A DNA stretch of 36,526 nucleotides, taken from NCBI GenBank assembly GCA_012035135.1, contig JAAUPI010000027.1:1-36526 (forward strand), read 5' to 3'. The stretch comes from Microcoleus sp. CSU_2_2. GTDB lineage: Bacteria > Cyanobacteriota > Cyanobacteriia > Cyanobacteriales > Microcoleaceae. Positions 1 through 36,526 of the stretch are shown here, piece after piece. The notes under the pieces are model-generated. The model ran no database searches. It was not told the origin of the DNA and saw nothing but the letters and a program-made list of their open reading frames with translations. Within the stretch, counting starts at the first letter, position 1. Each line of letters begins with the position of its first letter. Both the position numbers and the translations under genes were made by a program.

Positions 1-183
1 TGCAACGCCATGTTTGGGATGTATATTCACCGATGGAGGGGTTCCGTTTTCGATCTGTTTTATGGGATATTTGTCGCTGCCGTTTATGTTAGTTTTCTTG
101 TACCTCATCTACCTGAGAAAGGCTATATTCCAGCCTCAACAACTTTAGGATTCATCAGCAGCTTTGTCAACTCTCCAAACTAA
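1..183 (+). CDS. C-terminal end of a membrane protein (partial)
   Basis: Reading frame 1 is open from the first base of the window to a TAA at 181-183, giving 60 codons with no start, so this is the tail of a gene that begins upstream. The peptide holds one clear hydrophobic stretch (around FYGIFVAAVYVSFLVP, residues 25-40) preceded by a basic segment (HRWRG) and followed by a short polar tail, as expected for the last transmembrane helix of a polytopic protein. I do not recognise the family. It is in the same direction as the kinase that starts at 266; the 80-base gap shows no clear terminator. Confidence 0.55.
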   Translation, partial: CNAMFGMYIHRWRGSVFDLFYGIFVAAVYVSFLVPHLPEKGYIPASTTLGFISSFVNSPN

Positions 184-265
184 AAAAGCATACACTATTA
201 ATAATAGGCGGTAAGTTTTGCTAGCTTGGCAGTCTGCTGCGATCGCATTTAACCCAGTACCTGTG

Positions 266-2104
266 ATGATTACTTTACCTGACATTGAAGTCTGTACCGA
301 AATCTATTCAAGCGCCAGTTCCCTGGTATATCGGGGAATCCGTCAGTCAGACAATACGCCTATCATCCTCAAAGTTCTCAAAGCAGACTATCCCACGACC
401 GCCGCATTGATTCGATCGAAACAAGAGTATGCAATTACACGATCGCTCGATATTGAAGGTGTAATTAAAGTTTACAGCCAGCAAGACTATCAGCGATCGC
501 TCGTGATGACGCTAGAGGATTTTGGTGGCGAGTCTTTAGAGAAGTTTCGGCAAGATTTACCAGAATCATACTGTCCGATGCCTCTGGCAGAATTTCTGCA
601 TCTGGCGATTCAGCTAGCAGAAATTATCGGGTCAATTCACGCATCCCAAGTTATTCACAGAGACATTAATCCCAGCAATATTGTCCTGAATCCGGCAACT
701 GGTAGGGTGAAAATCATTGATTTTGGGATTGCAACTCGCTTCTCCCGCACGAATCCGAGTTTTCAGAATCCGAATGTTTTGGAAGGCACTTTAGCTTATA
801 TCTCGCCGGAACAAACCGGGAGAATGAACCGGATCTTAGATTACCGAACTGATTTTTACTCGCTGGGTGTAACGTACTACGAGTTGCTGACTGGTCAACT
901 GCCATTTGTGACAGATGATATGCTGGAATTGGTGCATTGTCATATCGCCGGACAAGCGATCACACCTCATGAATTAAATTCAGAGATTCCGCCGATCGTC
1001 TCGGAAATTATCCTAAAATTGATGGCGAAAAATGCCGAGGATCGCTATCAGAGTGCTGCGGGGATCGAAGCAGATTTAGGAACCTGTTTGTTGCAGTTAG
1101 AGACGACGAATAAAATTGAAGCTTTTCCTTTGGGAATGCAGGATATTTCCGATCGATTTCAAATTCCCCAAAAGCTGTACGGGCGGGAAGCAGAAATTGA
1201 AACTTTATTGGCGGCATTTGAGAGAGTGGCGGGGGAAACAAAAGAACAAAATACTTATCCAAAATCTCAAATTGAATTGATTTTGGTAGCCGGGTATTCC
1301 GGGATTGGTAAGTCAGCGTTGGTGCAGGAAATTTACAAACCAATAACCCAAAAGCGGGGCTATTTTATTTCAGGTAAATTCGATCAGTTTGGGCGCAATA
1401 TTCCCTATTCTGCGATCGTCACTGCTTTTCAGTCATTGATGCGGCAAATTTTGGCAGAATCAGAAACAGCTTTGCAACAATGGCGAGATCAAATTCTGGA
1501 GGCGGTGGGTGCGATCGGGCAAGTTATTATTGATGTGATTCCCGAAGTAGAACTGATTATTGGCGCTCAACCACCTGTACCTAAAGTCGGTGCAATTGAA
1601 GCACAAAATCGCTTTAATTTGGTGTTTCAAAAATTCATTCGCGTGTTCTCTTCTCCAGAACATCCGCTCGTTATTTTTCTCGACGATCTGCAATGGGTGG
1701 ACTCAGCAACGCTGAAGTTAATTGAACTGATGATGACCGATTCAGAGACGCAATCTCTATTACTAATTGGAGCATATCGAGATCATGAAATTGATGCCGT
1801 GCACCCATTGCTGCTGCTATTGAATGAGTTACGCAGTCGATCGATTGCCGTAAATCAAATCGCCCTCGCACCGTTAGCCCTCCAGGATACTTGTCAGTTA
1901 ATCGCTGAGACATTGCACAGGGATGCAGCCTCGATCGCACCTTTGGCAGAACTCATACAGCGCAAAACGGCAGGCAATCCTTTCTTTGTCGAGCAATTCT
2001 TAAAAATGCTGTACACAGAAAACTTGATTGAGTGGGCGGGGAGGGTAAGCACGGGGGGGGGTAGGCACGGGGGCACTACCCCTACAAAACCCTGGTTTTC
2101 CTGA
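266..2104 (+). CDS. HstK-like hybrid kinase, N-terminal part: Ser/Thr kinase plus AAA ATPase (5' half of a frameshifted gene)
   Basis: The frame is open from a TTG at 218, but ATG 266 is the better start because it begins about 10 residues before the conserved EIYSSASSLVYRGIR kinase N-lobe. Residues 1-275 are a eukaryotic-type protein kinase: ATP lysine in ILKVL, catalytic HRDIN (D133), DFG (D152) and an APE-like SPE. Residues 310-600 are an AAA ATPase with Walker A GYSGIGKS (K349) and Walker B LVIFLDDLQW. The frame then runs into a G-rich insert and stops at 2104. The rest of the protein resumes in another frame (2190-7793), so the intact gene would span 266-7793, about 2,500 residues. HstK-type proteins of cyanobacteria couple a Ser/Thr kinase to a histidine kinase in the cytoplasm; the stimulus is not known here. 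Confidence 0.88.
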   Translation: MITLPDIEVCTEIYSSASSLVYRGIRQSDNTPIILKVLKADYPTTAALIRSKQEYAITRSLDIEGVIKVYSQQDYQRSLVMTLEDFGGESLEKFRQDLPESYCPMPLAEFLHLAIQLAEIIGSIHASQVIHRDINPSNIVLNPATGRVKIIDFGIATRFSRTNPSFQNPNVLEGTLAYISPEQTGRMNRILDYRTDFYSLGVTYYELLTGQLPFVTDDMLELVHCHIAGQAITPHELNSEIPPIVSEIILKLMAKNAEDRYQSAAGIEADLGTCLLQLETTNKIEAFPLGMQDISDRFQIPQKLYGREAEIETLLAAFERVAGETKEQNTYPKSQIELILVAGYSGIGKSALVQEIYKPITQKRGYFISGKFDQFGRNIPYSAIVTAFQSLMRQILAESETALQQWRDQILEAVGAIGQVIIDVIPEVELIIGAQPPVPKVGAIEAQNRFNLVFQKFIRVFSSPEHPLVIFLDDLQWVDSATLKLIELMMTDSETQSLLLIGAYRDHEIDAVHPLLLLLNELRSRSIAVNQIALAPLALQDTCQLIAETLHRDAASIAPLAELIQRKTAGNPFFVEQFLKMLYTENLIEWAGRVSTGGGRHGGTTPTKPWFS

Positions 2105-2177
2105 GAATGAAACAGTCTCACTCTGGATAAATCCCCCATCGGGGGGGGTAGGGGGTTCCGCCAAGGTAGTAGGGGGA
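2041..2177 (+). repeat. G-rich short-repeat insert with a nine-G tract inside the hybrid kinase gene
   Basis: Related proteins pass almost directly from the AAA domain into a WQW-N-AQI segment, which here begins at 2178. Between them lie about 137 bases of repeats: a G-rich stretch with a run of nine G at 2053-2061, a GTAGG...CCCCTAC inverted pair, and a second eight-G run at 2141-2148 followed by GTAGGGGG. The upstream frame stays open to 2104 and the downstream frame is open from 2049, so losing one G from the first run would join both halves and leave about 35 extra residues. Similar GTAGGGG-type repeats occur elsewhere in the window (28568, 35034). Confidence 0.6.
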
Positions 2178-2189
2178 TGGCAATGGAAT

Positions 2190-5100
2190 TTGGCTCAAAT
2201 TGAAGCACAGAATTTCACTGATAATGTGGTGGAATTGACGATCGGCAAATTGAAACAACTGCCAGAATCAACGCAGCAAGTATTAAAATTAGCTGCTTGT
2301 ATTGGCGCTGAATTTAGCTTGGATATTTTGGCGATTGTCTGCGATCGATCGGCGATTGAATTGTTTCGCACGCTGCTCGAAGCGGTGCAAGTAGGCACGA
2401 TCTTAGCTATGTCTGAATTCGATGAAAATCTGCTGATTCAAGATTATAAATTCTTGCACGATCTCGTTCAGCAAGCGGCCTATGCGTTGATTGACAAACA
2501 TCAAAAACAGGCGGTTCATTTGCAAATCGGGTTCAGTTTGTGGCAACAAACAGGGGAGCATCCCATTTTGGCAAATATCTCCTACAAATTTGGGATGTTC
2601 CCACAAACAGGGGAAAATTTATTGGAAAATGTCTTTGCAATCGTCGATCATCTCAATCTTGGCATTGAACTAGTCACAGAGTTAACAGAACGAGAGGCGA
2701 TCGCTCAATTAAATTTATTAGCAGGTCAGAAAACAAAAGCAGCAACTGCTTATAAGGCAACGCTGGCATATTTGAATACGGGGATACAATTACTGTCTGC
2801 TCAGTGTTGGGAACGCCAATATCATCTCGCTTTGACGCTACATGAAGAAGCCGCTGAAGCTGCGTATTTATGCGGGAATCTCGACGAAATGGAACGCTGG
2901 GCAACCATTGTTTTGCAACAGGCAAAAACCATTTTGGACAAAGTGAAAGTTTATGAGGTCAAGATTCAAACTTGCATCGCGCAGACTCGATTAATGGATG
3001 CGATCGCCCTGGGATTGCAAGTATTGGAACAGTTGGGAGTGATGATTCCATCGATTCCAACAGAGTTAGAAACTCAGCAGAAGTTAGAAGAAACAGCAGC
3101 TAACTTGCAGCATCAGACCATCGCGGAAATTGTCGATTTGCCTGCCATGACTGATGCTGATAAACTAGCAGCTATGCGCATTTTATCGCGATCGCTTTCC
3201 TCTGCTTATCAAGCTGCAACGGATTTGTTGCCATTTATCATCTGCGAGAAGGTGAATCTATCCCTTCACTATGGCAATGCTCCCTCTTCTGCCCAAGGTT
3301 TTGCACTTTATGGATTGCTCGTTAGCGGGACGGCTAATGATGTAGAATTAGCTTACGAGTTGGGGCAATTAGCATTAAGTATCGTTCAGCGATCGAATGC
3401 TAAAGCCGTTGATTGTAAACCTTTTCATATGGTAGCAGTTGGCACAACCCATGGCAAATCTCATGTCAGGAACTCTTTACCTTTGTTTCGACGCTCTTAT
3501 GAAAGTGCGATGGAATGCGGGGATTTTGAATATGCTAGCTATGCGGCCGAAGATGGCTGCCAGTATTCCTACTTTTGCGGCACAGAATTAACAGCACTGG
3601 CTCAAGAAATGACTCACTATGTTCGGGTAATTTCTCAACTCAAACAAGAACTCACATTAAACTATCAGGAGATTTACAGACAAAGTGTTTTTAACTTATT
3701 AGGACAGGCAGAAAATCCTGGTTTACTGGTGGGAGATGCTTACAATGAAGTGACAATGATTCCGTTTCATGTCGCTGCCAATGACATCACGGGACTGTTT
3801 TATTTCTATGTTAATAAAGTCATTTTGTGTTACTTATTTGAAGACTTGGAACGAGCAGTAGAAAGTGCTGCTTTTGCCGAACAGTATGGCGTGGGCGGTG
3901 TCACGGGCGAATTGTCGATGCCCGTGTTCCGGTTCTATGATTCGCTAATTCAGCTAGCAGCTTATTCCTCTATTTCTAGTCCAGCGCCAGATTTGCTACT
4001 GAAAGTAACCAGCAATCAGGAAAAGATGCAGCAATGGGCGCACCATGCACCCATGAATTTTCAGCATAAATACGATTTGGTAGAAGCCGAAAAAGCTAGA
4101 GTATTGGGTGATATTCTGGAAGCTGAAGAGTTGTATGAACGAGCAATTGTTGGTGCGTGTGAGAACGAATATATTCAAGAAGAAGCATTGGCTTATGAGT
4201 TAGCAGCCAAGTTTTATCTGGCGCGCGGCAGATTAAAATTTGCTTCTACTTACATGAAAGAAGCGCACTATTGCTACGATCGCTGGGGTGCAAAAGCCAA
4301 AGTTCAAGACTTAGAAAATCGCTATCCACAGTTGCTCAGTCGCGTCAGCAAATCCCCTGCGGAACATCGCTCATTTAACCCGCGATCGACCGGGGGAACG
4401 ACGAATAGCACGATCGCCTCTGTCGATTTGGCTGCTGTCATGAAAGCGGCCGGGGCCATCTCACAAGAAATTCATCTAGATCGATCGATCTCAACTTTAA
4501 TGCAGGTGGCGATCGAGAATGCTGGCGCTCAAAAAGGTTCTCTACTGTTATTAGAAGACGAGCAATTGTCGATCGTCGCTCAATGCGTTGATACTAAACA
4601 CTGCAACTTGGAGACAATACCTGTTGCCAATTGCCCCGATCTTCCCATAACCATTATTCAATATGTAGAACGCACCCAAGAACCTTTGGTGCTTGATAAT
4701 GCGGCGATCGAACCAACCTTTGCGGCTGACATTTACATTCAACAGCAACAGCCCCGATCGCTCCTCTGTCTTCCGATTCTCAAACAAAGCAAACCGATCG
4801 GCATTCTTTATTTAGAAAACAATCTGAGTACGGGAGCCTTTACTAGCGATCGTTTAGAAGTGCTGAAAATGTTGATTTCTCAAGCAGCAATTTCGTTAGA
4901 AAATGCTCGACTTTACGAACGATTAGAAGATTATTCTGAGACTTTGGAATTGAAAGTAGAGGAACGCACTCAAGCACTGCAACAAGAGATTGTCGAGCGA
5001 CTTGAAGCCGAGGAAGCTCTCAAAGCTTCGGAAGCAGAACTGAAACTGATGTTTGATGCGATGACGGATACGGTAACGGTATTTGATGCCCAAGGAAGTT

Positions 5101-7793
5101 ACCTGAAATTTATCCAAACTCAAACTTCCATGATTTATAAACCCAATATCGATCGGATTGGCAAAACCATACATGAAGTATTGCCAAAAGAGACGGCAGA
5201 TCTATTGGGAGATGCAATTGATCGGGCGCTAGTCTTGCATCAGCGATCGTCCAATTTTCTCGATTTCTCCGAATACCTTCCTCCGAATCAGGGCAGTGTA
5301 AATGTAGAATTTAGCCTGCCAATTCAGGGGAAACAAGTCTGGTTTTCTGCTAGCCTTTCCGGCTTGTCAGAGAACACCGTTCTGTGTGTAGCTCGTGACA
5401 TTAGCGATCGCAAACGCGCCGAAGAAACTCTACAAAAAAGCGAGGCAAAATTTCGCAACATCTTTGAGAATTCTCAGGTGGGAATTTTCCGAACCCGCTT
5501 TAGCGATGCTTTAATTATTGATGCCAATCAGCGTTTGGCCGATCTGCTTGGATTTGATTCACCAACTCAGATTATTGGTGTGAAACGTACCGTAGATTTC
5601 TATGTCGATCCAGGTGAGCGCCAACGCGCCAGTGAATTACTCCAGAGTTATGGCGAACTGCAAAACTTTGAAGTCCAGATGCGGAAACGCGATGGAACGC
5701 TGTTTTGGGGACTCTATTCATCCCGCCTAGAAGCTGGATATATGGAAGGGGTGATTGCTGATATTACCGATCGCAAAATAGCCGAACAAGCACTTCACCG
5801 CCGAGCCGAACTCGATAACTTGCTCAGCCAAATCTCGCGCCAGTTTATCGATCGAGACGGAGAAACCTCAATTCAACTTGCCTTAGAGTTAATTACTCGC
5901 CACATCGGTGCAGAGCGAAGTGCCATCTTTGAGTACGACAGCGATCGGACAAAATGTCAGTTAGTTTATGAATGGTGTGCGGAAAATATTCAACCTTTGA
6001 CGCCTGAAGTCAGAGAATCGAGCGTGAGTGAATATCCACTCTTGCATCAACAATTCTTGTCTGGACAAGCGTTACATACGGCGGATATCAATACAATCCC
6101 TGACGGCTCAGAGCGGCAATTATTTATCAGTCAGTCCATTCAATCGGTGTTGGCAGTACCCACGATCTATCAAGGGAAGGTGACAGGGTTTATTGGGACT
6201 GATGCCGTTCATTTTCCCAAAAATTGGAGTCAAACTGATATTAATAGCCTCAAACTTGTTGGGGAATTGATCGCGATCGGGCGAGCGAGACACAAGGCAG
6301 AAACAGCCCTACAACAAGCCAAACTGGCGGCGGAAGTTGCCAACCGCACCAAGAGCCAATTCCTAGCGAATATGAGCCACGAACTGCGAACTCCGCTGAA
6401 TATTATTCTGGGATTCACTCAACTATTGCTGCGCGATCGCTTCCTTACTGCCCAACAGCAAGAACATCTAGACACGATTACCCGCAGCGGCGAACATCTG
6501 TTGCAATTGATCAACGACGTGTTAGAAATGTCCAAAATTGAAGCAGGACGAACAAGTCTCAATGAAACTAGTTTTGACCTCTATCATCAACTCAATACCC
6601 TCGATGATATGTGGCAACCAAAAGCAACTGCTAAGGGGCTACAATTGATCGTAGAACGGCAAGCGGATGTTCCTCAATATGCGATCGCCGATGAGAGCAA
6701 ACTCCGCCAAGTTTTGATGAATTTACTATCGAATGCCATCAAGTTTACTCAGGCGGGTTGGGTGAGTTTGCGAGTTAGAATAGAGCCAGCAATAGACATC
6801 TCTCAAAAAAACTCTCTAGAACAGGCAAGATGCCTGTTCCACAATAATGATGAAAGAGAGCTAACAGACAACTATTCATCGCCCCGTCTTTGCTTCGAGG
6901 TAGAAGATACCGGAGTGGGGATTGCCACAGACGAGCTACAAATCTTGTTCAATGCTTTTGCTCAAACTGAAGCCGGTCGCAAATCTCAGCAAGGGACAGG
7001 ACTGGGACTGGCGATTAGCCGAGAATTTGTGCGGCTCATGGGCGGAAATTTGACGCTAGAAACCCAGGTGGGACAGGGAACCACGTTTCGGTTCGATCTG
7101 CCGATCGCGATCGCCACGACGGTTGTAGGTTCCCCGCAGCAGCAGTCTCAGCGTGTAATTGGGTTAGCGCCCGATCTACCACGCTATCGCTTGCTGGTAG
7201 TAGAAGATCGTTGGGAGAATCGCCAGTTGCTGATGGGACTGCTGGAACCTTTGGGCTTTGAAATCCAGCAAGCCGTGAACGGACAAGAAGCGATCGACCT
7301 CTGGGAATCCTTTGCCCCTCATCTGATTTGGATGGATCTGCGGATGCCCGTGATCGATGGCTACGAAGCGACGAAACACATCAAATCGCAGCTTAAGGGA
7401 CAGGCGACGGTGATTATTGCCATCACGGCCAGCGCCTTTGAAGAAGAACGGGTGGTGGCGCTATCGGCGGGCTGCGATGATTTTATTCGCAAACCATTCC
7501 GCGAGGCGGAAATTTTTGAGAAAATGGCGCAACACTTGGGGGTGAGTTATCGCTACGAACCGATCGTCTTACCCGTTAAGCCTGAGGTGACGCCATCCGA
7601 TGTGACGATCGCACTATTAGAGAAAATGCCCGCCCCATGGCGAGAACAACTTCACCAAGCCGCCACTGAGGTTGATGCCGAGCAAATTGTTCAGCTTATT
7701 CATCAAATCCCACCGGAAGATGCTAGTCTGGCTCTGGCGATCGCCGATTTGGTGAATCAATATCGGTTCGATCGGATTGTTGAGTTAACCTAA
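2190..7793 (+). CDS. HstK-like hybrid kinase, C-terminal part: GAF-PAS-PAS-GAF-histidine kinase-receiver
   Basis: This is the continuation of the 266 gene in a different frame; the frame is open from 2049, and TTG 2190 is only the first start-like codon. Approximate residues: helical/TPR-like region of the AAA-associated type 1-720; GAF 750-905; coiled coil 905-945; PAS 949-1072 and 1082-1195; GAF 1220-1370; HisKA with SHELRTPLN (H1397); HATPase with NLLSNAIKF near 1510 and a DTGVGI box; receiver domain 1664-1785 with phospho-acceptor Asp in LIWMDLRMP (D1716). This is a hybrid histidine kinase that can autophosphorylate and pass phosphate to its own receiver. A palindromic repeat encodes about nine extra residues inside the ATPase domain (6818-6844). 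The next two genes encode a second receiver-kinase and a response regulator, so a shared relay is likely. Confidence 0.88.
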   Translation: MAQIEAQNFTDNVVELTIGKLKQLPESTQQVLKLAACIGAEFSLDILAIVCDRSAIELFRTLLEAVQVGTILAMSEFDENLLIQDYKFLHDLVQQAAYALIDKHQKQAVHLQIGFSLWQQTGEHPILANISYKFGMFPQTGENLLENVFAIVDHLNLGIELVTELTEREAIAQLNLLAGQKTKAATAYKATLAYLNTGIQLLSAQCWERQYHLALTLHEEAAEAAYLCGNLDEMERWATIVLQQAKTILDKVKVYEVKIQTCIAQTRLMDAIALGLQVLEQLGVMIPSIPTELETQQKLEETAANLQHQTIAEIVDLPAMTDADKLAAMRILSRSLSSAYQAATDLLPFIICEKVNLSLHYGNAPSSAQGFALYGLLVSGTANDVELAYELGQLALSIVQRSNAKAVDCKPFHMVAVGTTHGKSHVRNSLPLFRRSYESAMECGDFEYASYAAEDGCQYSYFCGTELTALAQEMTHYVRVISQLKQELTLNYQEIYRQSVFNLLGQAENPGLLVGDAYNEVTMIPFHVAANDITGLFYFYVNKVILCYLFEDLERAVESAAFAEQYGVGGVTGELSMPVFRFYDSLIQLAAYSSISSPAPDLLLKVTSNQEKMQQWAHHAPMNFQHKYDLVEAEKARVLGDILEAEELYERAIVGACENEYIQEEALAYELAAKFYLARGRLKFASTYMKEAHYCYDRWGAKAKVQDLENRYPQLLSRVSKSPAEHRSFNPRSTGGTTNSTIASVDLAAVMKAAGAISQEIHLDRSISTLMQVAIENAGAQKGSLLLLEDEQLSIVAQCVDTKHCNLETIPVANCPDLPITIIQYVERTQEPLVLDNAAIEPTFAADIYIQQQQPRSLLCLPILKQSKPIGILYLENNLSTGAFTSDRLEVLKMLISQAAISLENARLYERLEDYSETLELKVEERTQALQQEIVERLEAEEALKASEAELKLMFDAMTDTVTVFDAQGSYLKFIQTQTSMIYKPNIDRIGKTIHEVLPKETADLLGDAIDRALVLHQRSSNFLDFSEYLPPNQGSVNVEFSLPIQGKQVWFSASLSGLSENTVLCVARDISDRKRAEETLQKSEAKFRNIFENSQVGIFRTRFSDALIIDANQRLADLLGFDSPTQIIGVKRTVDFYVDPGERQRASELLQSYGELQNFEVQMRKRDGTLFWGLYSSRLEAGYMEGVIADITDRKIAEQALHRRAELDNLLSQISRQFIDRDGETSIQLALELITRHIGAERSAIFEYDSDRTKCQLVYEWCAENIQPLTPEVRESSVSEYPLLHQQFLSGQALHTADINTIPDGSERQLFISQSIQSVLAVPTIYQGKVTGFIGTDAVHFPKNWSQTDINSLKLVGELIAIGRARHKAETALQQAKLAAEVANRTKSQFLANMSHELRTPLNIILGFTQLLLRDRFLTAQQQEHLDTITRSGEHLLQLINDVLEMSKIEAGRTSLNETSFDLYHQLNTLDDMWQPKATAKGLQLIVERQADVPQYAIADESKLRQVLMNLLSNAIKFTQAGWVSLRVRIEPAIDISQKNSLEQARCLFHNNDERELTDNYSSPRLCFEVEDTGVGIATDELQILFNAFAQTEAGRKSQQGTGLGLAISREFVRLMGGNLTLETQVGQGTTFRFDLPIAIATTVVGSPQQQSQRVIGLAPDLPRYRLLVVEDRWENRQLLMGLLEPLGFEIQQAVNGQEAIDLWESFAPHLIWMDLRMPVIDGYEATKHIKSQLKGQATVIIAITASAFEEERVVALSAGCDDFIRKPFREAEIFEKMAQHLGVSYRYEPIVLPVKPEVTPSDVTIALLEKMPAPWREQLHQAATEVDAEQIVQLIHQIPPEDASLALAIADLVNQYRFDRIVELT
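6818..6844 (+). repeat. 27-bp palindromic repeat in frame inside the histidine kinase ATPase domain
   Basis: A near-perfect palindrome (arms GAACAGGCA and TGCCTGTTC around AGA) is read in frame as LEQARCLFHN. The same 27 bases occur once more, inverted, at 33307-33333 between genes. It sits between the N box and the DTGVGI box of the ATPase domain, in a segment that varies in length in this family. Confidence 0.85.
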
Positions 7794-7887
7794 TATCTTA
7801 CGCCAGATTAATTTTCGGGAAACGGCATTGCCACCTCCTGACTGTGGGTTAACTCGATCGCCAGCCTAAATTTGGGAGGAAAAAAAG

Positions 7888-8991
7888 ATGAACGCTCCCG
7901 GTGCTGCTTCCAAAGGAAATATTCTGATTGTCGATGACACGCCCGATAACCTGCGCCTGCTGTCATCTGCCTTAACCGATCGCGGGTACAAAGTGCGGAG
8001 TGTAATCAATGGCGCAATGGCGCTGATGGGAGCGCAAGCGGCTCCACCCGACCTAATTATGCTCGACATCAAGATGCCGGATCTCGACGGCTACGAGGTC
8101 TGTCAGCGCTTGAAAGAAAATCCACAGACTCGCGAGATTCCCGTAATTTTCATCAGTGCCCTGGATGAGGTATTCGATAAAGTCAAAGCCTTTACCAGCG
8201 GAGGCGTAGATTATATTCACAAGCCATTCCACGTCGAGGAAGTTCTCGCCCGGATTGAAAATCAGCTTACCGTCCGGCGACTGCAAGTGCAGCTTCAAGC
8301 ACAAAATCAACAGTTGCAGCAAACTCAGGCAAATCTCTTGCAAGCTCTAGAACAGGAGCGATCGCTCAAACAACGCGTTGAGGAGATGGCTGCGATCGAA
8401 GAACGCAACCGGATCGCCCGCGAGATTCACGACTCCTTAGGACATTCCCTCACCGCCCTCAATGTTCAACTACAGGCCGCTGCGTCCCTGTTGCTGTCTG
8501 ACCCCACTCAAGCCCAGGCTTTTCTGGCTCAGGCGCAGCGTTTGGGCGCAACCGCGATGCAAGAAGTACGACAATCGGTCAGGGCACTGCGGGCAGACGA
8601 ACAAGTCGAACAGCCGTTAGAAGAGACGATCGCAACTTTGGCAGAAGAGTTTCGTCAAGTTACAGGCATTACCCCCACCGTTGACATTCACCTAATGAAA
8701 TCTGTTTCCATATCTATCTCTAAAACAATCTATCGAATTGTTCAAGAAGCATTTACTAATATTTCTAAATATGCTCGGGCAACTCAAGTACAAATTCAAC
8801 TAGTTATGACAGGCGATCGAGTCTGTCTAGAGATTAAAGACAACGGCAAAGGATTCAGTCGCGATCGGGAAACAACTGGTTTTGGACTACAAGGAATGCA
8901 AGAACGCATCGCAGCCTTAGATGGCGATTTTAACTTAACAACTGCACCCGGATCGGGTTGCCAAATTCAGATAAAAATTCCCTTGTCATGA
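7888..8991 (+). CDS. Receiver domain fused to NarL-class histidine kinase
   Basis: A 367-residue cytoplasmic protein. Residues 10-125 are a receiver domain with the acidic pair D16-D17, phospho-acceptor D60 (IMLDIKMP) and the K of HKPF. A Gln-rich coiled coil (130-165) leads to a HisKA_3 dimerisation domain with the EIHDSLGH phospho-site (H181) and then an HATPase domain with DNGKGF and GFGLQGM motifs. No membrane segment is present, so input probably comes by phosphate transfer, plausibly from the upstream hybrid kinase. ATG 7888 has a strong GGGAGGA ribosome site seven bases upstream. The gap to the hybrid kinase is 94 bases, and the cognate regulator follows 105 bases downstream. Confidence 0.93.
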   Translation: MNAPGAASKGNILIVDDTPDNLRLLSSALTDRGYKVRSVINGAMALMGAQAAPPDLIMLDIKMPDLDGYEVCQRLKENPQTREIPVIFISALDEVFDKVKAFTSGGVDYIHKPFHVEEVLARIENQLTVRRLQVQLQAQNQQLQQTQANLLQALEQERSLKQRVEEMAAIEERNRIAREIHDSLGHSLTALNVQLQAAASLLLSDPTQAQAFLAQAQRLGATAMQEVRQSVRALRADEQVEQPLEETIATLAEEFRQVTGITPTVDIHLMKSVSISISKTIYRIVQEAFTNISKYARATQVQIQLVMTGDRVCLEIKDNGKGFSRDRETTGFGLQGMQERIAALDGDFNLTTAPGSGCQIQIKIPLS

Positions 8992-9096
8992 GATAATTTT
9001 GAGTGTTAATTATTAATAGTTATATGACCGGAAATGATATTAGTAACGCTTTCTCAATCTAAAATCTAAAATCCAAAATTGATATGAGGTATTGTG

Positions 9097-9753
9097 ATGA
9101 TTCGACTATTGCTAGTAGACGATCAAAGTTTGATTTGCCAGGGGCTACAAGCCGTATTGAATCAAGAAGGCGATTTACAGGTGGTAGGAACTGCCGAAAA
9201 CGGACAAGCGGCGATCAATCTCGCGGCCACGTTACAGCCGGATGTCGTGCTGATGGATATCCGAATGCCCGTAATGACGGGAATCGAAGCCACTCGACTA
9301 ATTACCGAACAGTTTCCAGATATCAAAGTATTGGTACTGAGTACCTTTGATGACGATCGCGATATTGCTCAGTCGATGCGATCGGGCGCGAAAGGGTATT
9401 TGCTCAAAGATATGCCCGCCCCAGAACTAGCAGAGGCGATTCGTTTAGTGCATCGCGGCTACAGCCAAATGGCTCCAGGATTGATGGAAAAGCTGCTAAC
9501 AAACGTTCCAGATTCAGGCGATATAAACCCTCAAACCGAGCCAGAAGAATTAACGCAGTTACCGCCCAGAGAACGCGATGTCTTGCGCCTGATCGGTCAA
9601 GGCTGCACGAACCGCGAAATCGCGAATCAACTGCACCTGGCAGAAGGGACGGTCAAAACATACGTCACTCACCTACTCAACCGTCTGACACTTCGCAATC
9701 GATCGCAACTGGCAATTTATGCTAATTCGATCGGCTCGGTGCTTAACGGTTAA
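9097..9753 (+). CDS. NarL/FixJ-family response regulator (LuxR-type HTH)
   Basis: A 218-residue DNA-binding regulator. The N-terminal receiver has D8-D9, phospho-acceptor D54 in VLMDIRMP, and a conserved LKD lysine. The C-terminal domain is a LuxR-type helix-turn-helix with LPPRERDVLRLIGQG, TNREIANQL and GTVKTYVTHLL. A GTG at 9094 is in frame, but ATG 9097 has an AGGT ribosome site at a better distance (9087-9090). HisKA_3 kinases typically pair with NarL-type regulators, so this is the expected partner of the kinase at 7888. Its target genes cannot be told from the sequence. Confidence 0.94.
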   Translation: MIRLLLVDDQSLICQGLQAVLNQEGDLQVVGTAENGQAAINLAATLQPDVVLMDIRMPVMTGIEATRLITEQFPDIKVLVLSTFDDDRDIAQSMRSGAKGYLLKDMPAPELAEAIRLVHRGYSQMAPGLMEKLLTNVPDSGDINPQTEPEELTQLPPRERDVLRLIGQGCTNREIANQLHLAEGTVKTYVTHLLNRLTLRNRSQLAIYANSIGSVLNG

Positions 9754-9852
9754 GTCTCACCGAAGAACGAGACGGAAGCCCGTGGCTCCCGACACGGTTC
9801 GGAAGTCGGCAGCGGTTTCAACTCTTCGGCTTCGCTCAGTGACCGCCACCTT
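9754..9852 (+). other. Possible 3'-end remnant of an IS200/IS605 tnpB element
   Basis: Directly after the regulator stop lies a GC-rich segment with the pattern GTCTCACC...GAGACGGAAGCCCG followed by CGACACGG and a TCTTCGGCTTCGCTCAGTGA tail. From memory this resembles the region downstream of tnpB genes in cyanobacteria (the omega-RNA/right end). No tnpB coding sequence is attached, so at most this is a relic. It could also act as a structured terminator. Confidence 0.3.
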
Positions 9853-9861
9853 CAATATTTA

Positions 9862-9893
9862 TTTACACAATTGATCGAAAGATTTGTTATAAT
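9862..9893 (+). promoter_or_regulatory. Putative promoter with TATAAT
   Basis: A perfect TATAAT lies at 9888-9893, preceded by TTACAC about 18 bases upstream (or a closer TTGATC). Transcription from here would give a leader of about 310 bases before ATG 10218. The leader is AT-rich and has no other gene I can support. Confidence 0.35.
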
Positions 9894-10217
9894 TAGGAAA
9901 TAAAATAAACTTTGACGATAAAAGTTTGGCTTAAACGCTAATCAGACAGTCAGAGTTTGTGCCAGAGTTGGAGCTAACGCAAAACAGCAAAAACCCAGGG
10001 TGAAATTGTCTCAATATTTCAACCCGACTTCAATCAAAAATTTAAGCATTTGTGCTTAACGCATTCACAAAATTTAGCAAAGACTACTCTCTTTTGTAAA
10101 TGGAGAAATCAAGACGTTTTTCAGATGTTTTGGGTGAGCGAAATCTCTACGATCGGGACAGTTAAGCTGATTGCTTAACTTCAAACAAAACGCATGAAAC
10201 ACCAAGGAGAAAAAATC

Positions 10218-10610
10218 ATGGTTGACTCTTATTTCTCAGGGATGACTCCTCAAACGGGCAGGACTTTCCGCACCGTTAATCCAGGTGACATCGTTAAATC
10301 GAATCAGACGATTGAAGAAAAATCGCAGCAAATTGCGGTAGATGCACCTGATATTACAGGCGATCGAGTTGTAGTGCCAACTTACTTTGTGGTTAACTAT
10401 CCGAATGGCGAAAAGAAGGCGCTACACCATGTTCGAGATGCGAAACAAATTTCTGATGTGATTCGGCAAATGCGACTGCACGAAGAAGCCGACGATCCAA
10501 AATTTGACACCCACCATCCAAATACGCTATCTGGTCTAGGGGTAACGCTGGGCGTACTGATGCTGATTGTCACCCTGTTCACAGGTGCGATCGCGATCGG
10601 CATTTTTTAG
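10218..10610 (+). CDS. Small protein with one C-terminal membrane anchor, function unknown
   Basis: A 130-residue protein. ATG 10218 is chosen over ATG 10194 because an AAGGAG ribosome site lies nine bases upstream of it. Residues 1-100 are soluble, with a stretch containing TYFVVNYPNGEKKALHHV that looks like a small beta-rich domain, and residues 105-129 form one hydrophobic helix (LGVTLGVLMLIVTLFTGAIA), leaving almost nothing beyond the membrane. I do not recognise the family. It stands alone, with a long leader upstream and a strong hairpin (10645-10672) downstream that separates it from the convergent GGDEF gene. Confidence 0.75.
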   Translation: MVDSYFSGMTPQTGRTFRTVNPGDIVKSNQTIEEKSQQIAVDAPDITGDRVVVPTYFVVNYPNGEKKALHHVRDAKQISDVIRQMRLHEEADDPKFDTHHPNTLSGLGVTLGVLMLIVTLFTGAIAIGIF

Positions 10611-10644
10611 CTGAAGCAGCAGAAACCTCATGGCATAATCTTTG

Positions 10645-10672
10645 TATAGCAACCGCCAAGGCGGTTGCTATA
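10645..10672. terminator. Perfect 28-bp palindrome between convergent genes, probable bidirectional terminator
   Basis: TATAGCAACCGCC pairs with GGCGGTTGCTATA around AA. It lies between the stop of the gene at 10610 and the convergent stop at 10677. It has no long T-run, so it may equally be a dispersed repeat; a half copy (GCAACCGCCAAGGCGG) is present near 27224. Confidence 0.5.
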
Positions 10673-10673
10673 A

Positions 10674-10698
10674 CTATCAACTATCAACTGTCAACTGA
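10674..10698. repeat. CAACTAT/CAACTGT heptamer repeats
   Basis: Three to four heptamers of the family ACAGTTG/ATAGTTG in tandem. On the minus strand they supply the last codons (QLTVDS) and the TGA stop of the GGDEF gene. Similar arrays lie at 16058, 21293, 22324 and 33364. Confidence 0.85.
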
Positions 10699-11213
10699 CT
10701 TACAGCCACTCGATCGCGCCCCTCGGACTTAGCTCGATAAAGTGCTTTATCCGCCGCTTCAATTAACATTTTTGGGGAATTTTGACCTTCCGAAATAGTA
10801 GCAACTCCCATACTCAGAGTCACCGAATTGCTAACAACAGACTTCTGGTGGGGAATTGCTAGGGCTTTGATGTGGCTGCGGATTTGCTCAGCAACAGCTT
10901 GTGCAGCCGCAAGATCCGTATTCGGCAAAATTACTGAAAATTCCTCGCCACCATACCTAGCGGCCAAATAAATGCTTTCTGTGGGTACATTCTCTGCCAC
11001 ATTTGCGATCGCCCTCGCCACTTGCTGCAAGCAAGCATCCCCGGCTTGGTGTCCGTAATTGTCGTTGTAAAGTTTAAAACAGTCAATGTCGCACATGATT
11101 AAAGATAGCGGTTCCGAACTGCTGCACTGTTCCCACTCCCAGTTCAAAAACTCGTCAAATCGGCGACGGTTCGCTAACTGAGTCAGACTGTCCAGATTCA
11201 CCAACCCGTCCAA
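10677..11213 (-). CDS. GGDEF diguanylate cyclase domain (3' part of a frameshifted sensor gene)
   Basis: This is a complete GGDEF domain of 178 residues: DSLTQLANRRRF opening motif, a CDIDCFKLYND metal-binding segment, and GGEEF at 88-92, an active-type signature, so it should make cyclic di-GMP from two GTP. The inhibitory RxxD site normally just before GGEEF is absent. The frame continues upstream of ATG 11213 as ELAAANEQL, matching the linker expected after the GAF domain encoded by 11231-14635; one missing G near 11230 separates the two. The true product is almost certainly one protein of about 1,320 residues. The last residues are encoded by heptamer repeats. Confidence 0.88.
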   Translation of the reverse strand: MDGLVNLDSLTQLANRRRFDEFLNWEWEQCSSSEPLSLIMCDIDCFKLYNDNYGHQAGDACLQQVARAIANVAENVPTESIYLAARYGGEEFSVILPNTDLAAAQAVAEQIRSHIKALAIPHQKSVVSNSVTLSMGVATISEGQNSPKMLIEAADKALYRAKSEGRDRVAVSQLTVDS

Positions 11214-11230
11214 CTGCTCGTTAGCAGCAG

Positions 11231-14200
11231 CTAGCTCTGGTAAAGTAAAGATTGTTCGATCGCGATCGCCACCTGCGTGCTCAACTGACTCAGCAAATCC
11301 ACATCAAACTTCTGCCATTTGCGGGGTGCAGAACAGTGATGGGCGATCAGCAAACCCCACAACTTTGGTACTTGGCAAGAAGGATTACCGTCCCGATTTT
11401 GGATGCCCTGCTGCAAAATCGGCACTACCAAATTCGCCCTCACCTGACACTGGGCCAAAAAACTGACGTGACACTCGGCAAAATTAGAAGCGTGAATGTC
11501 CTCCACCGATCGAATTCGGCCCTTCACATACTGTCCGACATAAGAATTGGCAAAACAGCAATCGTCTGTAGACATTCCCAAAAGTGGCATCCACTCCTCC
11601 CCAACCGACTCTACCACCACATCTCCGTTCCAGTCTGGCCGGAAGTGGAAAACGATCACTCGATCGGTTGCCAAAAACTCCCGGACTTCCGCTACTGTAG
11701 TGTTGAGAATATCTTTGAGATCGAGAGAAGAACGGATGCGAGATTGGATCTGTGTTACCAGCCGTTCGCGCTCTACTTGCTGCCGCAGTGCGACTTGTAC
11801 TTGCTTGCTTTGAGTAATATCTCGACCTTCCGGTAGCAGCAACACAATTTTGCCAGTTTCATCCGCAACTGGTTTCAGAGAAAAGTCAACAATTGCTGTC
11901 CGACTGATACCTTTAACTTCGACTTCGTAGCGCACAAATTCGCCTTTTGCCGATCGGGCGATCGCTTCTTTCAACTGTTCCCTAATTTCCGGAGAACTCC
12001 CCCACCAAGGCCCCTGCCAAAACGGCCGATTTGCTACATCTCTGAGCTTAATTCCCGCAAAATCCAGAGAAGTTTGGTTGGCTTCTAGCAGAGTGCCGTC
12101 CGGTTTCAACAAACTCACAAATTGAAACGAAGAATCAAAAATTGCCCGAAAGCGCCTTTGACTGTCTCCCAACATTGCCGTCACCTTTTCACGAGAAGTA
12201 ATGTCGCGGAAGCGCCACACTCGACCAATAATATTTTGTCCGACCCGAATCGGCTGCGTGTAGCGCTCAAAAGTGCGGCCATCTTTAAATTCGAGAATGT
12301 CGCAGCTTTCTGCCTCCGCATTGTTGTAAATTTCTTGAACTCTACCCAAGAAAGCTCTCGGATCTTTGACTTGTTTGGTCAGAAATGTCAGCCTCACCGT
12401 TCTGTCCATCGAGTTTCTGACTTCTTCAGAAATTCCCCACATTTGAACTAACTTTTCGTTAAAACTAATAAGTTCTCCGGCTGTAGTAACGGCGAGAATA
12501 CCGTCGGCTGTTGCTTCTAATGTGGCGTGCAACAGAGAAACAGATCGATTTAATTCTGCTTCAATTAATTTGCGTTCTGTGAGATCTCGCACTGCTTTTA
12601 CCTGTACCAAACGACCTTCGCAGACCACGAATTTGCTGCGAACATCAGCGGGAAAAGCAGTCCCGTCTCGCCTGAGAAAAATAGTTTCGCAGACTATATT
12701 GCTGGCTGCGGAAATCATTTGTGGGGCCGATTTGTAAGATTGTGGCGACAGCAATTCCAGCAGGCTCATCCCCACCATTTCCTCTGGTTCGTAGCCAAAT
12801 AACTCGGCAAAAGTTTTGCTGACACTCAAAATTGTCTCGCGATCGGCTACGGCAACTGCTTCAAAATAAGCTTCGCATTCGAGCAAGCGCGTTGCTGCTT
12901 CGCTGTTGCTAGTTTCTATTGAATCGCGATTTTTAATTAGCTGTTGCAGTTGTGTATTTGCGGAGTACAAAGCTGTCATCGCCTGCCTGTACATCCCAGT
13001 GCGTTTTTCTACTTTTTCTTCGAGTCGATGGCGGTAAGCTCGAAGTTGTTTTTCTACTCGGATTAAATCGGTGATATCTACTGCAAAAACTATCACGCCC
13101 GTGACTTGACCTGTTTCATCGCGAAAAGGTATTTTGTCTGTCCGCACCCAGCATTTTTGACCGGTGGCAGTTGGCAGGGGTTCGATTTTTCCCAATTTGG
13201 GAATACCTGAATTGATTACTTCTAAATCTTCTCGGTAATATTGCTCTGCCTCGTCGGGATAGATTTCATAAAAAGATTTTCCTTCTAATTGGGCAGCGGG
13301 CAAACCTCTAGATGCAGCGGCGGCTTGGTTAATTCGTAGCAGGCGACTTTCGGTATCTTTGTACCAAATCAGCGCCGGTACGGAATCAAAAATAATTTGC
13401 TGTTCTTGCTGCTGGCGACGCAATTCGGCTTCTACTAGTTCTCTTTTAATTATTTCTTCTTGCAGTTGTTTGTTAGCTTTTTTGAGTTCGGCAGTGCGCC
13501 TTTCTACTCTTTCTTCTAGTTGGTCGTAGTATTGACTCAGCAAATTGTGCTGCTGTTCGCGCCGCATTGCTTCTAATTTAACTTGTTCGCTAGCTTCTAA
13601 ACAGGTCGATACAAAATCTGCTAGTATTTTGGTGAATTCCTGTTCTTCTTCCGTCCACTGGCTACCCGAATTCGCGCGTTCGGTACTGACGATTCCCACC
13701 ATTTCGCCTGCCAGCAAAATCGGTACGCTTAATAAGGAAGTAATGCCTCGATCGGCAAAATAAACGCTGGCAAGTTCTCGCGTTCTTGGGTCAGTTTCTG
13801 CCGACGTTGCTGCGACTACTGTTGCAAATTTTAATGCTTGAAAATAAGCCGGACAATCGGCTGCTGTGATGATTATTTGTACGGAATGGAGTTTGGTATT
13901 TTGTTCGTAAAGGTCAATGCAGTGGAGGTGCGTGTGGTTTTCGCCGTACAGCCAAATGCTGGCTCGATCGACTTCTAAAATATTAACAGCGGTTTCTGTT
14001 ATTTCTCGGATGAATCCTTCTATCTTGTTGCGTTCTTTAGTTTGACTTTTTGCTAATTTTGCGATCGCTTGAGTTTGCCTGCGCCAAATTTTTCGATCGT
14101 TTGTCGGCGCTACTGCAACTTTTGCTGTCAGAATTTCTTGGCAAATCAGCAGTACAGTTGGCAGTTGGAAATTGGCAACATAAGAACTATTTTCATCTAT

Positions 14201-14635
14201 TTCCCAGCCAGCTTTCGGTATGGGGTGCGCGGTTGCTTTTACCCAAATAATCTTGCCATCTTTGCAGGTCAAACTACCTTCCCAAGCAGCAATTGTTCGC
14301 GCATCTCCCTTATTTTCTTGGTGTGCCAACGCAGCAAATTCTGCTTCCAGCTTCCCTCGATCTTGACAGTAAAATATGTTGAAAATAGAATGAGAAACCA
14401 GTTCTTGAGGAGTATAAGCGAGGATAGACGCGCCGAATTGATTGAGTGAAAAAACTCTTCCCAAAGCGTCTAAAACGAAATAAATGCCCGGAAAATTGTC
14501 GTAGAGAGTGCGATACCAATCCCTTTCGAGTTCTCTGTTGCCAGAGATGCTTGCTGTCGGCAATTCATCACAGATTTCAGGGCGGTGAGAATTGTTTGTT
14601 TCTGGGTTGCTGGAATGGTTTTTTTTAGCAAACAC
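11231..14635 (-). CDS. Multi-PAS/GAF sensor with DXCF cyanobacteriochrome GAF (5' part of the diguanylate cyclase gene)
   Basis: A 1,134-residue sensor, no membrane segment. Rough order: PAS 35-150, GAF 205-345, coiled coil 350-405, PAS 410-530, coiled coil 535-580, PAS 585-690, PAS 695-815, PAS 820-940, GAF 960-1133. The last GAF has the canonical bilin cysteine followed by histidine (ECH, C1055-H1056), the VRANLVVPIL strand and LWGLLIAHHC, plus a DCCF sequence (1025-1028) that fits the DXCF motif whose second cysteine (C1027) tunes blue/green or blue/teal photocycles in this class. The last residues run out of frame one base short of the GGDEF linker, stopping at 11231. Function inferred: light-controlled cyclic di-GMP synthesis. 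Confidence 0.88.
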   Translation of the reverse strand: MFAKKNHSSNPETNNSHRPEICDELPTASISGNRELERDWYRTLYDNFPGIYFVLDALGRVFSLNQFGASILAYTPQELVSHSIFNIFYCQDRGKLEAEFAALAHQENKGDARTIAAWEGSLTCKDGKIIWVKATAHPIPKAGWEIDENSSYVANFQLPTVLLICQEILTAKVAVAPTNDRKIWRRQTQAIAKLAKSQTKERNKIEGFIREITETAVNILEVDRASIWLYGENHTHLHCIDLYEQNTKLHSVQIIITAADCPAYFQALKFATVVAATSAETDPRTRELASVYFADRGITSLLSVPILLAGEMVGIVSTERANSGSQWTEEEQEFTKILADFVSTCLEASEQVKLEAMRREQQHNLLSQYYDQLEERVERRTAELKKANKQLQEEIIKRELVEAELRRQQQEQQIIFDSVPALIWYKDTESRLLRINQAAAASRGLPAAQLEGKSFYEIYPDEAEQYYREDLEVINSGIPKLGKIEPLPTATGQKCWVRTDKIPFRDETGQVTGVIVFAVDITDLIRVEKQLRAYRHRLEEKVEKRTGMYRQAMTALYSANTQLQQLIKNRDSIETSNSEAATRLLECEAYFEAVAVADRETILSVSKTFAELFGYEPEEMVGMSLLELLSPQSYKSAPQMISAASNIVCETIFLRRDGTAFPADVRSKFVVCEGRLVQVKAVRDLTERKLIEAELNRSVSLLHATLEATADGILAVTTAGELISFNEKLVQMWGISEEVRNSMDRTVRLTFLTKQVKDPRAFLGRVQEIYNNAEAESCDILEFKDGRTFERYTQPIRVGQNIIGRVWRFRDITSREKVTAMLGDSQRRFRAIFDSSFQFVSLLKPDGTLLEANQTSLDFAGIKLRDVANRPFWQGPWWGSSPEIREQLKEAIARSAKGEFVRYEVEVKGISRTAIVDFSLKPVADETGKIVLLLPEGRDITQSKQVQVALRQQVERERLVTQIQSRIRSSLDLKDILNTTVAEVREFLATDRVIVFHFRPDWNGDVVVESVGEEWMPLLGMSTDDCCFANSYVGQYVKGRIRSVEDIHASNFAECHVSFLAQCQVRANLVVPILQQGIQNRDGNPSCQVPKLWGLLIAHHCSAPRKWQKFDVDLLSQLSTQVAIAIEQSLLYQS

Positions 14636-14932
14636 TTTTAACTTAACTCAATTGTAATTAAATGTACTTCCTTGAATTTAACTTTCTGGTGAAACTAAAT
14701 TAAAATTATTGTTTCTAGAAAGTGGCAAGTTGTAACCAATTTACAACTTTGATAGTGCGATCGTTTTCGCTTCCCGATGCAACCCCTGCGTTTGTTTGTA
14801 GTTGCCAACTAATATCTGACCGTGAATTTCCTGCTGGTCGTGCGGACGGCAAGCTTAGTTGCAATTGCTCTATCTGCACTTCCAGCATCCTCCACAATGG
14901 AATAAATCGGCAATAAATGGTTTAAAGTATCT
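14636..14932. other. Intergenic stretch with no supported gene
   Basis: Some 300 bases between the start of the sensor gene and the permease fragment. The first 80 bases are AT-rich and probably hold the sensor promoter. A 60-codon minus-strand frame (14715-14897) has plausible composition (IEQLQLSLPSARPAG) but no recognised relative and no clear ribosome site, so it is not called as a gene. Confidence 0.4.
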
Positions 14933-15162
14933 ATGATAACATTCAAATATCTAGTGTTGGAACGAATTTACTTGAGTTTGGGTTTGGGATATTTTCCCGG
15001 TTTGGGGATGAACCGAGGGGGGTCTCAATTGCTGGGTCAGCTTTGGCGGTGGCTTTGGGGATACTCGATCTGAATACTGCTTGGGAGGTGATCGACCCGG
15101 GTACGATCGTTTTTTTATTTGGAATGATGGCCGTTAATTCGGCTTTGAGTCAATATTTTTAA
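14933..15162 (+). pseudogene. N-terminal fragment of an SLC13/ArsB-type anion permease, frameshifted
   Basis: From ATG 14933 the frame reads LSLGLGYFPGLGMNR and then, after a one-base slip at the six-G run near 15016-15021, continues as GSALAVALGILDL, TAWEVIDPGTIVFLFGMM and VNSALSQYF before TAA at 15160. These are the first two to three membrane segments of the anion/arsenite permease superfamily, whose full proteins exceed 400 residues. Only about 75 codons remain, so the gene is dead. It lies 12 bases ahead of ureD and may contribute its promoter region. Confidence 0.6.
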
Positions 15163-15174
15163 ATTCAAAAATCT

Positions 15175-16065
15175 GTGACTGAAACTTTGCCAGAACAACA
15201 TACAGATAACGTTCAAAATGGATGGCACGGCTATCTCAATTTAGCTTACGCTAACCGCAACGGCGAAACTCAAATTATTCGCAATCAAATGCAAGCGCCA
15301 CTGAAAGTACAGCGTCCGTTTTATCCCGAAGGAAAAGAGGTTTGTCACAGCGTAATCTTGCACACGGCTGGGGGAGTTGTCGGGGGCGATCGACTTTCTT
15401 TGAATTTTCACCTCCAACCCAGCGCCCAAGCCTTAATCACCACGGCTGCTGCTGGCAAAATTTATCGCAGCAACGGAAAGCAATCACGACAAAATATTAA
15501 AATCCAAGTAGATGCTGGTGCTAATTTAGAATGGCTACCACAGGAAACAATAGTTTTTGACGGTGCCATTTACAGGCAAGATTTGCGGGTAGAATTAGCG
15601 GTAGGAGCAAGTATCTTGCTGTGGGAAATAGTGCGGTTTGGACGCACTGCCAGAGGCGAAAAATTTTTGTCGGGAAAATGGCGATCGCACGCCGAGATCT
15701 GGCAGCAAAACCGCCCTTTGTGGATTGACAGACAATTGATCGCAGGTGGAGAAGAAATGCTCGAAAGCTCTCACGGGTTAGCAGGAAAACCCGTAGTCGC
15801 TACCCTTGCTTGGGTAGGCGAACCCGTCACATCGGAGATAGTGGAAAAAGTTCGAGCTTTGTGGTGCGAGAAAATGATTTCTCCTTCATCCTTCGCAGTG
15901 AATTCAAGCGTTGGCGTTACTCGCATCCCAAGTGGTTTACTGTGTCGATATCGAGGTTCTTCGACTGCTGAGGCTAGAGACTGGTTTGTCGGTATTTGGC
16001 AATTGCTGCGCTTGTCTTTTTCGGAACGCCTTAGCTGTTTGCCTAGAGTTTGGATAAACAGTTGA
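15175..16065 (+). CDS. ureD: Urease accessory protein UreD
   Basis: A 296-residue protein of normal length for UreD/UreH, a cytoplasmic chaperone that binds apo-urease and, with UreF and UreG, allows nickel delivery and lysine carbamylation. Diagnostic stretches are VILHTAGGVVGGDRL (about residues 60-75), ITTAAAGKIYRS, NLEWLPQETIVFDGA and LLWEIVRFGRTARGE. The start is GTG 15175, with no good ribosome site, directly behind the permease fragment. The stop TGA (16063-16065) is supplied by an ACAGTTGA heptamer repeat, so the last two residues (NS) are probably repeat-derived. ureA follows about 500 bases downstream, with an MNT gene relic between. ureE, ureF and ureG are not in the window. Confidence 0.96.
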   Translation: MTETLPEQHTDNVQNGWHGYLNLAYANRNGETQIIRNQMQAPLKVQRPFYPEGKEVCHSVILHTAGGVVGGDRLSLNFHLQPSAQALITTAAAGKIYRSNGKQSRQNIKIQVDAGANLEWLPQETIVFDGAIYRQDLRVELAVGASILLWEIVRFGRTARGEKFLSGKWRSHAEIWQQNRPLWIDRQLIAGGEEMLESSHGLAGKPVVATLAWVGEPVTSEIVEKVRALWCEKMISPSSFAVNSSVGVTRIPSGLLCRYRGSSTAEARDWFVGIWQLLRLSFSERLSCLPRVWINS

Positions 16066-16081
16066 CAGTTGATAGTTAACA
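16058..16081. repeat. ACAGTTG-type heptamer repeats at the ureD stop
   Basis: Three heptamers (ACAGTTG, ACAGTTG, ATAGTTA) in tandem; the first contains the stop codon of ureD. The same family lies at 10674, 21293, 22324 and 33364. Confidence 0.85.
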
Positions 16082-16256
16082 GCGAAAATCCGAAAGTCTT
16101 GCTACGAATAGATGTATAAAAATCATTGATGGCAAGGCTTTCACAGTTAAAAGGCTAAAAAAGAAAAGAGAAATGGTATAAACCCTTGACGTTTTAGATA
16201 AAAATGCTATTTAATATTTGCTACAATCATTTCAAGTATTTTCTCTCACAACGCTG

Positions 16257-16440
16257 ATGAATAAACTGCAACAGATGCCCCCAATAACAAGCTCAACAAC
16301 TTACCGTTAATGTTACCCTCGAAAAGATAGCCGAGTTTTGCCAGAAATATTCGATCGACAAACTTTCCCTTTTCGGTTCTTTGCTAAGGTCCGATTTTAG
16401 ATCGGATAGTGATGATGACGAGACTGAGATCGATCGCGTA
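16257..16440 (+). pseudogene. Degraded MNT-type nucleotidyltransferase (antitoxin-like) fragment
   Basis: The frame from about 16294 reads LTVNVTLEKIAEFCQKYSI, then KLSLFGSLLRSDFRSDSD, which is the GSxxRxD...SD signature of minimal nucleotidyltransferases, typically the antitoxin of HEPN/MNT pairs. After the second SD it loses similarity (DDETEIDR) where DVDVLVEF would be expected. A possible start ATG 16257 is in another frame and meets a stop at 16308. No HEPN partner is visible. A TTGACG with an AT-rich -10 region lies upstream (16186-16217). This is a relic lodged between ureD and ureA. Confidence 0.6.
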
Positions 16441-16564
16441 TGCTGGATACAACAAAAGAGACTATTTTATTTTCCGAAAACTCAAGCGTAACCGACCTTA
16501 ACACCAACCGGATGTTAACACTATTTTTGGTCAAATATTTCGATCCGCCTTCACCAGAATAACA

Positions 16565-16867
16565 ATGCAACTCACACCCCAAGAAAAAGACAAGCTGTTG
16601 ATTTTTACTGCCGCCCTGTTAGCAGAGCGCCGAAAACAAAGAGGTTTAAAATTAAACTATCCAGAAGCATTAGCCTATATTTCTGCCGCGATTTTAGAAG
16701 GGGCAAGAGACGGCCTCACTGTTGCAGATTTAATGAGTTACGGCACAACTCTTCTGACGCGGGAGGATGTGATGGAAGGAATACCAGAAATGGTACGTGA
16801 AGTTCAGGTTGAGGCGACTTTTCCCGATGGAACTAAGTTGGTGACAGTGCACGATCCGATTCGCTAA
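16565..16867 (+). CDS. ureA: Urease gamma subunit UreA
   Basis: A 100-residue protein, exactly the usual length of the separate gamma subunit of bacterial urease, which hydrolyses urea to ammonia and carbamate as a (UreA-UreB-UreC)3 complex in the cytoplasm. Family stretches: [45 protein letters not shown], the METG-equivalent [18 protein letters not shown], and a C-terminal [19 protein letters not shown]. ureB starts 42 bases downstream, so the two are surely cotranscribed. No ribosome site better than weak is visible before ATG 16565. No GTA-N8-TAC NtcA box was found upstream. Confidence 0.97.
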
Positions 16868-16909
16868 TATTCGCTACTAATTGAATATAGATACTGGCAG
16901 GAAAACGAT

Positions 16910-17221
16910 ATGATTCCAGGCGAAATGATGGTTTTAGACGGAGAGATAGAATTAAATGCCGATCGTCTAACGGTGCGGTTGTTAGTGGCAAATACGGGCG
17001 ATCGTCCAATTCAAATTGGTTCTCACTATCATTTTTATGAAGTGAACGAAGCCTTAAAATTTAATAGAGAACAAGCAAAAGGAATGCGATTGGACATTCC
17101 CGCAGGTACCGCAGTGAGGTTTGAACCGGGAGATGAAAGGGAAATTCAATTAGTACCTTTTGTCGGCAGCCGTCGAGTTTATGGCTTTAATGGGAGAGTA
17201 AACGGTCAGTTAGTTTTATAA
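16910..17221 (+). CDS. ureB: Urease beta subunit UreB
   Basis: A 103-residue protein of normal length. Family stretches: MIPGEM at the start, [21 protein letters not shown], a [14 protein letters not shown] strand pair and the closing [17 protein letters not shown]. It forms the outer layer of the urease trimer and contacts UreC. An AGGA ribosome site lies before ATG 16910. The neighbour downstream is not ureC, as in most operons, but a GT61 glycosyltransferase 76 bases on. Confidence 0.97.
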
Positions 17222-17297
17222 CTTTTGACTGAGTGAATATCGGTAATTTGCGATCGAAAATAGTTTTTACAATCGCAAGTATAAAAGGCAAAACCAC

Positions 17298-18428
17298 ATG
17301 ATGAATCCAAAATTAGTTGACCAGCTAAAACTGCTGTTGAAGCAGAGTTTGCTGGCTACTTCGAGGCGCGTCTGGAGAACACCGTTAGACCGCCGTACCA
17401 GCGTCAAATTGTTAAAAGGTGATATCGTTTACAAAAATCATCATGAGTCGATCGACCTACCTGCATTAGCCTCGGTAAATGGAGTGCCTTCTCGCTATTT
17501 TCCCACGGAAAAAACCGTGTCTTTTGACCCAGATTATGTTTGGCAAATTTCGGTGAAGGAACAAATAGATTCTATAACTATTTGTACCTCTGGGAATACA
17601 CTGCTAAATCATAAGTTGCTGTTAGACTTGGATTTTCGCATTAGCGGTGCGGGTATTCTGGAATGGCCTTACAAACCCAAGCAAATTACTTATCCGCTGG
17701 TAGTTGCTCCTTGGTCGCATTTGTGGTGCAGTTATTACGATTATGTCATTTTTGTGCTTGCTAAACTTTGTCGAATAGAGAAGGCTTTAGGTAAGGAAGT
17801 TTGGCAAGAAGCAAAAATTTGTTATCCTCTGCGACATACGAGTTTTGAGTTGGGATTTATGGCAAAATTAGGGATTCCTGAAAGTTCGCTAATCGATACT
17901 CGCGTTAGAGATACAGGATACCATGCAGAATCAGTTGTGTTGGGAAACAATCAAGATTGGTATTGTCCCAGCCCTTACGATATAAAACTTTTGCGGAGCA
18001 AATTCTGTCTTCAGGAAAATGTAAAGCCTTACAGAAAAATCTATTTATCTAGAAAGGGGCGGCGCCAAGTTAAAAATGAGGCGCAAGTGCGAGAGGTGTT
18101 GAAAGAGTTTGATTTTGAAATTTTAGAAGATATCGATCGCACTGTTGAAGAACAAATTCGCCTGTTTGCAGAAGCGGCTGTGGTTGTCGGCCCTCACGGC
18201 GCTGCTTTTACAAATTTACTTTGGTGTCAACCCGGTACTAAAGTAATGGAATTCTTTTATGGAGGGTATACTCCACCATTCTTTTATTATATTTGTCAGC
18301 TATTGGGCTTAGAATACTCCTGTATGTTTGATGATAGCGATGCCTCCGAGGATTGGAGTTTAATCGGAGAGGATATGACGGTGGATGTGGCTGTTTTGAA
18401 AAGTGAAATCAAGAAAATGTTAGAGTAA
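17298..18428 (+). CDS. GT61-family (DUF563) glycosyltransferase
   Basis: A 376-residue protein. The C-terminal half carries the family hallmark: RKIYLSRKG, a VVVGPHGAAFTNLLWCQPG motif around residues 293-311 and VMEFF. These enzymes transfer sugars (often xylose or related) to polysaccharides or glycoproteins; bacterial members usually sit in capsule or O-antigen loci. There is no signal peptide or membrane helix. It starts at ATG 17298 (a second ATG follows directly) with an AAAGG ribosome site. It is wedged between ureB and ureC in the same direction, which has no obvious functional logic, and is followed by repeat-rich DNA, so an insertion into the urease operon is likely. Confidence 0.85.
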   Translation: MMNPKLVDQLKLLLKQSLLATSRRVWRTPLDRRTSVKLLKGDIVYKNHHESIDLPALASVNGVPSRYFPTEKTVSFDPDYVWQISVKEQIDSITICTSGNTLLNHKLLLDLDFRISGAGILEWPYKPKQITYPLVVAPWSHLWCSYYDYVIFVLAKLCRIEKALGKEVWQEAKICYPLRHTSFELGFMAKLGIPESSLIDTRVRDTGYHAESVVLGNNQDWYCPSPYDIKLLRSKFCLQENVKPYRKIYLSRKGRRQVKNEAQVREVLKEFDFEILEDIDRTVEEQIRLFAEAAVVVGPHGAAFTNLLWCQPGTKVMEFFYGGYTPPFFYYICQLLGLEYSCMFDDSDASEDWSLIGEDMTVDVAVLKSEIKKMLE

Positions 18429-18458
18429 ACTCAGTCGTAGACTTATAAAGTCTACTCG

Positions 18459-18553
18459 TAGGGTGCTCTTCGGCGCACCTGATATCATGTCAGATTAATC
18501 AGTCATCATTTGAGTGCGAGCGTCCCGCTCGCTCGGGCGCGACGCTCGCACTC
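18459..18553. repeat. Repeat cluster with a strong hairpin between GT61 and ureC
   Basis: 18459-18479 is a truncated copy of the GTAGGGTGC...GCGCACC inverted repeat. At 18512-18553 GAGTGCGAGCGTC pairs perfectly with GACGCTCGCACTC around a 16-base loop that is itself GC-rich. A hairpin this strong could stop or attenuate transcription into ureC. Confidence 0.75.
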
Positions 18554-18694
18554 GTTAATAAATACAAGCGATCGATCGAACTTGATATTACTGATTTTAA
18601 ATATTTCAAAAATCAGATTGACGAACTCGCTACAGAGTATAATTGGACTGAGCTTAAACTGCTAACTGAAAATTTATTAATATTAGGAGAAAGC

Positions 18695-20443
18695 ATGAGT
18701 TACAGAATGCGTCGTCGCGCTTACGCAGAAACATTCGGGCCGACAACCGGCGATCGCGTGCGTTTAGCGGATACAGAATTATTCATAGAAGTTGAAAAAG
18801 ATTTCACAACCTACGGCGATGAAGTGAAATTTGGCGGCGGTAAAGTCATCCGCGACGGTATGGGACAATCGCCTATTTCTAATGCTGATGGTGCAGTTGA
18901 CACGGTAATTACTAATGCTTTAATATTGGATTGGTGGGGGATTGTTAAAGCAGATATTGGCATTAAAGACGGCAAAATTTTCAACATTGGGAAAGCCGGA
19001 AATCCTTACATTCAAGATAGAGTAGATATTATTATCGGGCCCGGCACAGAAGTAATTGCCGGCGAAGGAATGATCGTTACCGCAGGGGGAATTGACTCTC
19101 ACATTCACTTTATTTGTCCGCAGCAAATAGAAGTGGCGATCGCCTCTGGAATTACCACAATGATCGGCGGCGGAACAGGCCCAGCAACTGGTACAAACGC
19201 AACTACTTGTACTCCCGGCCCTTGGCATATGTACAGAATGCTGCAAGCAGCCGAAGCTTTCCCCGTTAATATCGGATTTTTAGGTAAGGGAAATAGCAGT
19301 CAACCCCAAGGATTAGTCGAACAAATATTTGCCGGTGCAATGGGTTTGAAACTTCACGAAGATTGGGGAACTACACCTGCAACGATCGACACCTGTTTGA
19401 GTGTAGCTGACGAGTACGACGTGCAAGTGGCAATTCACACGGATACTCTCAACGAAGCGGGATTTGTGGAAGCTACAATTGCCGCTTTTAAGAATCGGGC
19501 GATTCACACTTATCACACCGAAGGTGCAGGTGGCGGACACGCACCAGATATTATTAAAATTTGCGGCCAAGCTAATGTTTTACCTTCGTCAACTAACCCG
19601 ACTCGCCCTTACACTGTCAATACATTGGAAGAACATTTAGATATGTTGATGGTTTGCCACCATTTAGATCGGGGTATTCCTGAAGATGTGGCTTTTGCTG
19701 AATCGAGAATTAGAAGAGAGACTATTGCTGCTGAAGATATTTTGCATGATTTAGGCGCGTTTAGCATGATTTCTTCTGACTCGCAAGCAATGGGAAGAGT
19801 TGGGGAAGTGATTATTAGGACTTGGCAAACAGCACATAAAATGAAAGTGCAGCGGGGTAATTTGCACGGGCAAGATGCCGGAAATTTGGACGGGCAAGAT
19901 GCCAATCCCACAAATAGTGAAAATGACAATTTTCGGGCAAAGCGGTACATTGCTAAATACACAATTAATCCGGCGATTACTCACGGAATTAGTCAGTATG
20001 TCGGTTCGGTGGAAGAGGGGAAATTGGCGGATTTGTGTTTGTGGAGGCCTGCATTTTTTGGCGTGAAACCGGAAATGGTGATTAAGGGAGGTGCGATTGC
20101 CTACGCGCAGATGGGAGATGCTAACGCCAGCATTCCCACGCCACAACCGGTGCATATGCGGCCGATGTTTGGCAGTTTTGGTGGTGCGATTGGGGCAACT
20201 TCTCTAACGTTTGTTTCTCAAGCTGCGTGCGATCGAGATATTGCAGGACAGCTAGGTTTACAAAAGCCAACTGTAGCAGTTTCGGGCACGCGGCAAATTA
20301 GTAAAAGAGACATGAAACTCAACGATTATTTGCCAGAAATGGAAGTCGATCCTGAAACTTATGAAGTCCGGGCTGATGGAGAATTACTAATTTGCGAACC
20401 GGCAACTGTTTTGCCAATGGCGCAGCGTTACTTTTTGTTTTGA
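18695..20443 (+). CDS. ureC: Urease alpha (catalytic) subunit UreC
   Basis: A 582-residue catalytic subunit. Nickel ligands are present: H136 and H138 (SHIHF), carbamylated K219 (LKLHEDWG), H248 (IHTDT), H274 ([10 protein letters not shown]) and D362 (SSDSQAMGR); the mobile-flap catalytic residues CHHLD (C321-H322) are intact. It should therefore be active with UreA and UreB. The length is about 13 residues above the usual 567-570 because of an insert at 389-404 ([15 protein letters not shown]) between the KVQRG strand and NDNFRAKRY, encoded by a duplicated repeat. A clear AGGAG ribosome site precedes ATG 18695. The same frame stays open upstream through 18570-18694, in a stretch with coding-like composition. 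Confidence 0.97.
19862..19909 (+). repeat. 24-bp tandem duplication with CAAGATGCC core inside ureC
   Basis: Two adjacent 24-base units (starting at 19862 and 19886) share ACGGGCAAGATGCC and are read in frame as LHGQDAGN and LDGQDANP. The core CAAGATGCC is the same as in the palindromes at 6818 and 33307. The other UreC segments show no such extra length. Confidence 0.85.
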
Positions 20444-20453
20444 TGGTTTTACT

Positions 20454-20587
20454 ACCGTAGGGTGCGTCGCCTTCGACAATCTATGAGATCGATCGAACAT
20501 CTGATAGCGACGCACCTATTACCGTAGGGTGCGTCGCCTTCAACAATCTATGAAATCGATCGAACATCTGATAGCGACGCACCATAC
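20454..20587. repeat. Two tandem 67-bp inverted-repeat units
   Basis: Units 20454-20520 and 20521-20587 differ at only a few bases. Each begins GTAGGGTGCGTCGCC and ends GCGACGCACC, so each can fold into a hairpin with 10-bp arms and a middle containing GATCGATCGAACATCTGATA. A third member with a different middle lies at 31072-31135. They fill the space between ureC and the convergent membrane protein gene and may terminate both. Confidence 0.9.
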
Positions 20588-20598
20588 AACATACCATA

Positions 20599-21222
20599 CT
20601 AATTTTGATTGTACTTGGAAAAACCGCTCGATCGTAGTATCAAACCCTGACAAACAAACCAAAAATAAAGCGCAATATTAACACCACTTAACAACTTGGG
20701 TATACCTTCAAGCAAACTGGAAATTACCTGATTTTTCAACGGTAATGCTTCCGCAAAAAATGCCAAAAATAATAAACCCACGCCACTTATTAACAAAAAG
20801 TATGGCGTTGATTTTATTTGCCTCCTAAAAGTTAATCCATAAGCTGCGGCAGCAACAGCGTAGATAATAACTATTGTCACTTTCGGAAAGCCAGCGCGTC
20901 CAAGGTGAACGTGGGTGCGGAAAACTTCATTGAATAGGAAAAAGCCGGTAACTAGGGCTGAACCTAAAATAAACTGATTTTCGGGACGATTCGGTTGAGT
21001 AGTTCTTAGCAAACCAAAGCTAAAAATGCAAACCATCACAGAGAAATAAAACAGCATTTGGAACATCAGGAAGAAGAAACCAGCCCCCGGATATGTCGCC
21101 AGACAAGGTGGAAAAAATAAACCTGTTACCGACGAACCAAACCCATTGAGGATCACACTTACCACCCCTACCAGCAAGATAGCTAAACTCCAAAGCCAAA
21201 CCACAATCCTATAATTTGCCAT
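20599..21222 (-). CDS. Polytopic membrane protein, function unknown
   Basis: A 207-residue protein of about six hydrophobic segments: near residues 8-25, 48-70, 85-105, 115-130, 140-160 and 180-197. Loops carry a VFRTHVHLGRAGFPK stretch with two histidines. GTG 21225 and ATG 21222 are adjacent; ATG is preferred. I do not recognise the family. It is flanked by repeats on both sides and is in the same direction as the pentapeptide-repeat gene upstream, with 90 bases between. Confidence 0.7.
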   Translation of the reverse strand: MANYRIVVWLWSLAILLVGVVSVILNGFGSSVTGLFFPPCLATYPGAGFFFLMFQMLFYFSVMVCIFSFGLLRTTQPNRPENQFILGSALVTGFFLFNEVFRTHVHLGRAGFPKVTIVIIYAVAAAAYGLTFRRQIKSTPYFLLISGVGLLFLAFFAEALPLKNQVISSLLEGIPKLLSGVNIALYFWFVCQGLILRSSGFSKYNQN

Positions 21223-21292
21223 CACCTAATTTGATTTTCCTCATATAAGGTTACGCCTGTCACCGCAGCTTGAGCTTGTAGCGCGCCAAAAT

Positions 21293-21313
21293 CAACTATC
21301 AACTATCAACTGT
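21293..21313. repeat. Three CAACTAT/CAACTGT heptamers abutting a stop codon
   Basis: Three exact-length heptamers end one base before the TAA (21314-21316 on the minus strand) of the pentapeptide-repeat gene. Confidence 0.85.
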
Positions 21314-22309
21314 TTAACCGTGAATTTCTCCATTCGGCATGATTGTACCCCGGAATTGAACCCCCACTAAATTAGCAGTGGTCAAATCTGTCCTAATCAA
21401 GTTTGTACGATGCAAAATTGCCTCCCGGAAATCTGTTTTAGCCATGTAAGCATCAGTCAGATCGGCTTCACTCAAATTGGCCTGATTAAAATTAGCTCGA
21501 CTCAAATCGGCTCTCACAAAATTAGCTCGACTCAAGTCAGCCATAATTAAATTAGCATTGCTCAACTTAGCATCAGGAAGAAATGCACCTCGCAAGTTAG
21601 CACCCGCTAATTCAGCATCAATTAATACAGCCCTTTCCAACTTGGCACCTGTCATGACAGCCCAAGACAAATTAGCCTCAATTAAAGTTGCTTCAGTTAA
21701 GAATACACCGTTCATAATAGCTTCACTAAAATTCGCCTGAGTCAAATTTGCCTCCCGCAGAGATGCTTCGGTTAAATTTGCCCGACTGAGATCGGCTTTA
21801 GTCAAATCTGCATGATTTAAATTAACGCCTCGCAAATCTGCACCCTGTAAATTTGTACCTCGCAAATTTGCACCGTCAAAAATCCGTTGTTCCTTGCGTA
21901 AATTTGCACCTCGCAAACACGCACCCCGCAAATCTGCACCTTGCAAATTCACGCCCCGCATATCTGCATCGGTCAAATTTGCATCAATTAAAACTGCCAA
22001 AGATATGTTTGCTCTGCGAAGATCTGCACCTTGTAAAGTAGCTCCGTGGAAGTCGGCATCGGACAAATTTGCTGAACTTAAATTTGCCTGATTCAAGTTA
22101 GCACCGCATAACTTTGCATTGGTTAAATTGGCACGTTGAAGGTTGATTCTACTCAAGTATGCCATCGCCAAGTTTGCAGAAGAGAGATCGGAAATACTCA
22201 AGTTTACGCCAATTAAATCGGCACCGCTCAGGTAGACGCCTCTCAAATTCATACCTTGAAAATCTAGTTCTCCTGATGTGTATCGCCTTAAAAGTTCGCT
22301 GGCATTCAT
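21314..22309 (-). CDS. Pentapeptide-repeat protein
   Basis: A 331-residue protein made almost wholly of A(D/N)LXX repeats from residue 17 to about 322, roughly 60 units, with one break near residues 139-148 (LRKEQRIFDGANL). These fold into a right-handed quadrilateral beta-helix. There is no signal peptide or enzymatic domain, so it is probably cytoplasmic. Some family members mimic DNA and protect gyrase, but most cyanobacterial ones have no known function, and none can be assigned here. The repetitive gene gives long spurious frames on the opposite strand. Confidence 0.95.
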   Translation of the reverse strand: MNASELLRRYTSGELDFQGMNLRGVYLSGADLIGVNLSISDLSSANLAMAYLSRINLQRANLTNAKLCGANLNQANLSSANLSDADFHGATLQGADLRRANISLAVLIDANLTDADMRGVNLQGADLRGACLRGANLRKEQRIFDGANLRGTNLQGADLRGVNLNHADLTKADLSRANLTEASLREANLTQANFSEAIMNGVFLTEATLIEANLSWAVMTGAKLERAVLIDAELAGANLRGAFLPDAKLSNANLIMADLSRANFVRADLSRANFNQANLSEADLTDAYMAKTDFREAILHRTNLIRTDLTTANLVGVQFRGTIMPNGEIHG

Positions 22310-22323
22310 AAGTAGTTGTTAGC

Positions 22324-22350
22324 AGTTGACAGTTGACAGTTGACAGTTAC
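22324..22350. repeat. Three and a half AGTTGAC heptamers
   Basis: Tandem AGTTGAC units lie between the start of the pentapeptide-repeat gene and the stop of the 22420 gene; same family as at 10674, 16058, 21293 and 33364. Confidence 0.85.
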
Positions 22351-22419
22351 ATAGTACCCGAATCAAACCGTTTATGAAGCAACGGAGATCTGTGCAGCCA
22401 TAGACTTGAGTTGGGCAAG

Positions 22420-24114
22420 TTAATTAGTAGGATGCACAAATTCTTGAGTCCAAGTGACTGTTTTGTTGCCTAACTGTCGGCCGTGAATTTTCACATGATG
22501 CAGAGATTTAGATTTTAAAGTACACAGTTTTTTGTGAATATATAGAGCTGTATCCTGCTGGTTTGGTGCTTGGGCGGACTCCAGAATTACGTGCAGCCAA
22601 CCGTCTTTAAATCCGACTGTAGCAGTAATGCCCTTAGGTTGTAGCAATTGATCGATCAAGATGCCGATCGCCTTTGGGTTGCCTTGTTTTGCCATTTCCA
22701 CAAGCTGAGACTGATTTGGTTTATGCTTGGCTTTGGTCTGCTCTATTTTCGCAACATTTTCAGAAATATTAGCTGGGGTTTCAGGAGTCGATCGCCCGCT
22801 TTCTTTTAACTCTAATTCTCTCAGAATTTCCATTAACTTACCTGTAAATCCCTGGACTTTTTCTACATAATTTCTGAGACTTTTATATTTCCAATACAGG
22901 CGATCGTCTAAACTTTCATTGGAAAATTGTCCGTTGACAGCAGATTCTAGCTCACTGAAGATTTTTTCTATTTTTGCCGTTGCGGAGTTAGCACTTTGAC
23001 TCACCAATGCTTTGATTTCTTCTTCTAAGTCCAATTTTTGTTTGATCGACTCGCTAATATTGATAGTAGCAGCCGTCGCCCGATCGAAACTTTCGACAAT
23101 TGTCGGTATTTCGGCAATTTGCGATGTTTCTACCAATTCCGGCTTTAAATCGATCGTCGAACTATTGCTGCCAATTTTTGATACTTCCAGAGGTAAAATT
23201 TCAACTCTGTCAGGTACTAGGGAACTCTTCTCTGGGTCATAATAATAGTGAGTCGGAGCAGTTTGAATGATGCGAGTAATATCGCCTGCTTCAAAATATT
23301 CGCTGCCCTTGCTAATTGGATTGCTATTTTCATAAACACTTTTGCTTAAATGCGTCAAATCGCACTCTTCGCTAGCAGAATCTTCGGCTCGATCGCGTTC
23401 TTCCTGTTGCTGTTTTAGGTAACAAGAATTCATGGCTTTGATAATCACGCTAGCAGCTTGGTCGTTTTCATCCGTGTTGTCGAGATTGCTCGCTGTTCTG
23501 TACAATTGAGATTCAAGTTCTGCCAGCGTGGGACAGAAGTTAAATAGTTTTCGCAGCAGATAGTCCAGTTCTTTTGTTTTCAGCAGCAGCCAGTCGCTCT
23601 CGCTAAAAGTAAACTCGTGATAAAGACTAGAAAAAATTAGGATTTTTGCCCTCAGCGGATTTGTCTGCTGCAAAATCTTTTGTCTGACATCAAATAGATT
23701 TCCGGGGTCTCTTTCGTTTTCCTCCCTTGCTGGCAGTTCCGAACTAAATTGCTCTTGAAATGCAGGCACTTCTTGACCGCCAAAATTAGATATGTTTGTT
23801 TCTAATTTGGTAAAATCTTGATATTCGTAAAGCCTGCTAAGTTGGCAGATGATTTGGTCGGTAACTAAAGCGTACTCGGTTTTTTTATTTACTTTAGAAA
23901 CTATACTATTTAAAACTGCTTCAATATCTTCTAACCTAGTGTATTTAGCGCACAGTTCTTCGACTAAACTCCGTAAATCCCTACTTGCGAGCTGTGAAGG
24001 ATCGTTTTCCCAAAACTCTTTACAAGCAAAAAACACTATTCTTTTGATGCGCGTAACATTGACATCTTGTTCTAATTCGCGAACAACTTCATCTAAAATA
24101 GATAAAGCTTTCAT
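22420..24114 (-). CDS. Cyanobacterial protein of unknown function with a conserved C-terminal domain
   Basis: A 564-residue soluble acidic protein. ATG 24114 is chosen over 24153 because a GGGAGGA ribosome site lies just upstream of it. The N-terminal 130 residues (SILDEVVRELEQDVNVTRIK, FFACKEFWENDP) form a helical domain; the middle is low-conservation and charged; residues 375-450 are helical with coiled-coil character. The last 95 residues (KQGNPKAIGILIDQLLQPKG, GWLHVILESAQAP, VKIHGRQLGNKTVTWTQEFV) match a C-terminal domain that I recall as frequent in otherwise unrelated cyanobacterial proteins and that has no known function. It is divergent from the oxidoreductase at 24184, with 69 bases between for both promoters. 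Confidence 0.8.
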   Translation of the reverse strand: MKALSILDEVVRELEQDVNVTRIKRIVFFACKEFWENDPSQLASRDLRSLVEELCAKYTRLEDIEAVLNSIVSKVNKKTEYALVTDQIICQLSRLYEYQDFTKLETNISNFGGQEVPAFQEQFSSELPAREENERDPGNLFDVRQKILQQTNPLRAKILIFSSLYHEFTFSESDWLLLKTKELDYLLRKLFNFCPTLAELESQLYRTASNLDNTDENDQAASVIIKAMNSCYLKQQQEERDRAEDSASEECDLTHLSKSVYENSNPISKGSEYFEAGDITRIIQTAPTHYYYDPEKSSLVPDRVEILPLEVSKIGSNSSTIDLKPELVETSQIAEIPTIVESFDRATAATINISESIKQKLDLEEEIKALVSQSANSATAKIEKIFSELESAVNGQFSNESLDDRLYWKYKSLRNYVEKVQGFTGKLMEILRELELKESGRSTPETPANISENVAKIEQTKAKHKPNQSQLVEMAKQGNPKAIGILIDQLLQPKGITATVGFKDGWLHVILESAQAPNQQDTALYIHKKLCTLKSKSLHHVKIHGRQLGNKTVTWTQEFVHPTN

Positions 24115-24183
24115 AGCGTCCTCCCGGAACAATCCCCTGTAAACAATCAGCAATAAATAATAAAATTATACCACATTTGATAA

Positions 24184-25446
24184 ATGCAAGACTTTGATGC
24201 AATTGTAATTGGTAGCGGCATTGGCGGCTTAGTCGCTGCCTCAATGCTAGCCCGCTACCGCAAGCGGGTACTCGTCTGCGAAAGCCACACAATACCGGGC
24301 GGCGCGGCTCATAGTTTTTCGCGGCGGGGATTTCACTTTGATTCTGGGCCATCTTTTTATTGCGGGTTGACAGATCCGCAGTCGTTCAATCCTTTGCGGC
24401 AAGTATTTGATATTTTGGAGGAATCGATCGCTACAATTCCCTACCACCCCCTGGGACATTATCATTTTCCTGAGGGCAGTTTGCCGATTTACGCTAATGC
24501 CAAAAATTACTTAGATACTGTAGCTACGTTCGCACCACAAGGTGCTAAAGAATTGCAGAAATTTCAACAAAATTTATTAGTTTTGTACGAGGCTTTGCGG
24601 GGAATTCCGGCGGTGGCGCTGCGTTCGGACTGGCAATTGATACCCGTTTTGTTAACGCGGTATTGGCCGTCTTTGTTGAAGTTGCTGCCGCTAATAGGTA
24701 CGATCGCAGGTTCTGCGGGTGAGTTGATGGATCGCGACGTGCGCGATCCTTGGGTGCGACGTTTGATCGATTTGGAATGCTTTTTGTTGTCTGGTTTAAA
24801 AGCGCATGAAACTGTTGCGCCGGAAATCGCTTTTATGATTGGCGAACGATCGCGATCGATTATAGAATATCCTGTCGGCGGTAGCAGTGCGATCGTCGAT
24901 GCTTTAGTTCGAGGTTTGCAGCGCTGGGGAGGACAGTTACGACTGGGAACTCATGTCGATCGAATTTTAGTTACATCCGGCAAAACAACCGGTATTCGCT
25001 TGCAAAATGGCGAAATTATCCGCGCGCCAATTGTCATCTCAAATGCGACTATTTGGGATACTTATACTAAGTTATTGGGGGATGAAGATGTGCCTGTAGA
25101 CGATCGTAAAGTTGCTTTATCAACGCCTGCGGTAGAGAGTTTCATGCACCTGCATTTAGGAATTAAAGCCGAGGGATTGGAAGGTTTGACCGGCCACCAC
25201 GTCGTCGTTCATGACAGCAATATTGACATTACAGTACCCGGAAATACTTGCATGATTTCGATTCCGACAGTCTGGGATCAAAATCTCGCGCCCGCCGGAC
25301 ATCATGCCATTCATGCTTATACTTTAGAACCTTACGAAGGTTGGGAATACGGCGAATTTTATCAGGAAAAAAAACGAGAGCGATCGCAGTCTCTTTTTAA
25401 AGCTTTAGAAAAATCATACCAGATTTGCGACAGCGGATCGTATTAG
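24184..25446 (+). CDS. CRTISO/CrtI-like FAD oxidoreductase, N-terminal part (frameshifted gene)
   Basis: The first 420 residues of a phytoene-desaturase/carotenoid-isomerase-like flavoprotein. It opens with the Rossmann motif VIGSGIGGLVAASMLA and an ESHTIPGGAAHSF second motif, followed by RRGFHFDSGPSF; a VGGSSAIVDALVRGL stretch near residue 240 is also typical. The last 14 residues (YQICDSGSY) are out of frame: one A missing from the A-run at about 25408-25412 would give EKIIPDLRQRIVLESIGTP and join the frame starting at 25425. The intact gene would be 24184-25682, about 499 residues, the usual length. Carotenoid desaturation or isomerisation is likely but the exact substrate is not assignable. 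Confidence 0.88.
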   Translation: MQDFDAIVIGSGIGGLVAASMLARYRKRVLVCESHTIPGGAAHSFSRRGFHFDSGPSFYCGLTDPQSFNPLRQVFDILEESIATIPYHPLGHYHFPEGSLPIYANAKNYLDTVATFAPQGAKELQKFQQNLLVLYEALRGIPAVALRSDWQLIPVLLTRYWPSLLKLLPLIGTIAGSAGELMDRDVRDPWVRRLIDLECFLLSGLKAHETVAPEIAFMIGERSRSIIEYPVGGSSAIVDALVRGLQRWGGQLRLGTHVDRILVTSGKTTGIRLQNGEIIRAPIVISNATIWDTYTKLLGDEDVPVDDRKVALSTPAVESFMHLHLGIKAEGLEGLTGHHVVVHDSNIDITVPGNTCMISIPTVWDQNLAPAGHHAIHAYTLEPYEGWEYGEFYQEKKRERSQSLFKALEKSYQICDSGSY

Positions 25447-25682
25447 AGTCGATCGGCACTCCGTTAACTCACGCCCGATTTTTGCGCAGGTATAGAGGAA
25501 CTTACGGGCCTGCAATTGCAGCCGGAAAAGGTACGTTTCCCGGAGTACAAACACCTGTCAAAGGTTTGTATTTAGTAGGAGATAGTACCATGCCGGGAAT
25601 TGGTGTACCAGCCGTCGCAGCATCGGGAATACTGTGTGCAAACACCCTTGTAAATCCCGCTATAACTGCACAATTTTTGTAA
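25425..25682 (+). CDS. CRTISO/CrtI-like oxidoreductase, C-terminal part
   Basis: Encodes the last 85 residues of the flavoprotein: GTPLTHARFLRRYRGTYGP, AAGKGTFPG and the C-terminal FAD-binding block LYLVGDSTMPGIGVPAVAAS. It overlaps the upstream frame by 22 bases and has no ribosome site, so it is not a separate gene. Without it the FAD site of the upstream fragment would be incomplete. Confidence 0.88.
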   Translation: MRQRIVLESIGTPLTHARFLRRYRGTYGPAIAAGKGTFPGVQTPVKGLYLVGDSTMPGIGVPAVAASGILCANTLVNPAITAQFL

Positions 25683-25695
25683 TTTCAATTAACTG

Positions 25696-25804
25696 GTTCC
25701 TAGGCTCTGCCTGGGAACCGAGCTCCAGAGGCTCTGCCTCGAAGAGCGAGGAAAAACCGGAGGCAGAGCTTCCAGAAATGCGTTCCCAGGCAGAGCCTAG
25801 GAAC
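25696..25804. repeat. 109-bp inverted-repeat element (MITE-like)
   Basis: Perfect 23-bp terminal arms (25696-25718 and 25782-25804; start GTTCCTAGGCTCTGCC) flank an inner inverted pair AGGCTCTGCCTC/GAGGCAGAGCT. It follows the oxidoreductase stop by 14 bases. The 62-codon frame across it is an artefact. No target duplication is evident. Confidence 0.9.
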
Positions 25805-25851
25805 GAGGATTTACCAGCCTAAATATACAGGTTTTGCGTAAGTCTTATTGA

Positions 25852-25947
25852 TTAACCGCCAGCGGCAAAAGAGGCCATAATTGCGATCGACAAACCCAAA
25901 CCGGGCAACAGCAGCAATCCTAACATTAAAGCATCGTGTCCGCTCAT
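25852..25947 (-). CDS. 31-residue single-helix membrane peptide
   Basis: Too short for routine gene calling. ATG 25947 is preceded by an excellent AAAAGGAGAAAGTG ribosome site. The peptide starts MSGHDALMLG, continues with a hydrophobic helix (LLLLPGLGLSIAIMASFAA) and ends GG before TAA. Size and shape resemble the tiny subunits of photosynthetic and NDH complexes, but it does not match PsaI, PsaM, PsbX, Psb30, PetN or PetM sequences as I remember them. It is isolated between an inverted-repeat element and the LRR gene. Confidence 0.65.
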   Translation of the reverse strand: MSGHDALMLGLLLLPGLGLSIAIMASFAAGG

Positions 25948-26019
25948 CACTTTCTCCTTTTACTGAGGTTCCGTACTTTATTGTAGCAACTACAATCTGT
26001 CACAGATCTTAAGAAGAAT

Positions 26020-27033
26020 TTAAAATTTACATACAGATTCGGGATTGACGGGGCAAATTTTATTTGCAACCGGATTCCGGCGGAGGTCGAGGGAAGTCAA
26101 CTTTTGCAAAGATTGCAGGGAACTAACATCAGAGATTTGATTGTTGTACAAGTCGAGTAAAAATAAGTTAGTTAGAGATTGCAGCGGGCTGCTATCGGCA
26201 ATAGGATTATTGAATAGATAAAGTTGAGTTAGTTTAGTTAGCGATTTCAGCGGGCTGATGTCAGATATTTGATTGTTGCCGAGGTTGAGTTCAATTAAAT
26301 TAGTCAGCGGTGCCAAAGGACTAATATCCGATATTTGATTTTGGAATAAAACCAGTTTAGTTAACTTTGTCAAGGATTTTAACGGACTGATATCGGATAT
26401 TTGATTGCCGAAGAGAAACAGCGTTGTCAAATGTTTTAAGGAAGCCAGGGGTCTGAGATCTGATATTTGATTATCATAAAGGTATAGAGTATGTAGCTCT
26501 GTTAAATCTGCCAGAGAAGTTAGATCGGAAATTTGATTTTTGTAAAGAATCAGCGCCTGTAGTTGAGTTAGAGATTTCAGAGCACCGATCTCGGAAATTT
26601 TATTGTCAAACAAGACAAGGGTGTTAAGATTAGTCAGAGATGCCAGGGGAGTAATATCTGAAATTTGATTGGTATCGAGGACGAGTTGAGTCAGATTTAC
26701 CAGAGATGAAAGCGGGCTAATACTTGATATTTGATTTACATCCAAAACCAGAGTATCTAGTTGGGTTAAAGATTGGAGGGGAGTCAGGTCAGATATTTGA
26801 TTGCTGTCGAGAATTAGAGAAGTAAGTTGAGTAAAAGATGACAGGGGATTGAGGTCGGTAATTTGAGAACGTTTGAGATTTAGTTCTGTGATGCTAGACA
26901 GTAGTTGGTTGGCTCGATCGCACTCAGCAGTTTCAGATATTTGCAACAGAATTTCTACACTATGTTTGGCATCGACAGAGAGATTTTCTTTGTGCAAACA
27001 CCAATCTGTAAAATTATTATAAGTTGTTGGCAT
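26020..27033 (-). CDS. Internalin-type leucine-rich-repeat protein
   Basis: A 337-residue protein. After a 60-residue helical N-terminus (NFTDWCLHKENLSVDAKHSV), residues 65-325 hold about 12 repeats of 22 residues with consensus LxxLxLxxNQISDIxPLxxLxx, the SDS22/internalin pattern, ending in a short cap with two cysteines (KICPVNPESVCKF). There is no signal peptide or membrane anchor, so a cytoplasmic protein-binding role is likely. Repeat units differ by only a few residues, which suggests recent internal duplication. Confidence 0.93.
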   Translation of the reverse strand: MPTTYNNFTDWCLHKENLSVDAKHSVEILLQISETAECDRANQLLSSITELNLKRSQITDLNPLSSFTQLTSLILDSNQISDLTPLQSLTQLDTLVLDVNQISSISPLSSLVNLTQLVLDTNQISDITPLASLTNLNTLVLFDNKISEIGALKSLTQLQALILYKNQISDLTSLADLTELHTLYLYDNQISDLRPLASLKHLTTLFLFGNQISDISPLKSLTKLTKLVLFQNQISDISPLAPLTNLIELNLGNNQISDISPLKSLTKLTQLYLFNNPIADSSPLQSLTNLFLLDLYNNQISDVSSLQSLQKLTSLDLRRNPVANKICPVNPESVCKF

Positions 27034-27399
27034 GAGCTGTTTGGATTTTAGATTTTAGATTGCTTTCGGTGAGATGGTAAATTTTTTATTGCGAAAGTTA
27101 GAGTTAAGTAAGACCACCTAAAAAACAAAATACCCCGATCCTCGACTTCGCCGAAGTTGTTGAGGATCTAACGGCGATCGCATTTTTAGATATTTTAGCA
27201 AAAATTGTGTAAACTAATCTTATCGCAACCGCCAAGGCGGCGCCGGACATAAATAACCTGATGAATAGAGTCCTTACCCCCGCTCCGCATCAACGGTTTG
27301 ATTCGGATCAAATGTAACTGTCTTCCCCCCTTGGGGGGTGTCAACTGCTATAACAGTCTTCATAATATTGCATTCATTCCCAGGAATCAACAGCCGACT
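27034..27399. other. Intergenic region with two small palindromes
   Basis: Between the divergent LRR and ABA4-like genes. 27137-27168 is an imperfect hairpin (GATCCTC...GAGGATC with an inner ACTTCG/CGAAGT). Near 27224-27239 is a half copy of the GCAACCGCCAAGGCGGTTGC palindrome seen at 10649. Otherwise AT-rich; no further gene is seen. Confidence 0.6.
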
Positions 27400-27882
27400 A
27401 TGACACCAGAACTAATTTTCACAGCAGGCAACTTATTTGTCGTACCATTCTGGGCAATAATGATTTTATTGCCGAATTGGGGAATTACCAGAAAAGTAAT
27501 GAATTCATTCATTCCTTTTGTAGTGCTAGCAGCGCTGTACATATATTTGTTTGGCAGCAGTATCACTGCTGAAAATGCAGCAGCTTTGTCAAATCCTAAA
27601 CTAGCAGATATTGCCAAATTTCTAGGGGAGGAAACGGCAGCAGCGACGGGATGGATACATTTTTTAGTGATGGATTTGTTTGTCGGACGCTGGATTTATT
27701 TAGAAGGACAAAGAACTGGTGTTTGGACAGTTCATTCTCTGGCGCTGTGTTTCTTTGCAGGGCCGATGGGATTGCTTTCTCACATTGTTACTTCTTGGAT
27801 AACTCAGAAATTTTTCCCTGGTTCTGAGAATCCTTCAGGGGCGGACAAGATGCCCAACCCTTACTCCCCACAAGAAAATTGA
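27400..27882 (+). CDS. ABA4-like (DUF4281) membrane protein
   Basis: A 160-residue protein with about four membrane segments: FTAGNLFVVPFWAIMILLP, FIPFVVLAALYIYLF, the HFLVMDLFVGRWIYLEG stretch and LALCFFAGPMGLLSHIV. The DLFVGRWIY and GPMGLLSH blocks are the family signature; ABA4 of plants is required for neoxanthin formation, and cyanobacterial homologues are of uncertain role. ATG 27400 matches the conserved N-terminus; the frame upstream to 27298 is not conserved-looking. The last 18 residues (SENPSGADKMPNPYSPQ) are encoded partly by a CAAGATGCC-type repeat (about 27840-27860) and look like a recent extension. A CRTISO-like gene lies 1.7 kb upstream on the same strand. Confidence 0.88.
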   Translation: MTPELIFTAGNLFVVPFWAIMILLPNWGITRKVMNSFIPFVVLAALYIYLFGSSITAENAAALSNPKLADIAKFLGEETAAATGWIHFLVMDLFVGRWIYLEGQRTGVWTVHSLALCFFAGPMGLLSHIVTSWITQKFFPGSENPSGADKMPNPYSPQEN

Positions 27883-27904
27883 TCCAGCACTAACCTCCGA
27901 ATAA

Positions 27905-28540
27905 TTAATGCTCAACAATGACCGGTGTTCCCACTTCTACCTTCTCAAATAAAGCCTGGGCATCTTGATCAAACATTCTCACACAACCGTGAGAAGCCGC
28001 CCGTCCGATCGACTCTGGATTCGGAGTACCATGAAAACCAATCACATTCTTACCATCCGTCCAAAACCCGATCCACCTACTCCCCAAAGGATTATCCGGC
28101 CCTGCTGGAACAAGTTCTCCCGTCCAAGGATGTTCCCAAACTGGATCTTTGATCATGTGTGTAATTTTAAAATTGCCTCTAGGAGTTTCCCAGCCACCTT
28201 TCCCAACCGCAACTGGGAAACTGGCTTGCACCTTATTTTGTCGGTAAACATAGACGCGACGTTCTCGCAATTTCAGCACTAAACGCACTTCTTCAACTGG
28301 ATTGACCGGCGCCTGTCGATCCTGTGGAATATACCGAAATGGTTCTCCCAAGGGGGGTAATTCTGGTGTTCCGAGATTCGGCAGTTTTGGCTCTGATTTG
28401 ACCGACTGCGAGGCGATCGCACTATTATTTAAATTAGCAATAGGTTCGGCAACAGCGGCCCGTTGTAGAGTAACTGGTAGCGCGGCTACACTCAATCCCA
28501 GGACAATTAACTTGCCAAACAAAGATTTGCTTTTGACCAT
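27905..28540 (-). CDS. L,D-transpeptidase (YkuD domain), exported
   Basis: A 211-residue protein. Residues 1-32 form a signal peptide (KLIVLGLSVAALPVTLQRAAVAEP). Residues 85-211 are a YkuD domain with VGKGGWETPRGNFKI, IGFHGTPNPESIG and the catalytic SHGCVRM motif (Cys nucleophile), ending VEVGTPVIVEH. Such enzymes form 3-3 cross-links in peptidoglycan or attach proteins to it, in the periplasm. It is convergent with the ABA4-like gene, with only 22 bases between the stops. Confidence 0.95.
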   Translation of the reverse strand: MVKSKSLFGKLIVLGLSVAALPVTLQRAAVAEPIANLNNSAIASQSVKSEPKLPNLGTPELPPLGEPFRYIPQDRQAPVNPVEEVRLVLKLRERRVYVYRQNKVQASFPVAVGKGGWETPRGNFKITHMIKDPVWEHPWTGELVPAGPDNPLGSRWIGFWTDGKNVIGFHGTPNPESIGRAASHGCVRMFDQDAQALFEKVEVGTPVIVEH

Positions 28541-28567
28541 TATTTTGTTCGCTCAACTCCTCGACTT

Positions 28568-28677
28568 GTAGGGACACGACATTGCCGTGTCCCTACAAAA
28601 TTTATATCTAAATTATCTGCAAGACGCCACCGAAATTAAGAGTTTTAAGTAGTGACGCGGCAATGTCGCGTCCCTAC
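28568..28677. repeat. Two opposed copies of a GTAGGGAC-ACATTGC palindrome
   Basis: 28568-28596 has perfect 11-bp arms (GTAGGGACACG/CGTGTCCCTAC) around the loop ACATTGC. 28654-28677 is a copy on the other strand with the same loop but one shortened arm. A third, diverged copy is at 31162-31187. Arm changes are partly compensatory (CACG/CGTG versus CGCG/CGCG). Confidence 0.85.
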
Positions 28678-28919
28678 GAGTCGATCGAACTAGCGGTGGT
28701 GTATAAAAACTGCCACGGTCGATCGCTAAAACTCAATATATCACGCGAACACAAGCGAATGCCGATCGACCCGAGTAGTCATTTTCTACTACTTGCACCG
28801 AAACTCCAGCAAAGCAATTGCTTTCTCCTTTGAACCCAATAGGGTACGGCAAATTGCTAATTTCACAGAGACTTGCGATCTCAATGCTACACGCCAAGGT
28901 TCGATTACCGATCTCAGTA

Positions 28920-28948
28920 ATTTTTCAAGGGAACTTTTGAGGTATAAT
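28920..28948 (+). promoter_or_regulatory. Putative promoter for the 29097 gene
   Basis: A perfect TATAAT at 28943-28948 lies 149 bases upstream of ATG 29097; the -35 region is only T-rich (TTTTTC, 16 bases upstream), so strength is uncertain. Confidence 0.35.
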
Positions 28949-29096
28949 CTAGTCTTCAAAAACTTGTTTGATAATCTTTTTTAAGATTGTCCTAAATTTC
29001 CTACTCTGGGGATTAAACTGGATTAGGTCTCAAGGTGGGGACTTTCGCACAGCGGAAGCAAACCCGACCCTAAATAGCAGTTAATGTGAGGTTTCA

Positions 29097-29600
29097 ATGC
29101 GTCTTCAGAACATCAAATTATTCACAGGTGCCACCCTATCGGTGCTAATTTCAGCAGTATCAGTGGCTCCAGCGATGGCTAACCCTGCAATTCAAATAGC
29201 CCAAACGCAGAGCACCACAACAGCCAACACTGAAACCATTATCGGTATTGTCAAAAATATTTCCGGCGACATCATCACAATTCGCCCAGAAAACTCGCCG
29301 TACAGAACTCTGCGCATTCAAAGATGCGTCCTGAGAATTACGGCGCTCGTACCGGGAATGAAAGTCAAAGCCAGCATAGTCGGAGGCTCTCAGGTTGAAA
29401 GTATCATGGTGATACCCAACGTTAAGGTAGTCACTACAACTGTTGAGCGCCGTGCAATTACTCCCATTCCGGCCCCAGCACCAGCCCCAGCACCGGCTCC
29501 TCGTCCGGCTCCCCCTCCCCGCATCCAACCCCAAGCTCCCCGTCCGATTCCGGCTCCGGCTCCCCGCCCGGCTCCACGGCCTGTGAGAGGACTTTGGTAG
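29097..29600 (+). CDS. Exported protein with Pro/Ala-rich C-terminal tail
   Basis: A 167-residue protein. Residues 1-28 form a signal peptide ending in SVAPAMA before NPA. Residues 45-105 look like a small beta-barrel domain (TIIGIVKNISGDIITIRPE, VPGMKVKASIVGG). From residue 120 the chain is PAPAPAP-type with interspersed Arg (PRPAPPPRIQP), ending VRGLW. Such tails often span or bind the cell wall. The family is not recognised. A GAGG ribosome site precedes ATG 29097, and a clear terminator follows, so it is probably monocistronic. The tail DNA is simple and may vary in length between strains. Confidence 0.82.
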   Translation: MRLQNIKLFTGATLSVLISAVSVAPAMANPAIQIAQTQSTTTANTETIIGIVKNISGDIITIRPENSPYRTLRIQRCVLRITALVPGMKVKASIVGGSQVESIMVIPNVKVVTTTVERRAITPIPAPAPAPAPAPRPAPPPRIQPQAPRPIPAPAPRPAPRPVRGLW

Positions 29601-29624
29601 AGTTACCTACTTAGAAGGAATTTA

Positions 29625-29655
29625 GCCACCGCGATGCGCGGTGGCTTCGCTTTTT
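29625..29655 (+). terminator. Rho-independent-type terminator
   Basis: GCCACCGCG pairs with CGCGGTGGC around ATG (29625-29645), followed by TTCGC and a run of five T (29651-29655). It lies 25 bases past the stop of the 29097 gene. Confidence 0.75.
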
Positions 29656-29705
29656 AACAAAAATTGTCATAATTAGGATTGTCCAGCAATGCTTGAGAAA
29701 TTGCT

Positions 29706-31052
29706 ATGTATTATCTGCGTTTCTTACTGCTGATTCTACTGCTGCCGATGATCGCGTGCGATCGAGCTACAGATGCTATCGCCCCTAATGTCCCCGAAGC
29801 TGACCCCCTGTCCCAAATTCCCTCCCAAGCACAGCGGGCGAATTCTCCCACCAGTCAGATAGTACCCACAAAGCCACTTTCGCCACAACCAATCCGCATC
29901 GCCGTTGGAAACTTACCCCAGCCTTTTGCCACCGACAGCGCCTCAAAACCTCCTCAAGTCATACCCCCTCCTCAATCGCCCGTTCTGCGAGTCCCTGCGG
30001 GCTTTGTAGTCAACGTTTTCGCCGACAACCTCGATGCTCCCCGATGGCTGGCTCTGACGCCTACAGGCGATGTTTTAGTCACAGAAACTCGACAGAATCG
30101 GATTAGATTGCTTCGGGATGCTAACGGCGACGGAGTTGCTGAGGTTCGCAAGAATTTTGCTAGGGCAGAAAATGGGTTAAATATTCCCTTTGGGATGGCA
30201 TTTGGTCAGGGCTATTTTTTCCTGGGAAATACTGCGGAAGTTCGCAGATTTCCTTACACAAAAGGACAGCAAAAACTCACCGGAACGGGTCAAAAAATAG
30301 CAGATTTGCCAGGGGGTGGCTACAACCAACATTGGACGCGCAATGTGGTGATGTCGCCGGATGGTAAGAAACTTTATGTATCAGTTGGTTCGCAATCAAA
30401 TGCCGATGCCGAACCGCTACCAAGGGCATCCGTACAGGTGATGAATTTGGATGGCAAAAATCAGCAAACTTTTGCTTCTGGCTTGCGCAATCCCGTAGGA
30501 TTAGATTTTCACCCAAACAGCGGGCAACTTTACACCACAGTCAACGAACGCGATGGTTTGGGAGATGATTTAGTGCCGGACTATTTGACGAGAATTCGTC
30601 AAGGTGAGTTCTACGGCTGGCCTTATGCTTATTTTAAGCCGAATCTGCTAGATCCGCGCCGCGTACAAAATGGCAGGAGCGAACGGCCTGATTTAGTTGC
30701 TAAAACATTGACGCCAGATGTGCTGTTTGCATCCCATTCAGCGGCTTTAGGACTTCAGTTTTATGACGGCAAAACGTTTCCTGAAAAATATCGCAATGGA
30801 GCATTTGTCGCGTTTCGTGGCAGTTGGAACCGCAACGCTGGAACTGGTTACAAAATCGTGTTTGTACCTTTTAATAATGCGAATTCGCGTGCCCAAGGTT
30901 ATTATGAGGATTTTCTGACTGGTTTTCTGACCAATCCGTCTGGGCCGAAAACTTGGGGGAGGCCAGTTGGTTTGCTAGTATTGCCTGATGGGAGTTTGTT
31001 GTTTACTGAGGAGGCAAATAACCGGATTTATCGTGTTCAGTATCAAGGGTGA
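29706..31052 (+). CDS. Lipoprotein of the sorbosone/glucose dehydrogenase (GSDH-like, beta-propeller) family
   Basis: A 448-residue protein. A lipoprotein signal peptide ends in the lipobox LPMIAC, with Cys 18 as the lipid anchor. After a Pro-rich linker to about residue 95, the chain is a six-bladed beta-propeller of the PQQ-dependent sugar dehydrogenase type: VNVFADNLDAPRWLALTPTG, VTETRQNRIRLL, FASGLRNPVGLDFHP, GDDLVPDYLTRIRQGEFYGW and FAVRGSWNR-like FVAFRGSWNR. Family members oxidise sugars at the outside of the membrane; bound cofactor and substrate cannot be inferred safely here. It starts 105 bases after the 29097 gene and has its own start region. Confidence 0.9.
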   Translation: MYYLRFLLLILLLPMIACDRATDAIAPNVPEADPLSQIPSQAQRANSPTSQIVPTKPLSPQPIRIAVGNLPQPFATDSASKPPQVIPPPQSPVLRVPAGFVVNVFADNLDAPRWLALTPTGDVLVTETRQNRIRLLRDANGDGVAEVRKNFARAENGLNIPFGMAFGQGYFFLGNTAEVRRFPYTKGQQKLTGTGQKIADLPGGGYNQHWTRNVVMSPDGKKLYVSVGSQSNADAEPLPRASVQVMNLDGKNQQTFASGLRNPVGLDFHPNSGQLYTTVNERDGLGDDLVPDYLTRIRQGEFYGWPYAYFKPNLLDPRRVQNGRSERPDLVAKTLTPDVLFASHSAALGLQFYDGKTFPEKYRNGAFVAFRGSWNRNAGTGYKIVFVPFNNANSRAQGYYEDFLTGFLTNPSGPKTWGRPVGLLVLPDGSLLFTEEANNRIYRVQYQG

Positions 31053-31071
31053 GTCACCCCCACGATCGTCT

Positions 31072-31135
31072 GTAGGGTGCGTCGCTTGTGAGATTATTGT
31101 TTGGGGCGAGAATTGTTCGTGGCGACGCACCTTAC
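31072..31135. repeat. GTAGGGTGCGTCGC inverted-repeat element
   Basis: Arms of 14 bp (31072-31085 and 31122-31135) around a GC-rich middle. It has the same arms as the tandem units at 20454-20587 but an unrelated centre, and lies 19 bases past the stop of the propeller lipoprotein. Confidence 0.85.
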
Positions 31136-31219
31136 ACCCACAAATTAATATTACCGGAAATCAGGACACGGCAGTGCCGTTTCCCTACAATTAATTGGGC
31201 GATGGTTATATCCGATGCC

Positions 31220-31786
31220 CTAAAATCCAGAACCGGGCTGTTTGAGAAACTCTGCTTCTTCTGGGGTTGTTTCGCGTCCGAGAATCTGATTGCGATGTGG
31301 AAATCTGCCAAAACGCTCGATGATTTTAAAATGCTCAATGGCGTAGTTAATGACTGATTCGCTGTCAGGTTCGCCCTGAAGATTGCTAAATAATTCGACA
31401 GATTTCTGTTGGTGTTTGAGATTTTCGCTGTGTTCAAAAGGCAGGTAAATAAACCATTTTTGTACAGTCAGCAATTCGCGATCGAAGTTATTTTTAACAG
31501 CGTGTTCAGCGGTGGCTAAGGCTTTGCTATCTGTGGCGAAGGCTTGGGGTGTTCCGCGAAACATATTGCGCGGAAATTGATCGAGCAGTATAATTAGTGC
31601 TAGGCAGTTTTCCGGGGATTCTTGCAAACTATCTAGTTGACCGGAGGCTGCTAATTCGTATTGTGAGAAAAAGCTCGATCGCACTTCTTCATCAAAGGCT
31701 AAATCTTTTTTAAACCACTTATTGTGGACTTTACCAAACTCAGGAGAGTTCGATCGACCGAACCAAAAATCTAAAACTTTATTCAT
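31220..31786 (-). CDS. DUF924 family protein
   Basis: A 188-residue soluble helical protein of normal length for DUF924. Signature stretches: VLDFWFG at the start, KWFKKDLAFDEEV, CLALIILLDQFPRNMFRGTPQAFATD (residues 62-87), YLPFEHSEN and IIERFGRFPHRNQILGR near the C-terminus. ATG 31786 is used rather than the TTG at 31792. The family is widespread; its biochemical role is not established. It is convergent with the lipoprotein gene. Confidence 0.93.
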   Translation of the reverse strand: MNKVLDFWFGRSNSPEFGKVHNKWFKKDLAFDEEVRSSFFSQYELAASGQLDSLQESPENCLALIILLDQFPRNMFRGTPQAFATDSKALATAEHAVKNNFDRELLTVQKWFIYLPFEHSENLKHQQKSVELFSNLQGEPDSESVINYAIEHFKIIERFGRFPHRNQILGRETTPEEAEFLKQPGSGF

Positions 31787-31929
31787 TAGCAATCTAGTGT
31801 GCGATTGATTGTTGATTGCAGCTTCTGTGTCTGTAGTTGCACAAAATGCGCTTTCTGCACAACTACAAACCGCAGCGATTAATGATTAGCAATGATGACT
31901 TAGGAACTTTTGTTGTCCGGTGCTGAAAT

Positions 31930-32391
31930 TTACGAACTAGCAAACAATCTGTTCCAAGTTCCTGGCCCCACAACTCCATCTGCACGCAGGTTGGCTTGTC
32001 GCTGAAATTTCTTCACTGCCTTTTGAGTTGCCGGTCCGAATACGCCATTAGGTACAAAGGATTTCGGACATAAACCCCGAGCGAGCAGGACTTTTTGCAG
32101 CCTCTTAACATCTTCGCCCCTCGATCCGTGTTTTAAAATCCTTCTATGCGGCTTATGCAGTTTCCTTTCCGGTTCATTGCAATCATCGTGCGGCGCGCAA
32201 ATTGCGTCACTTGATGAAGAAGTATATGCTCCGCCACCGATGCCAGTCAAAATCAATAGAACTAGAACTGCTAGTAAAATAAAAAAAGGCGGATACTTAG
32301 GCTTAGGCGGAGGCGGAGGCGGGGGAGGGGGAGGGGTCGGTTTTGGCTTGCATTCTAGTGAAATAGTACCAGTACAAACTTTTTCGGACAT
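31930..32391 (-). CDS. Membrane-anchored peptidoglycan-binding protein with polyproline linker
   Basis: A 153-residue protein. Residues 1-18 are cytoplasmic, followed by a run of about ten prolines (21-30), one membrane helix (FFILLAVLVLLILTGIGGGA, 36-55) and an outer part with two cysteines (CAPHDDC). Residues 85-150 form a PG_binding_1 domain: KHGSRGEDVKRLQKVL, GVFGPATQKAVKKFQ and ADGVVGPGTWNRL. A polyproline segment on the inner side of the helix is unusual. There is no catalytic domain, so it is an anchor or sensor of the cell wall. Transcribed in the same direction as the E1-like gene, 129 bases downstream of it. Confidence 0.88.
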   Translation of the reverse strand: MSEKVCTGTISLECKPKPTPPPPPPPPPPKPKYPPFFILLAVLVLLILTGIGGGAYTSSSSDAICAPHDDCNEPERKLHKPHRRILKHGSRGEDVKRLQKVLLARGLCPKSFVPNGVFGPATQKAVKKFQRQANLRADGVVGPGTWNRLFASS

Positions 32392-32449
32392 AGTTTTCCT
32401 GTTAATTTTCTCAAGCGTATGTTGTAGGTTTGACGATTGTTTGAGAGTG

Positions 32450-32500
32450 AGAAACCGGGTTTCTGGGATGGGGCATCCAATCTCGATCGACCGGGTTTCT
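32450..32500. repeat. AGAAACCGGGTTTCT palindrome and half copy
   Basis: A 15-bp palindrome at 32450-32464 and its right half CCGGGTTTCT at 32491-32500, between the E1-like and peptidoglycan-binding genes. A common dispersed palindrome type in cyanobacteria. Confidence 0.75.
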
Positions 32501-32520
32501 GGCCGCAGCCAGGAGACATT

Positions 32521-33159
32521 TTACAATATAAGTGGTCGTACTGCAAAATCTCCGATCGTACAAGTTAAATTTTGTTGCTCCTGGGTAGCGACAAAGGCAA
32601 CAATTACTTCGCAAGCAACAGCAACTGTCAGCATCACCAAGTTTCTCGCCAACGGGTAATCGCAAACGTCATCATTTGCCGGTGAGGGAACACGATAGTG
32701 TTCGTTCCAAATTATTTCGGAGTAATCAGCAGCTAATCCGACGTGGAGGCAGGGAACTGAGGCATTTGCACAGTAATCCTTGATTGCTTGTCTTCCTATG
32801 CTGTTATCAAAAGTATCGATGACTGTGGCGCTGTTGGCAAGCAGTCGATCGGCATTTGCGGGTGTCAATTCTTTTGAGTGCGCGTCTACTTTGACTCCCA
32901 AAGCGCGGTAGAGGTTGTTGGCGAGAATTTTGGCCTTGAATGCGCCGACATCCGATCGATAGTATGGTTGAGTGGAAAGGTTGCGTTCTTCGATGCGATC
33001 GCGATCGATTACTGTTAACTGAGAAAATCCCGATCGTGCCAAACTTTCTGTAATATTCGCACCTAAAGCGCCGGCACCGCACACCGTTACCGGGAATTTT
33101 TTTAACAGTAACATCACTGAGGGCGATCGATAAAGTTGTTCGTGAAAGAATATAGTCAT
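32521..33159 (-). CDS. ThiF/HesA/MoeB-like (E1-type) adenylyltransferase
   Basis: A 212-residue single-domain protein. ATG 33159 (MTIFFHEQLYRS) is chosen because the frame upstream to 33321 is translated heptamer repeats. The adenylation fold is shown by VTVCGAGALGANITESLARSG (nucleotide loop), VIDRDRIEERNLSTQPYY and VIDTFDNSIGR. The Zn-binding CxxC pairs of MoeB and ThiF are missing; a single cysteine in DDVCDYPLARNL is where a catalytic thioester cysteine could sit. Such proteins activate the C-terminal glycine of a ubiquitin-like or sulfur-carrier protein; no such carrier is visible nearby. The upstream gene (33406-34233) is the best candidate partner. Confidence 0.9.
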   Translation of the reverse strand: MTIFFHEQLYRSPSVMLLLKKFPVTVCGAGALGANITESLARSGFSQLTVIDRDRIEERNLSTQPYYRSDVGAFKAKILANNLYRALGVKVDAHSKELTPANADRLLANSATVIDTFDNSIGRQAIKDYCANASVPCLHVGLAADYSEIIWNEHYRVPSPANDDVCDYPLARNLVMLTVAVACEVIVAFVATQEQQNLTCTIGDFAVRPLIL

Positions 33160-33165
33160 AGAAAT

Positions 33166-33284
33166 GGGTAATGGGGAATGGGGAATGGGTAATGGGTAAT
33201 TGGTAATGGGTAATTGGTAATTGGTAATTGGTAATGGGTAATGGGGAATGGGGAATGGGTAATTGGTAATTGGTAATTGGTAAC
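33166..33284. repeat. 17-unit heptamer array (GGGTAAT/GGGGAAT/TGGTAAT)
   Basis: Seventeen uninterrupted 7-bp units of three variants, arranged in blocks (GGGTAAT, GGGGAAT twice, GGGTAAT, then TGGTAAT runs) that are themselves repeated. It ends seven bases from the E1-like start codon. None of the variants creates a stop in the E1 frame, so that frame is open through the whole array. Confidence 0.95.
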
Positions 33285-33306
33285 TAATAGACATCTCCCA
33301 TAATTC

Positions 33307-33333
33307 TTGTGGAACAGGCATCTTGCCTGTTCT
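33307..33333 (-). repeat. 27-bp palindromic repeat, second copy
   Basis: Inverted, exact copy of the 27 bases at 6818-6844 (core CAAGATGCC). Here it lies between genes. Confidence 0.9.
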
Positions 33334-33363
33334 TTACAGGCTTTTTAGGAGATGTTTAATGAC

Positions 33364-33405
33364 TAACTGTCAACTGTCAACTGACAACTATCAACTGTCA
33401 ACTGT
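33364..33405. repeat. Six CAACTGT-type heptamers abutting a stop codon
   Basis: Units TAACTGT, CAACTGT, CAACTGA, CAACTAT, CAACTGT, CAACTGT in tandem. The last ends directly at the TAA (33406-33408, minus strand) of the 275-residue gene. Confidence 0.9.
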
Positions 33406-34233
33406 TTATCTATCTTCGACTACTCCAACTAATGATTGCAAATCGAAGTTCCTGTCTTCTCCACTGAGACAAATCCCAGCACTAATCACAGTCAAGTCAT
33501 TTTTGGCAATAGCAGAAGAGTGTCTTTCACCTGTCCGGCTAGTCCATTCAACCAGCCAATAATCATCGCGATCGCGAAATTCCTGTAACTCTCCCCCACC
33601 CATTTTTAACGCTCGCTGCAAGCGCTTTTCATCCAAAAACTTTGGATCGAAATCTTTGAGGTTCTGTGTCACTAATTCGTAAACAATTCGCATTTCTGGT
33701 GTCATGCCTTTAAAGCGAATTTCTTGAGGAAAAGTCAATTTTTTTAAAGCTGCTCTCAATTCTTCAGAAGGCAGCGGATCGGCGCGTCTGTCAATCTCCT
33801 CAAACCACCAAGAATGACCATCCCACCTTGCAACGATCGGCTCAAACTGCGAACCTTCAGTTACTAAATGAACTGGTACGGGTTTAACAAAGCCTGTACG
33901 CTGTTGAGCATCAGATTCATTAACAGGATAAGCCAGCCAAGTTTGTCCTTGCAGCACATGAGCTAGTTGCAATCGCATTGGTACAAGCAGTTGCAAATAC
34001 TCTGCCATTTGTGGCAAATTTGGCTCATCAACCACCTGAGCTATCTTCTCATTTACTGGTTGAAAAATACCCCATCCTTCAAAGTTGCGTGGCTTGGGTT
34101 GAAAGGTATAAACCATGCCACCCGCCTTTGTCCGCACCCTTCCCCTGCGCACGCAAGGTGCTAGGAATTGAGTATCGAGTAGCTTGGCTTCTTGGGTAGC
34201 AAGTTGGTTGAGGATTTTACGGATATCTGTCAT
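33406..34233 (-). CDS. Unrecognised 275-residue protein upstream of the E1-like gene
   Basis: A soluble protein, no signal peptide or membrane helix. It opens with a helical segment (DIRKILNQLATQEAKLLDTQF), then a basic RRGRVRTKAGG stretch followed by FEGWGIFQP, a beta-rich middle (VPVHLVTEGSQFEPIVARWDG, SWWFEEI), a helical region and a closing part (DDYWLVEWTSRTGERHSSAI) with a possible second small beta domain. It looks conserved in composition but I cannot name the family. It is in the same direction as the E1-like gene and 246 bases ahead of it, the gap being entirely repeats. A partner role with the E1-like protein is an inference from position only. Confidence 0.75.
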   Translation of the reverse strand: MTDIRKILNQLATQEAKLLDTQFLAPCVRRGRVRTKAGGMVYTFQPKPRNFEGWGIFQPVNEKIAQVVDEPNLPQMAEYLQLLVPMRLQLAHVLQGQTWLAYPVNESDAQQRTGFVKPVPVHLVTEGSQFEPIVARWDGHSWWFEEIDRRADPLPSEELRAALKKLTFPQEIRFKGMTPEMRIVYELVTQNLKDFDPKFLDEKRLQRALKMGGGELQEFRDRDDYWLVEWTSRTGERHSSAIAKNDLTVISAGICLSGEDRNFDLQSLVGVVEDR

Positions 34234-34602
34234 TTAGATTTTAGATTTTAGATTTTGGATTTTCGATTTTCGATTGAAGAATTGAAGGATTGAAGAACTG
34301 AAGCAAGCGATCCGATGAATACCTCCGGGGGCTTGGGAGCAAATTGTTTTGGGTAACAGGAGTTCGATCCGTAATATTATCTAGGTTAGCAAATTTGATT
34401 TTACAATGGATGACAATTTTACTGAGAAGTAAGTAGACTCACTTTAAAAAACTGGATACCCAGATTCCCGACTTATTCAAGAAGTCCGGGAGGCAAAATA
34501 TATCTCACTAACACAATTATAAAAAATATTGACATCGAGCGAGATGGTAATTTAATATTGTTGAAGCCCGCAAATTGATCTTTTGAGAGGTAGGGAGTAA
34601 AT
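34234..34602. other. Intergenic region with simple repeats and a hairpin
   Basis: Starts with low-complexity AGATTTT and GATTGAAGAA-type repeats (34237-34305). 34467-34490 is an imperfect palindrome of the CCCGACTT...AAGTCCGGG type. The last 80 bases hold the promoter of the DUF4189 gene. No gene is seen. Confidence 0.6.
34529..34558 (+). promoter_or_regulatory. Putative sigma-70 promoter of the DUF4189 gene
   Basis: A perfect TTGACA (34529-34534) is followed after 16 bases by TTTAAT (34551-34556), or after 18 by TAATAT. The leader would be about 40 bases and includes a GAGAGGTAGGGAG ribosome-site region before ATG 34603. Confidence 0.55.
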
Positions 34603-34995
34603 ATGTTACAAAAAGCCTTTTATAAGTTAGTTGTATCGACAGTTTTTACACTTCCAATTCTGGTATGTACCCAAACAGCTCAAGCTCAGGATACTCATGG
34701 AGCTACTGCTTATTCTCCCACTTCTGACGCCACCGGGATTAGTTGGGACCACGCTACAGAAAAAGAAGCATTAAACGCAGCAGTAGCAGCCTGCAATCAA
34801 CAAACTGAGGGGGCGAATGACTGCGCACCACTGACATCAAATACCAATAATTGTGGAGCAATTGCAGTAGGTAAAGGAGGTGCTGGTGCGGGTTGGGGTG
34901 ATGATAAAGCAGCCGCAGAAGCTCAAGCTCTCGCGGGTTGTAGCGAATTAGAAGGAGGGAGTTGTAAAGTTCAACTTTCGGCCTGTAATCAATAG
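34603..34995 (+). CDS. Exported DUF4189 family protein
   Basis: A 130-residue protein. Signal peptide 1-28 ends in AQA before QDTHG. The mature part has the DUF4189 pattern: GATAYSPTSDATGISWDHAT, KEALNAAVAACNQQ, a central NNCGAIAVGKGG and a second DDKAAAEAQALAGC helix, with six cysteines in the mature chain that could form three disulfides outside the cytoplasm. The family is secreted and of unknown function. It has a strong promoter and ribosome site, stands alone and ends before a large hairpin. Confidence 0.9.
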   Translation: MLQKAFYKLVVSTVFTLPILVCTQTAQAQDTHGATAYSPTSDATGISWDHATEKEALNAAVAACNQQTEGANDCAPLTSNTNNCGAIAVGKGGAGAGWGDDKAAAEAQALAGCSELEGGSCKVQLSACNQ

Positions 34996-35107
34996 ATATC
35001 TCGTAAAAAGAATCTCTTGCTGTTTGATAAATGTAGGGGGTAGGGGCGGTGCCCCCGTGCCCGCCCTGAGTGGCCGACTGTAACGATCGGGTGGTTATAA
35101 TCTTTAA

Positions 35108-35147
35108 AAAAGAGTGAATTGTGGGGAAATTTAAAATTCACTCTTTT
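35108..35147. terminator. Bidirectional terminator hairpin
   Basis: AAAAGAGTGAATT (35108-35120) pairs perfectly with AATTCACTCTTTT (35135-35147); the arms end in A and T runs, so the hairpin can terminate both the DUF4189 gene and the convergent gene at 35202. Just upstream, 35034-35070 is G/C-rich GTAGGGGG repeat DNA related to that in the kinase gene. Confidence 0.7.
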
Positions 35148-35201
35148 CTATTTTGTAGGACTTGCGATCGCATCTTTAAATGTCTATGCACCCTCAACAC
35201 G

Positions 35202-35537
35202 TTACCCCGGATAATCTCCCATTTCAGAAGTAACGACATCCGGTTTGAGCAAACTTTCAAATCTATCTTTAGACCAATATTCAGTTGGATAAGCGACTGC
35301 AATAATATCTGAAAGTCGAATCAGCCAAGTGACTTGTCCGTAAGCATCGTTATTTTCCCCGTGTTCGCTAGGGGGAACTATTACCAGAAGTTCCGCAAAC
35401 TTCCCGGACAAATTAATCGGGATGCCGCCGAAACTGCTATTATTTGTTTTAATCCAAACCTTACTGCCTCGATCGAGAGCTTCTTGCAGTCGTTGGAAGA
35501 GCAAACAGGATTTTTTGACCTTAGACTGTTTTGCCAT
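35202..35537 (-). CDS. 111-residue protein, possibly Sm-like fold, function unknown
   Basis: A small soluble protein with a basic N-terminus (AKQSKVKKS), one helix (LLFQRLQEALDRG), then a strand-rich core: KVWIKTNNSSFGGIPINLS, AELLVIVPPSE and VTWLIRLSDIIAVAYP. The order helix, bent strands, hydrophobic strand and a final LSDIIAV-type strand recalls Sm/LSm RNA-binding proteins, where a similar last strand pairs subunits in a ring. That is my pattern reading, not a family match. ATG 35537 is the first start in the frame. Confidence 0.65.
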   Translation of the reverse strand: MAKQSKVKKSCLLFQRLQEALDRGSKVWIKTNNSSFGGIPINLSGKFAELLVIVPPSEHGENNDAYGQVTWLIRLSDIIAVAYPTEYWSKDRFESLLKPDVVTSEMGDYPG

Positions 35538-35836
35538 AGTTCAAGCTCAAGTAGTTGTACTGTGTGTTAAGGTCGAGGGCGATCGCATTTTTACTCACTC
35601 AACGGACAAAAGCAAAAATGCCGATCGAACTCGCTGCTCATTACTCTACTGTATAAGAAAGTGGCAGAGTGCGATCGGGATTACGGTTTAATGGCAAAAT
35701 GGGACAAAGGTATCTGCGATCGATTTACAAAATTAGTCACAGCTTGTTCTCTCTTTTGCACTCAAATCGAGTATTATAAAACTTTATTAAGTTTGTAAGC
35801 AAGAGTAAGCAAAGGTAGTATCATATAGTCAAAAGG
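35538..35836. other. Intergenic region, no gene seen
   Basis: HIP1-rich and otherwise AT-rich DNA between divergent genes. The frames crossing it are short and lack ribosome sites. The last 80 bases (35760-35836) contain a repeated GTAAGCAA/AGTAAGCAAAGG that could belong to the left end of the tnpB element. Confidence 0.45.
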
Positions 35837-35893
35837 ATGAACAAGCGAGAATTATTGCAATCGTTAAAAAATGGAGAGTCTGAATGCGACTAG
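35837..35893 (+). other. 18-codon frame overlapping the tnpB start: AlbA_2-like gene start or leader peptide
   Basis: ATG 35837 has an AAAAGG site and reads MNKRELLQSLKNGESECD, then TAG at 35891. The sequence resembles the first residues of AlbA_2/schlafen-like domain proteins (helix, then NGES, normally followed by EFK). It overlaps the tnpB ATG by 10 bases. Either an element inserted into such a gene, or the short frame is a leader that couples translation to tnpB. Confidence 0.3.
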
Positions 35894-36526
35894 CAGAGAG
35901 ACACATCATTAAATCCACAGAACCTCGTTTCGCCCCGATTGATGCCTTAGCTTTTCAATCTAAAAATCTTTACAACGCCGCTAACTACGTAATTCGCCAA
36001 AACTTCGTATACGGATGGGGGTATCTCAATTACCACAAAATGGCTCAGTTAATGAAATCTCATCCAGCATATCAGGCATTACCAGCCAAGGTAAGTCAAC
36101 AAATATTAATGATATTGGACCAGAATTGGCAAGCTTTTTTTGAAGCAGTCAAAGCTTACAAAACTGAACCCACAAAATTTACTGGTCGTCCAAAATTACC
36201 CAAGTACAAAGATAAAATCAAAGGACGAAACATTCTCATTTATACGATTCAGGCAATTAGTAGCAAGGAATTGAAGAAAGGAATTATCCAGCTTTCAGGG
36301 ACTAATATTTTAATTAAAACCCAGGTAAAACCCGATCAAATTTGTCAAGTTAGATTGGTTCCCAAATGTGATTCCTATGTGATTGAGGTAATTTACAATG
36401 AACCGGAGTCCCCCCTGGATGAAAACCCAAAAGAATCAGTAGCTAGTATAGATTTAGGATTGAATAATTTAGTGGCGTTAACTTCAAATCAGCCGGGATT
36501 TGTCCCTTTACTGATTAACGGGCGAC
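35884..36526 (+). mobile_element. tnpB: tnpB (IS200/IS605 family), truncated by the window edge
   Basis: ATG 35884, with GGAGAG upstream, opens a frame that runs to the last base (214 codons). It reads ERHIIKSTEPRFAPIDAL, SKNLYNAANYVIRQNF, KMAQLMKSHPAYQALPAKVS and FTGRPKLPKYK, all typical of TnpB, an RNA-guided nuclease ancestral to Cas12 that promotes retention of its element. The first RuvC catalytic aspartate is D190 in SIDLGLNNLVAL. The rest of RuvC, the zinc finger and the right end with the guide RNA region lie outside. No tnpA transposase is present in the 2 kb upstream. Confidence 0.92.

Follow-up and report, generated by a model that had tools for sequence, protein, structure and literature searches.

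The window, a stretch of 36,526 nucleotides from contig JAAUPI010000027.1 of Microcoleus sp. CSU_2_2 (assembly GCA_012035135.1), raises the question of whether a cyanobacteriochrome GAF domain and a GGDEF domain encoded side by side on its minus strand form one light-controlled diguanylate cyclase, as had been proposed from the sequence alone. The features concerned are as follows:

11231..14635, minus strand: sensor ORF of 1134 aa with a GTG start, domain order PAS-GAF-PAS-PAS-(PAS)-PAS-GAF, ending at TAG 11231-11233
11258..11722, minus strand: DXCF-type cyanobacteriochrome GAF, residues 972-1126 (by Pfam GAF, nearest solved chains and predicted model)
11552..11563, minus strand: DCCF motif (D1025, C1026, C1027, F1028), with C1027 aligned opposite the second cysteine of TePixJ
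11468..11473, minus strand: canonical C1055-H1056 (by alignment with TePixJ)
11447..11449, minus strand: C1063, a cysteine constant in the genus of the window and its sister genus
11231..11240, minus strand: linker site, one base short in alignment with relatives and then closed by the stop
10677..11213, minus strand: GGDEF ORF, 178 aa from TTG, in a frame different from that of the sensor ORF and open from a stop at about 11306
10938..10952, minus strand: GGEEF signature within the GGDEF ORF

Five PAS domains and another GAF had been read by eye upstream of the C-terminal GAF. The upstream GAF (residues 206-346) and four of the PAS regions (about 41-139, 416-524, 595-687, and 833-944) scored above the Pfam cut-offs, while the remaining PAS region (about 701-817) fell below them (PAS_8 at 20.5 against 21.8 bits, PAS_7 at 17.5 against 27). 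The GGDEF domain was complete in Pfam (2e-51) and its signature, GGEEF, is of the active type. RxxD was absent from its usual place before GGEEF, both in the window and in 60 genus and three sister-genus loci (all those whose stretch was printed), which agrees with the earlier description of an active-type domain without the inhibitory site; such a cyclase would therefore lack the usual product brake.

The attachment of the GAF to the GGDEF, as the sequence-only reading had it, fails for the sequence as printed, because the TAG at 11231-11233 closes the sensor ORF directly after the GAF and ORF analysis places the GGDEF in another frame. A tblastn search with the ORFs of relatives returned the same two-frame picture. 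In the gene family, by contrast, the attachment is real. When 38 relatives were searched with a match threshold of E 1e-100 or better, the gene was matched in 22, comprising 22 of the 23 members of the genus of the window and 0 of the 15 others. In 21 of these 22 a single frame of 1316-1339 codons encodes both GAF and GGDEF, and the two are likewise in one frame in all three sister-genus genomes. The 22nd (G003) runs out of contig shortly after the GAF, its linker being in frame up to that point (L088), and has a further break on the upstream side (L053/L054). Compared with all 21 aligned relatives, the linker of the window lacks one base, at about 11236-11238. Thus a single polypeptide carrying both domains, as in the SesA type, is encoded in 21 of the 22 genus relatives with the gene and not in the window, and the frame break is no property of the gene family. 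As this case illustrates, reading domains by eye can carry a chain across a frame break.

For the one-base shortfall, an error in the sequence or its assembly is a more probable cause than a real and recent loss. The assembly consists of 357 contigs and is 84.31% complete, and of 19 genes at 14.7-36.5 kb for which at least one of two relatives offered a counterpart, 18 are in one frame and one is split. The latter is an FAD-dependent oxidoreductase-like gene (24184-25679; Pfam Amino_oxidase, NAD_binding_8) whose frames part near 25413; its ORF (24184-25446) is one base short at the break, and in relatives the gene is one frame of about 500 codons. Values of omega for the window against 24 relatives were 0.156 (GAF) and 0.150 (GGDEF), compared with 0.136 and 0.146 among the relatives themselves, in a pairwise dN/dS test that is weak for a recent event and would miss a recent loss. 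Gene decay is therefore unsupported by this test, neither piece showing relaxed selection. Taken together, the second one-base break, the 84% completeness and the lack of relaxed selection make error look likelier than loss.

It is possible, without being likely, that the frame break is real in the strain. The product would then be a 1134-aa sensor without output, accompanied at most by a separate 178-aa GGDEF protein made by re-initiation at TTG 11213, and light control of the cyclase would be lost. The sequence as printed does show the break, that TTG lies only 18 bases beyond the stop, and the transporter gene next to it (14933-15147), itself broken in frame, is a remnant, so some real decay nearby is possible. 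Against this, neither piece shows excess amino-acid change, neither ORF contains another stop, the conserved oxidoreductase gene is likewise one base short, and the assembly, in 357 contigs, is incomplete. An error in the assembled sequence remains our preferred explanation.

The C-terminal GAF of the sensor ORF is, by sequence, a DXCF-type cyanobacteriochrome GAF, and in this the sequence-only reading was borne out. DCCF and C1055-H1056 stand in the translation at the residues it gave, and the alignment it had named as a possible refutation, made with a TePixJ sequence checked against the solved chains, placed DCCF in the same columns as the TePixJ DPCF (the Asp-Xaa-Cys-Phe motif) and ECH opposite ECH, with C1055-H1056 in the columns of the TePixJ CH, so that both motifs fall on the TePixJ cysteine positions. 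The solved chains nearest in sequence are bilin-binding GAFs, namely 6oap (5.2e-49), RcaE (7.4e-39), miRFP670nano (6.8e-35), and TePixJ (2.4e-29). The top match counts against the DXCF reading, as 6oap has DQYF, without a cysteine at the DXCF site. A predicted model of the GAF (pLDDT 88.3, pTM 0.86) retrieved the same set of bilin-binding chains in a fold search, 4glq (TePixJ) with a TMt of 0.90, although GAF folds would be expected to match one another anyway.

Other cyanobacteriochrome types were compared with the window GAF as well. The Trp of WXDXXL is given as a mark of the XRG lineage in a passage of PMC11284453; the corresponding position, two places before D1025 as placed via the alignments, is T in the window. 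Insert-Cys cyanobacteriochromes, compared by description, have their second Cys, according to PMC5240096, in an insertion loop, as part of a CXXR/K motif. The sole insertion seen in the window GAF carries C1087, which sits in a hairpin after VVP in the predicted model, and reads SCQVPK, with no CXXR and with K coming next at CQVPK. In AM1_1186g2, a section of PMC6628166 locates the second Cys in helix alpha3. C1063 lies just beyond the C1055-bearing helix of the predicted model, and a parallel between the two, again by description, is offered as a lead only.

DCCF, CH and C1063 were present in all 63 genus loci examined, which represent 27 distinct GAF sequences, since many loci are repeat retrievals of a single gene. 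GGEEF is in frame with the GAF in 60 of these loci, and the other three are one contig ending there. The retention of both cysteine motifs throughout the 63 is more than chance. In the sister genus, the orthologues of all three genomes have DPCF, C1063 and GGEEF in one frame. This bears on the suggestion that the GAF retains the motifs as a structural or ligand-binding module only and is not a working photoreceptor, which we regard as unlikely. Binding is not proven by motifs alone, and the canonical CH is missing from several related GAFs of the same genome; D, C1027, F, C1055 and H1056 are nevertheless retained in 63 of 63 genus and three of three sister-genus loci. The domain thus appears to be a photoreceptor domain of the ordinary kind, and a SesA-like output is ascribed only to the intact relatives.

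The adjacent C1026-C1027 pair had been called unusual, which is true outside the group and not within it, where the pair is constant. In the aligned column, DCCF was absent from all 31 remaining loci of that genome-contig scan, and it was likewise absent from all 23 further GAFs in the alignment for the genome of the window (24 rows including the window's own, with six partial loci excluded and six further matches not included), eight of these 23 having an ordinary D-x-C-F. In a tree of 41 GAFs the seven DCCF rows grouped together (100/100), without a firm place among the other types. The simplest story is that the X position changed from Pro to Cys on the way to the genus of the window and was retained since, although this direction is inferred. 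Our search found no open-licence paper naming 'DCCF' together with 'cyanobacteriochrome'. It is conceivable, at rather long odds, that an oxidised vicinal thiol pair C1026-C1027 would be unable to add to bilin C10 and would leave the sensor in its red-shifted colour, light colour and redox poise thus being read together, or, as a variant, that C1026 would serve as a second nucleophile giving two blue states. The role of the pair is a point of possible interest to specialists, as the fixed DCCF amounts to a natural experiment at the sole free position of the DXCF motif for which the sister-genus DPCF orthologues provide the control.

From these motifs, the alignment, the pattern of conservation and the frame break, this stretch probably encodes the light-sensing end of a diguanylate cyclase with several sensor domains, of the SesA kind and without RxxD, conserved in the Microcoleus/Tychonema group, the gene being interrupted here, probably by error. 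In such a protein the GAF would bind a linear bilin through C1055, either phycocyanobilin or phycoviolobilin made from it, and C1027 of the DXCF motif would add reversibly to C10, giving one state with blue or violet absorption. The photocycle would consist of photoisomerisation at C15=C16, which would break or remake the C1027-C10 bond and shift the linker helix, and this coupling would, in the intact gene, set the cyclase activity of the following GGDEF as in SesA. The upstream PAS and GAF domains would feed in other signals, and the usual product brake would be missing from the output. Programmed -1 frameshifting yielding a short sensor and a long sensor-cyclase is very improbable and was rejected, since the two frames do overlap (11231 to about 11305) but the overlap holds no X XXY YYZ slippery heptamer and all 21 aligned relatives have a plain single frame.

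The supply of bilin was considered in the same assembly, in which heme oxygenase, PebA and PebB were found. PcyA is the maker of phycocyanobilin; it gave no match over the cut-off in this assembly, which counts against the proposed reading, and was found in 21 of the 23 genomes searched, the two without it being that of the window and G003, the least complete of the 23. Contig C52 of the same genome carries a PF05996 bilin reductase gene with an in-frame stop and a frame change (L137, about 869-1419). As a sign of assembly error this gene would need to be PcyA; its letters resemble, by eye, those of an intact PebB-scoring neighbour on C210, and the argument from C52 was therefore dropped.

The closest known system is SesA (Tlr0924) of Thermosynechococcus, compared by description, which passages of PMC5871770, PMC8846402, and PMC4223177 present as a blue-activated diguanylate cyclase of the DXCF group. 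Product inhibition of SesA requires its RxxD. The gene family of the window shares with it the DXCF GAF and the GGDEF output and differs in having Cys at X, no RxxD and other upstream modules, in addition to the broken frame in the window itself. If the intact relatives act like SesA, blue light would feed into c-di-GMP in the Microcoleus group, M. vaginatus HSN003 (L083) included, through a cyclase lacking the product brake. The GAF of TePixJ (4glq, 4fof, 3vv4, 2m7u) resembles that of the window in both cysteine sites and in fold; however, it has DPCF, lacks the insertion after VVP, and belongs to an annotated methyl-accepting chemotaxis protein and not to a cyclase. In the sister-genus orthologues (L135, L136, L144) a single frame of 714-733 codons likewise runs through a GAF and then GGEEF, and C1063 is retained, but they have DPCF and are shorter, lacking the greater part of the PAS and GAF modules in the middle. 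Identity between L135 and the window ORF is 43% in the N-terminal part and 52% at the GAF end.

Within roughly 40 kb surrounding the gene in each of four relatives, no other ORF of the window was matched (by relatives' ORFs of at least 150 codons, above 60% identity), and a comparison with plasmids gave no match. Conservation in most genus loci extends about 500 bases upstream of the sensor gene, as far as 15147. This segment includes the beginning of a CitMHS/ArsB-like transporter gene of divergent sequence (14933-15147), present in the window as a frame-broken remnant that ends at 15147, 28 bases before ureD; the CitMHS-like transporter is whole in G020 (L060, 397 codons) and looks like a remnant in G018 too. 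The remnant in the window represents either a rearrangement or a wrong assembly join. Beyond it lie ureD and the urease gamma, beta, and alpha genes (15175-20443), beta and alpha being separated by a Glyco_transf_61 gene (17298-18428), in an order shared with G001 and G018. Antisense within the urease alpha gene, the Rfam family 5' ureB sRNA (RF02514) was matched at 18850-19136 with 118 bits against a cut-off of 40, a match that may reflect conserved coding sequence only.

Two further observations concern the ends of the window. About 120 bases at 33163-33283, in the N-terminal part of ORF 32521-33321, have more than ten near copies in G001. At the other end, a kinase-AAA-like ORF (218-2104, so labelled by reading) and a GAF-PAS-histidine kinase ORF (2190-7793) occupy different frames and look like one gene (218-7793). 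The matches of relatives to the first ORF lie mostly in open frames of about 1800-2100 codons, and the G-rich stretch between the two ORFs, at about 2040-2190, resembles an insertion.
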